Shown here piece after piece: positions 1 through 64,000 of a DNA stretch of 64,000 nucleotides. The stretch is from an uncultured Bacteroidales bacterium (GTDB lineage: Bacteria > Bacteroidota > Bacteroidia > Bacteroidales > Paludibacteraceae). The position numbers were made by a program, and so were the translations under genes. The notes under the pieces were generated by a model, which worked only from the letters and a program-made list of their open reading frames with translations, ran no database searches and had not been told where the DNA came from. The stretch spans positions 248,001 through 312,000 of the forward strand of contig CASDOZ010000001.1 of assembly GCA_949282265.1 (NCBI GenBank), read 5' to 3'. How positions within the stretch are numbered: the stretch's first letter is position 1; every line of letters begins with the position of its first letter.

Positions 1-1244
1 TCTTGGAGTACGACAACATTGTATTCTACAATCAACTCACCCAAGGTTTGTGCCCTTTGGCTTATACGTGCGTAGTCGTCGTTGTCGCTGGAAATAATTT
101 GTCTGGCTTCTTCATAACATGGCTGCGCTTTTACGTAATCGTTCTTGTCATAATACAAATCCCCAAGTTGTATGAGCACAACAGCCTTCTCTATGCCATT
201 TTGTGTGCTTTTTTCAGTCGCGGTAACGTAATTTTCCATTGCTTTTACGGTATCTTTTTGTGCCATGTATATATTGCCGATGGCGCCGTAAATCTGCTCG
301 AGGTTGTCCTTGTATTTATATTTTTTCGCCATTTTGGCTAGCGACTTCAAAGTCGCAGCGTGGTTGGTAGACATTTCCGCTTGGTTGATACGTGCATTGA
401 AATCCATGTCGAAAGCTGGATTGGCTTTAATGACTTTGGTGTAGGCTTCTTCTGCCGCACGAGTATTTCCAGTCAGTTGGTAAAGTTGTCCAAGAATAAA
501 ACGCAGTCGTGTTTTTTCTTCTTTCTTTTTCTCCGATTCAAGGGCTATTTGTAGAAAAGGAATTGCTTCCTTGTATTGTTTCTTTTTTAACAGTAGGTCA
601 GCATGTACGGCAGCGTACAAATAAGCATTTTCCTGTTTGAGCTCATCTTGTTTGATGTTAAGCAAGACCTCTTCCGCTTCGTATATCCATCCTGTTTCGG
701 CATAGGCGCGTGCGATCCATAATTGGCATTGTGCTACGACATCCTTGTCATAATAATAATGTTTTGCAATATACAGGAAAGTGCCGATGGAACCGAGGAA
801 ATCGCCTTTGTGGAATTCCGATTTCGCCAGCAACAGCCATGCATCCGCCAAAGCGGTGTTGAACTCTTCCTGGTTGTACCAAGCTTGGTATTTCGGATCT
901 TGGGCTTTGCGGTAGTTGCGTTGTGGTTTTTTCTTGATGGAATGCAACTTGATGCTTTTCCGGCATTTCTCAATAGCTTTGTCCATGTCGCCCGTACCAG
1001 CCGAAGCGTTTTCGTGGTTGCTGATGGGATACATGGGCAAAACTTCTGAAAAATCGTCGTTATTGGCGTCCGCTATGCTTTGCAAGCCTCTCTTGTAACT
1101 TTCATATCCGTTGTAATAAACGTTGTATTTGGTGTTTATGATGTGATGTGTCCTGCTGAGCCACGTGTTTTTTTGCGTGGAGCAGGAGCAAACCATGAAT
1201 ATGGCCAGTAACAGCAACGAACGGTATGATGTTGAAAAGCTCAC
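1..1244 (-). CDS. porW: T9SS lipoprotein PorW/SprE, 3' end outside window
   Basis: A TPR-rich lipoprotein of the type IX secretion system (PorW in Porphyromonas, SprE in Flavobacterium). About 414 residues are visible and the C-terminus lies beyond base 1. The start is taken as GTG at 1244. A hydrophobic signal ends in the lipobox region LLLLAIFMVCSCST, and is followed by KNTWLSRTHHIINTKYNVYYNGYES, a stretch characteristic of this family. Repeated helical pairs follow, for example in the residues encoded around 420-560 and 600-780. The family sits in the periplasmic leaflet and supports the PorK/L/M/N machine. porU and porV occur elsewhere in this window, which supports a working T9SS. The call rests on motif recognition, since no ATG-initiated frame covers the whole gene. 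Confidence 0.75.
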   Translation of the reverse strand, partial: MSFSTSYRSLLLLAIFMVCSCSTQKNTWLSRTHHIINTKYNVYYNGYESYKRGLQSIADANNDDFSEVLPMYPISNHENASAGTGDMDKAIEKCRKSIKLHSIKKKPQRNYRKAQDPKYQAWYNQEEFNTALADAWLLLAKSEFHKGDFLGSIGTFLYIAKHYYYDKDVVAQCQLWIARAYAETGWIYEAEEVLLNIKQDELKQENAYLYAAVHADLLLKKKQYKEAIPFLQIALESEKKKEEKTRLRFILGQLYQLTGNTRAAEEAYTKVIKANPAFDMDFNARINQAEMSTNHAATLKSLAKMAKKYKYKDNLEQIYGAIGNIYMAQKDTVKAMENYVTATEKSTQNGIEKAVVLIQLGDLYYDKNDYVKAQPCYEEARQIISSDNDDYARISQRAQTLGELIVEYNVVVLQ

Positions 1245-1325
1245 GTGATTTTTTTCTGTTTTTATATTGAATAAACTTTGAAAGTTTGGAAAAAGTATGT
1301 TTCCCGGAAGTAATTTTGTTTTTAT

Positions 1326-1661
1326 TTATTGTTTGAGCAGTTGGTCAATGTGTTCCAACTGGTCGAGCGTTTCGTCTATGTGGAAGTTTAGTTCCGGTAT
1401 GATGCGCAGTTGGAAACGGACGCGGTTGCCGAGCTCAAAACGGATGGATTTGTTGTCCGCGTTGATTTGCCCGATGATTTCTGACCCCCGTTCACTGGGA
1501 AAAATGCTCAGATAGACATGCGCGATGCTTAAATCGGGACTTATGCGGACCTCGCTGACCGAAATGAGCAGGCCTTGGTATTTTCGTGCATACGTTAGGA
1601 AAATGTCGCCTAATTCTTTTTGCAGCAGTCGTGCAATTTTTTGCATACGTGTAGTTTCCAT
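1326..1661 (-). CDS. rbfA: Ribosome-binding factor A
   Basis: A 111-residue protein, the normal length for RbfA, which binds the 30S subunit during late 16S rRNA maturation and cold adaptation. It begins METTRMQKIARLLQKELGDIF, the usual N-terminal helix. The KH-like fold follows, with VSEVRISPDLSIAHVYLSIF and the terminal SELNFHIDETLDQ-type segment (here PELNFHIDETLDQ). It lies 81 bases upstream of porW on the same strand. A TACCTTTG -7 box (minus strand, 1688-1695) lies about 27 bases upstream of the ATG. Confidence 0.93.
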   Translation of the reverse strand: METTRMQKIARLLQKELGDIFLTYARKYQGLLISVSEVRISPDLSIAHVYLSIFPSERGSEIIGQINADNKSIRFELGNRVRFQLRIIPELNFHIDETLDQLEHIDQLLKQ

Positions 1662-1687
1662 AAAATGAATATTAATGTTCTAACCGA

Positions 1688-1695
1688 CAAAGGTA
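1688..1695 (-). promoter_or_regulatory. Candidate -7 box for rbfA
   Basis: Reads TACCTTTG on the minus strand, an exact match to the Bacteroidota -7 consensus TAnnTTTG. It would start transcription roughly 20 bases before the rbfA ATG. The nearest TTTG upstream is only 15 bases away instead of 19-21, so the -33 element is weak or absent. Confidence 0.4.
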
Positions 1696-1800
1696 CGATA
1701 ATTCGTTGAACAAACTGCTAATCCGGTATGAGTTTTTTGTTATGATTAGCAACTATTTGTTGTTTTAGTCCTGCTTTCGTCCGATGATTCTGGCGTAAAA

Positions 1801-1838
1801 TAAAGACGCCACCGGTCTAAAAACCAATGGCGTCTTTA
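1801..1838 (-). terminator. Intrinsic terminator after cysS
   Basis: Perfect 11-bp stem: TAAAGACGCCA at 1801-1811 pairs with TGGCGTCTTTA at 1828-1838, with a 16-base loop. On the minus strand it is followed by TTTT and lies 24 bases after the cysS stop. Confidence 0.85.
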
Positions 1839-1861
1839 TAGTTTTATTTGTTTCTGGAATT

Positions 1862-3325
1862 TTAGGGAGCCATCCACTCAAATCCGTCTTTGGTGTCTTT
1901 AATGGTGAATCCCATGGCAGTCAGTTCGTTGCGGATTTTATCGGAAGTTGCCCAATCTTTGTTGCGTTTAGCTTCCAATCGTATGTTGAGCAATAAATCC
2001 ACAGCTTTCTTATAGGCTTCGTTACTGGTGCTGTCATCATTTTCGGTGCGAAGCCCCAGAAGGTCTTCAACGAACAGTTTCCAGGTTGCTTTGAGTTCGT
2101 CAAGGTCGGCAGCGGAAATAGTGCCGTTACCGTCGAACACGGTGTTGATGGCTTTTGCGCTTTCGAACAAATGTGCTATGACTATGGGCGAGTTCAAATC
2201 GTCGGCCATGGCGTTTTCGCACAATTCACTCAATCCGGCCGTTTCCACCGTACTTTTTCCCGCCGGTTGCAACTTTTGCAGCCGTTGGTAGGCTTCCATT
2301 AACCGCGCCAAGCCTTTTTCGGAGGCTTTGAGGGCTTCGTCGCTGAAATCGACGGTGCTGCGGTAATGTGCCTGCAAGATGAAAAACCGTATTGTCATGG
2401 GGCTGAACGGCTGGCTCAGCAATTTGTTCGTGCCCGTGAAAAATTCGTGCAGCGTGATGAAGTTGCCCAACGACTTGCCCATTTTTTGCCCGTTGATGGT
2501 AATCATGTTGTTGTGCATCCAGTATTTCACGGTGTCGTGTCCGAGGGCCGCGCAACTTTGTGCTATTTCACATTCGTGGTGCGGGAACATGAGGTCCATG
2601 CCGCCTCCGTGGATGTCGAATTCCTCGCCGAGGTATTTTGTTCCCATGGTGGAACATTCGAGATGCCATCCGGGAAAACCTTCGCTCCATGGGCTCGGCC
2701 AATGCATAATATGTTCCGGCGCGGCTTTTTTCCAAAGTGCGAAATCGATGCTGCGGCGTTTCTCGCTTTGGCCGTCAAGTTCGCGGGTAGTTTCAAGCAG
2801 TTCGTCAATGTTACGGCCTGATAATTTTCCATAGTGGAATTTCTGGTTGTATTTTTCCACATCAAAATAGACGGAACCTTCGCTTTCGTAGGCATAGCCG
2901 GCGGCAAGTATTTTTTTGATAAATTCGATTTGTTCGATGATATGTCCGGATGCGTGCGGTTCTATGCTGGGCGGCAGCACATTCAGCATTTCCATTTCTT
3001 TGTGGTAGTTGTTCAAGTAGCGTTGCACAACTTCCATCGGTTCCAGCTTTTCAAGGCGCGCCTTTTTGGCAATCTTGTCCTCGCCTTCATCTGCATCGTG
3101 TTCCAAGTGGCCTACATCGGTGATGTTGCGCACATAACGTACTTTGTAGCCGAGGTGGGTCAGATAGCGGAACAGCAGGTCAAATGTGATGGCCGGCCGG
3201 GCGTGTCCCAAATGGGCGTCGCCATATACGGTCGGACCGCAAACGTACAATCCTACATGGGGTGCATGAAGCGGTACGAATTCTTCTTTTTTACGGGTTA
3301 GTGTGTTGTAAATTTGTAAACTCAT
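1862..3325 (-). CDS. cysS: Cysteinyl-tRNA synthetase
   Basis: 487 residues, within the normal size range. A class I aminoacyl-tRNA synthetase that charges tRNA-Cys. The zinc-site start [18 protein letters not shown] contains the HIGH-type motif. The remaining zinc ligands are in LECSTMG and [19 protein letters not shown] is the KMSKS loop. The C-terminal helical anticodon-binding region ends [14 protein letters not shown]. The gene starts 12 bases after the DnaJ/TerB gene, so the two are probably co-transcribed, and a strong hairpin follows it. Confidence 0.97.
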
Positions 3326-3337
3326 ATTTTTACGTTA

Positions 3338-4066
3338 TTAGTTGATTCCTCGTTGTTTTTTTATGGCTTCGTAGGCTTCGTTTATGGAGCGGAATTTTTC
3401 TGTCGCTGTTTTCTTGGCTTCTTCACCTGCACCGGCGACCTTGTCCGGATGATATTTCATGGCCATCCGCCGGTAGGCTTTTTTGACTTCGTCGTCGGTG
3501 GCGGTCGGTTCTATTTCGAGTGCCTTGTACATCCATTCCTGGTCTGTATGTTTGAAGTAGGGTGCCTTCAACGATGCCAAATCTGCCGGTGAAATGCGGA
3601 AAATGGTGGCAATGTGCTCAATAATATCCAACTCGGCCGGAACGATGATACCATCCGCATTGGCTATTTCCAGCATTAAATGTGTCAATTCCAATTTGGT
3701 GGAATAGTTCATGTATTCGTTGATTTGCATGGCCACTTCCGTTTCATTGATGGGTTGGTCAAGCAGTTTTTTGAGTATCTGCAAGGCTTCCAACGCGCCG
3801 TTTTCACCGAAGTTTGTGACCAGGAAGCGTTTCACGATACCTAATTCCGATTTGACAACCCGCCCGTCAGCTTTCATGACACAAGCCATCAGCACAAGCA
3901 GGCTCATCTTGAAATCCCCTTCGTTGACGCGATAGCTGCCAGATGAGGTTTGCTTTTCAGGCATTTCATCGAACATGGAACTCAATACGAACCCGAGGAG
4001 TGCCCCGATGTAACCGCCAAATACAAATCCAAGGCCGGTAGCAAAGATTTTAGTAAAAATGCCCAT
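3338..4066 (-). CDS. TerB-DnaJ co-chaperone (DjlA-like)
   Basis: 242 residues. The N-terminus is a short hydrophobic segment rich in Gly (IFATGLGFVFGGYIGALLGFVL), probably a membrane anchor as in DjlA. Residues about 50-160 form an acidic TerB-type helical domain. The C-terminal ~65 residues are a J domain with the HPD motif in AMKYHPDKVAG and ending KFRSINEAYEAIKKQRG. J domains stimulate DnaK ATPase, and the membrane-tethered arrangement suggests a local chaperone role. A TACCTTTG -7 element lies upstream at 4090-4097 (minus strand). Confidence 0.85.
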   Translation of the reverse strand: MGIFTKIFATGLGFVFGGYIGALLGFVLSSMFDEMPEKQTSSGSYRVNEGDFKMSLLVLMACVMKADGRVVKSELGIVKRFLVTNFGENGALEALQILKKLLDQPINETEVAMQINEYMNYSTKLELTHLMLEIANADGIIVPAELDIIEHIATIFRISPADLASLKAPYFKHTDQEWMYKALEIEPTATDDEVKKAYRRMAMKYHPDKVAGAGEEAKKTATEKFRSINEAYEAIKKQRGIN

Positions 4067-4127
4067 ATTTAATTGTTGAGAAAACGATGCAAAGGTACGA
4101 AAAATATTTCCATTTGTATGGAATACG

Positions 4128-4157
4128 AAAAAAGCCGGTTTTTTATGCCGGCTCTTT
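4128..4157 (-). terminator. Intrinsic terminator of the OMP gene
   Basis: AAAGAGCCGGC, an AT loop, then CCGGCTTTTTT on the minus strand (stem arms 4134-4138 and 4148-4152, extended by A/T pairs). It sits 22 bases past the stop of the outer-membrane protein gene. Confidence 0.85.
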
Positions 4158-4178
4158 AAGTTCTTATTTGCGAAATAT

Positions 4179-4841
4179 TTATAGTTTGAACGATATGCCT
4201 ATGCTGATATCGCTGGTTCCCCCTGCTGCAAAAGTGAAACCGTTTTGGGTTGTTTTGTTTGTTATGGCTTGATCGGCAACTGTTGTCTTTTCTGTTGTAA
4301 CACTGCCATTGAATCCAAGTGCCAAGATTCTTAAGCCGGTTTCCAGCGTCAAACGCTCGGTCAGGTCATAAGTCAGTACAGGATAGAAGTTGATTCCGTA
4401 TGATGTCGTGTACGGTAGTTTGGTCGTGATGTTTCCTGTCGTTGTTTTGCCGGTAGAACCGCCCAAATTGATGGCACCTTCCATCCAAACGCCGAATTTC
4501 TCCAGCCCTACACATTTATAACGTGCATAAGGTACAATAGCCCAACTAAACCTTGTTGTTTTGGTGGCAATATTTCCGTCATTGTTAAAATCGGTTTCGC
4601 CGGTGGTGCCGATATTGAACGCACCCCCAATCAAGAATTTGTCGGTAATGTAATAGCCGACAGACGGTGTGAATTGGAATGATATGGTACTTGGAGTTTT
4701 TACTTCAATACTTGTTTCTTGTGCTTTTGTGGTTTGTTTGCCCCCATTAAAACCGAAGCCAAGCGTTCCTGCTAAATACATTTGTGCATAGGTGGTTGTT
4801 GCTGCAATTGCTAATGCAATTATAAAAAATAATCTTTTCAT
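4179..4841 (-). CDS. Outer-membrane beta-barrel protein
   Basis: 220 residues. A signal peptide (MKRLFFIIALAIAATTTYA) is followed by Gln at the predicted mature N-terminus. The rest alternates polar and hydrophobic residues in amphipathic strands, such as YLAGTLGFGFNGG, KFLIGGAFNIGTTG and FAAGGTSDISIGISFKL. It ends in an aromatic/aliphatic strand typical of small 8-10 strand barrels (PorT/OmpW-like fold). Substrate and role cannot be told. It is a single-gene unit with its own promoter and terminator. Confidence 0.8.
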   Translation of the reverse strand: MKRLFFIIALAIAATTTYAQMYLAGTLGFGFNGGKQTTKAQETSIEVKTPSTISFQFTPSVGYYITDKFLIGGAFNIGTTGETDFNNDGNIATKTTRFSWAIVPYARYKCVGLEKFGVWMEGAINLGGSTGKTTTGNITTKLPYTTSYGINFYPVLTYDLTERLTLETGLRILALGFNGSVTTEKTTVADQAITNKTTQNGFTFAAGGTSDISIGISFKL

Positions 4842-4894
4842 TGTGTTGTAGTTTTATTGCCTTTCGGCAAGATTTAACATTTGTCTTTTCGCGA

Positions 4895-4926
4895 CAAATA
4901 TATGTTCTTTTTTCCTGTTTTGCAAA
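4895..4926 (-). promoter_or_regulatory. Promoter of the OMP gene
   Basis: On the minus strand: TTTG (4923-4926), exactly 20 bases, then TATATTTG (4895-4902). This matches the Bacteroidota housekeeping consensus TTTG-N19-21-TAnnTTTG. Transcription would begin near 4888, leaving about 47 bases of leader. Confidence 0.8.
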
Positions 4927-5004
4927 ATGATTTTTGATATGATAGATTCTTTTGCTTGGATGTTCAACTTTATTTACTCGCATATTCATTTTATTAAAAT
5001 AAAA

Positions 5005-5036
5005 TTTGTGTATTTCGATGTTTGGTTGTATCTTTG
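5005..5036 (+). promoter_or_regulatory. Promoter of the DUF2089 operon
   Basis: TTTG at 5005-5008, exactly 20 bases, TATCTTTG at 5029-5036. A full match to the Bacteroidota consensus, 29 bases before the ATG of the DUF2089 gene. Confidence 0.82.
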
Positions 5037-5065
5037 CGGCTGTTTAATTAAAATAATTTTGAATC

Positions 5066-5332
5066 ATGTTACCAGTTTATTGTCCGAGTTGCCATGCGCA
5101 ACTCCGTGTGCGTAGGATGCAGTGCGAGCAGTGCGGAACGGAAGTGTCCGGCAATTATGAATTGCCGGAATTGGCTCTTTTGTCGCCGGATGAGCAGTTG
5201 TTTGTCTTGCAGTTTGTCAAGAACAGCGGCAGTTTGAAGGAAATGGCCGCTTTGCGCCGGTTGAGTTATCCCACTGTTCGGAATATGTTGAACGAAATAA
5301 TTTTTAAACTCAATGCTTATGAAACGAAATGA
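5066..5332 (+). CDS. DUF2089 zinc-ribbon/HTH protein
   Basis: 88 residues. The N-terminus carries a zinc ribbon with two CxxC pairs (CPSC at residues 6-9 and CEQC at 20-23). A helical HTH-like part follows (LPELALLSPDEQLFVLQFV, then LKEMAALRRLSYPTVRNML). This matches DUF2089, a presumed DNA-binding regulator family. Its 3' end overlaps the start of the next gene, a membrane protein, so the pair is translationally coupled. The regulatory target is unknown. Confidence 0.82.
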   Translation: MLPVYCPSCHAQLRVRRMQCEQCGTEVSGNYELPELALLSPDEQLFVLQFVKNSGSLKEMAALRRLSYPTVRNMLNEIIFKLNAYETK

Positions 5333-5897
5333 TTTTACCGGTTTGTTGTTGAATCCGTTCAGCCGTGTAGCCGGTTGGCCTGCATTGTTGGCCGGTTTAT
5401 GTGTGATGGCTTTGACGGCGGTTGTCGGCTATTATGCCGGTGCGTTGTCCGATGGCGTTATTGATGTGCACTTTGTCGATGATCAGGCCAACCTGACATG
5501 GCGCAAGGCTATGTTGTTCCCGTTGGTGTCGCACGCATGTCTCGTGGTCGTTTGTGCCTTGATATCGCTGATTTTTACGCGTAATTTCCGTTTGTTGGAT
5601 TTGGCTGGAACGCTGACTTTTGCGCGTGTGCCTTTTTTGTTCAGCATGTTGGCCGGTTTAGGTGTTACTTTGCCGTCCGTAGCGGAGATAGCAGCTGATC
5701 CGTTTATGCTGTTCCGCAATGTCGGCTTTGTCATATTCCTTTTGGTGAATGTTTTTGTTGTTGTTTGGGTTGTCGTCTGGATGGTATATGCAGTCCGTGT
5801 GTCCTGCGATTTGAAAAGCGGCAAACTCGCTATGGTGCTTATCCTGTCCATTGTAGTGGCGGAAGTGCTGGCCAAATACTTGCTTGTGAGGATTTGA
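5319..5897 (+). CDS. Multi-pass membrane protein (Yip1-like)
   Basis: About 192 residues from ATG 5319, which overlaps the DUF2089 stop. An ATG two codons upstream at 5313 is also possible. Five hydrophobic segments are visible: WPALLAGLCVMALTAVVGYYAG, LFPLVSHACLVVVCALISLIF, FSMLAGLGVTLPS, VGFVIFLLVNVFVVVWVVVWMVYAV and the C-terminal MVLILSIVVAEVLAKYLLV. The pattern resembles small Yip1/YIP1-family membrane proteins. Function is not known. Coupling to a zinc-ribbon regulator suggests the two act together. Confidence 0.75.
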   Translation: MKRNDFTGLLLNPFSRVAGWPALLAGLCVMALTAVVGYYAGALSDGVIDVHFVDDQANLTWRKAMLFPLVSHACLVVVCALISLIFTRNFRLLDLAGTLTFARVPFLFSMLAGLGVTLPSVAEIAADPFMLFRNVGFVIFLLVNVFVVVWVVVWMVYAVRVSCDLKSGKLAMVLILSIVVAEVLAKYLLVRI

Positions 5898-5918
5898 CCG
5901 TGCCGCATTTGCATAATA

Positions 5919-5955
5919 AAAAACGACCGCAAAGTTGATTCTTTGGGTCGTTTTT
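5919..5955. terminator. Bidirectional terminator
   Basis: AAAAACGACC (5919-5928) pairs with GGTCGTTTTT (5946-5955) around a 17-base loop. It lies between the convergent membrane-protein and cytidylate-kinase-like genes and has T-runs for both strands. Confidence 0.85.
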
Positions 5956-5973
5956 CTGTAAATGTCCGTGTAT

Positions 5974-6591
5974 TTATCCTTCCACTAATTTCCCGACAAT
6001 GGTTTTCAGTAGCCGTACCGTGCCATCTATGCCGAGCAGGGATGAGTTGATACAGAGGTGATAACTGTCTGCCCGTCCCCAGTTCTTGCCGGAATAAAAA
6101 TTATAATATTCAGCGCGCTCTTTGTCTTTGTCTTCCATTATTTCAGTGGCTTTCCGGACGTTCAGGTTTTCTTCGTATTCCATTAACCTTTTTATGCGCA
6201 TGTTCGGGTCTGCCGAAATGAATATGTTCAGGCAGTCGGTCCGTTCGCGGAGGATATAGTCCGCGCATCTTCCTACAAAAACGCAATTACCTTGTTCGGC
6301 CAGGTTGCGTATGGTATCGCTTTGGATACGGAACAGGCTGTCGTTATCCAATCCGGAGGAAAAAGGCATTAAACCATTTGTGTACGGGATATGCATTCCC
6401 CAATATGCTCCGGGAAATTTACCTTGGCTGTTTTCATCAGCTTTTGTAAACAATTCAGGTGCAATGCCACTTTCTTTGGCGGCAATTTGGAGGAGTTCCT
6501 TGTCATAGTAGGCATAATTCAGTTCTGCTGCCAGTTTTTCGCCTATTTCGCGGCCGCCGCTGCCTAATTGTCTTCCAATGTTGATAATCAT
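5974..6591 (-). CDS. Cytidylate kinase-like family protein
   Basis: 205 residues. The N-terminus MIINIGRQLGSGGREIGEKLA is the P-loop form typical of the cytidylate-kinase-like family (shorter than, and distinct from, Cmk). LAEQGNCVFVGRCADYIL and IFISADPNMRIKRLMEYE fit the nucleotide and lid regions, followed by DKERAEYYNFYSGKNWG. It probably phosphorylates a nucleotide or small molecule, but the real substrate of this family in Bacteroidota is not settled. It is the last gene of an apparent AspT-MATE-kinase operon. Confidence 0.85.
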   Translation of the reverse strand: MIINIGRQLGSGGREIGEKLAAELNYAYYDKELLQIAAKESGIAPELFTKADENSQGKFPGAYWGMHIPYTNGLMPFSSGLDNDSLFRIQSDTIRNLAEQGNCVFVGRCADYILRERTDCLNIFISADPNMRIKRLMEYEENLNVRKATEIMEDKDKERAEYYNFYSGKNWGRADSYHLCINSSLLGIDGTVRLLKTIVGKLVEG

Positions 6592-6620
6592 ATACGTATT
6601 ATGTTTTTAAGGTTTTCGTG

Positions 6621-7988
6621 TTATGCTGCAGTTAGTGTTTCGGACATAATGCCGGCTTTTTTCCATTTTTTGATTTGGCGCATAATCATGATGGCCGATG
6701 TAATGGCGGCTATGATGTCTGCACTTGGCATGCTTGCCCATACGCCTGTGATACCGAACAAGTTCGGGAATATGATCAAGAAAGGTATAAGGAACAGTAC
6801 TTGCCGTGTCAAAGAGAGGAAAATCGCACTTTTGGCCAGTCCGATACTTTGGAAAAAATTGGATATGACCATTTGGTATCCGACAATGGGGAAGGCCAGG
6901 AAGCTGATGCGCAAACCGTATTTGGCAAGTTCGATAAGTTCTTCATCATGGGTGAAAATGCGTGCCACTAATCCTGGTGCAAGTTCCGCCAATAGAAAAC
7001 CGCTAGTTGTAACCAAGGTGGCGTAAAAGCAGGCTTTCTTCAAGACTTCCAGCAACCGTGAAATCTGCCGTGCGCCGTAGTTGTAGCCTGCAATGGGCTG
7101 CATACCTTGGTTGATACCCATGACGAACATGACAAACATGAACATAATGCGGTTTACAATACCGTAGGCACCTATGGCCAAGTCGCCTCCATGTTTTTTC
7201 AGACTGTTGTTTATCAAAATGACTATGAAGCATGAGGCTACGTTCATTAGGAACGGTGACAATCCAATGGCGAGTGCGGCGGATACAATACGTTTTTTCA
7301 GTGTGAAAATGCCTTTTTGGAAATGCAGCAACTCTTTTTTGTCCGAGAAAAGCTTGATTTGCCACAGCAACGAAACGATTTGCGCCAATACCGTCGCCCA
7401 TGCTGCTCCTTGTATGCCCCAGCCGAAACCGAAAATGAACAGTGGATCCAAAATGGAATTAAGTACTACTGTCAATATGGTAGTGTACATGGATTTGCGC
7501 GGATGTCCGGCTGAACGTAACACACTGTTCAGGCCCAAATACAAATGGGTGACTATGTTACCGCACAGAATGATGCCCATGTATTGGCTTGCATAGCCTA
7601 TGGTTTGTTCGCTTGCTCCGAATACGAACAAAATAGGTTCCAGGAAAGCTAACGATAGAAATGTGAAAATGAGTCCAATCAATACGTTTAGGAGAACCAC
7701 ATTTCCCAATACCATTTGAGCAGTTTTATAGTCTTTTTGTCCCAACTTGACGGAAATGAGCGTGCTTGCGCCTACACCGACCATAGAGCCGAATGCGGCT
7801 GCCAGGTTTTGGAATGGAAAACATACCGCCAACGCGGAGATAGCAAGCGCACCCACACCTTGTCCAATGAAAATGCTATCGACAATGTTGTAAAGCGACG
7901 AAGCCGTCATGGCTATGATTGCCGGAACGGCGTAACGCCGCAGCAATACACCGACTTTCTCGGTTCCAAGTTCAGTAGGGATATTCAT
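6621..7988 (-). CDS. MATE family efflux transporter
   Basis: 455 residues with about 12 hydrophobic segments in two homologous halves. The MATE signatures are clear: MTASSLYNIVDSIFIGQGVGALAISALAVCFP in the first half and GINQGMQPIAGYNYGARQ in the second. A Na+- or H+-driven drug/metabolite exporter of the inner membrane (NorM/DinF group). Spacing of 29 bases to the following gene and 43 bases from the preceding gene supports one transcription unit. Substrate unknown. Confidence 0.92.
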   Translation of the reverse strand: MNIPTELGTEKVGVLLRRYAVPAIIAMTASSLYNIVDSIFIGQGVGALAISALAVCFPFQNLAAAFGSMVGVGASTLISVKLGQKDYKTAQMVLGNVVLLNVLIGLIFTFLSLAFLEPILFVFGASEQTIGYASQYMGIILCGNIVTHLYLGLNSVLRSAGHPRKSMYTTILTVVLNSILDPLFIFGFGWGIQGAAWATVLAQIVSLLWQIKLFSDKKELLHFQKGIFTLKKRIVSAALAIGLSPFLMNVASCFIVILINNSLKKHGGDLAIGAYGIVNRIMFMFVMFVMGINQGMQPIAGYNYGARQISRLLEVLKKACFYATLVTTSGFLLAELAPGLVARIFTHDEELIELAKYGLRISFLAFPIVGYQMVISNFFQSIGLAKSAIFLSLTRQVLFLIPFLIIFPNLFGITGVWASMPSADIIAAITSAIMIMRQIKKWKKAGIMSETLTAA

Positions 7989-8031
7989 ATATTATTTTTG
8001 TTTTTACCGGAATTCCAGTCACGGCCATATC

Positions 8032-9681
8032 CTACATGGTCATCAGCACGAACATTTGCGCCAGCATGACGCGCAGGAACATGGTGAGCGGATATACGGT
8101 TGCGTAGGCAGTGGATTGCGCTTGTACAGGCGCTATGCCGTTGGCAAATTCCAATGCAGGCGGATCTGTCATGGCGCCTGCAACACAGCCACATATTTTC
8201 AAATAGTTTATTTTCATGAAGCGGGCTATCATAGCGGCCAGCATGACAGGGATAAAGGTTATGGCTGCACCATAGCCAAGCCAGATCCAGCCTCCATTCA
8301 CCAAGGTGTCCCAGAAAGTACGTCCGGCAATTAGTCCGACGCTTGCCAGGAACATGATAATGCCCATTTCGCGCAACATCAGGTTTGCGCCCGGTGTCAT
8401 GTAGAAATTCAGTTTTCCGATGCGTCCCTTGTTGCCTAACAGGATAGCCACAATAAGCGGGCCGCCTGCAAGTCCCAGTTTGGCCGGTGCCGGCAGGCCG
8501 GGAATGAAAATGGGAATACTTCCAAGGATAATGCCGATAAATATCCCCATGAAAATGGGTACTATATTCGGTACGGCCAGTTCCTTTACGGAATCACCCA
8601 ACTCGTTTTTTACATCGTTCAGGATTTCCCGTTTTCCTACCACTTTCAGCGTGTCGCCCAATTCGATGGTTGTTTTCAAAGTCGGCAGGATTTCCATGCC
8701 GGAACGGTAAATGCGCGTGATGTTGGCCGGATAACGGCGGTAAATGCCTACTTGTTCAATGGTCTTGCCGGCCAGTTTGCGGTTGGTCAGCAAAATGTTG
8801 TGGATGCCGAGCATTCCCTCTATCTCTTTGCGGCCGCCTATGGTGACCGGACCTATCTTGATTTGCAGGTTGCGGATGCAGTTGCGTGCCGAAACCCCGT
8901 AAAGCACATCGCCTTCCCGCAAGACTTCGTTTTCTTCGGCGAAAATATAATGCCCGTCCCTGTAAATCCGTGATACGGCAAGTTCCGAATCGACCGCTTC
9001 GCGGATGTAACTTATCTTCTGCCCGATGATATTGGGGTTGGTAATGGTGATCTCGACACTTTCTAATTTGGTGTTTTGTCCGCCCAGGCTTTTGGAATAG
9101 TTTTTTTCTTCTTCGTCAATCTTGATGCGGAAAAGCCAGCGTACAAGCAACATGGCCAGGATTAGCCCGACGACACCGAAAGGATAGGCTATTGCATAGC
9201 CGGTAGCGGCAGCATCCGCACTGATGCCCATGTCGGTCAATACTTGTTGTGCCGCACCTAATCCGGGTGTGTTGGTTACGGCTCCGCACATGATGCCTGT
9301 AACTGTTTCGGATGGCAATCCCGTCAGCGCATATATCAGGAACGCAATGCCGAACCCGGCAAGGACAATGCCTACCGCCAGCAGGTTCAGTGTCAGCCCG
9401 TCTTTTTTGAACGAAGTGAAAAAGCGCGGTCCCATGTCTACGCCGATGCTGTAAACGAACAAGATAAGGCCGAAATCGCGCACGAAGACCAGAATGTCAT
9501 GGTCGAAAACGGCTCCACAATGTCCGATGATAATCCCAGTGAACAGTACGCCGGCCACTCCTAACTTGATATGCAAAAAGCGGATTTTCCCGATTAATAC
9601 GCCTAAAAACGATGCCAGGCATAAATACAACAAAGTAGAAACGATTCCGGGTTGTGCAAATATCTCAGAAAGAAAATCCAT
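8032..9681 (-). CDS. AspT/YidE-type transporter with RCK_C domains
   Basis: 549 residues. Two blocks of membrane segments (about 10-190 and 370-545) flank a cytoplasmic region (about 200-365) holding two TrkA-C (RCK_C) domains, one in the stretch from VEITITNPNIIGQ to GDVLYGV and one from NILLTNRKLAGKTIEQV to GDTLKVVG. This is the layout of the aspartate:alanine antiporter family (AspT, YidE, YbjL). The membrane repeats contain AVTNTPGLGAAQQVL and AGAMTDPPALEFAN, which are equivalent positions in the two halves. The transported substrate is not known. It is the first gene of a three-gene unit. Confidence 0.88.
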   Translation of the reverse strand: MDFLSEIFAQPGIVSTLLYLCLASFLGVLIGKIRFLHIKLGVAGVLFTGIIIGHCGAVFDHDILVFVRDFGLILFVYSIGVDMGPRFFTSFKKDGLTLNLLAVGIVLAGFGIAFLIYALTGLPSETVTGIMCGAVTNTPGLGAAQQVLTDMGISADAAATGYAIAYPFGVVGLILAMLLVRWLFRIKIDEEEKNYSKSLGGQNTKLESVEITITNPNIIGQKISYIREAVDSELAVSRIYRDGHYIFAEENEVLREGDVLYGVSARNCIRNLQIKIGPVTIGGRKEIEGMLGIHNILLTNRKLAGKTIEQVGIYRRYPANITRIYRSGMEILPTLKTTIELGDTLKVVGKREILNDVKNELGDSVKELAVPNIVPIFMGIFIGIILGSIPIFIPGLPAPAKLGLAGGPLIVAILLGNKGRIGKLNFYMTPGANLMLREMGIIMFLASVGLIAGRTFWDTLVNGGWIWLGYGAAITFIPVMLAAMIARFMKINYLKICGCVAGAMTDPPALEFANGIAPVQAQSTAYATVYPLTMFLRVMLAQMFVLMTM

Positions 9682-9741
9682 TGTGTATAAGATGTTTATG
9701 TGTGATAAACGTTATAAAAGCTGTGGTTAGGAAACCGGCTG

Positions 9742-9772
9742 CAAATGTACAAAAACCAAATGAACCGGCAAA
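9742..9772 (-). promoter_or_regulatory. Promoter of the AspT-MATE-kinase unit
   Basis: On the minus strand: TTTG (9769-9772), 19 bases, TACATTTG (9742-9749). Fits the Bacteroidota consensus. About 60 bases separate it from the ATG at 9681. Confidence 0.75.
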
Positions 9773-9810
9773 CATTTTTCGGGGTGTGATTCCAGGCGGA
9801 ACAATGAAAA

Positions 9811-9841
9811 AAGCCGCATGACTTTCTGGTCCATGCGGCTT
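9811..9841 (-). terminator. Intrinsic terminator after fba
   Basis: AAGCCGCATG (9811-9820) pairs perfectly with CATGCGGCTT (9832-9841) around an 11-base loop. On the minus strand it is followed by a T-run, 26 bases after the aldolase stop. Confidence 0.9.
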
Positions 9842-9867
9842 GACATATTTATGATAGAAATGGTTGC

Positions 9868-10866
9868 TTATAAAGCTTTTCCATCGCTACCGAGCACATT
9901 GATTATCTTGTGCTTGTAGAGTTTTTCCATGTTGTCGCGAGCCGGGCCCAGATATTTGCGTGGGTCGAATTCGGCAGGCTTTTCAGCGAACACTTTGCGG
10001 ATGGCTGCGGTCATGGCCAGACGGCTGTCGGAGTCAATGTTGATTTTGCAAACAGCCGATTTGGCAGCTTTACGCAACTGTTCTTCCGGAATACCGATGG
10101 CATCGGGCAATTTGCCGCCGTATTTGTTGATGGTTTCCACTTCTTCTTCTGGAACAGATGAAGAGCCATGCAACACGATGGGGAAGCCCGGCAGTTTTTC
10201 CATAACGGCATCCAAAACATCAAATGCCAAGGGAGGAGGCACTAATTTGCCTTCGGCGTTGCGTGTGCACTGTTCCGGCGTGAATTTGTATGCGCCGTGG
10301 CTTGTCCCGATGGAAATGGCCAATGAATCGCAACCGGTTCTGGAAGTGAAATCGATTACTTCTTCGGGCTTGGTGTAGGTGTGGTGATCGGAGGAAACTT
10401 CATCTTCCACGCCGGCCAGCACGCCCAATTCGCCTTCTACGGTTACGTCGAATTGATGTGCATAGTCCACAACTTTCTTTGTCAGAGCGACGTTTTCGTC
10501 GTATGGCAGGTGCGAACCGTCAATCATGACGGACGAGAAGCCCATGTCAATACAGCTTTTGCATGTTTCAAACGTGTCGCCGTGGTCCAAGTGCAAAACG
10601 ATTTGGGGGTGTTCCCAGCCCAATTCCTTGGCGTATGCCACAGCACCTTCAGCCATATAGCGCAGCAAGGTCTGGTTAGCGTATGCGCGTGCGCCTTTGG
10701 ATACTTGGAGGATTACAGGCGATTTGGTGTCGGCCGCAGCCTTGATGATGGCTTGCAATTGCTCCATGTTGTTGAAGTTGAAAGCGGGAATAGCGTAGCC
10801 GCCTTCAATGGCTTTCTTGAACATCTCACGTGTGTTCACCAAGCCTAAGTCTTTGTAGTTAATCAT
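9868..10866 (-). CDS. fba: Class II fructose-1,6-bisphosphate aldolase
   Basis: 332 residues from the chosen ATG (MINYKDLGLVNTREMFKKA). An in-frame ATG nine codons upstream would add a tail (MFHINKLYI) atypical of the family. Zinc-dependent aldolase of glycolysis and gluconeogenesis. Metal and substrate residues are in VLHLDHGDTFETCKSCIDMGFSSVM, VEGELGVLAGVEDE, SIGTSHGAYKF and FPIVLHGSSSVP. It is monocistronic with a strong terminator. Although next to the fructan locus, it is divergent from it and probably constitutive. Its product would be needed for the fructose released there. Confidence 0.95.
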   Translation of the reverse strand: MINYKDLGLVNTREMFKKAIEGGYAIPAFNFNNMEQLQAIIKAAADTKSPVILQVSKGARAYANQTLLRYMAEGAVAYAKELGWEHPQIVLHLDHGDTFETCKSCIDMGFSSVMIDGSHLPYDENVALTKKVVDYAHQFDVTVEGELGVLAGVEDEVSSDHHTYTKPEEVIDFTSRTGCDSLAISIGTSHGAYKFTPEQCTRNAEGKLVPPPLAFDVLDAVMEKLPGFPIVLHGSSSVPEEEVETINKYGGKLPDAIGIPEEQLRKAAKSAVCKINIDSDSRLAMTAAIRKVFAEKPAEFDPRKYLGPARDNMEKLYKHKIINVLGSDGKAL

Positions 10867-11238
10867 AATGTATAATTTGTTTATATGAAACATCCGACGG
10901 CAAAATTAATACATTTGCATTAAATGGGAAAACTAAAATAAAGAAGTTGCGTTTTTATTTTCTGATTTTTTATTGTCCAGCCTTTGGCTTGCTTGTCGCG
11001 CCCACAGGAAAAAACAAGTGTTTTGTATAAAACTTGGCGGCAGGTGCAGCCTGTTTTCAACGCCGGCAGGCGGTTTCTTTTGTTTTTCCGGGCAATTACC
11101 GCTAAATTTCCGTTGAATGCAACAAAATTGCAATACGATGAAACGATTTTTATATTTCTCCATCGTTCTTCCCGCCTATTTTTGCACCGTGGAAAACAAA
11201 ATTTATCTTTATTGCTAACGTTTAAAATTGGATTTGCC
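10867..11238. other. Intergenic region between fba and the fructan locus
   Basis: 372 bases between divergent genes. It contains the fructan-locus -7 element at 11177-11184. A long in-frame extension of the downstream gene upstream of 11239 encodes no recognisable signal or domain and runs through that promoter. No RNA gene was seen. Confidence 0.6.
11177..11184 (+). promoter_or_regulatory. Fructan-locus promoter, -7 box without -33
   Basis: TATTTTTG matches TAnnTTTG, 54 bases before the first gene of the locus. The TTTG expected 19-21 bases upstream is missing (the region reads TATATTTCTC). A -7 box with no -33 box is what one expects at an activator-dependent promoter. The likely activator is the hybrid regulator at the end of the locus. 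Confidence 0.55.
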
Positions 11239-12408
11239 ATGAAAAAAGTTATTATTTTCGGATTTTTTATCCTTTCAGTATGTGTTGTTAATGCCCAAAG
11301 CAAGGCGGCTTTTTTGAGTACCTTTGAATCTATCTCTGATTTAAGGGCAAACGGCGACGATGATGAAGTTGCTGCTGCTAACTGGTTCATAGATGAATTT
11401 GGTGGGGATTTCCTTTCTACCAAAGATGTTGAAACGACGGATTTGAGTCAATATAATGTAATTTGGTTGGCGATTGAGCGTCCGTGGGGATTTACAAACT
11501 TTCCCATAGAGCTTGGTGGAAATGTCCAGAACGCCATAACTGAATTTTATAAAAATGGAGGGAATTTGTTGCTTACTAATTATGCCGTTAAATATTTGGC
11601 TGACATGGGACGTTGTAACAATAGTTTCAGTGAATTGTGGGAAGATGGGAGTAATGTCCCGGATGATAATTTAGTTGCATGGGGGCCGATTTCCACTTTC
11701 GGAAGGTTTTTTGCCAACCACCCTACAAAACAGGTAATTGACCGTTCAAATGACAGATTGTTTGACGGGCTTATTTCGGAAGTCCGGGTTACAACAGAAA
11801 CTTGGGATTTGAGTGAAACCACGTATCTGATTTATCCTTTAATTGGTGCGGGGCAAAAGGAAGTACACAGGGTGACTTGGACGATGGATTGTGATTTGAA
11901 TGCTGGGATTGATGGTGGTATAGACAATCCTGATTTTCTAACTTTATTTGAGGAAGCATATAATGTGGAGGCTGTTGCAGCTTATGAATATGCGCTTGGA
12001 TATCACAGAATGTCTATTGCACGCTGGTGGCCGCAAGGAGAATTCCAAGGCAAGGCAATTACAATCATGGATACGGGTTATGAATGGAATCAAAATTCTG
12101 GTGAAAACATGTATCAGTCAAATATTGAATGGCTCACTATAAATGCTTTGACCGAATTGGGTGGATTACCAAATGGGTTGGATAACACCATATCAGCAAA
12201 ACCTGCTTTTGTAATTGAAAAAGATCGGATTGTTATCACTGATGATCGAATACAGGCGGCTGAAATATTCAATTTGAATGGACAAATGCTGAATTGCTTG
12301 AATAATGTAGGGACTGTGATTGATATTACTGGTTTGAATCAAGGCTTGTATTTGATTCGTTTGACCACAAAGGACGGAGAAAAGGCTACCGCGAAATTCA
12401 TTAAGTAG
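11239..12408 (+). CDS. DUF4960-like fructan-locus surface protein with T9SS tail
   Basis: 389 residues from ATG 11239. Signal peptide MKKVIIFGFFILSVCVVNA, with Gln as the first mature residue and no lipobox. The body (DDDEVAAANWFIDEFGGDFLS, YNVIWLAIERPWGF, YKNGGNLLLTNYAVKYLADMG) resembles the DUF4960 family found beside SusC/D in fructan loci, where a member acts as a surface glycan-binding protein. The last ~75 residues (IQAAEIFNLNGQML to GLYLIRLTTKDGEKATAKFIK) are a type A T9SS C-terminal sorting domain, so it should be exported by T9SS. It is the first gene of the fructan locus, 48 bases before susC. The family call is by sequence impression; the sorting domain is clear. Confidence 0.75.
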   Translation: MKKVIIFGFFILSVCVVNAQSKAAFLSTFESISDLRANGDDDEVAAANWFIDEFGGDFLSTKDVETTDLSQYNVIWLAIERPWGFTNFPIELGGNVQNAITEFYKNGGNLLLTNYAVKYLADMGRCNNSFSELWEDGSNVPDDNLVAWGPISTFGRFFANHPTKQVIDRSNDRLFDGLISEVRVTTETWDLSETTYLIYPLIGAGQKEVHRVTWTMDCDLNAGIDGGIDNPDFLTLFEEAYNVEAVAAYEYALGYHRMSIARWWPQGEFQGKAITIMDTGYEWNQNSGENMYQSNIEWLTINALTELGGLPNGLDNTISAKPAFVIEKDRIVITDDRIQAAEIFNLNGQMLNCLNNVGTVIDITGLNQGLYLIRLTTKDGEKATAKFIK

Positions 12409-12456
12409 TAAATAACGAAAAATTATTTTTATTGTAACTTCTACTTATCTAATACC

Positions 12457-15400
12457 ATGGTTATGGAAAAGAAGTTTTTGTTTCTGCTTTTATTTTTTGT
12501 TCATGCAATGCTCTCCTTTTCAGCAGCCATCAAAGGAATTGTCGTGGATGTAAATGGAGATCCCTTAATAGGGGTTACTATTGCAGTACCTGATACGGAT
12601 CAAGGTACAATTACGGATGTGGATGGACATTATATGTTGAATATAGATGAAAAGGAAAGATATTTGTCTTTTTCTTATATCGGATATCAAACACAGAAAA
12701 TCGAGATACAGGGAAGAGAGGTTATCAATGTCGTATTGCGTGAAGCGACAGAAGTGTTGGAAGATGTGGTTGTTGTAGGATATGGACATCAGAAAAAAGC
12801 CTCTATAACCGGATCTATATCCACAGTTCCTGTTAAAAATATATTATCAGTTCCTGTTGTAACATTGTCAAATGCAATTGGAGGTTTGTTGCAAGGTGTT
12901 GTAACCCAACAAAGTTCGGGGGAACCGGGTTCCAATGCCAGCATACTTATTCGTGGGCAAGGGACTTGGAGTGATTCACAGCCTTTGGTTCTGGTTGATG
13001 GCATAGAGCGGGATATAAATCTTGTAAATCCGCACGATGTGGAGTCTTTGTCTGTATTAAAAGATGCTTCGGCTACTGCTATTTATGGTGTTCGTGGCGC
13101 CAACGGTGTCATTTTGATTAACACGAAGAAAGGAAAAGCTGGCAAGCCACAAGTTACATTTAGGACTGAAGTGGCTGAGTTGATAGGTACTAGGTTTCCT
13201 GATTACATAGAAGGTTGGGAATTTGCATCATTAATGAATGAGGCTTCGTATAACTCAGGAAATCCAAATCCTTGGACAGAAGAAGAAATTCAGAAATTTA
13301 AGGATGGCTCTGAACCGTATTTTTATCCCAATGTCAATTGGACGGATGCAGTATATCGGAAAACGGCGAACCAAACAATTAATACATTGAGTATAAGCGG
13401 AGGTAGCGAGGTTGTTCGGTATTATCTTAGCGCACGACATACCAGTGAAAGCGGGCTTTACCAACGTGATAAAAGTTTGGATTACAACACAAATACAAGA
13501 TTAAACCATTTCAATTTATTGTCGAATATAGATGTTAATGTGTATAAGGATTTGGTTGTTACGTTGGGACTAAGTTCTTCTATTCAGAATCGCGTATATC
13601 CCGGTACGGACGCAACGACAATCCACAATCAAACTAAATATACATCACCGATTGATATGCCGTTGCGTAATCCAGATGGTTCTGTAAGTGCAACGGCTAC
13701 TGTAGATAATCCATGGGGTATGGCAACCCAAAGTGGTTATAGGACCATGTATTTGAATACGTTACAAGGGACATTCAGTGCAAAATGGGATTTGTCTCGA
13801 TTAGTGACGGAAGGTTTGTCTATTTCAGGAAAATTCTCGTTTGATAACTATAATGAAGCATGGACAATTCGGAATATTGATTTTATTCGGAAACAGTATT
13901 TAGGTACGGATCCTCTTACTGGAGAAGAACAATATAAGGATGTACAAGTGCGTGAAGGACAAGGAATCATGAATTCGTCAACAGCTTCTTTGGCAAATCG
14001 TTCCATTTATATGGATGCAGGCCTTAATTATAATAGGACTTTTGGACGGCATACGGTGAGCGGACTTTTGATTTTTAATCGAAGGGAATTTGTCAATATG
14101 TTGGCAACGAGCGAATTGGATAACATTCCAAACCGTTGGCAAGGTTTGGCCGGACGTTTTACGTATAATTTTGATAATCGTTATTTTACTGAATTTAATT
14201 TTGGGTATAACGGTTCTGAAAACTTCCCCAAAGGAAGCCGGTATGGCTTTTTCCCATCTGTTTCTGTGGGCTGGCTTGTTTCCAATGAACCTTTTTGGCA
14301 TGTTGATGTCATAAGTAATTTAAAGTTGAGGGGTTCTTATGGACAAGTAGGAAATGACAGGATACAAGGAACTCGTTTTGCCTATTTGACAACTATTAAT
14401 AAAGTTGCAAATGGTTATCCATGGGGTAGTGCTGCAACGTGGGATAGTGGATTGCAGGAATATAAGATCGGGACAGAAAACGTAACCTGGGAAACGGCTA
14501 ATAAGGCTAACATTGGTTTGGATTTGGGATTGTTTAACGATTTGGTAGCATTGTCTGTTGACGTTTTTCATGAAATGCGGGATAATATATTCCTTCAGCG
14601 ACAGAGTGTTCCTCTGTTCAGCGGTTATTTGTCAGAATCTATCCCATGGGCCAATTTAGGAAAAGTTGAAAACAAAGGTATTGATGCCAAGTTGGAAATT
14701 AAACGTACAACAGCATCTGGTTTATATTATTCGTTCCATGGAACTTTTTCGTTTGCGCGTAATAAGATTTTGGAAAATGACATGCCTCCACAAAAGTATG
14801 ATTATTTGAATGAGTGTGGACATCGTATGGGACAAGTATGGGGTCTTGAGGCTCTTGGGTTGTTCCAGAGCGAGGAAGAAATTGCGGAAAGTCCGGTACA
14901 AACATTCCAAAGCGTGGTGAAACCGGGTGACATTAAATATAAAGACCAGAATAACGATGGAAAAATAGATGACGATGACCGCGTGGCTATTGGTTATGGA
15001 AACATTCCTGAGATTATGTATGGTTTTGGTGGTTCTGTCGGTTATAAGGGATGGGATCTGACAATTCTGTTCAATGGTGCTGCAAATCGTTCTGTCTTTT
15101 TGGATGGTGCCGGCATGATGCCTTATGCATTGGAATATCCTGCTTATAATGTTTTCAGAGAATATTATGACAACCGTTACATCCCTTACCCAGATGCGGA
15201 TAATAGCAATGCGAAATATCCGGCTGTTATAGCAGGTAAAAATTCAAATAATTACAGGACTTCTACACTTTATATGCGTGATGCGGGTTATTTGCGTTTG
15301 CAAAATGTGGAAATTGGATATTCATTTCCGCAAAAATGGATGGAAAGAATCAAAATACGGAATATCCGTTTGTTTGTCAATGGCAGCAATTTGTGTGTGT

Positions 15401-15495
15401 TCGATAAAATCAAAATTATGGATCCGGAAATGGGACAAACCGGGACTTACCCAAAACAAATAACTTTAAACTGTGGTGCCCAAATAGATTTTTAA
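12457..15495 (+). CDS. SusC-family TonB-dependent fructan transporter
   Basis: 1012 residues, the normal size for SusC. ATG 12463, two codons in, is an equally good start. After a signal peptide, residues about 25-105 form the carboxypeptidase-D-like domain (IKGIVVDVNGDPLIGVTIAVP to LREATEVLEDVVVVGYG). The plug domain follows (NAIGGLLQGVV, ASILIRGQGTWSDSQPLVLVDGIERDI, SVLKDASATAIYGVRGANGVILI), then a ~22-strand barrel ending LNCGAQIDF. It forms the outer-membrane channel, with the SusD gene 18 bases downstream as its lid, and imports oligosaccharides using TonB energy. The GH32 neighbours make fructan the likely substrate (levan versus inulin not resolved). Confidence 0.93.
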   Translation: MVMEKKFLFLLLFFVHAMLSFSAAIKGIVVDVNGDPLIGVTIAVPDTDQGTITDVDGHYMLNIDEKERYLSFSYIGYQTQKIEIQGREVINVVLREATEVLEDVVVVGYGHQKKASITGSISTVPVKNILSVPVVTLSNAIGGLLQGVVTQQSSGEPGSNASILIRGQGTWSDSQPLVLVDGIERDINLVNPHDVESLSVLKDASATAIYGVRGANGVILINTKKGKAGKPQVTFRTEVAELIGTRFPDYIEGWEFASLMNEASYNSGNPNPWTEEEIQKFKDGSEPYFYPNVNWTDAVYRKTANQTINTLSISGGSEVVRYYLSARHTSESGLYQRDKSLDYNTNTRLNHFNLLSNIDVNVYKDLVVTLGLSSSIQNRVYPGTDATTIHNQTKYTSPIDMPLRNPDGSVSATATVDNPWGMATQSGYRTMYLNTLQGTFSAKWDLSRLVTEGLSISGKFSFDNYNEAWTIRNIDFIRKQYLGTDPLTGEEQYKDVQVREGQGIMNSSTASLANRSIYMDAGLNYNRTFGRHTVSGLLIFNRREFVNMLATSELDNIPNRWQGLAGRFTYNFDNRYFTEFNFGYNGSENFPKGSRYGFFPSVSVGWLVSNEPFWHVDVISNLKLRGSYGQVGNDRIQGTRFAYLTTINKVANGYPWGSAATWDSGLQEYKIGTENVTWETANKANIGLDLGLFNDLVALSVDVFHEMRDNIFLQRQSVPLFSGYLSESIPWANLGKVENKGIDAKLEIKRTTASGLYYSFHGTFSFARNKILENDMPPQKYDYLNECGHRMGQVWGLEALGLFQSEEEIAESPVQTFQSVVKPGDIKYKDQNNDGKIDDDDRVAIGYGNIPEIMYGFGGSVGYKGWDLTILFNGAANRSVFLDGAGMMPYALEYPAYNVFREYYDNRYIPYPDADNSNAKYPAVIAGKNSNNYRTSTLYMRDAGYLRLQNVEIGYSFPQKWMERIKIRNIRLFVNGSNLCVFDKIKIMDPEMGQTGTYPKQITLNCGAQIDF

Positions 15496-15513
15496 TCTTT
15501 AAAGGATAGCATT

Positions 15514-17331
15514 ATGAGACTCAAAATATTTAAAAGTGTTTTTCCTATCTTGTGCGTGCTTGCACTGTTTTCGTGTGAAGATTGGTTGGACAAACAGCCG
15601 ACAGGAGACATGACCTTGGATGATGTGTTTGCTGATCGTATATATACACAACGGTTTTTGTCCAATATATATTCAAGATTGCCGGTGGAATCGGATTTTG
15701 CCGATATCTATCAAGGTATCTGGTTTTGTGGTAATCCGTTTGTAGGAGGTTGCGATGAAATGGAAATAGCTTTTGGAGGGGCATATTCTCATGAGATAAA
15801 TCAAGGAAGTTGGAATTCAACGAATGTACTTCCTATTTGGACAGAATCATATAATGCCATTCGTGAATGCAATATTTTTTTGGAACGTGTAAATGATGTT
15901 CCTACGACGCAGGAAGAAAAGAATGAATGGTCGGGAGAGGCTTATTTTTTAAGGGCTTTTTATCATTTCATGTTGATGCGTACGCATGGGCCGATAATCA
16001 TTTTAGATCATACGGTGAAAACGGATGCCGATTTTAAAACTTATAAACGTTCTCCTATACAGAAGGTAGCTTCGTTTATAGCAACTGATTGCGATAGGGC
16101 GGCTGGATTGCTTGAACCGAAAAAAGGTGCAACGAAATATGGTAGGGCAACTTCAATAGCTGCTCTTGCATTGAAATCACGTGTATTATTATATGCAGCC
16201 AGTCCTTTATACAATGGTAATAGTGATTATGCCGGTTTTAAAAATCCAGATGGTGAACAACTCATACCATCTGGGGAGCCAGATTTGTCTTTATGGCAAA
16301 AAGCTGCTGATGCAGCATTGTTTTGTATGGAGGAAGCCAAGAAAAATGGGTATGGATTGTATTATTCTTCAACGGGTGACCCTTATGATAATTATGCTGA
16401 TGTTTGGCAAGTTCATTATAATGAAGAATGGATATTTTGGCGTCAATGTGGAGATTTTCGTCATCCTGACCAATGTGCCGATCCAATAAGTTTTAGAAAT
16501 TCAGCATCTATTATTAATCCGACACAAGAAATAGTAGATGCATACGAAATGGCAGATGGTTCTACACCGATTATAGGTTATCAGTTGGATGGTGATGTTT
16601 ATAAACCGGTTATTAATCCCGAATCGGGTTATTCTGAGGATCATTTTGTAACAGAACCGCATCCTCAAGGTTATCATCCTGCCGGTGTCTGGAGTATGTA
16701 TGCTAATCGTGAACCTCGTTTCTATGCAAGTATTAACTTCTGTTTGCAAGAATGGAAAGAGTCAACGTTGCAATTTTATTATTCGGGTAAAGATGGGAAA
16801 TCTCGTGCAGGTTCAGACTATTGCAAAACGGGATATTTGATGCGGAAATTGGTTGATGCAAGTTATCGGAGTTCGCCACCAGTTCAAGTAAGGAATCATC
16901 ATTGGGTATATTTTCGAGTAGGGGAATTGTATTTGAATTATGCAGAGGCTTTGAATGAAGCACAAGGGCCGGTAGCCGATGTATATACATATGTAAATGA
17001 AATTAGGAAACGTGCTGGTTTGCCGGATTTGCCAGATGGATTAAGTAAGGAGGAAATGCGTGCCAAAATACATCATGAACGTAGGATAGAATTGGCTTTT
17101 GAAACACATCGTTTCTTTGATGTCCGGCGTTGGAAAGAAGCAGAAAATACGGAAAACAGGCAAATACATAGCATGAATATCTATGCTGGTGCAAATGCGA
17201 CAGACCCTGCTTATTATGAACGGAAAAAAGTAGAAGACAGAGTGTTTGAGCGTAAGCATTATTTGTTCCCTATTCCGCAGGATGAGATAAATATGAATAT
17301 AGATAATTTGGTACAAAATCCAGATTGGTAA
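15514..17331 (+). CDS. SusD-family fructan-binding lipoprotein
   Basis: 605 residues. Lipoprotein signal with the conserved Cys at residue 21 (VLALFSC), followed directly by acidic residues (EDW), consistent with surface exposure. The N-terminal SusD-like part contains LDKQPTGDMTLDDVF and YNAIRECNIFLERV. The TPR-like helices include GEAYFLRAFYHFMLMRTHGP. The C-terminal part has YLNYAEALNEAQ and IHHERRIELAFETHRFFDVRRWK, the hallmark of the family's RagB/SusD domain. It caps the SusC barrel and binds the glycan. Confidence 0.93.
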   Translation: MRLKIFKSVFPILCVLALFSCEDWLDKQPTGDMTLDDVFADRIYTQRFLSNIYSRLPVESDFADIYQGIWFCGNPFVGGCDEMEIAFGGAYSHEINQGSWNSTNVLPIWTESYNAIRECNIFLERVNDVPTTQEEKNEWSGEAYFLRAFYHFMLMRTHGPIIILDHTVKTDADFKTYKRSPIQKVASFIATDCDRAAGLLEPKKGATKYGRATSIAALALKSRVLLYAASPLYNGNSDYAGFKNPDGEQLIPSGEPDLSLWQKAADAALFCMEEAKKNGYGLYYSSTGDPYDNYADVWQVHYNEEWIFWRQCGDFRHPDQCADPISFRNSASIINPTQEIVDAYEMADGSTPIIGYQLDGDVYKPVINPESGYSEDHFVTEPHPQGYHPAGVWSMYANREPRFYASINFCLQEWKESTLQFYYSGKDGKSRAGSDYCKTGYLMRKLVDASYRSSPPVQVRNHHWVYFRVGELYLNYAEALNEAQGPVADVYTYVNEIRKRAGLPDLPDGLSKEEMRAKIHHERRIELAFETHRFFDVRRWKEAENTENRQIHSMNIYAGANATDPAYYERKKVEDRVFERKHYLFPIPQDEINMNIDNLVQNPDW

Positions 17332-17340
17332 AATGATTTT

Positions 17341-19527
17341 ATGAAACGATACGTAAAAATAGGGAGTTGGTTGTTTTTTGTGATTTTTATTTTGTCTTTT
17401 ATAACCTGCAGTGAAAAACTCTCGCCACAACCATGCCCAGAACAAACCAAAAATGTTTTGATAGAGGACTTTGAAACGCAAACGTTTCGGAATTGGATTG
17501 CGACCGGTGATGCTTTTGGCCAATATCCGTATCTTGTTCCTACACAAACTTTACGTGAATGGGGCAATGTGGGATTTGAGGGGAATTACATGATTTCCAG
17601 TTATGTGAATGGTGACAAGGGAACAGGAACGTTGACCTCTCCTACTTTTACGATAAATAGGAAATATCTGAATTTTCTAATTAGTGGAGGCTTTGAGGAT
17701 GTATATGTGGCGTTGATAATAAATGGTAAGGAAATTTTTCGTGAGGCAGGTTTGAAAACTCGTAAAATGTCGTGGGTTTCCAAGGATGTTTCTGCTTACA
17801 TGGGACAGAAAGCACAAATTCGTATTGTAGATAATTCCACTTCTGGTTGGGGATTTGTAGATGCTGATTATTTTTGTTTGTCTGATAATCCGATAGGGGT
17901 CATTAAACGTAAATCAATTAAAATAGAAAAGAAGTATTTAAATCTTCCGGTTGCTTATTATATTGATGCAGAACAGGTAAATATTTTTTGTGATTCAAAC
18001 AAGGTATATGAGTTTGATATACGGATTTCATCACGACCAGATTATTGGGTGTATTTGGATTGTGAACAGTGGTATGGTCAGACTATTGAGCTGGAAATCA
18101 GTAGCAATCCATTGCATAGTGAGGCGAATGTAGCTGCCGCTGCGATTGATTTGATATATCAATCGGATGAACCAGCAGAAAAAGATTTGTTTTATACAGA
18201 ACCATATCGTCCCTATTATCATTATACAGTTGCCCGGGCATGGCTAACTGATGTTTGTGGTATATTTTATTATAACGGTAAATGGCATTTGCAATACCAA
18301 CGTAACCCATTTGGCATAGATTGGGGGAATATGCATTGGGGACATGCTGTGAGCGATGATTTGTTGCATTGGCAGGAACTGGATAATTCTATTTTACCGG
18401 ATTCATTGGGGCCAATATTTGCCGGAATGAGTGTTATTGATGAGAAAAATGTATTAGGTCTACAGCAAGACGCTGAACATACAATAGTGTCTTTTTATAC
18501 GGCTGCAGGTGGATTTTCCAATATGTCTAAAGGTAAAAAGCATACACAGTGTATTGCATACAGCACAGATGGAGGATATAATTGGAAAAAATATGCAAAT
18601 AATCCAGTGCTGGAAGAAGTGTGTACTGAAAACCGGGATCCGCATGTGTTTTGGGATAATGAACATCAACAATGGATTATGGTTCTATTCTTGTTGGGGA
18701 ATAGTTATGGTTTTTTTCAGTCTCAGGATTTGGTAAATTGGCAATTGATAAGCACATATACATTACCTGGCGAGTTTGAATGTCCAGATTTTTATAAAAT
18801 TCCTGTAACGGGGAGTAGTGAATACAAATGGGTTTTTTCTGGTGTTCATGGCTATTATCAAGTTGGTCAATGGAATGGCCGGAATTTTATTCCGGGAACA
18901 AATGTTAAAGATTTGGACTTCGGGGCTATGACTTTTGTGCCACGGACATTTGGCAATGTGCCGGACAGTAGGATAATTCAAATATGGAATACCGGAGAGC
19001 AGTTTGGATATATCCCGTTTAGGAATCAAATGACTTTTCCGCGTGAATTGGAATTGCGCAAGAAAGGAGATGATTATATTTTATACAGTTCACCTGTACG
19101 GGAAATAAACCAATTACATTCTACAGAATATCAATTTGGAAATCTTCCGGTGTCGCATTCTGTCCCATCTTCTGCTTGTCACTTGAAAGTGCAATTCGCC
19201 GTAGCTGATGCAACAGGAAAGATTTCTTTGTCGATGAATAACATGTTATTTCAATATGACATTGGAAAACAAAATTTGATCATAGCAAATAATGGTTCTG
19301 TTGTTCATGACTTATCTATTGCACCGGAAAATGGTTTGCTTACCTTGGAATTATTGTCTGATATAGGTTTTATGGAGTTGTTTTTGAATGGTGGTGAGAT
19401 AGTGGGGACATTATTCCAGCCGGTGAATTTGGGTTCAATAAGTATTAATATCAATGCTTCTGATGTGGATGTGTTGTTGAATGATTGCAGAATTTATGAA
19501 ATGAAAAATATTTGGAGGAATAAATGA
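17341..19527 (+). CDS. GH32-family lipoprotein with altered nucleophile motif
   Basis: 728 residues, lipoprotein (Cys23 in FILSFITC). Residues about 40-185 are a beta-sandwich-like module shared with the third GH32 protein of the locus. A DUF4980-like stretch follows (KYLNLPVAYYIDAE to DYWVYLDCEQW), then the GH32 five-blade propeller and a C-terminal beta-sandwich. The acid/base ECP (GEFECPDFY) and the RDP motif (ENRDPHVFW) are intact. The nucleophile motif, normally WMNDPNG, reads WLTDVCG: the Asp remains, but the flanking Asn and Pro-Asn are lost. It may have changed specificity, low activity or a binding role. Its stop is one base before the next GH32 start. Confidence 0.88.
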   Translation: MKRYVKIGSWLFFVIFILSFITCSEKLSPQPCPEQTKNVLIEDFETQTFRNWIATGDAFGQYPYLVPTQTLREWGNVGFEGNYMISSYVNGDKGTGTLTSPTFTINRKYLNFLISGGFEDVYVALIINGKEIFREAGLKTRKMSWVSKDVSAYMGQKAQIRIVDNSTSGWGFVDADYFCLSDNPIGVIKRKSIKIEKKYLNLPVAYYIDAEQVNIFCDSNKVYEFDIRISSRPDYWVYLDCEQWYGQTIELEISSNPLHSEANVAAAAIDLIYQSDEPAEKDLFYTEPYRPYYHYTVARAWLTDVCGIFYYNGKWHLQYQRNPFGIDWGNMHWGHAVSDDLLHWQELDNSILPDSLGPIFAGMSVIDEKNVLGLQQDAEHTIVSFYTAAGGFSNMSKGKKHTQCIAYSTDGGYNWKKYANNPVLEEVCTENRDPHVFWDNEHQQWIMVLFLLGNSYGFFQSQDLVNWQLISTYTLPGEFECPDFYKIPVTGSSEYKWVFSGVHGYYQVGQWNGRNFIPGTNVKDLDFGAMTFVPRTFGNVPDSRIIQIWNTGEQFGYIPFRNQMTFPRELELRKKGDDYILYSSPVREINQLHSTEYQFGNLPVSHSVPSSACHLKVQFAVADATGKISLSMNNMLFQYDIGKQNLIIANNGSVVHDLSIAPENGLLTLELLSDIGFMELFLNGGEIVGTLFQPVNLGSISININASDVDVLLNDCRIYEMKNIWRNK

Positions 19528-19528
19528 T

Positions 19529-21166
19529 ATGAAATGGAATGGTTTGATAATAGGGGCATTGATTTGTACGAATCTTTGCTTTGCGGGTGAAATGAAATTG
19601 AAAATAACAAAATCATATTTGAATTTTCCTATTTCACAAATGGTTGAACGTAAGACCATGTCGTTTTATTCGCATGATAAACTTGAACGGTCATTTGTGA
19701 TTCGTTTGTCTGCCGAACCGGAATATTGGGTTTTTGCCGATGTAAGCGAATTTAAAAACAAAGAAATTAGAATTGTTTATGATGGTGATTCTGCCGCTTT
19801 AGCTAAAATCCAACTTACGGATGAGCCAATAGGCTCAGAGACCATGTATAAGGAATCTAATCGGCCTCAACTGCATTTTACGACAAAACGTGGTTGGACA
19901 AATGACCCCAATGGTTTGATTTATTATGATGGCGAGTATCATCTGTTTTATCAACACAATCCCTATGAAAAAGAATGGGAGAATATGCACTGGGGACATG
20001 CCGTTAGTGAGGATCTAATTCATTGGACGGAGTTGCCTACGGCATTATATCCGGATAAACAAGGCCGGGCTTTCTCTGGGACGGCTGTGATTGATTATGG
20101 GAATACATCTGGATTGGGTTCAAAAAAGAATCCGCCTATGGTGGCAATTTATACGGCGGATGGTATTGATCGTCAGGTCCAATGTATTGCTTTCAGCATG
20201 GATAAGGGGCGCACTTGGACCAAATATGCAGGAAACCCGGTTTTGGATACAAAAGAAAATTGGAATAGCCGGGATACGCGTGACCCCAAAGTGTTTTGGT
20301 TCGAACCAAGTGGACGCTGGATTATGGTTTTGAATGAAAAAGATGGCCATTCTATCTACAGTTCGGAAAATTTGAAGATGTGGAACTTTGAAAGCCATAT
20401 AGTTGGTTTTTGGGAGTGCCCTGAATTGTTTGAGCTTTCCGTCGATGGCAATGACGATGATAAATTATGGGTGATGTATGGTGCCTCTGGAACTTATATG
20501 TTGGGAAATTTTGATGGTAAAGAGTTTAGACCTGTTACCGGCAAATTAGCATGTAGTTTCGGGGCAATTTACGCGGGGCAGACTTATAATAATATTCCTG
20601 CTGCAGATGGACGGCGCATACAGATAGGATGGGATCGGATTGAACATCAAGGTATGCCGTTTAAGGGTCAAATGAGCATTCCTATGGAATTGACGTTAAG
20701 GACAACTCCAACTGGTGTACGTCTATTTTGTAATCCGATAAAAGAATTGGATAATTTGCAAAGTGAACTTGTTGTTGCGGCTAAAGACCTTTCCGCAGAA
20801 GAGGCGAACCGATTATTGAATGAGTATAAAGATTTTGAAACCTTACGAATCAAAACAACGATAAGATTTACACATAGTACGCCTATCGGATTGGATTTAT
20901 ATGGGCAACATATCATAGATTATGATTTGAATTTTAACCGGATAAATGGTTTCTTTTATTCCCAGACAGATTTTGAATCCAAAGAGATTTCAGCTGATAT
21001 TTTGATCGACAAAACATCCATTCAAGTGTTTTTTGATGATGGGGGGATGTCATATTGTTTGCAACGTGAACCCAACAAAAATAACCATCAAGGTTTTCTT
21101 TTTTGGGGACATTTGGAAATCGGTGTTAAAGAGCTGGAGGTTTATACAATGAAATCTATATGGTAG
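19529..21166 (+). CDS. GH32 fructan hydrolase, exported
   Basis: 545 residues. Signal peptide MKWNGLIIGALICTNLCFA without a lipobox Cys at its end, so probably periplasmic. DUF4980 (KITKSYLNFPISQMVE to YWVFADVSEFK) precedes a canonical GH32 domain: WTNDPNGLIYYDGEYHLFYQ carries the nucleophile Asp, DTRDPKVFWF the transition-state Asp, and GFWECPELFEL the acid/base Glu. It should release fructose from beta-fructans, either as an exo-fructosidase or on imported oligosaccharides. A good Shine-Dalgarno sequence (GGAGGA, 19513-19518) lies inside the end of the preceding gene, so translation is probably coupled. Confidence 0.93.
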   Translation: MKWNGLIIGALICTNLCFAGEMKLKITKSYLNFPISQMVERKTMSFYSHDKLERSFVIRLSAEPEYWVFADVSEFKNKEIRIVYDGDSAALAKIQLTDEPIGSETMYKESNRPQLHFTTKRGWTNDPNGLIYYDGEYHLFYQHNPYEKEWENMHWGHAVSEDLIHWTELPTALYPDKQGRAFSGTAVIDYGNTSGLGSKKNPPMVAIYTADGIDRQVQCIAFSMDKGRTWTKYAGNPVLDTKENWNSRDTRDPKVFWFEPSGRWIMVLNEKDGHSIYSSENLKMWNFESHIVGFWECPELFELSVDGNDDDKLWVMYGASGTYMLGNFDGKEFRPVTGKLACSFGAIYAGQTYNNIPAADGRRIQIGWDRIEHQGMPFKGQMSIPMELTLRTTPTGVRLFCNPIKELDNLQSELVVAAKDLSAEEANRLLNEYKDFETLRIKTTIRFTHSTPIGLDLYGQHIIDYDLNFNRINGFFYSQTDFESKEISADILIDKTSIQVFFDDGGMSYCLQREPNKNNHQGFLFWGHLEIGVKELEVYTMKSIW

Positions 21167-21196
21167 CAAACAGTAAACTAAATAAAATTTATTCCA

Positions 21197-21880
21197 ATGA
21201 AACAAGTATTGATTGTAATGTTGATAGGCTTTATGTTGGTTAATTGGACGGCTTGTGCTCAAGTAAAAGATCCGGCAGATTCTTGGCCGACAAATCAGGA
21301 GAATACCATTAAGGCTGTTTTCATAGGTAATTCTATAACGGAAATATGGAGAATGGATCACCCGGAGTTTTTTATGCGGAATAATTATGTCAATGTTGGG
21401 GTCGGAGGGCAGACGACATGGCAAATGTTGAATCGTTTTCAACAAGATGTTGTGGATTTGTTGCCTTTATGTGTGGTTATTATGGGAGGAATTAATGATA
21501 TTGCCCACAATCCAAGTTTTGCTCCGACATTAGAAGGTATCAAGAATAATATTGCTTCTATGGCAGAGTTGGCGCAGAAGAATGGTATCCAGGTTATTAT
21601 ATGTTCTACGCCGCCGGCTCAAAATGTGAATTGGAATATTCCTGTGCCAGATGCGACTCAGCAAGTTGTCGATTTGAATGTTTTATTGAAACAATATGCA
21701 GATTCAAATAATGCAACTTTTGTAGATGTCCATGCTCTACTCAGAGCAAATGATAACAAATTGAGGCCGGAATATTGCAGGGGGAATGGAGATAGTGTCC
21801 ACTTGTCCCCACAAGCATATTCCGTAATTGAACCTGTAATCAAACATCAGATAGATGCTCTATTAAGGCAATGTAAATAA
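21197..21880 (+). CDS. SGNH/GDSL esterase in the fructan locus
   Basis: 227 residues with an N-terminal signal (MKQVLIVMLIGFMLVNWTACA, then Gln). SGNH blocks are all visible: FIGNSITEIW (catalytic Ser, with GNS replacing GDS), GVGGQTTWQML (Gly block), VIMGGINDIAHN (Asn block) and GDSVHLSPQAYS (Asp and His). The family includes acetyl-xylan and other carbohydrate esterases. Here it sits between two GH32 genes with 30- and 14-base gaps, so it is co-expressed with fructan enzymes. It may remove acyl groups from substituted fructans or a co-occurring glycan. Substrate not known. Confidence 0.88.
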   Translation: MKQVLIVMLIGFMLVNWTACAQVKDPADSWPTNQENTIKAVFIGNSITEIWRMDHPEFFMRNNYVNVGVGGQTTWQMLNRFQQDVVDLLPLCVVIMGGINDIAHNPSFAPTLEGIKNNIASMAELAQKNGIQVIICSTPPAQNVNWNIPVPDATQQVVDLNVLLKQYADSNNATFVDVHALLRANDNKLRPEYCRGNGDSVHLSPQAYSVIEPVIKHQIDALLRQCK

Positions 21881-21894
21881 ATATTTTGTTTTTT

Positions 21895-24129
21895 ATGTAT
21901 ATAACTAAACACATAAAAGTAATAAGGTTTGGCTGTTGGTTTTATTGCTTATTGGTTTGTTTGATTGCTTGTAAACCATCAGTTGTCCCGATTGCGACTT
22001 TTGAGAATGGTGATTATACAGGTTGGATTGTCAATGGCGATGCATTTGGTCTAGTGCCTTCTGCTGGTGCTCTTGATGGGCAAAACGCTGTTTCTGGATA
22101 TGATGGAACATATTTGGTCAACAGTTTTCACGGAGGCGATGACACGAGGGGCGAGATGCTTTCTCCAGAGTTCGTTATTGAACGCGATTACATTAACTTT
22201 TTGCTGGGTGGCGGCATGGGAGCTGGTGTTTTTATCGCCTTGGAAGTGGATGGCAAACGTGTTTTCGAAACCCGTCCGATAGCGGAGAGCGAAACGTTGC
22301 AATGGTATTCGTGGAATGTGGAGGATTTTCTTGGGCAAAAGGCAATGATACGCATTGTAGATAATCAATGCGGTTCATGGGGACATATCCTTGTCGATCA
22401 AATAGAAATGGGCAATCGTGCCAAGAGTGATTTTTTATTTGATTATGAGGTGGCTGTGGATATTACAAAGCCTTATGTGTTGATTCCCGTAGAGGACAAT
22501 GTCCCTGAATTGAGGGTTGCTGTTTGCCATGAGGGTAAAAAATTTATGGAGGATATGTTTATCCGTATGGCGCAGGCAAAAATAGATTATTGGATACCGA
22601 TGAACGTTGAACAATATATAGGACAACGCATAATATTCCGATTTGATCATATAAAAAGGTCATCGGTTGGCTATAAGCGAATCAAGCAATCTTCCACTTT
22701 TTCTCCGGCCTCGTCCGGGCCTTATCGTCCGGCTTGTCATTTTACTCCGCCTTATGGCTGGATGAATGACCCGAACGGGATGGTTTATAGCAATGGTGAA
22801 TGGCATTTGTTTTATCAGTATAATCCTTACGGTGCCATGTGGGGGAACATGCATTGGGGACATGCCGTAAGTAAAGATTTGCTCCATTGGGAACATTTGC
22901 CTGTTGCACTTGCTCCTGATTCGTTGGGAAGTGTCTTTTCCGGCAGTGCCGTCATTGATGAAAATAATACGGCAGGTTTCGGTGGCAATGCCATGGTTGC
23001 GGTTTATACTTCGGCGGGCAAGCGGCAGACGCAGTCGCTGGCATATAGTATGGATAATGGACGCACGTTTGCCAAATATGCGGGAAATCCGGTGCTGGTT
23101 GATTCAACTTGTGTTGATTTCCGCGATCCGAAGGTATTTTGGCATACGGCATCCGGGAAATGGATTATGGCGTTAGCCACATCGCAGACAATTACATTCT
23201 ATGGCTCCCGGAATTTGGCCGATTGGGAGAAATTGAGTTCATTTGGAGAAGGGGTCGGTGAGCATGGCGGAGTGTGGGAATGTCCGGATTTATTCCCGAT
23301 GAAAACGGATGATGGACAGGAAAAATGGGTCTTGTTGGTCAGCGTTAATCCGGGAGGCCCGAATGGAGGTAGTGCCACGCAATATTTCATCGGTGATTTC
23401 GATGGAAAGGAGTTCAAGGCAGATAACCTGCCCTATCCGCTTTGGATAGATTACGGCCGTGACAATTACGCGGGCGTTACGTGGAACAATGCCCCTGATG
23501 GCCGGCGGGTGTTTATCGGGTGGATGAGCAATTGGGATTATGCCAACCAAGTGCCTACGAATAGTTTCCGTAACGGGATGACTTTGCCGCGCGAGTTGAG
23601 TTTGAAACACAACGGAAAAAATTTTGTGTTGGCTTCTTGCCCTGTGGCGGAATGTCTGGCCTTGCGCGGCAAGCCGGCCGTTTATCCTACGCAGCGTATT
23701 GAGCATGATGATGTGGCGATTGATGAGCTGCTTCAGGACAACGATGGGTGTTTCGAGGTGGAGATGGTCATCAAACCGAACGGGGCATCGGTTTTTGGCT
23801 TCGGGTTCACCAACAACAAAGGCGATTATTTGAACTATATGTTCGACAAGACGCGGCAGGTCTTGTCTGTTAATCGGCAAGAAGCCGGATTGGCACATTT
23901 TAGCGACAAGTTTGCCTGTGTTTCGGAAGCTCCGCTGCCGGATGCTGAAGAGTATGCGGTTCGTCTGTTGTTTGACAAAGCATCTACGGAATTGTTTGTC
24001 AACGAAGGCGAAGTGGTTGTTACTTCCTTGGTTTTTCCGCGTGATGTATTTAATCGGATGACATTTTTTTCCCCGGACTCCAATTGGACGGTAAAGGATC
24101 TTCGGGTTTATAGGTTGGGTTTGGATTAG
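21895..24129 (+). CDS. GH32 fructan hydrolase lipoprotein (levanase/inulinase type)
   Basis: 744 residues from ATG 21895; a TTG three codons earlier is less likely. Lipobox LVCLIAC. The N-terminal module (about 40-180: IATFENGDYTGWIVNGDAFG to GSWGHILVDQIEM) matches that of the first GH32 protein and may bind fructan. A DUF4980-like part and a canonical GH32 domain follow: GWMNDPNGMVYSNGEWHLFYQ, VDFRDPKVFWH and VWECPDLFPMK, with TLPRELSLK and a C-terminal sandwich. Lipidation and the extra module make it the best candidate for an endo-acting or surface enzyme. GC content appears to rise part-way into this gene compared with upstream genes. Confidence 0.92.
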   Translation: MYITKHIKVIRFGCWFYCLLVCLIACKPSVVPIATFENGDYTGWIVNGDAFGLVPSAGALDGQNAVSGYDGTYLVNSFHGGDDTRGEMLSPEFVIERDYINFLLGGGMGAGVFIALEVDGKRVFETRPIAESETLQWYSWNVEDFLGQKAMIRIVDNQCGSWGHILVDQIEMGNRAKSDFLFDYEVAVDITKPYVLIPVEDNVPELRVAVCHEGKKFMEDMFIRMAQAKIDYWIPMNVEQYIGQRIIFRFDHIKRSSVGYKRIKQSSTFSPASSGPYRPACHFTPPYGWMNDPNGMVYSNGEWHLFYQYNPYGAMWGNMHWGHAVSKDLLHWEHLPVALAPDSLGSVFSGSAVIDENNTAGFGGNAMVAVYTSAGKRQTQSLAYSMDNGRTFAKYAGNPVLVDSTCVDFRDPKVFWHTASGKWIMALATSQTITFYGSRNLADWEKLSSFGEGVGEHGGVWECPDLFPMKTDDGQEKWVLLVSVNPGGPNGGSATQYFIGDFDGKEFKADNLPYPLWIDYGRDNYAGVTWNNAPDGRRVFIGWMSNWDYANQVPTNSFRNGMTLPRELSLKHNGKNFVLASCPVAECLALRGKPAVYPTQRIEHDDVAIDELLQDNDGCFEVEMVIKPNGASVFGFGFTNNKGDYLNYMFDKTRQVLSVNRQEAGLAHFSDKFACVSEAPLPDAEEYAVRLLFDKASTELFVNEGEVVVTSLVFPRDVFNRMTFFSPDSNWTVKDLRVYRLGLD

Positions 24130-24166
24130 TAAATTTTTGATATTGATTTTTTTTAGGGATTTTGTT

Positions 24167-25321
24167 ATGATGGACAGGAAAATAAGTAAGATTGCCCCTG
24201 TGATGCTGGCGTTTTTTTGCATGGGGTTTGTGGACATGGTTGGCATTGCAACCAATTATGTAAAAACGGATTTTCACCTGAATGATACGCTTGCCAACTT
24301 GCTGCCTTCAATGGTGTTTTTCTGGTTTTTGATATTTTCGGTGCCGACGGGGATGCTAATGAACCGTATCGGCCGGCGTAAAACGGTCGTTTGGAGCTTG
24401 GTTGTAACTGCTTTGTCGCTTGTCGTGCCGTTATTCAGTTATTCGTTTGCCTCCATGTTGGTTTCATTCTCCTTGCTTGGCATAGGCAATGCCTTGATGC
24501 AAGTTTCGGTCAATCCGCTTTTGTCCAATATCGTGAAAGGCGACAAGTTGGCCAGTTCGCTTACGTTCGGCCAGTTCGTCAAAGCCATTGCATCGTTTAT
24601 CGCGCCGATTTTGGCCGCATGGGCGGCAACGTCCTTAGGCAACTGGCGGTTGTTATATCCGATATTTATGGCTGTTTCTGTCATAGCCGTATTGTGGCTT
24701 GGATTTACTGAAATCAGCGATGAAAACGGGGAAGAGAAGCAGAAATCATCGACTTTCGCGCAATGTTTTGCCTTGCTCGGCGATGGGATAATCTTGCTTT
24801 CGTTCCTGGGTATAATGTGCCATGTCGGCATAGATGTTGGCCTGAATGTTACGGCACCGAAAATCTTGCAGGAACGTTTGGGGATTTCGTTGGCCGATGC
24901 AGGTTTCGCCACCAGCGTTTATTTCTTGTTCCGTACGGTCGGTTGCCTCAGCGGCACGTTTATTTTGAGCCGTTGGCCGGCAGGGAAGTTTTTCGCATTA
25001 AGCGTTGCCGCGATGATTTTGTCCATGTTGGGGCTGTTTTTCGGGAACTCATTGGCTGTCCTTTATGTTGCCATAGCATTGGCCGGTTTCGGCAATTCGA
25101 ATATTTTCCCGATTATCCTTTCGCAAGTCATGTTGTACAAGCCCGATAAAAAGAATGAAATATCCGGCTTGATGATAATGGGGCTTTTTGGCGGGACGGT
25201 ATTCCCGTTTTTGATGGGCTTGCTTTCCGATGCAATGCAAACCCAGCTCGGCGCGGTAATTGTGATAACCTTGGCCGTAATTTATTTGTTTTTCTTTTCT
25301 TTGCGTCTGAAAAAAGCATAA
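24167..25321 (+). CDS. MFS sugar importer of the fructan locus
   Basis: 384 residues from ATG 24167 (a second ATG follows directly). Twelve hydrophobic segments. MFS signature between helices 2 and 3: GMLMNRIGRRKTVVW. NALMQVSVNPLLSNIV and the overall pattern resemble the fucose/glucose permease (FucP/GluP-like) branch used by Bacteroidota for monosaccharide uptake. With GH32 enzymes upstream and fructokinase downstream, fructose is the likely substrate. The start lies 37 bases after the preceding stop. Confidence 0.88.
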   Translation: MMDRKISKIAPVMLAFFCMGFVDMVGIATNYVKTDFHLNDTLANLLPSMVFFWFLIFSVPTGMLMNRIGRRKTVVWSLVVTALSLVVPLFSYSFASMLVSFSLLGIGNALMQVSVNPLLSNIVKGDKLASSLTFGQFVKAIASFIAPILAAWAATSLGNWRLLYPIFMAVSVIAVLWLGFTEISDENGEEKQKSSTFAQCFALLGDGIILLSFLGIMCHVGIDVGLNVTAPKILQERLGISLADAGFATSVYFLFRTVGCLSGTFILSRWPAGKFFALSVAAMILSMLGLFFGNSLAVLYVAIALAGFGNSNIFPIILSQVMLYKPDKKNEISGLMIMGLFGGTVFPFLMGLLSDAMQTQLGAVIVITLAVIYLFFFSLRLKKA

Positions 25322-25340
25322 ACTTAAAAGAAAATTTAAT

Positions 25341-26222
25341 ATGAAAGCTGATACGATTGTCGGAATTGGTGAGATATTGTGGGATGTATTGCCGGAAGGT
25401 AAAGTCTTGGGTGGCGCGCCGGCCAATTTTGCCTACCATGTTTCACAATTTGGTTTTAAGAGTTGCGCTGTCAGTGCCGTCGGCACCGATGGATTGGGGC
25501 AGGAAATACGTCGCGTCCTGGATGAAAAAAGGATGGATTATGTGCTGGAAGATGTGCCGTTCCCTACGGGCACTGTCCAGGTTACATTGGATTCCGGCGG
25601 AATACCCCAATATGAAATATGTGAAAACGTGGCTTGGGACAATATCATTTTCACCGATGAATTGGAGGACTTGGCTGCCCGGACCAAGGTAGTTTGCTTT
25701 GGTTCGCTGGCACAGCGGAATCAGGTTTCGCACGCTACGATTAAGCGGTTTATTGCCGCTTTGCCAGCTGATGCACTGAAAGTGTTTGATATAAACATCC
25801 GGCAGCATTTTTACAACAAGGAACTGATAGGAGAATCGTTGCGCAGTGCCAATATCCTGAAAATAAACGATGATGAAATACTGATTGTTGCTGGTTTGTT
25901 CGGCTGGGAAGGCCGTTCGGAAATGGAAATCTGCCAGCTTCTGCGACAAAATTATGCCTTGGACATGGTTGTTCTGACCAAAGGCACGCAAGGAAGCTAT
26001 GTGTTGTCTGCCGATAAAACCTTGTTCAGGCCGACGCCTGTCGTGCAAGTGGCCGACACGGTCGGGGCCGGCGATTCGTTTACGGCCGGCTTTGTGTCTG
26101 CATTGCTTCAAGGGTGCAGTCTGGAAGATGCCCACCGGCTTGCCGTGGATGTCTCCGCTTATGTCTGTACATGCAGGGGTGCCATGCCGGTGTTGCCTGA
26201 TAGCTTGAAAAATAGATTGTGA
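25341..26222 (+). CDS. Fructokinase (PfkB family)
   Basis: 293 residues of the ribokinase/PfkB fold. The N-terminal substrate region IVGIGEILWDVLPEGKVLGGAPANFAYH is typical of fructokinases, as is the C-terminal catalytic signature DTVGAGDSFTAGFVSALLQG with the base Asp. LDMVVLTKGTQGSYVL is the nucleotide region. It phosphorylates fructose delivered by the MFS protein encoded 19 bases upstream. Last catabolic gene before the regulator. Confidence 0.92.
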   Translation: MKADTIVGIGEILWDVLPEGKVLGGAPANFAYHVSQFGFKSCAVSAVGTDGLGQEIRRVLDEKRMDYVLEDVPFPTGTVQVTLDSGGIPQYEICENVAWDNIIFTDELEDLAARTKVVCFGSLAQRNQVSHATIKRFIAALPADALKVFDINIRQHFYNKELIGESLRSANILKINDDEILIVAGLFGWEGRSEMEICQLLRQNYALDMVVLTKGTQGSYVLSADKTLFRPTPVVQVADTVGAGDSFTAGFVSALLQGCSLEDAHRLAVDVSAYVCTCRGAMPVLPDSLKNRL

Positions 26223-26267
26223 TATAGTTGCGTTTTAACCTATTTGTTGTTAAACAAAAAGAAAACA

Positions 26268-26299
26268 TTTGGCTGCTCGTTTTTTCAAATCTAATTTTG
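26268..26299 (+). promoter_or_regulatory. Promoter of the hybrid regulator gene
   Basis: TTTG (26268-26271), exactly 20 bases, TAATTTTG (26292-26299), 26 bases before the chosen ATG at 26326. A full consensus promoter, which implies separate and probably constitutive expression of the sensor. It also rules out the longer reading frame that would begin inside it. Confidence 0.8.
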
Positions 26300-26325
26300 T
26301 GTTGGGAAAGGAAGGCTATATTTTT

Positions 26326-29106
26326 ATGAAGAAATATTTGTTTGCTGTTGTTTTCATGCTGTTGCTTTTTGGCTTTTTTTCCTGCAATTGCGGGCACGAC
26401 AAAAAAGTCATTGCATTTTCACAGTGTAGCGAAGATGAATGGCGCACGGCCATGAACAATGAGGTCTTGCAGGAAGCCTCGTTCCATCCTGATGTTGAAA
26501 TACGTATTAAAAGCGTCAAGGATGATACGCAGCAGCAAATCCGCGATGTGGAACAGTTCATTGCGGACAAAGTCGATTTGATTGTACTTGCGCCGAACGA
26601 GGCTATTCCGTTGACTTCGGTGGTGGAAAAGGCGATGGATGCAGGTATTCCCGTCGTGTTGGCCGACCGCAAGATAGCCTCGAAACGCTATACGGCGTTC
26701 GTCGGGGCGGACAACTATGAAGTCGGGCGCGATGCGGGTATTTACATAGCGGAACGTTTGAAAGATGGCGGCCGGATTCTTGAGGTCAGGGGCTTGGATG
26801 GCTCCACGCCTGCGACCGAACGTCATAATGGCTTTATGAACGTTATCGCTATGCATCCTGGAATAGAGGTAGTTTCGTCGGTTGATGGTGCCTGGTTCCG
26901 CGATGTGGCCAAAAAAAAGACGGAGCAGTTCCTTGCAGGAAACCAACCTGTCGATTTGATTTTTGCCCATAACGACCAGATGGCTCTGGGTGCTTATGAA
27001 GCCTACCGCGATGCAGGTCTGGAGCGTCCGGATATTATCGGCATAGATGCTCTGGCCGGGCCGAGCGGCGGCATACAAATGGTTTTGGACGATGTGATTG
27101 ATGCCACATTCTTTTATCCGACCGGCGGCGAGCGTGTCGTGCAAACAGCTCTGCGCATTTTGAATGGGGAATCGTATAGCCGAGATAACAAGCTTTATAC
27201 TGCAGTCGTGGACAAAACCAATGCTCGTGTATTGAAGTTGCAGACTGACCAGGTTACAGCCAAACAAAACCAGCTCCAACGTCTGAATGAGATATTGAAC
27301 GAAAGTCTAATGCAGTATTCTGTACAACGTTTTCTGCTTTTCGGCTCGTTGGCGGTTTTGTTGATAATTTGCGTACTGTTGCTTTTGCTGGTACGGGCTT
27401 ATCGTAAATCGAACCGCACCAACAAGTTGCTTGAGAGTCAGAATATAGCCATAAACAAACAAAAAGCCGAATTGGCCGAACAGCGTGATCAGCTGATGGT
27501 GCTTTCCAAAAATCTGGAAGAAGCCACACAGGCCAAACTGGTGTTTTTTACCAATATATCGCATGAATTCCGCACGCCGCTGACTCTGATTTCCGGCCCG
27601 CTTGACACTTTGATGGAACGTGAACAATTGAGTCAAGAAGGCCGGCAACTGGCATTGTTGATACAGAAGAATGTGCAAATATTGCAGCGGCTTATCAATC
27701 AGATTATTGATTTCCGTAAAGTTGAAAACGGAAAGATGAACATGTCTTTTGCACAGGGCGATTTTAAGCAATTCCTTTGCGGCATAACCGAATCATTCCG
27801 CAATTTGGCAGTTACCAAACATTTACATTTGAGTTTTATAGCAGCTGATGATGATTTTTTGTGTTGGTATGATGCGGAAAAGGTGGAAAAGATATTCTTC
27901 AATTTATTGTCAAATGCTTTTAAATATACGCCGGAGAATGGTAAGATCACGGTGGAGCTTGAAAAGAGGCTTTGCGACAATGGCTCTATGCTGCAAGTCA
28001 GGATTATCGATACCGGCGTTGGCATAAAAGCGGAACATGTACCACATATTTTTGAACGCTTTTATAAAGCGGATGAAGTGGCTTCTGGTTCGGGCATTGG
28101 CCTTGCTTTGACCAAGATGCTTGTCGAACTTCATGGTGGCACTATTTCGGTGCAAAGCGAATTAGGCAAAGGCAGCACGTTTGTTGTTGTGCTTCCGTTT
28201 TTGCAGTCGAAAAATAGTTCGCCGATGGAATCGGCGAATATATCGGAAATACCTGCCGAAAGTACTGTTTCAGGTACAGTTTTGGTAAAGAATGAACCTC
28301 TTTCTGATAAAACCATCAGCGAAAGTTCTGAAAAACCACTTATACTTATTGTAGAGGATAATACAGATGTTCGTTTGTACGTAAAAACTCTTTTGTCGGA
28401 CGATTATGATTTGGTGGAGGCAGCTGATGGTTTAGATGGTTTCCAAAAGGCCGTGCAGCACATGCCTGACCTTATTATAAGCGATGTGATGATGGATGGC
28501 ATGGATGGTTTTGAGTTGTGCCGTCAATTGAAAGGTGATATTTCGACTTGCCATATACCGGTTATGTTATTGACGGCTTGCTCGCTTGATGAGCAACGTG
28601 CGCAAGGCTTTGAAAATGGAGCGGATGCATATATTCCAAAACCATTTAATGAGAATTTGTTGAAGGTCCGCATCCGCAGCATGATAGCCAACCGGAAGCG
28701 TCTCAAAGAATACTTTAACCGGAATTTAACTTTTGGAGATGGTAAGACGCGAATAACTGAAATGGACAAGAGTTTTATAGACAAGTTCAGGAAAATCGTC
28801 ATGGATAATTTGTCGGACAACGAACTGAATGTCGATGAAATTGGACGTAATCTGGGTATGTCGCGCATACAGCTCTATCGGAAAATTAAAGCTCTCACAA
28901 ACTATGCACCCAATGAACTGGTGCGTGCAATTCGTTTGAAGGAAGCCGGGCGGCTATTGATAAGTTCCGGATTGACTGTTGCTGAAATTGCTTATGATAC
29001 GGGTTTTTCATCGCCATCTTATTTTACCAAATGTTTTAAGGAATATTTCAATGAAAGTCCGACTGAATATCAAAACCGTTTGAAACACAGCCGTGGCGAT
29101 AGTTGA
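26326..29106 (+). CDS. Hybrid two-component regulator sensing fructose
   Basis: 926 residues from ATG 26326 (MKKYLFAVVFML). After an N-terminal hydrophobic signal/anchor (FFSC), residues about 30-325 form a periplasmic LacI/ribose-binding-protein-like sensor (KVIAFSQCSEDEWRTAMN, VDLIVLAPNEAIPL, VDLIFAHNDQMALGAYEAY). A membrane segment (FLLFGSLAVLLIICVLLLLLV), a HisKA H-box (FFTNISHEFRTPLTLISGP) and an ATPase follow (FNLLSNAFKYTPENGK, DTGVGI, GSGIGLALTKM). The receiver has its Asp in DLIISDVMMDGMDG, and an AraC HTH ends the protein (LTVAEIAYDTGFSSPSYFTKCF). This matches the Bacteroides fructan regulator type that binds monomeric fructose. It should activate the upstream locus. Confidence 0.93.
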   Translation: MKKYLFAVVFMLLLFGFFSCNCGHDKKVIAFSQCSEDEWRTAMNNEVLQEASFHPDVEIRIKSVKDDTQQQIRDVEQFIADKVDLIVLAPNEAIPLTSVVEKAMDAGIPVVLADRKIASKRYTAFVGADNYEVGRDAGIYIAERLKDGGRILEVRGLDGSTPATERHNGFMNVIAMHPGIEVVSSVDGAWFRDVAKKKTEQFLAGNQPVDLIFAHNDQMALGAYEAYRDAGLERPDIIGIDALAGPSGGIQMVLDDVIDATFFYPTGGERVVQTALRILNGESYSRDNKLYTAVVDKTNARVLKLQTDQVTAKQNQLQRLNEILNESLMQYSVQRFLLFGSLAVLLIICVLLLLLVRAYRKSNRTNKLLESQNIAINKQKAELAEQRDQLMVLSKNLEEATQAKLVFFTNISHEFRTPLTLISGPLDTLMEREQLSQEGRQLALLIQKNVQILQRLINQIIDFRKVENGKMNMSFAQGDFKQFLCGITESFRNLAVTKHLHLSFIAADDDFLCWYDAEKVEKIFFNLLSNAFKYTPENGKITVELEKRLCDNGSMLQVRIIDTGVGIKAEHVPHIFERFYKADEVASGSGIGLALTKMLVELHGGTISVQSELGKGSTFVVVLPFLQSKNSSPMESANISEIPAESTVSGTVLVKNEPLSDKTISESSEKPLILIVEDNTDVRLYVKTLLSDDYDLVEAADGLDGFQKAVQHMPDLIISDVMMDGMDGFELCRQLKGDISTCHIPVMLLTACSLDEQRAQGFENGADAYIPKPFNENLLKVRIRSMIANRKRLKEYFNRNLTFGDGKTRITEMDKSFIDKFRKIVMDNLSDNELNVDEIGRNLGMSRIQLYRKIKALTNYAPNELVRAIRLKEAGRLLISSGLTVAEIAYDTGFSSPSYFTKCFKEYFNESPTEYQNRLKHSRGDS

Positions 29107-29121
29107 GGATGTGAAAAAAAG

Positions 29122-29151
29122 CGGAACGGAATGACAATTACTCCCGTTCCG
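29122..29151. terminator. Hairpin terminator between regulator and deaminase
   Basis: CGGAACGG (29122-29129) pairs with CCGTTCCG (29144-29151) around a 14-base loop. T-rich sequence follows on the plus strand and A-rich sequence precedes it, so it can serve both convergent genes. Confidence 0.75.
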
Positions 29152-29174
29152 TTTCCTGTTTTTCCCTTAACAGC

Positions 29175-29642
29175 TTAATAAGGCGTTTTTTCTTCGTTGT
29201 TTTCCCACTCCATAAATGCCTTGATTGCCTCTTCCGGCAGCAACTGGATGGCTTTGATGCGCCTCTCCGCGAGCGGCAAGTCTATTTCTTTATAGATGAA
29301 CGAATCGTCGAATCCGATATTGCGTGCATCAGCTTTGGTGTTGCCGTAAAAAATCTTGTCTATGTGCGCCCAATAAATCGCACCCAAGCACATGGGGCAT
29401 GGTTCGCATGATGTGTAGATAGTACATCCGGACAAATCGAATGTGTTCAACAGTTTACATGCTTGTCTTATGGCGGAAACTTCCGCATGGGCAGTCGGGT
29501 CGCAATTTGCTGTTACACGGTTGGTTCCTGTAGCTACTACTTGGCCGTTTTTTACGATCACAGCACCGAATGGGCCGCCACCGTGTTTTACGTTCTCGCA
29601 TGACAAATTAATAGCCATGCGCATAAAATCTTGATCTTTCAT
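29175..29642 (-). CDS. Nucleoside/guanine deaminase
   Basis: 155 residues from the ATG at 29642, chosen because GGAGG sits 7 bases upstream. A longer in-frame start (29672) would cover this ribosome site. Zinc cytidine-deaminase fold: PTAHAEVSAIRQA (His ligand and catalytic Glu) and SCEPCPMCLGAIYWA (two Cys ligands). The IYWAHIDKIFYGNTKADARNIGFDDSFIY region is typical of bacterial guanine deaminases rather than the tRNA deaminase TadA. Product would be xanthine from guanine, for purine salvage. Confidence 0.85.
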   Translation of the reverse strand: MKDQDFMRMAINLSCENVKHGGGPFGAVIVKNGQVVATGTNRVTANCDPTAHAEVSAIRQACKLLNTFDLSGCTIYTSCEPCPMCLGAIYWAHIDKIFYGNTKADARNIGFDDSFIYKEIDLPLAERRIKAIQLLPEEAIKAFMEWENNEEKTPY

Positions 29643-29877
29643 AAAATAACCTCCTTCTTTATTGTGTGCCATTTGTCAGTAGACTCTTTCCGCTGTAATG
29701 GCAATAAAACTGATTTCTTTATTGTTTGTTTTCAACAACAGAAACAGACATTGCAACAAAGATAAAACAAAAAAATGGAAAAAGGATATCAGGAGGATTG
29801 ATATATTCAAAAAATATATTTGATAGGTTATGAAAAAATAGTGTTGGCAGACTTTTTTTATATTGTTGGAGTTTGTA
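29643..29877. other. AT-rich intergenic region
   Basis: Together with the promoter just downstream this makes about 380 bases between the divergent deaminase and phosphoglucomutase genes. A TATCTTTG element on the minus strand (29757-29764) could serve the deaminase. No gene or RNA was recognised. Confidence 0.5.
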
Positions 29878-29909
29878 TTTGCATAATGGTGTAAAAAAAC
29901 GTATTTTTG
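29878..29909 (+). promoter_or_regulatory. Promoter of the phosphoglucomutase gene
   Basis: TTTG (29878-29881), exactly 20 bases, TATTTTTG (29902-29909). A second -7-like TACCTTTG lies at 29914-29921. The leader to the ATG at 30024 is about 105 bases and shows no clear structure. Confidence 0.8.
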
Positions 29910-30023
29910 CCGTTACCTTTGCAAAATGGCGATTTATGATAAGCTTAAATTGTCGTAGTTTTGGATATTTGTGTTGGCAGAATCTTTTTTTAAGATGACA
30001 CTAATCTAAATACTAATATATTT

Positions 30024-31772
30024 ATGAACGATCAAGAGTTATTACAAGAAGTCATGAAAAAAGCCCAAATGTGGCTTGATGGCAATTATGATGCAGAAAC
30101 AAAAGCTGCTGTGCGGGAATTGATGTCTGCAGAAGACAAGACGGAACTTATTGAGTCTTTTTACAAGAATCTAGAATTCGGAACAGGTGGGCTTCGTGGA
30201 ATCATGGGTGTGGGTACAAACCGCATGAATATTTACACGGTAGGAGCAGCTACACAGGGTTTGAGTAACTATTTGAAAAAACAGTTTGCCGATTTGCCTC
30301 AAATCAGTGTATGTATCGGACATGATTGCCGGAATAACAGCCGTAAATTTGCGGAAATATCCGCCGATATTTTTTCGGCTAATGGAATCAAGGTTTATTT
30401 GTTTGAGGACTTGCGTCCGACGCCAGAAATGTCTTTTGCAATTCGGCATCTTGGTTGCCAGAGCGGTATTATTTTGACGGCTAGTCATAATCCGAAGGAA
30501 TACAATGGCTATAAAGCTTATTGGAGCGATGGTGCGCAAATGATCGCGCCGCATGATACGGCTGTTATTGACGAGGTAAACAAAATTCAGTCCGTAGATG
30601 ACATTAAGTTCCAGGGAAACAAGGCGTTGATTGAAATTATTGGTGCGGAAATTGACAAGTTGTATATTGAAAAAATCAAGACTTTGACTTTGTCGCCGGA
30701 CAGTATAGCGCGCAACAAAGATATGAAAATCGTTTATACGCCGATTCATGGTACGGGGGTACGTCTTGTGCCCATGTGTTTGAAGGAATTTGGCTTCACC
30801 AATATCATTCCTGTGCCGGAACAAAATGTCGTGAGCGGTGATTTCCCGACCGTAGTTTCCCCGAATCCAGAAGAACCAGCAGCATTATCTATGGCAGTAG
30901 CCAAAGCAAAGGAGACGGATGCTGACATAGTTATGGCTTCTGATCCCGACTCAGACCGTTTGGGTATTGCTGTAAAGAACGATGCGGGTGAATGGATTCT
31001 CTGTAATGGTAACCAGACTTGTATTTTGTTTACGTATTATATTTTACGTCGCTGGAAAGAGCTGGGCAGATTGACTGGTAAGGAATTTTGTGTTAAGACC
31101 ATCGTTACCACTGAAGTGATGAGGGATGTGGCCAATAAAATGGGGGTAGAGATTTTTGATTGCTATACTGGTTTCAAATGGATTGCGGCTATTATCCGGG
31201 AATTGGAAGGCAAACGCCAATACATAGGTGGCGGTGAAGAAAGTTACGGTTATTTGGCAGAAGATTTTGTCCGCGACAAAGATGCTGTGTCGGCTTGTGT
31301 GTTGATGGCGGAAATTGCTGCTTGGGCCAAGGACAACGGGAAAACGCTGTTTGAGTTGTTACAAGACATTTATGTGGAAGTCGGCTTTGGTAAGGAAAAA
31401 GGTATCTCCGTAGTACGGAAGGGTAAATCTGGTGCGGAAGAAATCCAACAAATGATGCGTGACTATCGCAATAATCCGCCCAAAGAAATAGCTGGTTCGC
31501 GGGTTGCTCTCATTAAAGATTATCAAACACTGATTGCAACTGAAACAGCAACAGGCAAGACAAGCAAATTGAATTTCCCTTGTACTAGCAATGTTTTGCA
31601 ATTCTTTACGGAAGATGGAACGAAAATTTCAGTGCGTCCATCGGGTACGGAACCTAAAATCAAATTTTATATTGAAGTTCGCGGCATCATGAAAAGCCGC
31701 GCCGATTATGCGGTAGCTGATAAAGCCGCTGCTGAAAAGATAGATGCAGTGCGTGCGTCTTTGGGCGTATAA
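30024..31772 (+). CDS. Phosphoglucomutase/phosphomannomutase
   Basis: 582 residues, the long form common in Bacteroidota. Interconverts hexose-1- and hexose-6-phosphates. All four active-site loops are visible: phosphoserine in ILTASHNPKEYNGYK, metal loop MASDPDSDRLGIAV, sugar loop IGGGEESYGYL and phosphate loop VRPSGTEPKIKFYIEV. It has its own promoter and terminator, so it is a single transcription unit. Links glycolytic intermediates to cell-envelope sugar synthesis. Confidence 0.93.
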   Translation: MNDQELLQEVMKKAQMWLDGNYDAETKAAVRELMSAEDKTELIESFYKNLEFGTGGLRGIMGVGTNRMNIYTVGAATQGLSNYLKKQFADLPQISVCIGHDCRNNSRKFAEISADIFSANGIKVYLFEDLRPTPEMSFAIRHLGCQSGIILTASHNPKEYNGYKAYWSDGAQMIAPHDTAVIDEVNKIQSVDDIKFQGNKALIEIIGAEIDKLYIEKIKTLTLSPDSIARNKDMKIVYTPIHGTGVRLVPMCLKEFGFTNIIPVPEQNVVSGDFPTVVSPNPEEPAALSMAVAKAKETDADIVMASDPDSDRLGIAVKNDAGEWILCNGNQTCILFTYYILRRWKELGRLTGKEFCVKTIVTTEVMRDVANKMGVEIFDCYTGFKWIAAIIRELEGKRQYIGGGEESYGYLAEDFVRDKDAVSACVLMAEIAAWAKDNGKTLFELLQDIYVEVGFGKEKGISVVRKGKSGAEEIQQMMRDYRNNPPKEIAGSRVALIKDYQTLIATETATGKTSKLNFPCTSNVLQFFTEDGTKISVRPSGTEPKIKFYIEVRGIMKSRADYAVADKAAAEKIDAVRASLGV

Positions 31773-31796
31773 CGACAACTTAAAAAATAAAAACCT

Positions 31797-31843
31797 AAAC
31801 CACAACGTTAAAACATTCTGTCGGATGTTTTCGTTGTGGTTTT
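31797..31843 (+). terminator. Terminator after phosphoglucomutase
   Basis: AAACCACAACG (31797-31807) pairs with CGTTGTGGTTT (31832-31842), with inner AAAACAT/ATGTTTT pairing in the loop. T-rich sequence follows. Confidence 0.88.
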
Positions 31844-31941
31844 GTCAATTTTTTGCAGCACAGTTTGGTGGTAAGTGTGCAATTTGAAGAAGAACATGCT
31901 TAATTTATTTTGGAAATGACTGTTTTTTGGAATAAATGAGT

Positions 31942-31949
31942 TACTTTTG
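31942..31949 (+). promoter_or_regulatory. Candidate -7 box of the oxoamine synthase gene
   Basis: TACTTTTG matches TAnnTTTG and lies 62 bases before the ATG at 32012. The -33 region reads ACTG at the expected 19-base spacing, a partial match only. Confidence 0.45.
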
Positions 31950-32011
31950 CCGATGAAATAATTTATAACTTGTATAAACATAAAATTTTGTACCAATTTT
32001 TATTATAAAAA

Positions 32012-33286
32012 ATGAAAGATATTTTTGAAACAATCAAATCAATTCCTGGTCCGTTAGGACAATATCAAGGTAATGCAGATGGTTATTTCATGTTCCCAAA
32101 GTTGGAAGGTGAGATTGGCCCCGAAATGGTTTTTAACGGGAAAAAAGTTCTGAACTGGAGTCTGAACAACTATTTGGGCTTAGCGAATCATCCGGAAGTG
32201 AGGAAAGCCGATGCGGAAGGTGCAGCCAAGTTTGGCCTGGCAGCTCCGATGGGAGCTCGTATGATGTCTGGTGATACAGTTTATCACAAGAAATTGGAGC
32301 AGGATTTGGCAGATTTTGTTGGAAAACCGGCTGCTTATTTGATGAATTTTGGCTATCAGGGCATGGTGTCCATTATCGATGTAATGTGTAGTCGTTTCGA
32401 TGTCATTGTCTATGATTCGGAAGCCCATGCTTGTATTATGGACGGAATTTTCTTGCACAAGGCCAAAGGAGGCAAAAGCTTCGTTTATCCACATAATGAC
32501 ATCGATCGCTGCGAAAAGATGTTGAAGATGGCCGAAAACTATATTGACAAGGAAGGCGGAAAAGGCGGTATCTTGGTTGTTACTGAAGGTGTGTTTGGTA
32601 TGGCTGGCGATCTTGGTGCTTTGGACAAAATTGTTGCTTTGAAGAAAAAACACAGTTTCCGTATCTTGGTGGATGATGCACATGGTTTCGGAACTATGGG
32701 TAAAACTGGTGCCGGAACCCCCGAGCATTTTGGTTGCCAAGATGGAATTGACTTGCATTTCTGCACATTTGCAAAAAGTATGGCCGGTATCGGCGCTTTC
32801 ATCGCTTCCGAGCGTGAAATCGTTGACCATTTGCGTTTCAACATGCGTTCCCAGATTTTTGCAAAATCGCTGCCGATGCCAATGGTGATTGGAGCCATGA
32901 AGCGTTTGGAATTGCTGAAAACAGAAAATTCCCTGCGTGAAAAACTTTGGACAATTACACGTACCTTACAGGAAGGTTTGCGTAGCAAAGGATTCGATTT
33001 GGGACACACGCAATCACCTGTTACGCCGGTTTATTTCAAAGGTGGCGTAGGCGAAGGCACCAACATTGTTGTAGATTTGCGTGAAAATTATGGCATATTC
33101 TGTTCTATCGTTGTTTATCCGGTTGTACCGAAAGGTGTTTTGATGCTCCGCATTATACCGACAGCTGCACATACGTTGGAACACGTGGAACGTACCATTA
33201 ACGTATTCAGTGAGGTTAAGGAAAAACTTGCCGCTGGATATTATGATCATGAAATGCCGAATATGAACTTGATAAACAAAGGTTAA
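32012..33286 (+). CDS. Alpha-oxoamine synthase, probable cysteate acyltransferase (sulfonolipid)
   Basis: 424 residues, PLP fold type I, in the family of serine palmitoyltransferase, 2-amino-3-ketobutyrate ligase and 8-amino-7-oxononanoate synthase. NYLGLANHPEV, GARMMSGDTVYHKKLEQDLADF, ILVDDAHGFGTMGKTGAG and the PLP lysine in HFCTFAKSMAGIGAFI are all present. Family membership is certain. That it condenses cysteate with an acyl thioester (first step of capnine/sulfobacin synthesis) is inferred from the next gene, a cysteate-synthase-like enzyme, and the reductase in the same cluster. Serine palmitoyltransferase activity is the main alternative. A terminator follows, so it may be transcribed apart from the next gene. 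Confidence 0.75.
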   Translation: MKDIFETIKSIPGPLGQYQGNADGYFMFPKLEGEIGPEMVFNGKKVLNWSLNNYLGLANHPEVRKADAEGAAKFGLAAPMGARMMSGDTVYHKKLEQDLADFVGKPAAYLMNFGYQGMVSIIDVMCSRFDVIVYDSEAHACIMDGIFLHKAKGGKSFVYPHNDIDRCEKMLKMAENYIDKEGGKGGILVVTEGVFGMAGDLGALDKIVALKKKHSFRILVDDAHGFGTMGKTGAGTPEHFGCQDGIDLHFCTFAKSMAGIGAFIASEREIVDHLRFNMRSQIFAKSLPMPMVIGAMKRLELLKTENSLREKLWTITRTLQEGLRSKGFDLGHTQSPVTPVYFKGGVGEGTNIVVDLRENYGIFCSIVVYPVVPKGVLMLRIIPTAAHTLEHVERTINVFSEVKEKLAAGYYDHEMPNMNLINKG

Positions 33287-33298
33287 AGTTTTAGGAGA

Positions 33299-33335
33299 CG
33301 GAACGACGTGCATGTGTATGTCGTTCCGCTTTTTG
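33299..33335 (+). terminator. Terminator after the oxoamine synthase gene
   Basis: CGGAACGAC (33299-33307) pairs with GTCGTTCCG (33320-33328) around a 12-base loop, followed by CTTTTT. It suggests the downstream genes have a separate start of transcription or depend on read-through. Confidence 0.82.
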
Positions 33336-33431
33336 GCAAAACAGCATGTCCGCAAAGCCGACACAACTTTTTTGTTGCCGGTCTTTGTGTATTTGTATGT
33401 ATCATAAAATATATCATATTCAGAAAAACTT

Positions 33432-34664
33432 ATGAAATATCAACTCAAATGTAAAAAATGCGGTTACATCACGTCGGACTTTGCAACTTGGTTCAAACAA
33501 GAGCAAACATGCCCAAAATGCGGTAGTAAACATTCGGAGGTGGAGTATTTTACCGATTATGCCAAACTTAAAGATGTCTTTAAAACCCGGCCGGAAAACT
33601 TCTGGGCATATTTTGATTTCTTGCCCTTAATGGACAGGAAAAACATAATTACCTGCAATGAAGGAACACCCGATCTGGAAGAATGGGATTTCTTGGAGAA
33701 GTTTGCGGCGGAGCGTTACGGCGTGGAGTGCAAGGTGGTGGTTTGTCGTAACGACCTGAATGGCGGCACGCAGACTTTCAAGGATGTGGCCGGTGCACTT
33801 GGGGCTTCGATATTTCAGGAAAACGGTGTCCGTGAATATTGCGTGGCATCTACCGGTAATACGGCGACGGCATTTGCCAAATATTTGGCGATCGCCGGTA
33901 TTAAATTTACCAATTTCGCACCGTCCGATATAAATCCAGATTCGGTGGAGGAAATCCGTGCTTTGGGGCAGGAAGTCGTCTTGTCAGAAGGGAATTATGC
34001 GCAGGCCAAGAAGGAAGCGGCCGATTTTGCCGCACAAAACCATGTGCTCATCTCCACCGGCAACATTGACCCTATCCGCGTGGAGGCTAAAAAAACGATG
34101 GCCTTTGACTTCATGCGCCAGTTGGGGCAGTTACCAGATGTGTATATGCAAGCTGTCGGCGGCGGTACAGGCCCGATAGCGTTGGACAAAGGTGTGCGTG
34201 AATTGCAGAGCCATTTTGCTGGCCTGAAAACACCGCGCATGTTGCTTGCGCAACAGGATTTATGCGACCCGATGGTGCAAGGTTGGGAGATGGCGCGTGC
34301 CAAAGGCTTTCCGGAAGGCTTTGAAAACGACTATCCGACCATAGCGAATCCGCAGACGAAAGTTTCTATCTTGTCGGCCGGCGTTCCTGCCATGTTTCCT
34401 GTTATTGCGCCTATCGTCAAGAAGACGCAGGGTGATTTCTTGCGCGTTAAGGAGGCGGAATTACCTGCTTATGCACGGAAAGTATTCGATGAAAGGGGCA
34501 TTTATCTTGGTCCGGCATCCATTGTGTGCATAGCCGGATTTTATCAAGCGCTTGCCGAAGGAAAAATCCGCACGGGCGAAACGGTGTTGCTCAACATAGG
34601 CGAAGGTGCCGGACGCGCATCTGCTTTTGTGGAAGAAACCAAAAAAGCTGCCCCTATTTATTGA
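33432..34664 (+). CDS. Threonine-synthase-like enzyme, probable cysteate synthase
   Basis: 410 residues, PLP fold type II. An N-terminal zinc ribbon (CKKCGY near residue 10 and CPKCGS near 33) precedes the catalytic domain. The PLP lysine is in GGTQTFKDVAGALGAS, the phosphate/substrate loop in YCVASTGNTATAFAKYLA, and the glycine-rich loop in QAVGGGTGPIALDKG. Cysteate synthases, which make L-cysteate from phosphoserine and sulfite, belong to the threonine synthase family. This member differs from ordinary ThrC in the loops named, has no thrA/thrB neighbours, and sits directly after an oxoamine synthase. The cysteate assignment is inferred from that context. Confidence 0.7.
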   Translation: MKYQLKCKKCGYITSDFATWFKQEQTCPKCGSKHSEVEYFTDYAKLKDVFKTRPENFWAYFDFLPLMDRKNIITCNEGTPDLEEWDFLEKFAAERYGVECKVVVCRNDLNGGTQTFKDVAGALGASIFQENGVREYCVASTGNTATAFAKYLAIAGIKFTNFAPSDINPDSVEEIRALGQEVVLSEGNYAQAKKEAADFAAQNHVLISTGNIDPIRVEAKKTMAFDFMRQLGQLPDVYMQAVGGGTGPIALDKGVRELQSHFAGLKTPRMLLAQQDLCDPMVQGWEMARAKGFPEGFENDYPTIANPQTKVSILSAGVPAMFPVIAPIVKKTQGDFLRVKEAELPAYARKVFDERGIYLGPASIVCIAGFYQALAEGKIRTGETVLLNIGEGAGRASAFVEETKKAAPIY

Positions 34665-34713
34665 TGGCCCCGTTCGGGTTCTTGTTATTGAATGGATATG
34701 AAACCACTAACTT

Positions 34714-35358
34714 ATGGGAAATTTATATAATTTATTGATGCAGGATGTCCGCTTTGAGGAAGCGTTGAAAGCCTGCATGAATTGCGGTGTATGTACGGCC
34801 ATCTGCCCGGCAGCAGAATTTTATCCGTACGACCCGCGGAAAATATGCGATATTGTACAACGCCGGAACGAGGAGGAGATTGAAAACTTGCTCCGTTCCG
34901 ACACGATTTGGTATTGCGGGCAATGCATGTCGTGCAAGACACGTTGCCCCCGCGGCAATATACCCGGCTCATTGATAAACATATTGCGCAAGGTTTCACA
35001 GGAGTTGGGCTATTTTGCCGACAGCCGTATGGGCCGCCAGCAATGCAGCCTTGTCGATGGGGTGGGGCGGAACATTCTGGAAATAGGTTATTGCGTCCAT
35101 CCTGACCGCATTGATCCGGCAAAGCATGTCGAGCAAGGGCCAATATGGAAATGGTATCGCGAAAATATCGAGGAAATAGCCCCTAAATTAGGTGCCAATT
35201 ATCATGGCGATGGTCCGGGTGCCTTGCGCACTATCCGGAAAGAAAATTTGGAAGAAATACGCAAAATCTTTGAAGCAACCGGTGGAATCGAGCTTTTGGA
35301 GCAAATTAAACGCGAAGAGCCGGATGTTGCCAAATCCCACAAACATAAGATTGATTGA
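34714..35358 (+). CDS. Hdr-like 4Fe-4S dicluster subunit (HdrC type)
   Basis: 214 residues, soluble. Two [4Fe-4S] motifs are spaced as in HdrC/QmoC-type subunits: CMNCGVCTAICP (about residue 21) and CGQCMSCKTRCP (about residue 68), each Cys-x2-Cys-x2-Cys-x3-Cys. The C-terminal ~110 residues are helical with no known domain (ENIEEIAPKLGANYHGDG, EEIRKIFEATGGIELLEQI). It would wire electrons between the flavin subunit and the catalytic CCG subunit encoded 3 bases downstream. First gene of the Hdr-like set, 49 bases after the cysteate-synthase-like gene. Confidence 0.85.
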   Translation: MGNLYNLLMQDVRFEEALKACMNCGVCTAICPAAEFYPYDPRKICDIVQRRNEEEIENLLRSDTIWYCGQCMSCKTRCPRGNIPGSLINILRKVSQELGYFADSRMGRQQCSLVDGVGRNILEIGYCVHPDRIDPAKHVEQGPIWKWYRENIEEIAPKLGANYHGDGPGALRTIRKENLEEIRKIFEATGGIELLEQIKREEPDVAKSHKHKID

Positions 35359-35361
35359 ACG

Positions 35362-36414
35362 ATGAAACGATACTGGAATGAATATCAGAAAAAAATAGCC
35401 GACGACAAGTTTTTCTATGAACGGAGTTGTATCCGTCAGACTTTTTTCCCAGGTTCGGAAGCCGCTTTCCTGAAAATGTTGCGTGAGGAACTTGGCAAGG
35501 ATATTTATGATGAAGCAAACCAGCATACGTGTACTGGTATTGGCTATCATTCGGATATTGTCCCCTTGCAGACGACCATGACGGTTGTCGCGCGGCTTTT
35601 CGCACTGATGACCGAGGCGGGCTATGAAAACTATGTACCTTCGTGCGTCACTTCGTTCGGCGTGTTCACGGAAATGGTGGAAATGTGGAAACACAACCCG
35701 GAGTTGCTGGAAAAAACACGTAAGATTCTGTATGATACGACCGGACGCACTTTTGAAATCCCGAAAAATATTGCGCATCCATCGGATATTATTTACAAGT
35801 TTCGCTATGAGTTGAAGCAGAAAATGAAATACCAGTTGGTGAACCGTTTTACGGGCAAGCCGTTGCGTGTGGTGGAACATATCGGATGCCATTATGCCAA
35901 GATATTCCCGAAAGCTGGTGTCGGGAATGCCGAATTCCCTTATGTGTTGGCCGGCATGATAGAAGCATGGGGAGGCGAAGTCATCGACTATCCTGAACGC
36001 CGCCATTGTTGCGGTTTCGGTTTCCGCCAATATTTAGTACAGGAAAACCGCGGTTATTCGATAGCCAATTCTAAAAAGAAATTTGAATCCATGGAGCCCT
36101 ATGAGCCCGATTTCATCGTGGCAAATTGCCCGGGATGCACTATGTTTCTTGACAAATGGCAATACACGATAGCCGAGATGGAAAACAAAACCTACGACAA
36201 AAATGGTTACGGAATCCCAGTGCTTTCATATGAAGAAATGGCAGGTTTGCTACTGGGTTATGACCCTTGGAAGTTAGGTTTGCAGTTGCATCAGGTGCAG
36301 GCAGAGCCGTTGCTGAATAAGATAGGCATAGCTTATAATCCAAACGAAAAATTTACAGGTGTTTCCGGGAAAATCTTGCCAAGACCAGAAAAACCGCATA
36401 ATTTATTGGTCTAA
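35362..36414 (+). CDS. Hdr-like CCG-domain subunit (HdrB type)
   Basis: 350 residues. The C-terminal CCG domain has GCHYAKIFP, then RRHCCGFGFR, then ANCPGCTMF, the Cys pattern that binds the special [4Fe-4S] pair in heterodisulfide reductase HdrB. The N-terminal half has HTCTGIGYHSD and VPSCVTSFGVF, a partly changed first CCG motif lacking the Cys-Cys-Gly triplet. In HdrB this domain splits a disulfide. Here the substrate is unknown. Tightly linked to the genes on both sides (3 and 24 bases). Confidence 0.85.
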   Translation: MKRYWNEYQKKIADDKFFYERSCIRQTFFPGSEAAFLKMLREELGKDIYDEANQHTCTGIGYHSDIVPLQTTMTVVARLFALMTEAGYENYVPSCVTSFGVFTEMVEMWKHNPELLEKTRKILYDTTGRTFEIPKNIAHPSDIIYKFRYELKQKMKYQLVNRFTGKPLRVVEHIGCHYAKIFPKAGVGNAEFPYVLAGMIEAWGGEVIDYPERRHCCGFGFRQYLVQENRGYSIANSKKKFESMEPYEPDFIVANCPGCTMFLDKWQYTIAEMENKTYDKNGYGIPVLSYEEMAGLLLGYDPWKLGLQLHQVQAEPLLNKIGIAYNPNEKFTGVSGKILPRPEKPHNLLV

Positions 36415-36438
36415 TCTGAAAACATAAAAGAAAAACAA

Positions 36439-37488
36439 ATGGACGGAAAGATAATATCCATACAGGTTGCCATAATAGGTGGAGGCCCTGCTGGTATAGA
36501 AGCAGCTTCTATTTTAAGTCGTTATGGCGTTCAAGTTTCCTTGTTTGAAGGGGAATCCAAATGGGCGCATAATATTGGGAACAAGTTCAAATTGTTTCCA
36601 GATTTCTCATCAGCTGATGAATTAGTGCAAACATTATCTCAAAAAATAGTTGAAAACCAGATTCCTGCTTATTTAAGTACAAAAATAGTTGCTCTGGAGA
36701 AGCAGAAAAATGCTTGGGTTTTGACCGATGAGCAGGGGAGAAGTTATGTGGCTGATACTGTTTTGTTGGCCACTGGTTATGACATATTTGATGCCAAGCG
36801 TAAAGAAGAATTAGGCTATGGTATTTACAACGGTGTTATGACCTCTGTTGATTTGGAAGCCATGTTGAAAACTGGCAAAATAACAAATGTTTTGGGTGAA
36901 CAGCCTCAATGTGTTACATTTTTGCAGTGTGTTGGTTCGCGTGATGAAAAAATAGGCAACCATTATTGTTCCAAGGTTTGTTGTGTTACGGCAGTGAAAC
37001 AAGCCATAGAAGTAAAAAAAATGTCTCCGCAGACAGATGTGTTTGTCTTTTACATGGATTTGCGCATGTGGGGGCAAGGTTTTGAGGAACTTTATCGAGA
37101 AGCGCAGGAAAAGTACAGTATCCGTTTTGTGCGGGGGCGGATTTCGGAGGCGGCCTCCACTTTTGATGACCGTGTGCAAATCAAGGCGGAAGATACGCTG
37201 GTAGGCCAGCCCTTGAAGATGAGTACCGATTTGCTGGTGTTGATGGTTGGTATGGAAGCCTCGTGCGGAACGAAAAAACTTGCAGCTTGTTGCGGAATTG
37301 ATGGGGAATATGGTTTTGCGCTTAGCAAACAGCCGCATTTGGCTGATAACCAGACAGCACAGCGAGGTTTGTTTGTGGCTGGTGCTTGCAAGCGGCCGAT
37401 GAGTATTTCGGATGCAATTAACGATGCGCGAGCAGCAGCTACAGAGATTGTAGAATATTTAAAAATCGTGCCGGCAAATAAGAAATAA
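36439..37488 (+). CDS. Hdr-like FAD subunit (HdrA/QmoA type)
   Basis: 349 residues. FAD dinucleotide fold at the N-terminus (VAIIGGGPAGIEAASILSRYGVQVSLFEGE) and a second site (ADTVLLATGYDIF). The HdrA signature, a Cys set for a [4Fe-4S] cluster, is in QCVGSRDEKIGNHYCSKVCCVTAVKQA. The C-terminal GLFVAGACKRPMSISDAINDARAAA closes the FAD site. It lacks the N-terminal extension and C-terminal ferredoxin pairs of methanogen HdrA, so it resembles the short QmoA-type. The next gene starts 2 bases downstream. The first half looks AT-richer than its neighbours. Confidence 0.87.
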   Translation: MDGKIISIQVAIIGGGPAGIEAASILSRYGVQVSLFEGESKWAHNIGNKFKLFPDFSSADELVQTLSQKIVENQIPAYLSTKIVALEKQKNAWVLTDEQGRSYVADTVLLATGYDIFDAKRKEELGYGIYNGVMTSVDLEAMLKTGKITNVLGEQPQCVTFLQCVGSRDEKIGNHYCSKVCCVTAVKQAIEVKKMSPQTDVFVFYMDLRMWGQGFEELYREAQEKYSIRFVRGRISEAASTFDDRVQIKAEDTLVGQPLKMSTDLLVLMVGMEASCGTKKLAACCGIDGEYGFALSKQPHLADNQTAQRGLFVAGACKRPMSISDAINDARAAATEIVEYLKIVPANKK

Positions 37489-37490
37489 GT

Positions 37491-37862
37491 ATGGATTTTG
37501 GATTTACTATATCGAAGCCACGCTCCATCGAACCGACGGAAGCCGGTAAGGAACAGTTGCGGTTGTTGGAAGAACAAGTGCCGACATTCAGGCGATGCAT
37601 GAACTGCGGTGGTTGTACGGCTACCTGTTCCGCGGGTCATTTTATTAATTTCAACATTCGGAAAGTACATAATCTGTACCGCTGGGGGCAGTACAAGGAA
37701 TTGGACGAGGAACTGCAAAAATGCATGTTGTGCGGCAAGTGTACACTTGTGTGCCCGCGCGGTGTTAATTTGCGTTCGCTCATTATCCATTTGCGGAAAG
37801 CCTTGAATAAGGATCATTTGTCCAACGATTTCCAACATTTTATACGGAATAACAACCGATAA
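37491..37862 (+). CDS. Hdr-like small ferredoxin subunit (HdrC type)
   Basis: 123 residues with two [4Fe-4S] motifs: CMNCGGCTATCSAGH (about residue 37; the fourth Cys is followed by Ser where Pro is usual) and CMLCGKCTLVCPRG (about residue 78). It is a second HdrC-type electron relay in the same operon. Starts 2 bases after the flavin subunit and lies 25 bases before the membrane subunit, so it likely links those two. Confidence 0.85.
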   Translation: MDFGFTISKPRSIEPTEAGKEQLRLLEEQVPTFRRCMNCGGCTATCSAGHFINFNIRKVHNLYRWGQYKELDEELQKCMLCGKCTLVCPRGVNLRSLIIHLRKALNKDHLSNDFQHFIRNNNR

Positions 37863-37887
37863 AAAGATTAACAAGCAATTAGAATTT

Positions 37888-39669
37888 ATGTCATCATATT
37901 TTCATCCTTTCATATTACCTTTTTGTATAGGCACATTGGTCTTGTTCGTGATTATTGCCGTAAAGTTCTATCGGTGGATAACCACGCTTGACCGTAAGCA
38001 AAAGAAAAACGTCTGGATGTCCTTGCTGACAGTTCGCGTTTTTCCTGCTTTATGGCGGATAGTCAAGGAAATTGTTAAGGAGGTATTATTGCATGTGAAT
38101 ATCACTAGGTACAATTGGCGTATGGGATACATGCATCGGAGTATTGCTTTGGGTTGGTTTTTGTTGATTGTTACTGGATTTGTGGAAACTTTGTTCCATT
38201 TCAGGGGAGGAGGCCATCTTCCGTGGTTGGGTATTTTTTTCCGTTTCTTTGTACGTGATTACACTTACGGTATTTCCCGCGTCTGGGCGGATGTGATGGA
38301 TTTATTATTGCTTTATGTACTTTCTGGCGTTTCCATCGCTATTTTTAAGTCTATTTATTCACGTGTGGTCGGCATACGTAAAAATACTAAGTTGCGTTGG
38401 TTCGACATTTGCCTGCGTTATTCTTTGTGGCTGATATTCCCTATGCGGTTGCTGTCAGAAAGTTGTACGGCGGCTTTGACCGGCAACGGCGGTTTCCTGA
38501 CGCAGGGAATCGGGGACATGCTTCCTACGGAATTTGCCCAAGTCATGGAAGTGCCGTTCTGGACGGCCTATTCCACCTGTTTGTGTGTATTTTTTGTGCT
38601 CTTCCCTTTCTCGCGCTACATGCACATTTTCACCGAGCCACTTTTGATTGTGTTCCGCAGTCTGGGTGTGCGCGAAAGCAGTCAGCCGACTGGATACACG
38701 CGTATGGAGTTGAATGCTTGCTCGCGTTGCGGCATTTGCATAGACGGTTGTCCGCTCGACAAGGAGTTGAAGATAAACGATATACAGGGCGTTTATCTGT
38801 TGCGCGATGTGCGTCACGGTTTGCCGCACCGTAATGCAACGGAAAACTGTCTGATGTGCGACCAGTGCGTTGTGGATTGTCCGGTCGGCATTGAAATTAC
38901 GGAGATACGCAAGCAGGAACGCAACAAAGGTGCGTTGGATACGCATGACAATTACCGTTTCCTCGATTCGATACAGTCTTTCAATGCAATCGGGCGTATC
39001 GCCTATTTTGGCGGTTGCATGTCGCATTTGACGCCTGGCGTAACCGAGTCGATGAAAAAGATTTTTGATGCGGTCGGGCAAAAGTATTGGATGATGGACG
39101 AGGACAAGACAATTTGTTGCGGTCGTCCGTTGTTGCAGCAGGGCTTTATAGCGCAGGCTGCCGAATTGCGTCGGAAAAATGCCCATTTGATTGTGGAAAG
39201 TCATGCGCAATACTTGGTAACTTCTTGCCCGATTTGTTACCAGTCGTTCAAGAAAGAGTATAATTTGCCGATAAAGGTCATTCACCACACTGAATATCTG
39301 GCCGCTTTGATACGGTTGGGCAAGCTGAAACCGCACAAGACTGGCTTGAAAGTGGCTTATCACGATCCGTGCGAGTTGGGGCGCGGTTGCAATATTTACG
39401 ATGAGCCGCGTGAGGTTCTGCAAGCTGTGGCCGAACTGGCTCGCGTGCAGAAAGAGCGCGAACACAGCATTTGTTGCGGCCACAGCCTTGGCAATACGGC
39501 TTTGGATGTGGAAAAGCAGGACAAGGTGCGTGATGCGGCTTTGCGTAATTTGAAGGCAGACCATCCGGATTTGATAGCTACGGCTTGCCCCATGTGTAAA
39601 AAAGCTTTCCAGCGTGACAGGTATACGACCGTTAAAGATATTGCCGAACTTATTGCGGAGCAGTTATGA
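37888..39669 (+). CDS. Membrane-anchored HdrD-like iron-sulfur reductase
   Basis: 593 residues. The N-terminal ~250 residues hold about five membrane helices (FCIGTLVLFVIIAVKFY, ALGWFLLIVTGFVETLF, VMDLLLLYVLSGVSIAIF, and others), like the quinone-reactive b-type subunits HdrE/DsrM/NarI. A ferredoxin region follows (CSRCGICIDGCP and CLMCDQCVVDCPVG). The C-terminal half has two full CCG domains (YFGGCMSH, TICCGRPLL, SCPICYQ; then HDPCELGRGC, SICCGHSLG, ACPMCKK). It is a fusion of HdrE-like and HdrD-like parts that should connect the menaquinone pool to a disulfide or sulfur substrate. The end overlaps the next start by four bases (ATGA). Confidence 0.87.
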   Translation: MSSYFHPFILPFCIGTLVLFVIIAVKFYRWITTLDRKQKKNVWMSLLTVRVFPALWRIVKEIVKEVLLHVNITRYNWRMGYMHRSIALGWFLLIVTGFVETLFHFRGGGHLPWLGIFFRFFVRDYTYGISRVWADVMDLLLLYVLSGVSIAIFKSIYSRVVGIRKNTKLRWFDICLRYSLWLIFPMRLLSESCTAALTGNGGFLTQGIGDMLPTEFAQVMEVPFWTAYSTCLCVFFVLFPFSRYMHIFTEPLLIVFRSLGVRESSQPTGYTRMELNACSRCGICIDGCPLDKELKINDIQGVYLLRDVRHGLPHRNATENCLMCDQCVVDCPVGIEITEIRKQERNKGALDTHDNYRFLDSIQSFNAIGRIAYFGGCMSHLTPGVTESMKKIFDAVGQKYWMMDEDKTICCGRPLLQQGFIAQAAELRRKNAHLIVESHAQYLVTSCPICYQSFKKEYNLPIKVIHHTEYLAALIRLGKLKPHKTGLKVAYHDPCELGRGCNIYDEPREVLQAVAELARVQKEREHSICCGHSLGNTALDVEKQDKVRDAALRNLKADHPDLIATACPMCKKAFQRDRYTTVKDIAELIAEQL

Positions 39670-40451
39670 GAAAATTCCAATCCATATTGATTACGGGTGC
39701 CGGTTCTGGCATTGGTGAAGCCATTGCCTGCCGCTTTGCCAGGCAGGGGAGTAGTCTGATGTTGGTTGGGCGCAATGCGGAACGTCTGGAAGCCGTTACA
39801 AAGCAGTGTATCGCCTTGGGCGGGAAAGCCGTGTGGCGTCAAGTTGATATGGCAAATCCCGATTCCATCGATACTTTTGTGAATGAATTGAAGGAGCAGG
39901 GACGTGTTTTTGACTGCCTGGTGCTGAATGCCGGCATCTCGCAGCGCGCGCTGGCATTGGAAACCGATTTCAGCGTGGACCGCAAAATCATGGAAACGAA
40001 TTACTTCGGGCCTGTCTGTCTGACCAAAAAGCTGGGTTATATGCTGAAAAGTAATCCCTATACGGCCATTGCCGTTACCAATTCCATTTCCGGGCTGTTC
40101 GGATTCCCGTTGCGTTCGGCATATTGTGCATCCAAGCACGCCTTGTTCGGTTTTTTTGAAACCTTGGAACTGGAAAACGACAACATATACGTCACTTTCC
40201 TGATTCCGGGACGCATTAACACGCCTATCAGCAAAAGTGCGGTTCTGGGCAACGGCGAAACATACGGGCAGATGGACAGCGGGCAGGCCAATGGCCTTGA
40301 TGTGGGAAAATGTGCGGAGATAGCCGTCCGTGCCATTGAGAAAGGCAAGCACCGGCAGCTCATTGGCGGCAAGGAACTGCTGATGGTACATTTCAAAAAA
40401 TGGATACCGCCCTTGTTCCGCCGGCTGGCACGCAAGGTGAGCGCGACATGA
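39666..40451 (+). CDS. Short-chain dehydrogenase, candidate 3-keto-sulfonolipid reductase
   Basis: 261 residues. Rossmann NAD(P) motif ILITGAGSGIGEAIACRFA, VLNAGIS, catalytic Ser in NSISGLFG and Tyr/Lys in SAYCASKHALFGFFE. The sequence is close to the DHRS7/3-ketosphinganine-reductase-like branch. In sulfonolipid synthesis the oxoamine synthase product is a 3-keto intermediate (3-dehydrocapnine) that must be reduced, and this is the obvious candidate. Translation is coupled to the Hdr-like membrane subunit through an ATGA overlap. Function is inferred from context; the family is clear. Confidence 0.85.
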   Translation: MRKFQSILITGAGSGIGEAIACRFARQGSSLMLVGRNAERLEAVTKQCIALGGKAVWRQVDMANPDSIDTFVNELKEQGRVFDCLVLNAGISQRALALETDFSVDRKIMETNYFGPVCLTKKLGYMLKSNPYTAIAVTNSISGLFGFPLRSAYCASKHALFGFFETLELENDNIYVTFLIPGRINTPISKSAVLGNGETYGQMDSGQANGLDVGKCAEIAVRAIEKGKHRQLIGGKELLMVHFKKWIPPLFRRLARKVSAT

Positions 40452-40489
40452 TGCCAGATAAGTTTGGAGATTCTAAAAACATAATAATT

Positions 40490-41554
40490 ATGAAAGAGAA
40501 AGTTATTTGCGGAATGCAGCAGGTAGGCATTGGCGTTGAAAACGTGCATGAAGCCTTCAAATGGTATATGGAAGCCTTCGGGTGTAATGCCAAGATTTTG
40601 GATGCGGAAGGCACGGCCGAACGCATGTTGCCCTACACGGGAGGCAAGCCGCAGGATCGTTGGGCGATTCTGGCCTACAACTTGCGCGGTGGCGGCGGTT
40701 TTGAAATATGGCAACCGCAAGGGCGTGCCTTGCGTTATCTGCAAGAGCCGGTACGTTTGGGCGATTTGGGCATCTTGTGTGCAAAAATCAAGGCAAAAGA
40801 TATTCAGTGGGCATATAACCATTTGAAACAGGTTATCGGGGCGAAAATCCTTTGCGAACCGGTAACGGCCTTGTCGGGCAGGAAACATTTCTTCTTGCTG
40901 GACGTGTATGGCAATTTGTTCCAGGTGGAAGAAGACAATTACGTTTTCATCGACCAAAACAAGGCAACCGGCGGCGCCAATGGTGCATTCATCGGTGTTT
41001 CGGATATGGAAAAATCCATGGCTTTTTATGGCAAGCTACTGGGATTTGACCGCGTGGAATACGATGAAACTGGCGTTTTTGATGATTTGCAGGGCGTTGA
41101 AGGCGGCGACAAACGCTTGCGCCGTGTCATGCTGAACCGCACCAAACCCATGCAAGGGCCGCTCAGCGAGATTATGGGTACTGCTCACATAGAACTCGTG
41201 CAAGCATTGGAAGGAACGCCCAAGAAGCTGTACGAGGGTCGCTGGTGGGGCGACCCTGGATTTATCCACTTGTGTTTTGATGTGCGGAACATGGAAGCCG
41301 TGAAAGTCGATGCCGAGGCGCTCGGCCACCCGTTCGTGTGCGACAGCGGCGCGGACTTCAAGATGGGCGAAGCAGATGGCCATTTCACCTACGTGGAAGA
41401 CCCGGATGGAACCCTGATTGAGTTTGTGGAAACCTTTAAAATACCGGTTTTGAAAAAAATGGGCATTTACCTGCACTTGGACGGCAAGGACGACAAAAAG
41501 CCCCTGCCGCGCTATATAACCAAAGCATTGCGTTTCCTGGAAGTAAAAGGTTAA
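40490..41554 (+). CDS. Double VOC-domain protein (glyoxalase/dioxygenase fold)
   Basis: 354 residues from ATG 40490; upstream in-frame starts lie in or near the SDR coding end. Two VOC modules: residues about 8-145 (VGIGVENVHEAFKWYMEAFGCN to FLLDVYGNLFQVEED) and 160-320 (GAFIGVSDMEKSMAFYGKLLGFDRVEYDE to FTYVEDPDGTLIEFVETF). The final Glu of DPDGTLIEFVE is a typical metal ligand. VOC proteins isomerise, cleave or oxygenate small molecules. The role here is unknown, but it is the last gene of the Hdr/SDR operon, 38 bases after the SDR. Confidence 0.82.
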   Translation: MKEKVICGMQQVGIGVENVHEAFKWYMEAFGCNAKILDAEGTAERMLPYTGGKPQDRWAILAYNLRGGGGFEIWQPQGRALRYLQEPVRLGDLGILCAKIKAKDIQWAYNHLKQVIGAKILCEPVTALSGRKHFFLLDVYGNLFQVEEDNYVFIDQNKATGGANGAFIGVSDMEKSMAFYGKLLGFDRVEYDETGVFDDLQGVEGGDKRLRRVMLNRTKPMQGPLSEIMGTAHIELVQALEGTPKKLYEGRWWGDPGFIHLCFDVRNMEAVKVDAEALGHPFVCDSGADFKMGEADGHFTYVEDPDGTLIEFVETFKIPVLKKMGIYLHLDGKDDKKPLPRYITKALRFLEVKG

Positions 41555-41563
41555 TTTTCAGTT

Positions 41564-42325
41564 ATGGGAAACGACAATATCGTACTCCGGACGGAGCATT
41601 TGGTGAAGAAATACGGCAAACGTACCGTTGTGAATGATGTCAGCATCGAGTTGCATCAGGGTGAAATTGTGGGCTTGCTGGGGCCGAACGGTGCCGGCAA
41701 AACGACTACGTTCTACATGACGACCGGCCTGATAACGCCCAATGAGGGCAAAATCTTCCTGGACGAAACGGACATTACCGATTTCCCGATGTACAAGCGC
41801 GCCCAGAACGGGATTGGATATTTGCCGCAGGAAGCATCTGTCTTCCGCAAAATGTCCGTGGAAGACAACCTGAAAGCCGTGCTTGAAATGACTTCGTTCT
41901 CAAAGGCTTACCAAGCGCAAAAACTCGAACAGCTCATCAAGGAGTTCAACCTCGGGCATGTGCGCAAGAACCTTGGCGACCGCCTGTCTGGCGGCGAAAG
42001 GCGGCGTACTGAGATTGCGCGCTGCCTGGCCATAGAGCCGCGCTACATCATGCTGGATGAGCCGTTTGCCGGTGTGGACCCGATTGCCGTGCAGGAAATA
42101 CAGGATGTCGTTTGGAAGCTGAAAGACAAGAATATTGGCATCCTGATTACCGACCACAACGTGGACGAAACGCTGATGATTACCGACCGCGCCTATTTGC
42201 TGTTTGAAGGGAAAATCCTTTTCCACGGGACGCCCGAAGAACTGGCCGCCAACCCGATTGTGCGGAAAAACTACTTGGGGCGCGATTTTGAGTTGAAACG
42301 TAAAAGCAGACCGACAGACGACTGA
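41564..42325 (+). CDS. lptB: LPS export ABC transporter ATPase
   Basis: 253 residues. Walker [23 protein letters not shown] signature [16 protein letters not shown], Walker [15 protein letters not shown] and switch His in [11 protein letters not shown]. The [13 protein letters not shown] form and overall length fit LptB, the motor that pulls lipopolysaccharide from the inner membrane toward the outer membrane. It follows the VOC gene by 9 bases and precedes rnz by 4, so it is probably part of a longer unit. Confidence 0.92.
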
Positions 42326-42329
42326 CAGC

Positions 42330-43256
42330 GTGAACAATACGGTTACCATATTCGGATGCGGCTCCTCCTTGCCCACGCGCACCAACTTTCCGAGTTGCCA
42401 AGTTCTAGAGCTGCGCAACAAGCAGTTTATGATTGACTGCGGCGAGGGTGCACAAATCCGCATGAGGCAGATGAACTTCCGGACGGCGCGCCTCGGGCAT
42501 ATCTTCATATCGCATTTGCACGGCGACCATTGCTTCGGCCTGATGGGGCTTATATCCTCGTGGGGAATGCTCGGCCGTACCGCCGAACTGCACATACATG
42601 CGCAACGCGACCTGGAACCGCTACTCGGTGCGCAGTTGCGCTATTTCTGCGACAAAATGCCGTACAGCGTCATTTTCCATGCCATTGACCCCGCAAGGCA
42701 CGGACTGGTGTACGAAGACCGCACCGTGTGCGTCTATTCCTTGCCGTTGAAACACCGCGTGCCTTGTTGCGGCTTCCTGTTCGAGGAGAAACCGCAGGAC
42801 AGGCATATCCTGCGCGAAATGATCGATGCTTACCAAATCCCGATTGCGTACATCCCGCGCATAAAAAAGGGCGAGGACTATGTGTTGCCGGACGGCACGC
42901 GCATCCCGAACGGACGCCTGACAACGCCGCCCACGCCTCCGATCCGTTATGCCTACTGCTCGGATACGGCCTACAACGAAGACCTTGTCCCGCTGATTCA
43001 GGGCGTGGACTGCCTCTACCACGAGGCGACTTTTGAAGAAGAGTTCCTGAAACGTGCGCAGGAAACGCAACACAGCACGGCATCGCAGGCGGCAACCATT
43101 GCACGCAAGGCCGGTGTGAAAAAACTGATTATCGGGCATTTCTCCGCCCGCCACAGCAACCAGGAAAATTTATTGAAAGAAGCCCGCGCCATTTTCTCGG
43201 ACACGGTGCTCGGCATGGACAAAGGTGTTTATCCTATTGTAGGTGAGGTGAAATAA
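42330..43256 (+). CDS. rnz: Ribonuclease Z
   Basis: 308 residues starting with GTG at 42330. Metallo-beta-lactamase fold with the zinc motif SHLHGDHCFGLMG. Further signs are FMIDCGEGAQIRMRQM, YCSDTAYNEDLV, YHEATFEEEF and IIGHFSARHSN, all typical of tRNase Z, which trims tRNA 3' trailers. Starts 4 bases after lptB. Confidence 0.95.
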   Translation: MNNTVTIFGCGSSLPTRTNFPSCQVLELRNKQFMIDCGEGAQIRMRQMNFRTARLGHIFISHLHGDHCFGLMGLISSWGMLGRTAELHIHAQRDLEPLLGAQLRYFCDKMPYSVIFHAIDPARHGLVYEDRTVCVYSLPLKHRVPCCGFLFEEKPQDRHILREMIDAYQIPIAYIPRIKKGEDYVLPDGTRIPNGRLTTPPTPPIRYAYCSDTAYNEDLVPLIQGVDCLYHEATFEEEFLKRAQETQHSTASQAATIARKAGVKKLIIGHFSARHSNQENLLKEARAIFSDTVLGMDKGVYPIVGEVK

Positions 43257-43278
43257 ACCGGCATGGCCGGAAACTCCC

Positions 43279-43632
43279 TTAGAAAGGAAGTCCCGAACCA
43301 TCGTCGGTATTGTCGGCTGCGCCATCGAACGGCTCCATGTTGGAAACGGGGGCGGCAGGCTGTTGCGGCGCGTCCTTCTCCACTTTCCACGCGCGGATGG
43401 AAGTGAACCAGCGGCCGTTCCATTCGCGGCTTTCAATGTCGAAACTGACCGTAACGACGTCGTCGATAGCCATCGGGTATTGGTCTATCTTGTCGCCGAA
43501 AAGGTTGAAGCACACTTTGCGCGGATATTGTTCCATTGTTTCCAGAACGTAGTCTTGTGAACGCCAGGGGCCGTTACGTCCCTCGCCCGTTGCTAATGGC
43601 GGTATGGCAATGATTTTTCCTTTTATTTCCAT
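43279..43632 (-). CDS. DUF3127 OB-fold protein with SSB-like tail
   Basis: 117 residues. Residues 1-85 form an OB-like fold (EIKGKIIAIPPLATGEGRNG, DYVLETMEQYPRKVCFNLFGD, DDVVTVSFDIESREWNGRWF), matching DUF3127, which occurs widely in Bacteroidota. The C-terminal part is disordered (Pro, Ala, Gln) and ends with the acidic DDGSGLPF, similar in layout to the SSB protein-interaction tip (acidic residues then Pro-Phe). A role with single-stranded nucleic acid is plausible but unproven. It has its own exact consensus promoter. Confidence 0.82.
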   Translation of the reverse strand: MEIKGKIIAIPPLATGEGRNGPWRSQDYVLETMEQYPRKVCFNLFGDKIDQYPMAIDDVVTVSFDIESREWNGRWFTSIRAWKVEKDAPQQPAAPVSNMEPFDGAADNTDDGSGLPF

Positions 43633-43657
43633 AATTTTCTGTCTTGAATTAGTCCGG

Positions 43658-43689
43658 CAAAGATAGCGAAAGCTGGGCGGAGAGGCAAA
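43658..43689 (-). promoter_or_regulatory. Promoter of the DUF3127 gene
   Basis: On the minus strand: TTTG (43686-43689), exactly 20 bases, TATCTTTG (43658-43665). The leader would be about 20 bases. Confidence 0.8.
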
Positions 43690-43737
43690 TATAAAATGGA
43701 GTTTTTAACGTTGGTTGTTTGCTTTGCTCCTGTCGCC

Positions 43738-43938
43738 GTCACCCCGTGCGTCGACACGGGGCGTTGGCCGGGGCAAACGCGGCAATGGCCGCGGCACAGC
43801 ACAAACGGCGCGTTTGCGCCGTCATCCCGCACCTGATGCGGGATCCTGGGAGGCGCAGGTGAAGATAGACAATGGCGAGGCGGTAGCGCAATACCCCGCA
43901 CAAGGCCGCCCAGGATTCCGGGTCAAGCCCGGAATGAC
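43738..43938. repeat. Three REP-like palindromes, last two in inverted orientation
   Basis: Three hairpins share a GTCA-plus-stem start. First: GTCA with stem CCCCGTG/CACGGGG (43738-43761). Second: GTCAT with stem CCCGCA/TGCGGG (43821-43842). Third, on the other strand: GTCATTCCGGG...CCCGGAAT (43915-43938). The second and third face each other about 70 bases apart, each flanked by CCTGGG (CCCAGG), like a REPIN doublet. No RAYT transposase gene is in the window. They lie in the 766-base gene-free stretch between DUF3127 and DUF2007. Confidence 0.65.
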
Positions 43939-43947
43939 GGGAGGGGG

Positions 43948-43995
43948 TGCTTGCACGAATTGCCGAACCGCAGCCCAATTGTCGCATAAGCGAAT
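43948..43995 (+). repeat. 48-base imperfect direct repeat, copy 1
   Basis: A 48-base segment matches 44305-44352 at 41 of 48 positions without gaps (shared core GCCGAACCGC and TAAGCGAAT). The two copies flank the 23-bp tandem array and about 300 bases of other non-coding DNA. Confidence 0.65.
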
Positions 43996-44062
43996 CCAGA
44001 AGCGAGGCGCAGGCGCGGACGAAACGCGCACCTGTCAGAACCTTACGAATAGGCCTTTTTAT

Positions 44063-44192
44063 GGGTATCTGTTACCCTTAACGACGAGTATCTGTTACCC
44101 TTGACGACGGGTATCTGTTACCCTTGACGACGGGTATCTGTTACCCTTGACGACGAGTATCTGTTACCCTTAACAACGGGTATTGGAAACCC
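44063..44192 (+). repeat. 23-bp tandem array of small hairpins
   Basis: Five full 23-base units (44063-44085, 44086-44108, 44109-44131, 44132-44154, 44155-44177) and a diverged partial unit (44178-44192). Each holds a 5-bp palindrome: GGGTA-TCTGT-TACCC. Units 2 and 5 have GAGTA, which breaks one pair. The partial unit keeps its outer pairs with a new centre (GGGTATTGGAAACCC). Spacers read CTTGACGAC or CTTAACGAC. Non-coding, possibly a slipped-strand or protein-binding array. Confidence 0.8.
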
Positions 44193-44304
44193 TCTCTACT
44201 GCCGAGCCGGCAACTGCGCCAATGCTCGCGAACATGAACGCATAAGGCCGCTCCTGCGGATGCCGCATCAAGTGCGAACAATTGGTGCAAGGTGAGCGCA
44301 GCCG

Positions 44305-44352
44305 TGCTCGCACGGAATGCCGAACCGCCGCCCGATTGGCGCGTAAGCGAAT
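44305..44352 (+). repeat. 48-base imperfect direct repeat, copy 2
   Basis: Second copy of the 48-base segment described at 43948. It ends 46 bases before the DUF2007 stop. No other gene was seen in 43633-44398. Confidence 0.65.
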
Positions 44353-44398
44353 GACATGGTAGGGGTGCAATGGCAATGCAAAAGTCGCAACGGCGTGT

Positions 44399-44632
44399 TC
44401 AAGCGTTATTATTGGGCAGGTTGTCCAGAATGTCGTTGGCGCGTTCCATATCATCTTCAAAGATGTGCAGGTGTATGCCTCCGAACGACGAGCCGAAAAC
44501 GGGATACATTTGGTAGATGCTTTCGTTGCTTAGGAAGCAGGGAACGCCGTTCTGTTCGAGCGCGTCTTTGGCAAGATAGGCTTCCGGCAAGGTGTCGAAA
44601 ACACGGAGCAGGGTAGTTTTCTGTTGTTTCAT
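44399..44632 (-). CDS. DUF2007 small protein
   Basis: 77 residues: LLRVFDTLPEAYLAKDALEQNGVPCFLSNE, then GGIHLHIFEDDMERANDILD. This ferredoxin-like fold is DUF2007, described as a putative signal-transducing protein of PII-like shape. It follows sufB by 12 bases and is probably co-transcribed. Function unknown. Confidence 0.85.
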   Translation of the reverse strand: MKQQKTTLLRVFDTLPEAYLAKDALEQNGVPCFLSNESIYQMYPVFGSSFGGIHLHIFEDDMERANDILDNLPNNNA

Positions 44633-44644
44633 GATGTTTGGGAC

Positions 44645-46081
44645 TTATCCGACGCTGCCTTCCAGCGAGATTTGCAATAGTTTTTGCGCCTCGACGGCAA
44701 ATTCCATCGGCAGTTTGTTGATGACTTCTTTGGCGTAACCGTTGATAATCAGCCCGACCGCATCTTCCGTGTTGATGCCGCGTTGCTGGCAGTAGAACAG
44801 TTGGTCTTCACTGATTTTGGAGGTTGTGGCTTCGTGTTCCACAATGGCGGTTTCGTTCTCTATTTGCATGTCCGGGAACGTGTGCGCGCCGCACTGGTTG
44901 CCGAGCAGGAGGCTGTCGCATTGCGAAAAGTTCCGGCAGCCGTCGGCGTTGGCGGCCACATGCACTAATCCGCGGTAGCTGTTCTGGCTCTTGCCGGCCG
45001 AGATGCCTTTGGATACGATACGGCTGCGCGTGTTCCGTCCCAAATGAATCATCTTGGTGCCGGTGTCGGCCTGCTGGTAGTTGTTCGTCACGGCTACCGA
45101 ATAAAATTCGGCGGTGGAGTTGTTTCCTTTCAGAATGCAGCTCGGATATTTCCACGTAATGGCGGAGCCAGTTTCCACCTGTGTCCACGACAGTTTGGCG
45201 TTCTCGCCCTTGCAAATGCCGCGTTTGGTAACGAAGTTGTAAATTCCGCCTTTGCCGTCTTTGTCGCCGGGATACCAGTTCTGCACGGTGCTGTACTTGA
45301 CCTCCGCGTCTTTCATGACCACGATTTCCACGATGGCGGCGTGCAACTGGTTTTCGTCGCGCATGGGTGCCGTACAGCCTTCCAGATAGGAAACGTAGCT
45401 GCCCTCATCGGCCACAATCAGCGTGCGCTCGAACTGGCCGGTGTTGTTCGCGTTGATGCGGAAATAGGTGCTCAGCTCCATCGGGCAACGCACGCCTTTC
45501 GGGATATAGACGAACGAGCCGTCGGAGAAAACGGCGCAGTTCAGTGCCGCGAAAAAGTTGTCGGTGTAGGGCACGACCGAACCCAGGTATTTTTGCACGA
45601 GGTCGGGATGGTCCTTCACCGCCTCGCTGAACGAGCAGAAAATGATGCCTAATTCGGCCAGGTTCTCGCGGAAGGTCGTCTTTACGGAAATGCTGTCCAT
45701 GACGGCATCGACGGCCATGCCAGACAGGGCTTTCTGCTCTTCGAGCGGTATGCCTAACTTGTCGAAGGTCTTGAGCAGCTCGGGATCGACTTCGTCCAGG
45801 CTCTTCGGGCTGTTCTTCCGCGGCGCGGCATAGTAGGAAATGGCCTGGTAGTCTATTTCCGGAATGTCTAAGTGCGCCCAGGTGGGCATTTGCATGGTTT
45901 GCCAGTGGCGGAACGCTTTCAGCCGGAAGTCGAGCAGCCATTCCGGCTCGTTCTTCTTGGCCGAAATCAGCCGGATAACGTCCTCGTTGATGCCTGTCGG
46001 GATGACGTCGGTTTCTATGTCGGTCGTGAACCCGTATTTGTAGTCGCCTGTTGTCAGGTCGTTGATAATATCATTTTTCAT
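44645..46081 (-). CDS. sufB: Fe-S cluster assembly scaffold SufB
   Basis: 478 residues, full length. Typical SufB segments: [24 protein letters not shown] at the start, [38 protein letters not shown], and the C-terminal [26 protein letters not shown]. It forms the SufBC2D scaffold that builds Fe-S clusters on its beta-helix. The partner genes sufC and sufD are not next to it: a pectate lyase lies upstream and DUF2007 downstream. Confidence 0.95.
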
Positions 46082-46097
46082 ATATCGTGCGTTAAGT

Positions 46098-47942
46098 TCA
46101 GAATATTTTCCGGACGGTGCTTGTACGGTCGTTGAACATGATTTTGACTATGTACAGGCTGTTCCTGTTCGGCAGGGGCAACGATAGTTCGGTGCCGTTT
46201 CCCGTTTGTTGGTGCAGCGTCCGGCCGAGCATGTCGTACAAGGTTACGTTAGTAACCGGTGTGCTTGCCACAATTTGCAAGGTGTTCCCGTTCCGGCGCA
46301 ATGAACATTGGTTTTCCGTTTGCACGGGTGTTTGTATGCCCGTGAGCAGTTCCGGCAGCGAATTGAGATAGATTTCCAGGTTGGAATAGCCGCTTTCGGT
46401 GATTTGCGCCCCGTCGGATGCCAGGTTCGGGTTGAGCCCGTGTTCCGTTTCCCATGCGTCGGGGATGCCGTCGCCATCGGTGTCGGTGTACGGTTCGCCG
46501 GCCAGTTCCGGCCAGCCGCCAATCGTGTCCGGCGTGTCGATAATGCCTTTGCCCGCGCCGTATTTGCCGGAGCCGGAGGCAGTCCCGTTGCGTACTTCGT
46601 CAATCAGGCGCGCATCCTGCCAGTCGCGGCGCATGGCACCGACGTTTGCCAATACGTTCGTGTAACTCTCTTCTGCTGTTTCCAGCACAGCGGGTTGGAT
46701 GGCGGCCACTTCGGGCGAATAATCCGCGGCGCGGAACAGGGAATTGGCCAGCGTCGAATCGTTTTTGTAGGGGACTTTTGAGAATTGCACGCCGTAGTTC
46801 CAGTTGTTGCTGCTGACGGTCGGGAACTCGGTAACGTAGTTGCCTGTGATGTAGTGGCGGCTGTGATAGCCTGCGTTCCACGAGGCGGAGTCTTGGTCGA
46901 TGATGACGATGCGGTGCGCTTTCTCGCTGCTTTTTACGGTGCGTCCCTTGCTGGTGGCCGGTCCTTGTTTGTAGTAATTGTTGACTACATTCAGCTCGTT
47001 GCGTGTTTCGGGTGTCTTGATTTCGACCTCTCCGCCGTAGGCGCTGTTTCCGCTTCCCCAGTTGTAAATGACGTTGTTGCGGTAATCGATTACCGCGATG
47101 GTGTCGTGTGCGCGTGCGCCGTTGAAGCGTGCCACGCGGCTGTTCTGGTGCGCAAGCAGGTTGTGGTGGTAGGTGGCGAACTGTCCGCCCCATACGCCGC
47201 CGTAGGAGCGGTTGCCTTTGGCGTGTCCCGCCGAATAGAGCCCCTCGGCCACGATGCACCATTGCACGGTGGTGTTCTTGGTGTCGTAAATGGCCAGGCA
47301 TTCTTCGTTTGCCCAGGTTATGGTGCAGTGGTCAACGATGACGTTTTCGTAGTTTTCCACGTCAAGCCCGTAAGTCACGAACCGGCTGGTGATATTGCCG
47401 TCGGCATCCCTGGGCGGCCCCGGCCGGAAACGCAGGTAACGTATGATCACGTCGCGCCGGCGTGGCCCCCAATGGAACATTTCACCGCCTGTGGCCCCGT
47501 TCACGATAACGGAGTTACCGGCGATACAAATGCCATCGCCGGGGGCAGATTGTCCGGCAATCGTCAAATAGTCCCGTTTTATACGCAGTTCTTCTTTAAG
47601 CCAGATGGTGCCGGAAACATTAAACACAATGGTCAGAGGTTCATAAACGGTAATGGGCTTCTTTACCAGTGAATCACTACCATCCACTTTGGATGCGTAT
47701 GTCTGAAATGCCGAATCGGTACGGACATATTGGTTCAATGCCCAGCGCAAACTGCCTTCGATGGCTTCCTCGCCGGTGGCGTAGTCGTCCAAGGTGGTTA
47801 CGGTGATGACATGCCCGCCTCTTCCGCCGATGGTGTATTTTCCAAAACCTTCCGCTTCAGGGAAAGCCAAAACGGATGTTTCCGCACAAATGGCTGTCGG
47901 TATGAGGCACCACAGCAAAATTCCGAATAGTTGTTTTTTCAT
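46098..47942 (-). CDS. Pectate lyase-like protein exported by T9SS
   Basis: 614 residues. Signal peptide [20 protein letters not shown]. The catalytic part begins [25 protein letters not shown] and runs as a right-handed beta-helix with [41 protein letters not shown] and [18 protein letters not shown], matching Bacteroidota pectate/polysaccharide lyases. [17 protein letters not shown] is the calcium-binding linker common to these. The last ~75 residues ([21 protein letters not shown] to [21 protein letters not shown]) are a type A T9SS sorting domain. It sits between ispF (13 bases) and sufB (16 bases). Confidence 0.88.
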
Positions 47943-47955
47943 ATTTCCTATAATT

Positions 47956-48429
47956 TTATTTTGTTATCAGGACGGTGGCGTATGCCGAAATCCCCTCTTT
48001 TCGTCCGGTGAAACCGAGCTTTTCGGTGGTTGTGGCCTTTATGCTGATATTGTCCGCATCGGTCTGCATGACTTCGGCTAGGCATTGCTGCATGGTTGGG
48101 ATGTGCGGGTTCAGCTTGGGTGCTTCCGCGCATATCGTGCAGTCGGCGTTGCCGAATTCGTAGCCTTTTTCCCGCACTAACTGCATGGTGCGCCGCAACA
48201 GGATTTTACTGTCAATGTTCTCGTATTCATCGGCCGTATCGGGGAAGTGGAAGCCTATGTCGCGCAGGTTGGCGGCACCGAGGAGCGCGTCGCAAAGCGC
48301 GTGTATCAGCACATCGGCATCCGAATGGCCTGCCAGCCCTTTGTCATGTGCAACACGTATGCCTCCGAGCCACAGTTCCCTGCCTGCGGCAAAAGCATGT
48401 ACATCGTAACCAAATCCAATTCGATACAT
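47956..48429 (-). CDS. ispF: 2-C-methyl-D-erythritol 2,4-cyclodiphosphate synthase
   Basis: 157 residues, the normal size. Metal residues in GFGYDVHAF (Asp, His) and the nearby His in AGHSDADVLIHALCDALLGA. The cytidine site is in NISIKATTTEKLGFTGRKEG. MEP isoprenoid pathway enzyme. It follows porV, an order also known from Porphyromonas gingivalis, where ispF lies beside porU and porV. Confidence 0.96.
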   Translation of the reverse strand: MYRIGFGYDVHAFAAGRELWLGGIRVAHDKGLAGHSDADVLIHALCDALLGAANLRDIGFHFPDTADEYENIDSKILLRRTMQLVREKGYEFGNADCTICAEAPKLNPHIPTMQQCLAEVMQTDADNISIKATTTEKLGFTGRKEGISAYATVLITK

Positions 48430-48449
48430 AGGCCTGAATTTATAGAAAA

Positions 48450-48476
48450 GCGGTTTCGGCCAAAAGCCAAAACCGC
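48450..48476 (-). terminator. Weak hairpin between porV and ispF
   Basis: On the minus strand GCGGTTT and AAACCGC arms (48450-48456 with 48470-48476) extend into a GGC/GCC inner stem, followed by TTTTCT. It could end or attenuate transcription of porU-porV before ispF. Confidence 0.5.
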
Positions 48477-48510
48477 CGTAAAGTTACGATATTTTTCTGA
48501 TTTGCAAATC

Positions 48511-49737
48511 CTATTTCACCAAATTCCGCAATCCGAATATGTCGAACGCCAGGGTGAAACGCAACGTGCGGTCCAGCGGGTTGGTCTGGTGCAATGCGAT
48601 TACATAGCCTGCGTCCAGGCTGAACGCACTGAGTTTGAAACCGGCACCGACGGTGAAGTAGCGGCGGTTACCTTTGGTTTCGTGTTCGTTGAAATAACCG
48701 GCGCGCACAAAGAACTGTTTGTTGTAGGCATATTCCAAGCCGGCTCCCCAAGCAATCTCGCGCAATTCTTCCTTGAAACCGCCCGGAGCATCGCAGAAGG
48801 ACATCCACAAACCGCGCATGGGCGATATGTCGTAATAGGCTTCACCCAAATCCCAAGTTGTGTCATCATTCGGGTCGAATCCTTCGGCAAAACGCGACTG
48901 CGAGGTCGGCACCATCAGCTTGTTCAGGTCGGCGTTGATGGACAAGCGGTTGTAATCGTCGAACGGGATATCGAACGAAGCACCGAGGCGCAGGTTGGTC
49001 GGAATGAAGTTGCTGGTCGTGCGTTGGTCGTAAGATATTTTGGAACCCAGGTTGGATATGTTCAGACCGAAGGCCAGGTTGGCATCGCCGGTGGACAAGG
49101 TAATCGGCAGGGTGTAGTAGGCCGCCACGTCGGCTGCCAACGACCAGCCCGGATACATTTCCGTACTGCTGCCGCCTGCGCTTGTATTAATACCGTTGTT
49201 CAGGTCAGAATAGATGAAGCGGAAGGCAACGGCTGCCGAAAAATGCTCCGACAGTTTGCGGGAATATGCTACATCAACAGCCAATTCGAACGGCTGGGCG
49301 TCGCCGAGATATTCTTCGTTGGCCGTAGTCAAAGGAATATTTCCCAAGGAGAAGTAGCGGAACGATGTGCTGATGGCTTGCAAATCGTCAAATTTGTAGT
49401 AATAGGACAAATAACCCAAGTCAATGTCATTTACAATGGCACTTAACCACGGCGTATAGCTTACGGCCAGTCCCATGTTGCTTTCGATAAACGGATATTT
49501 GGCCGGATTCCAGTGTTGCGAATTTATATCGGGCGTAGTGGCGGCACCTATATCACCCATACTGCCGCCGCGTGCGTCAGGTGTGATGGATAAGGATGGT
49601 GCGCCGGTAAGAAGCGGGTTGAGCGCATCTTTGGAACTTTCGGCGGCAGCAGGCAATGCTACGCATGAAATAAACAATGCTATGCAAAAAAAGTTTTTTC
49701 TCATTTTCTGTATTTTCATTTTGGTTTTTAGTTTCAT
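48511..49737 (-). CDS. porV: T9SS outer-membrane protein PorV (LptO)
   Basis: 408 residues from the ATG at 49737; internal ATGs at codons 7 and 12 are also possible. Signal peptide around MRKNFFCIALFISCVALPAAA. The mature part starts LTGAPSLSITPDARGGSMGDIGAATTPDINSQHWNPAKYPF, the PorV family signature. A 14-strand FadL-like barrel follows, ending FTLAFDIFG. PorV is the carrier that takes cargo from the SprA translocon to the PorU sortase. Lies 21 bases after porU. Confidence 0.93.
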   Translation of the reverse strand: MKLKTKMKIQKMRKNFFCIALFISCVALPAAAESSKDALNPLLTGAPSLSITPDARGGSMGDIGAATTPDINSQHWNPAKYPFIESNMGLAVSYTPWLSAIVNDIDLGYLSYYYKFDDLQAISTSFRYFSLGNIPLTTANEEYLGDAQPFELAVDVAYSRKLSEHFSAAVAFRFIYSDLNNGINTSAGGSSTEMYPGWSLAADVAAYYTLPITLSTGDANLAFGLNISNLGSKISYDQRTTSNFIPTNLRLGASFDIPFDDYNRLSINADLNKLMVPTSQSRFAEGFDPNDDTTWDLGEAYYDISPMRGLWMSFCDAPGGFKEELREIAWGAGLEYAYNKQFFVRAGYFNEHETKGNRRYFTVGAGFKLSAFSLDAGYVIALHQTNPLDRTLRFTLAFDIFGLRNLVK

Positions 49738-49758
49738 TAAACGACGGTTAGTTTATTT

Positions 49759-52700
49759 TTATTGTCCGGTTATTATAATTTTATTGCTTTTTGTGGTGAT
49801 TTCGCTGTCCGATGTTTTGATGGTTACCCTGTACAGGTACATGCCAGGCGCAAGTCCAGCTTGCCCCAGGTTGCAGGATATTTTTTCCAAGGAGCTTGAA
49901 TTGGCACTTTGTTGGTAAACAAGCCGTCCGCCCAGGTCGTAGAAATACACGTTTGTTTCCAGCAGGGTGTTCGGCCTGTCATGCGTGATGGCAATGTTGA
50001 ATGTGTTACCTTGCATGACAGGGTTTGGATAACCCTTGACGGAATAGATAGTAACGTTCAAACCTTTGACAACCTCGAAATCCAATGTTTGGGTCGTGGA
50101 ATTGTTCAGCAGGTCCCATGCACGGAATGTCAGCGTGTGTTTCCCTTCTGTCAATTCCGGAAGCTGGTAATTTACGCTTCCTTTCCGGAAATTGCCTTCG
50201 TCTGCTTCGAATGCATCGTTCAGGATGTAATACTGGGTTGGATCATTATCAATCATCAACATTAAATCATGGCCGATACCTGCGCCGGATGTGTTGATTC
50301 CGTTTTCATCTTCCAAAAACGCGATGAAAAGGGGCGTTTCGTTTACTTTATCCCCCGAAACGAACAAGGTTGAATTCAGGTAACATGATGCAATGGGACC
50401 ATCTGTTTCCTCTATGAAATCATCACTTCCTCCGCCTATGTAGAAATCTTCAAAGTAGCCTTGCCCTTCTTCGCCATTGTTGGTGTCATAGGCGTAATAG
50501 TTGATGCGTCCGGTTCCGTAATTGTATTTGATGTCTTTGGGCACCATGAATGTTATGCTGAATTTCCCGTTTTCTACATTTGCTTTGCCGGAAAAAATTG
50601 TGCTTTGCCGGTCCACAAACGTAAAGCCCGCAGAAAATCCGTTGTTGTTCAACGAGGAAAATATGGCTTCTTTGTCGTAAACGGCCAACTGGATGACACC
50701 ATTGAACGATTCGGCCAACTGGCTGTTTTTGTCGGCAATGTATCCGGTCAATGTTACTGTGGACAGGGCACGCATCGTGTCTGGTTCATTTACCGGTTTC
50801 CCGTTGATGGTTTCCGTAACGATGTTGTATTGGGTTGGATAATTCAATCTGACGGCAGGATCGCCTATGTAGTTGTAGGCACGTTTGTTTGTTTCGGCCG
50901 GAATGCTGTTTTTGGAAATACGGACAGCATCTCCAATCCGCAGATGCTCTCCATCGGAAGTCGTTGCAAACAAACTGTCGCAAAAACATTTGATTAGGTT
51001 CATGTTTTGTGCGGAAAATACGGTTCGTGCGGCTGAATACATGCCGATTGCGCCGCCGTTGGGATTCAGTACAGCTTCCTCGCCTGCCGATACGGTAGTG
51101 GCATCGAATTTGCTGAAACTGCAAGTGGCAAACGACCATAAAGGCAGGTTTTGGTTAGTCAGAGCCCGTACCATGTTCACATTCATCATGCCTTCGTTTG
51201 TAATTTCATAAGCCCCTCCGTGTCCAGTGTAGTTCCAAAGGAGCATACCGTTTTTGAGCAGGTTGTCCAGTTTGTTTTTGGCTATCGGGTAGCTTTCACC
51301 GGAGGCGGACACTTCTTGCGGGTACGAGTCCAGCAGAATTTTGTTAATCTGGAAACCTTTATTGCTTCGGCCAACACTATTGGCAACCGAGTCGGCTTGC
51401 TGCATGTGTGTTATGCCGTCAGCTGCGGTATCCCCGTCATCGCCAAGGAAACACAACTGGTTTTTCCAGATGCCTTTGGATTTGTTTTGCATGTAGTTGA
51501 TGGTTTTGGTGACTACATTGTCGGCCTCCGTGGCGGAATTGACACAAAACCGTCCGATGCCGATATCCACTTTGTCGGAGGCATCCGAGCTGCCCTCGCT
51601 GTCATCCAGGAAACCAAAATAGTCATCCATCACGTATGCGTTCGTTTCAGACACGGAGTTGCTGGCCTGGTATGTCAGCAGCCAGTTTTGCGGCGAGGTG
51701 GAAAGTTTCTTGCGGTTGTCGAACGAGCCGTCGCCAAAAAGCAGCAGGTAACGTGGCGGGCGCAATGATGGGTTGTCGTTTGCGCGGTCATATAGCATTT
51801 TCATGATCCAACGGTAGGCGGTGGCATCGGGTGTTCCAGATGAAAATTCGTTATATACCTGTTCGGCAGTAACGACAGCGACGTTCATGCCGTCTATTTC
51901 GCGGTGGGCTTGTGCCAGGCGTTCGGCTGCACTTTGGAATGTCGGATGTGTGATAATCACGAAATCTATGTCAGACAAGGCGTGCAGGTTCTGGTTGCTG
52001 ACCTTGCCAACGATGGCAGGTTTGGAAAATGGACTGCTATTGCCGGGGTTAAGTACGACATATTCCTGTAAGTTATCCTCATCTTCGTAGAATTGGAGGG
52101 TATCGTTTTTCAAGGTCGCATTTACTTGGCGAATGTTGTGCGGGTCGGTTATGTTCCAAATTTGCAGGCTGGAATTGGCACCGCTGAGGCTATACAAGCA
52201 TGTGTCCGATGATTCAGCGTACATTGGATTCCTGAAAAACATGACATCCCCGTTCATTTTCAGTGCCCGTTCGGCATTGATTTCTATGTAGTTCAAATAG
52301 CCTTTGCTGGTAGATGTCGATTGTTCGTACTTCAAATTTACGGCCAGGTTGTCCGTCGTCGGCGTAAAATGGAATATTGAACTGCTGGCAACGGCTTTTG
52401 TATAGGTGTCGGCCGGAAGTTTGCTGATTGGTGTCGTGCCTATCTTAGTGCCATTTATCGTGATGGCAAAACTGGATGCCACACTTGATGAGGCTGCCAC
52501 GGCAAGCCTCAATTTGTTATAGGAAGATGAAGATGCAATGTTGGGGAATGAAAAACTGAAATCCCGTGATAAAACATTGCTGAATATTTCGCCGTAAAAT
52601 TCGCGTCCGCCGCCTTCCGCTCCTTTGTCCGGGTCGATCAGGTTGATGGCATCTATTTCATGCAATTGGTAATCGATGAAGCTATTGATTTTCATTGCCC

Positions 52701-53613
52701 TTGGCGTAGAAAGGTCGCGGTAGTCCTCCATGCTTATTTTTTTCCCTGTTCCGGCATCGGAACTTACGAAATAGTAACCGTAGTCGGAATAGACATTGGT
52801 CTGATGGGCAAATGTCTGCGATGATTTGTCATACGCCCATTTCACCGGGCCTTGCGCGTAGAACAGGATGTAGTCGCCGGCGTTGAAAACATTGTCAGCC
52901 CCTTTGTTCATGTAAATGGCGGCTTCGGGCAGGTCGTCCAATTTGCTGGCAGTGAACGATTGCGGCAGGATTCCTCCGCCATAACCGAAAATCCGCACGT
53001 TTGTCGGATTGGGAATGCCCATGGAGACCAAATCTTCATAAGTCAGCTTGTAAATGCCTGTCTGGGAAACTTGGATTTTGACAAATGTGCCGTTTTGCAG
53101 GATGGAATTGTCGGCATAGCTGTGCCGTGTGCTCCGCAGGGATGCTTTGGTGCGTGCGGTCGGGACTTGCACCAGGCGGTAGCGCGACAGCTTTTTCACC
53201 GTGCCGTCTTGCCGGACGAACGGGTTTATGTGCACGGTCAGCTGGCTGTTGTAACGCTCGGTGCTTATGAATGTGTAAACCTGTAAGGAGTCCGGCACTT
53301 CCACGCCTTCCAGGAGTTGGCGTTCCGCATCTTTTAGCCCGATGAATTCGGCATTTTCAATGCGTATATCCGGGATATAATCCGTCAATGGCAGGCTGAT
53401 TTCAATTTGCGGCAGGCGGTCTTCCGTCGGATAGGCGGCTCCCCGGAATGCAATGACCGGTATCTCTGCCGAGTCGGCTTTCCAGGTTTGCACGTCTTGC
53501 CATTCCACCGTGCGGTCGGTAGCAGCCTTCTCGGCGGCTTGCAGCGATATGCCGCATACTAACAACCCGATTGCAAATATGTTTTGTTTGAAACCCATAC
53601 GCTTCATGTCCAT
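49759..53613 (-). CDS. porU: T9SS sortase PorU
   Basis: 1284 residues. N-terminal signal (GFKQNIFAIGLLVCGISLQA). The gingipain-like C25 peptidase domain spans roughly residues 560-960, with the catalytic His in LLWNYTGHGGAYEITNEGMM and Cys in LPLWSFATCSFSKFD. The C-terminus (YPNPVMQGNTFNIAITH to GLAPGMYLYRVTIKTSDSE) is a T9SS sorting-like domain, as in known PorU. PorU cleaves cargo signals and joins the cargo to the surface. The order rex, FAH, porU, porV, ispF is compact. Confidence 0.93.
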   Translation of the reverse strand: MDMKRMGFKQNIFAIGLLVCGISLQAAEKAATDRTVEWQDVQTWKADSAEIPVIAFRGAAYPTEDRLPQIEISLPLTDYIPDIRIENAEFIGLKDAERQLLEGVEVPDSLQVYTFISTERYNSQLTVHINPFVRQDGTVKKLSRYRLVQVPTARTKASLRSTRHSYADNSILQNGTFVKIQVSQTGIYKLTYEDLVSMGIPNPTNVRIFGYGGGILPQSFTASKLDDLPEAAIYMNKGADNVFNAGDYILFYAQGPVKWAYDKSSQTFAHQTNVYSDYGYYFVSSDAGTGKKISMEDYRDLSTPRAMKINSFIDYQLHEIDAINLIDPDKGAEGGGREFYGEIFSNVLSRDFSFSFPNIASSSSYNKLRLAVAASSSVASSFAITINGTKIGTTPISKLPADTYTKAVASSSIFHFTPTTDNLAVNLKYEQSTSTSKGYLNYIEINAERALKMNGDVMFFRNPMYAESSDTCLYSLSGANSSLQIWNITDPHNIRQVNATLKNDTLQFYEDEDNLQEYVVLNPGNSSPFSKPAIVGKVSNQNLHALSDIDFVIITHPTFQSAAERLAQAHREIDGMNVAVVTAEQVYNEFSSGTPDATAYRWIMKMLYDRANDNPSLRPPRYLLLFGDGSFDNRKKLSTSPQNWLLTYQASNSVSETNAYVMDDYFGFLDDSEGSSDASDKVDIGIGRFCVNSATEADNVVTKTINYMQNKSKGIWKNQLCFLGDDGDTAADGITHMQQADSVANSVGRSNKGFQINKILLDSYPQEVSASGESYPIAKNKLDNLLKNGMLLWNYTGHGGAYEITNEGMMNVNMVRALTNQNLPLWSFATCSFSKFDATTVSAGEEAVLNPNGGAIGMYSAARTVFSAQNMNLIKCFCDSLFATTSDGEHLRIGDAVRISKNSIPAETNKRAYNYIGDPAVRLNYPTQYNIVTETINGKPVNEPDTMRALSTVTLTGYIADKNSQLAESFNGVIQLAVYDKEAIFSSLNNNGFSAGFTFVDRQSTIFSGKANVENGKFSITFMVPKDIKYNYGTGRINYYAYDTNNGEEGQGYFEDFYIGGGSDDFIEETDGPIASCYLNSTLFVSGDKVNETPLFIAFLEDENGINTSGAGIGHDLMLMIDNDPTQYYILNDAFEADEGNFRKGSVNYQLPELTEGKHTLTFRAWDLLNNSTTQTLDFEVVKGLNVTIYSVKGYPNPVMQGNTFNIAITHDRPNTLLETNVYFYDLGGRLVYQQSANSSSLEKISCNLGQAGLAPGMYLYRVTIKTSDSEITTKSNKIIITGQ

Positions 53614-53648
53614 TTTTTTTAAACGCTTTGTTTGTGTTTTTTATTGTA

Positions 53649-54260
53649 TTATTTCACATTGAACCGGAACATAAGTTTGTCTTCTATGTAACCTTCTAAT
53701 TTGTCGTTCCGTTTTACGGGGCCGACGCCGGCCGGAGTGCCTGTGAAAATCAGGTCGCCTGTTTTCAGCGTGAAAAAACGGCTGACGTAGGCGATGATTT
53801 CATTGACGCTGAAAATCATGTCTTGTGTATTTCCTGTTTGCACCGTATTCCCGTTTATGTCCAAATGGAAGCCGATGTGCTGTATGTCGCCGAAACCGGC
53901 CAGCGGCAAAAAATCGCTGATGACAGCCGACCCATCGAATCCTTTGCTTATTTCCCATGGTTGTCCTAATTGGCGGGCACGGGTTTGCAGGTCGCGTGCC
54001 GTGAAGTCGATGCCCAGGCCGACTTCATTGTAATAGCGCGAGGCGAATTTCTCAGCAATATTTTTGCCTAATTTGCATATGCGGACCACGATTTCCGTCT
54101 CATAATGTATTTCCTCCGAGAAATGCGGCAGGAAAAACGGCTTGTTGTTTTTCAGCAATGCCGAGTCCGGCTTCATGAAAATGACCGGTTCTGCCGGCTT
54201 GTCCGCCTTGAATTCGCTCAAATGGCGTTCATAGTTCAGTCCTACTGCGATAATCTTCAT
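53649..54260 (-). CDS. Fumarylacetoacetate hydrolase-family protein
   Basis: 203 residues. The metal-binding triad is in IHYETEIVVRI (two Glu) and the following Asp (GLGIDFTARDLQ). FTGTPAGVGPV completes the FAH fold. Such short FAH proteins act as decarboxylases or hydrolases of oxo-acids such as oxaloacetate or acylpyruvate; the substrate here is not known. Its ATG overlaps the rex stop by four bases (ATGA), so the pair is translationally coupled. porU starts 35 bases later. Confidence 0.9.
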   Translation of the reverse strand: MKIIAVGLNYERHLSEFKADKPAEPVIFMKPDSALLKNNKPFFLPHFSEEIHYETEIVVRICKLGKNIAEKFASRYYNEVGLGIDFTARDLQTRARQLGQPWEISKGFDGSAVISDFLPLAGFGDIQHIGFHLDINGNTVQTGNTQDMIFSVNEIIAYVSRFFTLKTGDLIFTGTPAGVGPVKRNDKLEGYIEDKLMFRFNVK

Positions 54261-54898
54261 TTCAGTTCGTTCAACCGGTTAAACATGACAGCCAAGTGGG
54301 CGTATATGGAGGTGTTTTGCACCACGATGTTTTCCGGCACGCGGATGCGGAACGGCGTGAAATTCCAGATGGCTTTGATCCCTCCTGCTATCATCGTGTT
54401 GGATACGTCTTGTGCCTTATCTACTGGGACGGTCAGGATGCCTATGTTCACGCGCATTTTCTGTTGCAGGTCCTCGAACCGGCTGATGTGGTGGATGGGG
54501 ATGCGGTTTATGCTCGTCCCCGCTAACTCGTATTTGGCATCGAAGCCGGCCACAATGGTCAGTCCGAACTGTTCCAATCCTCGGTCGTGCAGCAAGGCGC
54601 CGCCTAGGTTTCCTACCCCGAACAGAAACGCCCGGTGTGTCCCTGTAAATCCTAAAAAATCGTCTAATACGCTTATCAAGTCATTGATGTGGTAGCCCAC
54701 GCGCGTCCGGCCGGAGATGTTCACGTAGGACAGGTCTTTGGCAACCATGGACGCATCGACGGCGATGTTATGCGCAATCTGCGTGGATGACAGATATTTC
54801 TCGCCTTGTTGCTGGGCGAGTTTCGCATAAGCCAGATACCACGGAAGCCTCCGCAAAGTAGGCTCGGGTACTTTGTGATGGATTGGCTGTCGAAGCAT
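54257..54898 (-). CDS. rex: Redox-sensing repressor Rex
   Basis: 213 residues from the ATG at 54898 (MLRQPIHHKVPEPTLRRLPWY). An upstream in-frame ATG (54928) lies inside the -7 box TACCTTTG (54926-54933), so it was rejected. Winged-helix DNA-binding part with YLSSTQIAHNIAVDASMVAKDLSY, then a Rossmann NAD(H) domain with FLFGVGNLGGALLHD and GIKAIWNFTPFRI. Rex senses NADH/NAD+ and represses fermentation and respiration genes. It may also influence the downstream FAH and porUV genes if they share a transcript. Confidence 0.93.
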   Translation of the reverse strand: MLRQPIHHKVPEPTLRRLPWYLAYAKLAQQQGEKYLSSTQIAHNIAVDASMVAKDLSYVNISGRTRVGYHINDLISVLDDFLGFTGTHRAFLFGVGNLGGALLHDRGLEQFGLTIVAGFDAKYELAGTSINRIPIHHISRFEDLQQKMRVNIGILTVPVDKAQDVSNTMIAGGIKAIWNFTPFRIRVPENIVVQNTSIYAHLAVMFNRLNELK

Positions 54899-55079
54899 AA
54901 ACCAAGGTTGCTGAAAAACGAACGGCAAAGGTACAAAAAATAATGGATACAGCGTGTTTTTTGATAAATTGGGCGGGGTTTGTAAGGTTAATTAAGAAAT
55001 ATTGTCGAATTGTCCGGGGCACGGAAAGCCCTAAAAAGCAAGGCTGCAATACTTTTTAATTTGAAACTTCGTTATTGCA

Positions 55080-55111
55080 TTTGTACGTGGCACTAAAAAA
55101 GCGTATTTTTG
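55080..55111 (+). promoter_or_regulatory. Promoter of the TonB-receptor operon
   Basis: TTTG (55080-55083), exactly 20 bases, TATTTTTG (55104-55111). Only 22 bases precede the TTG start at 55134, so the leader is very short. Confidence 0.8.
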
Positions 55112-55133
55112 CAAACATTTTTTTGAAAACGAC

Positions 55134-57608
55134 TTGAAAGCGATACGCACCATATCAAACCGTGGATGTTCCTGCTCCGGCAAATGCCTGTTTCTGTTCC
55201 TTGCCTTGTCTTTTTGGCTTGCCTGCGCGGCACAATTGCCCGCACAGCAGAAAGTGCGTTTTTACGGCTATGTCATTGACACGGACAACCGCGGCATTGA
55301 ACTGGCCAACGTGTATGTGAAAGGGACAACCAACGGGACGACGACCAACCGGAACGGTTATTACGATTTGCAGGTGGAATATACCGACTCGATAACGCTG
55401 GTGTATTCCATGCTGGGCTACAAGGCCATTGAGCACACCTTGTTGCCGAGCCAGCGCGTCATGCAGATTTCGGTGGAGTTGCAGAACGATGCGACCGCCT
55501 TGGCCGATGTGGAAGTTGTGGCGCACCAGAAGCAGACCGGCACGATGGACCATATCAAGGCCGAGAATGTCCGGCTGATTCCGGATGCCACCGGCGGCAG
55601 CATCGAGTCGCTGCTCATCACCTTTACGGGCGTGAGCCAGACCAACGAGCTGAGTTCCCAGTATTCGGTGCGCGGCGGGAACTTCGATGAAAACTGCGTT
55701 TACGTGAACGGCGTCGAGGTGTATCGCCCGTTGCTGATACGCGCCGGACAGCAGGAAGGTTTGAGCTTTGTAAACCCGAACATGGCCGACAACGTGTCGT
55801 TTTCCGCGGGCGGTTTCGATGCCAAGTACGGCGACAAAATGTCTTCCGTGCTGGATATCACCTACAAGAAGCCCAAAGCCTTCGAGTCCAGTGTCTCGCT
55901 CAGCCTGCTTGGCGCGAGCGCTTATGTCGGCATGGGAAACGGCAAGTTTACGCAGATGCACGGCATACGTTACAAAACGCAGCAATATCTGCTCGGCACG
56001 CTCGACACCAAAGGAACTTACAAACCCAACTATCTGGATTACCAGACCTACATGACTTTCCAGCTCCACCCCAAATGGGAATTGACTTTCCTGGGCAATA
56101 TTTCCCAGAATTCATACCTTTTCCAGCCGGATTCATCGGCGGTTTCCTCGGGGACGTTCACCAGCCCGCGCAAGCTGACCACTTACTACGAGGGTCAGGA
56201 AAAAGATTTGTTCCGCACGTTTTTCGGGGCGCTGACGCTGAACTACAAACCGGTTGCCGGCATGAAGCTGGGTTTGATGGCTTCCGGCTTTTATACCGAT
56301 GAAACCGAGACCTACGACATCCGTGGCGAGTATTGGCTATCGGAAGTCGATATAAGCAGCGGTACGGCACAGGAAGGCACGTTGCTCGGGACGGGCATTT
56401 ACCACGAGCACGCCCGGAACCGCCTGAACGCGGGTGTGTTCAGCTTGGCGCATGTGGGTGAATACAAGTACCGCGACAACCTTTTCCAGTGGGGCGCGTC
56501 TGTGCAACGCGAAATGATTAACGACCATATCAGCGAGTGGGAGATGCGCGATTCGGCCGACTATTCCATTCCCGTCGGCAATCCGCAAGCCGTGGACCTG
56601 TACTACAGCATGAAAAGCGAAAACACGATGGATTCCTACCGTGCGCAAGGTTATGTGCAGGACACCTACAAGTGGCGCACGGATGCCGGTGCGTTTTCCG
56701 TTACGGGCGGCGTCCGCTTCAACTACTGGACGTTCAACAACGAGTTCCTGGCCAGCCCGCGCGTGTCGTTCTCCTATCTGCCCGGGTGGCGGCGCGATTT
56801 CGGTTTCCGCCTGGCTACCGGCATTTATTACCAGTCGCCGTTCTACAAGGAGCTGCGCGACACGGTGGTCAATTCCTACGGCGTGACGGAAGTGCGCCTG
56901 AACAATGACATTCGCGCCCAGCGTTCCTACCACGTGATTTTGGGCGGCGACTATTATTTCCGTGCGTGGGGCAGGCCATTCAAGTTTACCACTGAAGCCT
57001 ACTACAAATACGCCGACCGCGTCATATCCTATACCATCGACAATGTGCGGGTGCGCTATTCCGGCCGGAACGATGCCAAGGCCTATACGGCGGGCATAGA
57101 CTTCAAGCTGTACGGCGAGTTGGTTCCCGGCGCGGACTCGTGGTTGAGCATGTCGTTCATGCGCTCGCGCGAGGATGTGGACTACGACAACAAGGGTTGG
57201 ATATTGAGCCCGACCGACCAGCGTTACAACATTTCGCTGTTCTTTCAGGACTATCTGCCCAATAATCCGAAATACAAGCTGCATTTGAAGGTCATTTTCG
57301 CCGATGGTTTGCCTTACGGCCAGCCGCGTAGTGTTCTTTATCGTAACTATAAGCACATGCCGGCTTATTGGCGTGTGGACATAGGCGCGTCGCGGGTATT
57401 GATGAGCGAAACGGATGCCATCATGCGCAAGGCATGGGCCAAGCACATCAAGAACATTTGGATTCATGCCGATATTTTCAACCTGCTGAATGTGGACAAT
57501 GTCAATTCCTATTATTGGGTAACGACCATAGACGGGCAGCAGTTTGCCAGCCCCAATTATCTGACGAAATTTATGTTTAACGTACGTTTAACTGTTGATT
57601 TGAAATAA
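55134..57608 (+). CDS. TonB-dependent outer-membrane receptor
   Basis: 824 residues from a TTG at 55134. Signal peptide (FLFLALSFWLACAAQLPAQ) followed by QKVRFYGYVIDTDNRGIELANVYVKG, the carboxypeptidase-D-like domain. Plug: LLITFTGVSQTNELSSQYSVRGGNFDENCVYVNGVEVYRPLLIR. The barrel ends FNVRLTVDLK. It is not a SusC (shorter, no paired SusD). Cargo unknown. It is the first gene of a unit with an aminotransferase 4 bases downstream. Confidence 0.88.
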   Translation: MKAIRTISNRGCSCSGKCLFLFLALSFWLACAAQLPAQQKVRFYGYVIDTDNRGIELANVYVKGTTNGTTTNRNGYYDLQVEYTDSITLVYSMLGYKAIEHTLLPSQRVMQISVELQNDATALADVEVVAHQKQTGTMDHIKAENVRLIPDATGGSIESLLITFTGVSQTNELSSQYSVRGGNFDENCVYVNGVEVYRPLLIRAGQQEGLSFVNPNMADNVSFSAGGFDAKYGDKMSSVLDITYKKPKAFESSVSLSLLGASAYVGMGNGKFTQMHGIRYKTQQYLLGTLDTKGTYKPNYLDYQTYMTFQLHPKWELTFLGNISQNSYLFQPDSSAVSSGTFTSPRKLTTYYEGQEKDLFRTFFGALTLNYKPVAGMKLGLMASGFYTDETETYDIRGEYWLSEVDISSGTAQEGTLLGTGIYHEHARNRLNAGVFSLAHVGEYKYRDNLFQWGASVQREMINDHISEWEMRDSADYSIPVGNPQAVDLYYSMKSENTMDSYRAQGYVQDTYKWRTDAGAFSVTGGVRFNYWTFNNEFLASPRVSFSYLPGWRRDFGFRLATGIYYQSPFYKELRDTVVNSYGVTEVRLNNDIRAQRSYHVILGGDYYFRAWGRPFKFTTEAYYKYADRVISYTIDNVRVRYSGRNDAKAYTAGIDFKLYGELVPGADSWLSMSFMRSREDVDYDNKGWILSPTDQRYNISLFFQDYLPNNPKYKLHLKVIFADGLPYGQPRSVLYRNYKHMPAYWRVDIGASRVLMSETDAIMRKAWAKHIKNIWIHADIFNLLNVDNVNSYYWVTTIDGQQFASPNYLTKFMFNVRLTVDLK

Positions 57609-57612
57609 AACT

Positions 57613-58818
57613 ATGCCACAAATTTCCATGCGCGGGCAGCAGATGCCCGAATCGCCTATCCGCAAGCTGGTCCCGTTAGCCGACAAGGCCAAGGCACGCG
57701 GCGTGAAAGTGTACCATTTGAACATCGGGCAGCCTGATTTGAAGACGCCGGAAGTCGGTTTGCAGGCGGTGCGCAACATCGACCGTGAGGTGTTGGAATA
57801 CAGCCCGAGCAACGGCTTCAAGTCCTTGCGCCAGAAAATGGCGCTTTACTACCAGCGTTTCAATATAGAAGTGGGTGCCGAGGAAATCATTGTCACGTCG
57901 GGTGGCTCCGAAGCGGTGCAATTCGCCTTTATGTCCTGCCTTGACCCGGGCGATGAAATCATTGTGCCGGAGCCTGCATACGCCAACTACACGGCTTTTG
58001 CCATAGCCGCCGGCGCGGTTATCAAACCTGTCGTGTCGTGCATTGAGGACGGTTTTGCCCTGCCGCCTGTGGAGAGTTTCGAGGCCCTGATTTCGCCCCG
58101 CACCAAAGGCATACTGATTTGCAACCCGAACAACCCGACCGGCTACCTGTACACCCGCAAGGAGATGAACCAGATACGCGACCTGGTCAAGAAGTACGAC
58201 CTCTACTTGTTCTCCGACGAGGTTTACCGTGAGTTCTGCTACACGGGCGCGCCCTATATTTCGGCCTTCCACCTGGATGGCATTGAGGAGAATGTCGTTC
58301 TGGTCGATTCCGTGTCGAAACGTTACAGCGAGTGCGGCATCCGTATCGGCGCGCTGGTGACCAAGAACAAGAAAGTGCGCCAGAGCGTCATGAAGTTCTG
58401 CCAGGCGCGCCTGAGCCCTCCTTTGCTCGGGCAGATTGTGGCGGAAGCCAGCATGGACACGCCGCAGGAGTACATGCTCGAAATGTACAACGAGTACGTG
58501 GAGCGGCGCAAGTTCCTGATTGACGGCCTGAACCGTATCCCGGGCGTTTATTCGCCCATACCGATGGGCGCGTTCTACACCGTGGCGCGCCTGCCCATTG
58601 ACGATGCCGACAAGTTCTGCGCGTGGCTGCTGTCCGATTTCGAGTACGAGGGCAAGACCGTCATGCTGGCGCCCGCGAGCGGTTTCTACACCCAGCGCGA
58701 ATTAGGACGCAACGAGGTGCGTATTGCCTACGTGTTGAGCAAGGAAGACTTGAAGGACGCGCTCATTGTGCTCGGCAAGGCGTTGGAGGCCTATCAGAAA
58801 GTCATGAAGAAGAAGTAG
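57613..58818 (+). CDS. PLP-dependent class I/II aminotransferase
   Basis: 401 residues, fold type I. LNIGQPDLKTPEV, VTSGGSEAVQFAFMSCLDPGDEIIVPEPAYANY, GILICNPNNPTGYL, YLFSDEVYREF and the PLP lysine in VDSVSKRYSECGIRIG. The family includes aspartate and broad-specificity aminotransferases. The substrate cannot be told. Lies between the TonB receptor and the LolC-like gene. Confidence 0.9.
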   Translation: MPQISMRGQQMPESPIRKLVPLADKAKARGVKVYHLNIGQPDLKTPEVGLQAVRNIDREVLEYSPSNGFKSLRQKMALYYQRFNIEVGAEEIIVTSGGSEAVQFAFMSCLDPGDEIIVPEPAYANYTAFAIAAGAVIKPVVSCIEDGFALPPVESFEALISPRTKGILICNPNNPTGYLYTRKEMNQIRDLVKKYDLYLFSDEVYREFCYTGAPYISAFHLDGIEENVVLVDSVSKRYSECGIRIGALVTKNKKVRQSVMKFCQARLSPPLLGQIVAEASMDTPQEYMLEMYNEYVERRKFLIDGLNRIPGVYSPIPMGAFYTVARLPIDDADKFCAWLLSDFEYEGKTVMLAPASGFYTQRELGRNEVRIAYVLSKEDLKDALIVLGKALEAYQKVMKKK

Positions 58819-58860
58819 AACCGCAGGTTGCCGTGGCGGCCTGAACAAAAAAACTGTCGT

Positions 58861-60105
58861 TTGTCGTTCGAGTATTTCATAGCAAGGCGCATCCATTTTG
58901 CGCAGGTGGCGGAACGCCGTGTGTCCAGTCCGGCGGTGCGGGTGGCCACGCTCGGTATCGGGGTCGGGCTGGCGGTCATGCTCATCGCCATTGCCGTCGT
59001 GGTCGGTTTCAAGCAGGAAATACGCAACAAAGTCATCGGCTTCGGGTCGCACATACAGGTAACGAATTTCGAAAACAACAACAGTTTTGAGATGCAGGCC
59101 ATCAGTGTCGATTCCGCGTTGGTGGACAGCCTGGAAACCTTGCAGGGCGTGTGTGGCGTGAACCGCTTCTGCACCAAACCCGGCATACTCAAGAGCGAGA
59201 CCGACTTTCAGGGCATTATCCTGAAAGGCGTGGACACGGATTTCGACTGGGCGTTTTTCCGGGACAACCTGGTCGAGGGCGAAGTGCCCGTCCTGTCCGA
59301 CAGCACCGTGTCCGATCGCGTGCTGGTGTCGCGGCGGCTTGCCGCCCTGATGGGCTTGCAGGTGGGCGATGCGTTCTACACCTATTTTATCCAGGACAAT
59401 GTACGCGCACGCAAGTTCCGCGTTAGCGGCATATACGACACCGGATTTTCCGACTACGACAAGCTCTTCCTGATTGGCGACATGCGCCAGGTGCAGCGCC
59501 TCAACGGATGGGAGCGCACGCAGTACAGCGGCCTGGAAATACGGATTGACGACTTTGCACACCTCAACGCCGTGGCCGACGAGGTTTATTTTGCCACGGC
59601 AAACCGCTTTGATGAGGATGGCAACACCTACTACACGCAGACCGTGCAGGACCTGAACCCGCAGCTTTTTTCGTGGCTCGAGCTGCTGGACATGAACGTC
59701 TGGGTCATTATCGTGCTGATGTTGGCCGTGGCGGGCTTCAACATGATTTCCGGTCTGCTCATCCTGATTCTGGACGGCGTGCAGCTTGTCGGCACGCTCA
59801 AGGCTCTGGGAAGCACCAACTGGACGATACGCCGGATTTTCCTGTGGCAGGCGTTTTTCTTGATAACCAAGGGAATGTTCTGGGGCAATGTTGTCGGCCT
59901 GGCGGTGTGTGCCCTGCAATACTTTTTCCATTTGATACCGCTCGACCCTGCCGCCTATTATGTCAGCTACGTGCCCATTACGTTTAACTGGCTCTATTTC
60001 GTGCTGCTCAATACAGGCACGCTGTTCGTGTCCGTGCTGATGTTGGTCGGTCCATCTTACATCATCACCAAAATATCGCCGGCAACAGTCATGCGCTACG
60101 AATAG
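58861..60105 (+). CDS. LolC/E-type FtsX-like lipoprotein-release permease
   Basis: 414 residues from the TTG at 58861 (MSFEYFIARRIHF), which matches the family's usual N-terminus better than the TTG at 58828. N-terminal membrane helix (VATLGIGVGLAVMLIAIAVVVGF), a large periplasmic domain (about 60-265) and three C-terminal helices (WVIIVLMLAVAGFNMISGLLI, FFLITKGMFWGNVVGLAVCAL, FVLLNTGTLFVSVLMLVGPSY). LKALGSTNWTIRRIFLWQ is the coupling segment. It works with a LolD-like ATPase, not encoded here, to release lipoproteins. A strong terminator follows. Confidence 0.88.
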   Translation: MSFEYFIARRIHFAQVAERRVSSPAVRVATLGIGVGLAVMLIAIAVVVGFKQEIRNKVIGFGSHIQVTNFENNNSFEMQAISVDSALVDSLETLQGVCGVNRFCTKPGILKSETDFQGIILKGVDTDFDWAFFRDNLVEGEVPVLSDSTVSDRVLVSRRLAALMGLQVGDAFYTYFIQDNVRARKFRVSGIYDTGFSDYDKLFLIGDMRQVQRLNGWERTQYSGLEIRIDDFAHLNAVADEVYFATANRFDEDGNTYYTQTVQDLNPQLFSWLELLDMNVWVIIVLMLAVAGFNMISGLLILILDGVQLVGTLKALGSTNWTIRRIFLWQAFFLITKGMFWGNVVGLAVCALQYFFHLIPLDPAAYYVSYVPITFNWLYFVLLNTGTLFVSVLMLVGPSYIITKISPATVMRYE

Positions 60106-60130
60106 CGCTTCCCCGGCCACTTGCCGTTTG

Positions 60131-60170
60131 CCCTCCCCGCAAGGTTTCCCTGCGGGGAGGGTTGTTTTTT
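60131..60170 (+). terminator. Strong intrinsic terminator
   Basis: An 11-bp GC-rich stem CCCTCCCCGCA (60131-60141) with TGCGGGGAGGG (60151-60161) and a 9-base loop, followed by TTGTTTTTT. It ends the TonB receptor-aminotransferase-LolC unit. Confidence 0.92.
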
Positions 60171-60242
60171 GTGCGGCATTGGACATGCAAGGCGAGTGCA
60201 CCTGCTGGCGTTGTCAAATCCGTTTGACGGCTTCAACCACCG

Positions 60243-60812
60243 CCCGGTGAAGCCTTCGGCAAACGCCGACAGCTCCAACGACTACCCGGCGAAGCCTTCG
60301 GCAAACGCCGACAGCTCCAACGACTACCCGGTGAAGCCTTCGGCAAACGCCGACAGCCCCAACGACTGCCCGGTGAAGCCTTCGGCAAACGCCGACGGCT
60401 CCAACGACTGCCCGGTGAAGCTTTCGGCAAACGCCGACAGCTCCAACGACTACCCGGCGAAGCCTTCGGCAAACGCCGACAGCCCCAACGACTGCCCGGC
60501 GAAGCTTTCGGCAAACGCCGACAGCTCCAACGACTACCCGGCGAAGCCTTCGGCAAACGCCGACAGCTCCAACGACTGCCCGGCGAAGCTTTCGGCAAAC
60601 GCCGACGGCTCCAACGGGATGCCGTTGAAGGAAAAATATGCTTACGACAGCTCCAACGGGATGCCGTTGGAGAAAAAATACGCTTACGACAGCCCCAACG
60701 GGATGCCGTTGAAGGAAAAATATGCTTACGACGGCTCCAACGGGATGCCATTGGAGAAAAAATACGCTTACGACGGCTCCAACGGGATGCCGTTGGAGGA
60801 AAAGGGGATTGG
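60243..60812 (+). repeat. 42-bp minisatellite, two related unit types
   Basis: Nine units of type A (60243-60620; ninth unit has a hybrid end) and four of type B (60621-60788) plus a partial fifth, all exactly 42 bases. Both types share GACAGCTCCAACG. Units differ only at a few fixed sites, nearly all A/G or C/T choices (unit positions 6, 12, 29, 32, 42 in type A). Type B alternates two forms, giving an 84-base higher-order period. Reading frames stay open because 42 is a multiple of three, but variable sites fall mostly on changing codon positions, so coding is doubtful. Fills most of the 723 gene-free bases between convergent lolC and proB. Confidence 0.9.
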
Positions 60813-60828
60813 GTGCAAGGCCGGCGTG

Positions 60829-61905
60829 CTATTCCATATAAAGGTAGTCGTAGTGTATGATGGGCTTGTGCCCTTTGCTGCCCATGTATTTTTCGGCCGT
60901 GAGGCTGTCGTATTGCACGCGGCCGTAGCCGATGGTGTTGCCTTGGCTGTCCTTGATGCTGACAATGTCGTCCTTCTCGAAGTTGCCTTCTATGCGTGTT
61001 ATGCCGACAGGCAACAGGCTGACGGCGGCTTCGGCGTTGAGGGCGTCGCGGGCTGGGTCGCTGATGTGGATGGCGCCTTTGGCGAATCCCTCGCTGTGGG
61101 CAATCCATTTCTTGACGCTTGACACGGCATCGGCGGCCGGCACGAAGCGGGTGCAGACGGTGTCTTTGTTTTCGTCGAGCAGGTCGGTCAGGATGTTGTC
61201 GCGCGTGCCGTTGGCGATGAGCACTTCAATGCCTTCGTCGGCTATCTTGCCGGCTATGCTGGTCTTGGTGAGCATTCCGCCGCGCCCGAACGATGACTTG
61301 GTGTGCTGTATGTAGGCCGCCAGGTCCTGGCCGTGCTCTATGCGGCGGATGACCTGGCTGGCAGGGTCGGAAGGTACGCCGTTGTATATGCCGTCTATGT
61401 TGCTGAGCAGGATAAGCGCCTGCATGTCCATCATGCTGGCAATCATGCCGGAGAGTTCGTCGTTGTCGGTGAACATCAGTTCGGTCACGGACACGGTGTC
61501 GTTCTCGTTCACGATGGGGATGACGTTGTTTTCGAGCATGACGCGCATACAGTCGCGCTGGTTCAGGTAGTGCCTGCGCGTGGCGAAGTTCTCCTTGGTG
61601 GTGAGCACCTGCCCGACGACAATGCCGTGCTCGCGGAACAGGTCGTAGTAGCGGTTTATGAGCTTGGCCTGCCCGACGGCGGAGTAGAGTTGCCGCTGGT
61701 AAACGCTGTCGAGCTTGCGCTCTATGTGGAGTTCGCTCCTGCCGGAGGCCACCGCGCCGGATGACACGAGCACGATTTCAACGCCGGCTTTGTGCAGGGC
61801 GGCCACCTGGTCCACCAGGGCGGACATGCGGGTTATGTTCAGTGTCCCGTCGGGGCGGGTCAGTACGTTGCTGCCTATTTTTACGGCTATTCTTTGGTAT
61901 CTCAT
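60829..61905 (-). CDS. proB: Glutamate 5-kinase
   Basis: 358 residues. Amino-acid kinase domain: RIAVKIGSNVLTRPDGTLN, VLVSSGAVASGRSEL (as IVLVSSGAVASGRSE), VNENDTVSV and LSNIDGIYN. The C-terminal PUA domain begins about residue 275. First step of proline synthesis. proA is not adjacent. Its 3' end runs into the minisatellite. Lies 12 bases after the M28 gene. Confidence 0.95.
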   Translation of the reverse strand: MRYQRIAVKIGSNVLTRPDGTLNITRMSALVDQVAALHKAGVEIVLVSSGAVASGRSELHIERKLDSVYQRQLYSAVGQAKLINRYYDLFREHGIVVGQVLTTKENFATRRHYLNQRDCMRVMLENNVIPIVNENDTVSVTELMFTDNDELSGMIASMMDMQALILLSNIDGIYNGVPSDPASQVIRRIEHGQDLAAYIQHTKSSFGRGGMLTKTSIAGKIADEGIEVLIANGTRDNILTDLLDENKDTVCTRFVPAADAVSSVKKWIAHSEGFAKGAIHISDPARDALNAEAAVSLLPVGITRIEGNFEKDDIVSIKDSQGNTIGYGRVQYDSLTAEKYMGSKGHKPIIHYDYLYME

Positions 61906-61917
61906 AATGTCGCGGTT

Positions 61918-62898
61918 TTATTGTTCGTCGTAAATGACCGTCAGCACCGTCTTGCCGACGGCGTAGAGGGTCTGCCTGCTTATGTTGTCCATGTTGTCGT
62001 CGAGCGTGTGCCAATAGTCGCCGAAGCCGGTTTCGCCGTGCGGGTTGTAGTGCACAATGTCTATGCAGGGAATGCCAGCCAGCGTGTTCACGTAGTAGTG
62101 GTCGTCGGTGACGGGATAGGTGCTTGTCTGCACGAACAGCTGCCCGAAGCCGAGCGAGCGTGCCGTCTGCCACACCTTGTCGAGTACGCCGGCGGCAAAA
62201 TAGACGGAGTAATACTCCCGCGGGAAGATGGCGTCGGGCGCGCCGACCATGTCGAGCAATATGCCGTAACGGGCGTTGTATCCGTTCTTTTTGGCTTCCT
62301 TGGCCCAGTGTTGCGAGCCGAGGCACCAGGTGTCGGGCTTGTGCGTGCCGGTGTGGAATTCGGGCGTGCCGTAGTCTTCGGCATCGAACAGCACGATGTC
62401 CACGCCGCAGGCGGGCAACCGTCCTGACAATTGGCGCGCCACTTCGAGCAGCACGCCGACACCGCTTGCGCCGTCGTTGGCCCCGTCAATGGGTTTGCGG
62501 TGGTTGGCCTCGTCGGGGTCGTGGTCGGCCCAGGGGCGCGTGTCCCAATGCGCGCAGAGCAGTATGCGGTCGGGCAGTTCGGGGCGGTAGCTGCCGATGA
62601 TGTTGGTGGCGTGCAGCACCGTGCCGTCATAGGCTGTTACATCGGCCTCCTGGAGGCTGACGGCGGCGCCGAATTGCTCCAATTTGCCGGCCAGGTAGGC
62701 AGCGCAGGCTTTGTGGGCGGGCGTGTTGGGTATGCGGCAGCCGAAGGCGACCTGCTCTTCCACGAAGCGGTAGGCCGAGTCGGCCGAAAACTCGATGGCG
62801 GGTGCGGCATCATCCTGTTGCGGGGTTGTGGTCTGCGTCGTGCCGGAAGGCTGGCAGGCGCAACACAAGCAGATAAGGCTGTAAAGCAATTGTTTCAT
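61918..62898 (-). CDS. M28-family lipoprotein, glutaminyl cyclase-like
   Basis: 326 residues. Lipoprotein signal with Cys cluster (LICLCCACQPS). Metal residues typical of the family: LCAHWDTRPWADHD, GANDGASGVGVLLEVA, VLFDAEDYG, LLDMVGAPDA and DIVHYNPH. This pattern and length match animal-type glutaminyl-peptide cyclotransferases such as the Porphyromonas enzyme more than aminopeptidases. It converts N-terminal Gln to pyroglutamate. Several proteins in this window have Gln just after the signal peptide, and would be substrates. Confidence 0.82.
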   Translation of the reverse strand: MKQLLYSLICLCCACQPSGTTQTTTPQQDDAAPAIEFSADSAYRFVEEQVAFGCRIPNTPAHKACAAYLAGKLEQFGAAVSLQEADVTAYDGTVLHATNIIGSYRPELPDRILLCAHWDTRPWADHDPDEANHRKPIDGANDGASGVGVLLEVARQLSGRLPACGVDIVLFDAEDYGTPEFHTGTHKPDTWCLGSQHWAKEAKKNGYNARYGILLDMVGAPDAIFPREYYSVYFAAGVLDKVWQTARSLGFGQLFVQTSTYPVTDDHYYVNTLAGIPCIDIVHYNPHGETGFGDYWHTLDDNMDNISRQTLYAVGKTVLTVIYDEQ

Positions 62899-62902
62899 GT
62901 CG

Positions 62903-63250
62903 TCAGAAGTTAATGCGTTTCACTTTGAATCCCATGCCCTCGAGCAGCTCGGCGGCCTTGCGGCGCACGTCACCCTGGATGAGTATCTCGCCGTCGCGGG
63001 TGGAGCCGCCGGTGGCTAGCTTGATTTTGAGCGTCTGTGCCATCTTTTTCACATCCTCGTCCGGCGCGTCGTATCCGGTAATCAACGTGGCTGTTTTGCC
63101 TTTGCGCTTGTCTAATTCCACGCGCAGGGTCTGTTTGGGCGCACGGGGTTGCGGTTCGGGCGCAGGTTCGGGCAGGTTGTCCGGCACGCGGTTCAACTCG
63201 GGATGCTCGTCGGCTATGGCCGCCAGTTTGTCTTTCCAGTCTATGTTCAT
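62903..63250 (-). CDS. SUI1-type translation factor (YciH-like)
   Basis: 115 residues from the ATG at 63250, which overlaps the SpoU stop (ATGA). The N-terminal 40 residues are Pro-rich. The SUI1/eIF1 domain follows: QTLRVELDKRKGKTATLITGYDA, LKIKLATGGSTRDGEILIQGDVR, AAELLEGMGFKVKRIN. Bacterial homologues influence start-site choice. The next gene starts 4 bases after its stop. Confidence 0.92.
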   Translation of the reverse strand: MNIDWKDKLAAIADEHPELNRVPDNLPEPAPEPQPRAPKQTLRVELDKRKGKTATLITGYDAPDEDVKKMAQTLKIKLATGGSTRDGEILIQGDVRRKAAELLEGMGFKVKRINF

Positions 63251-63786
63251 GGTTTCTTGCGTAGTCTTTCGGATAGTTCGTACATGACAATGCCCGCCGT
63301 CACGCTCACGTTGAGCGAGTGCTTGGTGCCGTATTGCGGGATTTCGATGCAGTTGTCGCATGCATCGATTACTTCCTGCGCGACGCCTTTCACCTCGTTG
63401 CCCATGACCAGGGCATATTTGCCGGCAGGGTCTGCCTGCAGGTCGGCCAGCAGGGTGCTTCCCTTGGCCTGTTCCACGGCCAGGACGGTGTAGCCGGCGG
63501 CTTTGAGTTCGCGCACGGCGTCGAGGGTGTCGGCCGTGTATTTCCAGTCTACGGTGAACTCCGCGCCCAGGGCGGTTTTGTGCAGTTCGGCGTTGGGCGG
63601 TGTGCTGCAAATGCCGCACAAGTATATGCCTTGCAGCAGGAAAGCATCGGCGGTGCGGAACACTGCGCCCACGTTGTGCAGGCTGCGCACGTTATCGAGC
63701 ACCATGACCAGCGGAATTTTCTCGGCGGCCTTGAACGCTTCCTCGCTCAGGCGGTTCATTTCGGTTATTTTCAGTTTCTCCATCAT
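63247..63786 (-). CDS. SpoU-family RNA 2'-O-methyltransferase
   Basis: 179 residues (SPOUT knot fold) without an extra substrate-binding N-terminal domain. Motif 1: PLVMVLDNVRSLHNVGAVFRTADAF. Motif 2: YALVMGNEVKGVAQEV. Motif 3: IEIPQYGTKHSLNVSVTAGIVMYEL. It methylates a tRNA or rRNA 2'-OH; the target is not known. Translationally coupled to the SUI1 gene downstream. Confidence 0.92.
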   Translation of the reverse strand: MMEKLKITEMNRLSEEAFKAAEKIPLVMVLDNVRSLHNVGAVFRTADAFLLQGIYLCGICSTPPNAELHKTALGAEFTVDWKYTADTLDAVRELKAAGYTVLAVEQAKGSTLLADLQADPAGKYALVMGNEVKGVAQEVIDACDNCIEIPQYGTKHSLNVSVTAGIVMYELSERLRKKP

Positions 63787-63805
63787 GTCTGTTTTTGCTG
63801 GCGGT

Positions 63806-64000
63806 TCAGTCCGTTTCCGGCCGTGCGGTTATGTGGAAACAAGCTTGTTGGCGTTCATGTTTTACGTAGCAGCGGCCTTCCTGTTTCAGTTCGCGCAACA
63901 CGAGGCCGAGCACTTGTTTCAGCTGGTCGGGTGTCAATTCGCGTTTGTCGCGCTTGCTCACCTTGGTGAACTTCGACCACGATATGTCCACCGTAGTGGC
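63806..64000 (-). CDS. Unrecognised small protein, possibly cut by window end
   Basis: About 64 codons are open to the window edge (ATTVDISWSKFTKV to HITARPETD). A GTG at 63991 could be the start (61 residues). Basic and helical (KVSKRDKRELTPDQLKQVLGLVLRELKQ). No known family recognised. It lies 19 bases upstream of the SpoU gene on the same strand, so it may head this operon or be the tail of a longer gene. Confidence 0.5.
   Translation of the reverse strand, partial: ATTVDISWSKFTKVSKRDKRELTPDQLKQVLGLVLRELKQEGRCYVKHERQQACFHITARPETD

Follow-up and report, generated by a model that had tools for sequence, protein, structure and literature searches.

The window analysed here, a stretch of 64,000 nucleotides from the genome of an uncultured Bacteroidales bacterium, carries a compact locus in which genes resembling those of sulfonolipid biosynthesis stand together with five genes for heterodisulfide reductase (Hdr)-like subunits. 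This raises the question of what an Hdr-like complex might contribute to the formation of a sulfonolipid. The initial annotation had described the locus as a probable sulfonolipid gene cluster and had left the Hdr and VOC genes unassigned, as accessory parts. For the Hdr genes, we propose a role in sulfite supply. In a literature search we found no paper connecting sulfonolipids with heterodisulfide reductase, or with sulfite and cysteate together. Sulfonolipids of gut Bacteroidota have been reported to modulate inflammation (PMC9304779, PMC11211663).

Organization of the locus

Nine intact, co-directional open reading frames form one tight run on the forward strand (32012-41554). They lie where the initial annotation had placed them, and its domain calls hold (alpha-oxoamine synthase, PALP, HdrC, HdrB and HdrA, HdrE-HdrD fusion, SDR and VOC). 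The features and their main support are:

32012..33286 (+): SulA/CapB-like cysteate acyl-ACP transferase (SulA), an alpha-oxoamine synthase; bit scores and lysines
33432..34664 (+): threonine-synthase-related, cysteate synthase-like PLP enzyme (CysS) with zinc-ribbon-like N-terminus; PALP fold and loop residues
34714..35358 (+): HdrC1-like 2x[4Fe-4S] protein; two CxxCxxCxxxC motifs
35362..36414 (+): HdrB-like subunit with one complete and one degenerate CCG (non-cubane cluster) motif; Pfam CCG
36439..37488 (+): HdrA-core flavoprotein of sHdrA size, 349 aa; match to 6TJR
37491..37862 (+): HdrC2-like 2x[4Fe-4S] protein; two CxxCxxCxxxC motifs and Fer4 families
37888..39669 (+): HdrDE, with N-terminal HdrE/NarI-like membrane part, 2x[4Fe-4S] and two complete CCG motifs; motifs and hydrophobic segments
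39666..40451 (+): short-chain dehydrogenase (SDR), candidate 3-ketocapnine reductase; adh_short
40490..41554 (+): two-domain VOC protein; domain calls

The intergenic distances are 145 nt (SulA-CysS), 49 nt (CysS-HdrC1), 3 nt (HdrC1-HdrB), 24 nt (HdrB-HdrA), 2 nt (HdrA-HdrC2) and 25 nt (HdrC2-HdrDE), and HdrDE overlaps the SDR gene by 4 nt. The VOC gene most likely starts with the ATG at 40490, 38 nt past the SDR gene, rather than at 40400, because the longer frame would overlap the SDR gene by 52 nt and because 34 full-length relatives measure 351-365 aa, compared to 354 aa for the window protein. Neither Rfam nor tRNA searches gave a match in the window. The gene set is regarded as more than a chance grouping, since the same set recurs, rearranged, in other genomes.

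SulA and the cysteate synthase-like enzyme

The product of the first gene scored 614 bits against the cysteate acyl-ACP transferase of A. finegoldii (7U7H) and 542 bits against a cysteate-C-fatty acyltransferase (28eh). Serine palmitoyltransferase (3A2B) reached only 217 bits and is ruled out by this difference. Lys255 and Lys285 of the window protein align with Lys251 and Lys281 of SulA, the former described as the Schiff base lysine and the latter as standing where Spt has alanine (PMC9304779). Scores and lysines agree with the earlier assignment to the sulfonolipid pathway and make a strong case that the protein is orthologous to SulA, with Lys285 matching the diagnostic Lys281; cysteate-dependent formation of 3-ketocapnine is its predicted activity.

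The second gene is less easily placed. Against the NCBIfam model for cysteate synthase (TIGR03844) its product reached 113.6 bits, below the cut-off of 324.9; it is therefore called cysteate synthase-like and not counted as a member. The best threonine synthase model gave a higher score of 157 bits, also below cut-off, and threonine synthase (ThrC) ranks first among the PDB matches. Nevertheless, model scores within the genome and loop residues speak against the grouping with true threonine synthases that would have refuted the initial annotation. A separate ThrC is encoded in the same genome and scores 281.8 bits, compared to only 69.6 bits, under the cut-off, for the 33432 product. In addition, the PLP loop of the latter (QAVGGGTG with Asn388) resembles that of the one solved cysteate synthase on which the comparison rests, 9k3c (QAVGSGTG with Asn), whereas the ThrC structures 2zsj and 1uim carry PVGNAGN and Thr at the corresponding sites and the genome's own ThrC (433 aa) carries PSGNFGN. 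In view of the separate ThrC and the loop residues, we reject a true threonine synthase. As judged from its sequence, the enzyme is cysteate synthase-like, with predicted activity on phosphoserine and sulfite. The annotated zinc ribbon was recovered as an N-terminal match, but a weak one below the Pfam cut-off.

This CysS does not appear to be an enzyme of the whole phylum. At E 1e-40, it matched none of 80 genomes outside the order, 46 of which carry a strong SulA; such an empty search is weak alone, and the same query matched in 55 of 295 genomes of the order. Bacteroidota outside the order probably use another cysteate synthase. For Alistipes and Odoribacter, a review describes the use of an archaeal-type cysteate synthase homologue and not of CapA (PMC10191378).

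Conservation of the gene cluster

A scan with CysS found 138 relatives, and 80 loci in named genomes were kept. Their flanks hold SulA (58), SDR (44), VOC (28) and some Hdr gene (29), while 51 loci lack a flanking Hdr gene. In Bacteroidales, the combination of SulA, CysS, SDR, VOC and five Hdr genes is found repeatedly, in four gene orders. Among 24 genomes from loci without adjoining HdrDE, 17 carry HdrDE elsewhere and 7 have none. When HdrDE loci were examined, 15 of 20 had no SulA nearby, and in a tree of Hdr modules 11 of 12 solo modules fall into a separate clade.

The expectation that these genes stay together was borne out within Bacteroidales. At 20 further SulA loci, Hdr was found in none and CysS in one. 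Alistipes and Odoribacter are named in none of the 80 kept record titles. Both results indicate the arrangement of one lineage and not a general sulfonolipid locus. Published work on C. gleum and A. finegoldii describes kcr genes that do not cluster with cfat and Cys (PMC11211663). Compared with the SulA/CapB/CFAT pathway of Alistipes finegoldii, Capnocytophaga and Chryseobacterium gleum, the window shares the SulA lysines and a ketoreductase-type SDR; in contrast to C. gleum and A. finegoldii, it has all genes together and Hdr and VOC genes in addition. Taken with the SulA evidence and a CysS distinct from ThrC, the linkage in Bacteroidales supports the reading of the locus as a sulfonolipid gene cluster.

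Possible sulfite sources: CysH in place of Hdr

Of 20 loci of a divergent CysS group, none shows an Hdr gene. Instead, a CysH-like (APS/PAPS reductase) gene is present in 9 of the 20, 8 of them with SulA. For one of these divergent loci, the complete series VOC-CysH-CysD-CysN-sulfate symporter-CysQ-like-CysS was verified, which amounts to a sulfite-making pathway. A CysH match was seen in none of the loci L063-L182.

Co-occurrence was counted in 295 genomes of the order, as raw counts that ignore phylogeny. The HdrDE module is present in 89 of them, and SulA in 84 of these 89 compared to 125 of the 206 without HdrDE (p 3e-10; phylogeny ignored). The SulA-positive genomes have both Hdr and CysH/D (55), Hdr only (29), CysH/D only (114) or neither (11); for the SulA-negative genomes the numbers are 5, 0, 41 and 40. 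The two candidate sources complement each other: where CysH/D is missing, Hdr occurs in 29 of 40 SulA-positive and 0 of 40 SulA-negative genomes (p 9e-13; phylogeny ignored). The 29 Hdr-only genomes with SulA are spread over 17 families. CysH/D is likewise commoner among SulA-positive genomes, and some of the 11 SulA-positive genomes with neither source are 98-100% complete. Over all 295 genomes, HdrDE is associated neither with CysH/D (p 0.20) nor with CysS (15 of 55 vs 74 of 240, p 0.74). PF01507 above cut-off is absent in all 8 close-CysS genomes of this sample, which does not generalise, since 15 of 50 named close-CysS genomes have strong CysH/D matches.

Comparison with known Hdr systems

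The cysteines of HdrB (C23, C57, C95, C176, CC216-217 and C256xxC259) are kept in 40 aligned rows with one exception, at C256. In HdrDE, the Fe-S and CCG cysteines as well as His83 and His246 are invariant in 10 aligned rows. HdrA matches 6TJR over its full length (180.8 bits, 10-345 on 4-344). We take this structure, titled flavoprotein domain protein in the database, to be sHdrA of H. denitrificans. Five methanogen-type HdrA chains match the window protein only over about 105-337.

The sHdr subunits are described in the order C1, B1, A, C2, B2, with type I as shdrC1B1AHC2B2 (PMC6067878, PMC11582611). The Hdr genes of the window (34714-39669) follow this order, with HdrDE in the place of B2, and their HdrA has the size of sHdrA. 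Unlike the Hyphomicrobium denitrificans system, the set lacks the hyp gene between A and C2, its B2 is fused to an HdrE-like membrane part, and the hosts are lipid-making Bacteroidales. LbpA, an essential sHdr partner, was not found: each of 8 close-CysS genomes has one GcvH-family gene, which in the window genome lies on another contig, and none is among ten window proteins scanned. A plasmid operon of Picosynechococcus sp. PCC 7003 has the order C1-B1-A-C2-B2 too (HdrB 42.6%, HdrA 39.4% and HdrC1 47% identity) and shares the degenerate first CCG motif of HdrB. It differs by a soluble B2 with two CCG motifs and an adjoining FAD oxidoreductase, weakly type III SQR-like (83 bits vs cut-off 525), and no lipid genes were seen within 25 kb. 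Methanogen HdrABC/HdrDE share the domain types and non-cubane cluster motifs, but their HdrA chains are longer (643-671 aa vs 349 aa in the window) and HdrB scores 83-106 bits.

Proposed function and alternatives

On this basis, we favour, with some reservation, a capnine-type sulfonolipid cluster whose Hdr-like complex would supply the sulfite for cysteate, probably via quinone-linked oxidation of sulfane sulfur. Protein-bound sulfane sulfur would most likely be oxidised at the non-cubane clusters of HdrB and HdrD, and electrons would pass via FAD and the [4Fe-4S] subunits to the HdrE-like membrane part and on to menaquinone. From the sulfite delivered by HdrC1-B-A-C2-DE and O-phosphoserine, CysS would form L-cysteate, SulA would join it with acyl-ACP to 3-ketocapnine, and the SDR would reduce this to capnine; N-acylation may follow by an enzyme encoded outside the cluster. 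We suggest more tentatively, as a conceivable form of this route, a membrane-tethered sHdr-like complex of anaerobic gut Bacteroidales which works without LbpA, turns sulfide-derived sulfane sulfur into sulfite for biosynthesis and passes the electrons to menaquinone ("assimilatory sulfur oxidation"). Hosts unable to reduce sulfate could then still build sulfonolipids from sulfide in the gut.

The Hdr proteins might also form a general quinone-linked thiol/disulfide or ferredoxin complex, with a regulatory or historical linkage to the lipid genes and no role in sulfite formation. The 55 SulA genomes which already have CysH/D, the HdrDE loci away from SulA (15 of 20) and 10 Hdr-module neighbour genes (7 solo, 3 linked) without any TusA, DsrE, rhodanese or LbpA family, i.e. 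without a sulfur-oxidation partner, would fit such a complex. It is rather unlikely in view of the replacement of Hdr by CysH in other CysS clusters and of the distribution of Hdr among genomes lacking CysH/D, which follows SulA.

Alternatively, sulfite could be supplied reductively, if electrons from menaquinol let a membrane HdrED-like complex cleave thiosulfate or an S-sulfonate, for example S-sulfocysteine, in a disulfide-type reduction. The genomic evidence for sulfite supply is silent on direction, the two complete CCG motifs and membrane part of HdrDE are the make-up of reductive HdrDE, and no extra LbpA was seen in the 8 close-CysS genomes. The soluble half, however, resembles sHdrA along its entire length and keeps the subunit order of sHdr, and we consider the reductive direction unlikely. 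It is highly improbable that the locus serves sphingolipid or some other oxoamine biosynthesis, with a genuine threonine synthase as neighbour. The threonine synthase score and PDB ranking of the 33432 product would point that way, but the SulA scores, Lys285, the separate ThrC, the cysteate-synthase loop and the linkage of the CysS family to SulA and CysH speak against it.

If sulfite supply by Hdr holds true, the complex would connect gut sulfide to an immune-active lipid. An orphan module of 89 of the 295 order genomes would gain a function. Hdr-like sulfur oxidation would extend beyond energy metabolism into biosynthesis, and anaerobes would gain a previously unassigned sulfite route in which an Hdr complex replaces the usual sulfite-making enzyme.

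SDR, VOC protein and further neighbours

The SDR belongs to the short-chain dehydrogenases of ketoreductase kind, as annotated before (adh_short, TGxxxGIG at 10, YxxxK at 153). It recurs with SulA-CysS, directly downstream of them in several relatives. Its motifs are common to classical SDRs and hence weak evidence for a 3-ketocapnine reductase, for which it is a candidate. A fold search with the VOC protein led to two-domain VOC proteins of differing chemistry, pointing to no single reaction. We place it in the lipid half and not in the sulfite half, where it would serve lipid formation, because it is found with both cluster types (Hdr and CysH). Ten other genes recur at CysS loci, mostly those without Hdr, and have no common theme (thioredoxin-like, AMP-ligase, peptidase, SurA-like, epimerase and DapB families; two without family). 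The long alpha-oxoamine synthase frame in G254 is a real fusion, and the stretch with such a frame in G179 has a GC content of 69.7%.

Gene content and identity of SulA and CysS

All nine open reading frames named in the initial annotation were found at 32012-41554 on the + strand, followed by two further genes:

32012, +, SulA, cysteate acyl-ACP transferase
33432, +, CysS, cysteate synthase-like PLP enzyme
34714, +, HdrC1
35362, +, HdrB
36439, +, HdrA
37491, +, HdrC2
37888, +, HdrDE, HdrE-like membrane part fused to an HdrD-like part
39666, +, SDR, candidate 3-ketocapnine reductase
40490 (most likely start), +, two-domain VOC protein
41564, lptB, 9 nt after the VOC gene, over its NCBIfam cut-off
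42330, RNase Z-like gene, 4 nt after lptB, named by eye

Neighbouring genes are closely spaced: HdrC1 and HdrB lie 3 nt apart, HdrA and HdrC2 lie 2 nt apart, and HdrDE overlaps SDR by 4 nt. We are confident that the run is a sulfonolipid cluster. lptB and the RNase Z-like gene (41564-43256) also follow VOC, in this order, in locus L103 of a sister genome; they may share a transcript with the lipid genes. A single long frame at 26269-29106, adjoined by a carbohydrate kinase-like gene, was recognised by eye as a hybrid two-component protein with sugar-binding-type sensor, histidine kinase, receiver and AraC-type DNA-binding part.

The window SulA (424 aa) matched A. finegoldii SulA (7U7H) at 614 bits, cysteate-C-fatty acyltransferase 28eh at 542 bits and serine palmitoyltransferase 3A2B at 217 bits. 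Lys281 sets SulA apart from Spt, according to excerpts of PMC9304779; Lys285 of the window protein lies at this position and Lys255 at that of the Schiff-base Lys251. In a genome from another class of the phylum (G254), a 1143-aa fusion (L206:1146-4577) joins acyl-AMP-ligase, carrier-protein and oxoamine-synthase domains, the last 47% identical to the window SulA; it is possibly a self-loading fatty-acyl condensing enzyme, and similarly long frames occur in genomes G179 and G219.

The source genome has two thrC-like genes, of which the copy on contig C5 is over the cut-off (281.8 bits) and the window CysS under it (69.6 bits). In an alignment with solved enzymes, the window CysS and 26 relatives share the loop Q-A-[VIL]-[GAS]-G-G-[TS]-[GS] (window 240-247) and Asn388. 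The corresponding residues are QAVGSGTG and Asn in 9k3c, a solved cysteate synthase, and PVGNAGN and Thr in two ThrC enzymes. The best ThrC model reached 157 bits, under its cut-off of 303. Because the cut-off of the cysteate synthase model TIGR03844 was not reached either (113.6 against 324.9) and the nearest PDB chains by overall score are ThrC, the protein was named cysteate synthase-like. It fits in kind with the archaeal-type cysteate synthase homologue that, in passages of a review, Alistipes and Odoribacter are said to carry instead of CapA (PMC10191378).

Recurrence of the cluster

The CysS alignment scan gave 138 relatives, from which 80 loci were kept, several on short contigs. Nearly all come from uncultured gut, rumen or sediment Bacteroidales, and Alistipes or Odoribacter is named in none of the 80 titles. 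Of these loci, 58 contain SulA, 44 SDR, 28 VOC and 29 at least one Hdr gene. Passages on C. gleum and A. finegoldii describe kcr genes as unlinked to cfat and Cys (PMC11211663).

As to the check suggested earlier, whether these genes stay together across genomes, four gene orders recur among the CysS loci; in 20 other SulA loci fetched outside this group, Hdr genes occurred in none and CysS in one. Order A is SulA-CysS-C1-B-A-C2-DE, with SDR-VOC following only in the window and L103. Order B is SulA-CysS-SDR-VOC-C1-C2-DE-B-A (e.g., L134, L150, L155), and order C is C1-B-A-C2-DE-SulA-CysS, with SDR-VOC (e.g., L170, L176) or without (L168, L172, L179). In order D (L165), SulA-CysS-SDR faces A-B-DE-C2-C1-VOC. 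Among 20 fetched loci with HdrDE, five had SulA. A tree was built from 40 HdrDE proteins after three duplicate genomes had been removed. In it a 100/99 branch separates the 28 modules with linkage to SulA/CysS or VOC, together with one solo module (Hdr genes without adjoining lipid genes), from the remaining 11 of the 12 solo modules. PdxJ and PdxA genes of vitamin B6 synthesis adjoin HdrDE in two other lineages (L065:8329-9042, L070:11060-12154), possibly by chance; PLP is the cofactor of both SulA and CysS.

Nature of the Hdr complex

The full length of HdrA (349 aa) matched 6TJR, presumably the sHdrA from H. denitrificans, at 180.8 bits. Scores against methanogen-type HdrA chains were 139-195 bits, but those matches cover only residues 105-337 or so and come from proteins about twice as long. 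In HdrB one CCG motif is complete and the first is degenerate, a pattern common to 40 aligned rows, with a deviation at C256 in one of them. HdrDE combines 2x[4Fe-4S] and two CCG motifs, both complete, with a membrane part in which His83 and His246 are invariant.

sHdr is a sulfite-forming complex of thiosulfate oxidisers; excerpts give its gene order as hdrC1B1A-hyp-hdrC2B2 (PMC6067878) and define its types I and II (PMC11582611). The window's complex resembles sHdr in its subunit order C1-B-A-C2-B2-like, but has neither a hyp gene nor a separate B2, and no extra LbpA was found in the eight genomes with close (window-like) CysS, each with one GcvH-family gene. For these reasons the complex was not filed as sHdr; it may work like sHdr. 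The nearest plasmid-borne relative of the window HdrA and HdrB comes from the cyanobacterium Picosynechococcus sp. PCC 7003, whose operon (L203:11221-16961) has the same five-subunit order C1-B1-A-C2-B2 and then a gene for an FAD oxidoreductase with weak similarity to type III SQR.

Proposed sulfite supply

In the favoured reading, the Hdr complex would oxidise sulfane sulfur to sulfite and pass the electrons to menaquinone, and the sulfite would be used by CysS, followed by SulA and SDR. The sulfide/sulfite and menaquinone potentials are close to each other, which would make such an oxidation feasible at the low flux of biosynthesis. The main rival explanation is that sulfite is released reductively, from thiosulfate or from S-sulfonates. 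We lean slightly towards the Hdr complex as sulfite supplier of the cluster; that it does so oxidatively is a more tentative proposal, to which we give less than an even chance. Sulfite supply by Hdr yields a sharp testable prediction. No paper was found that combines sulfonolipid with heterodisulfide reductase, sulfonolipid with sulfite and cysteate, or at least four of capnine, gene cluster, Bacteroidetes, cysteate and Hdr, in a search that covered subscription journals thinly and leaves absence unproven.

Among 295 Bacteroidales genomes, SulA (E 1e-90) was carried by 209, HdrDE (E 1e-60) by 89, CysS (E 1e-40) by 55 and CysH/CysD (PF01507, E 1e-20) by 215. HdrDE accompanies SulA (84/89 genomes with HdrDE against 125/206 without; p 3e-10), where this and the following p values treat related genomes as independent and presence hinges on thresholds and assembly completeness. 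The SulA genomes comprise 55 with both sources, 29 with Hdr only (17 families), 114 with CysH/D only and 11 with neither (complementarity p 5e-6); for the 86 genomes without SulA the numbers are 5, 0, 41 and 40. Hdr occurs in 29/40 CysH/D-less genomes with SulA against 0/40 without (p 9e-13), and in 55/169 CysH/D-bearing genomes with SulA against 5/46 without (p 0.003). A simple account is counted against by three results over the 295 genomes: CysS and HdrDE are not associated (15/55 against 74/240, p 0.74), overall avoidance between HdrDE and CysH/D was not found (p 0.20), and CysH/D itself is commoner among SulA genomes. At the thresholds applied, HdrDE and CysH/CysD were both absent from four SulA genomes that are 95-100% complete (G298, G328, G353, G494); either genes were missed or there is a third source of sulfite.

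Among 66 selected genomes, PF01507 was over cut-off in 0/8 with close CysS against 49/58 others. Fifty genomes of the 80 CysS loci were chosen, 26 with and 24 without HdrDE or HdrB beside CysS; HdrDE matched in 42, PF01507 (at least 100 bits) in 15, both in 10 and neither in three (p 0.04), one of which (L105) has HdrC1 and HdrB on its contig.

The sulfite that cysteate synthase uses as co-substrate is the product of CysH. A divergent CysS group (39-50% identity) has a different partner: a CysH-like gene was found in nine of 20 loci fetched for it, four of the 20 being contigs of 4-8 kb. None of the 20 contained Hdr genes, and no locus of L063-L182 had a CysH match, although HdrDE is present elsewhere in some of the genomes (G342, G409, G460, G522). 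The order is CysS-CysH-SulA in L183, L184 and L189, and SulA-CysH-YeiH-like-CysS in L185. L190, scanned in every gene, reads VOC-CysH-CysD-CysN-sulfate symporter-CysQ-like-CysS, and L191 and L192 have CysH matches with the same gene sizes and order. In L199, matches to VOC and to CysH accompany SulA and CysS, and L200 has a CysH match with no SulA within the stretch. The gene between CysH and CysS in the L185 sulfonolipid cluster (8876-10348) encodes a PF03601 membrane protein, a family we take to be YeiH-type. Passages of PMC11582611 consider YeiH as a possible exporter of sulfite.
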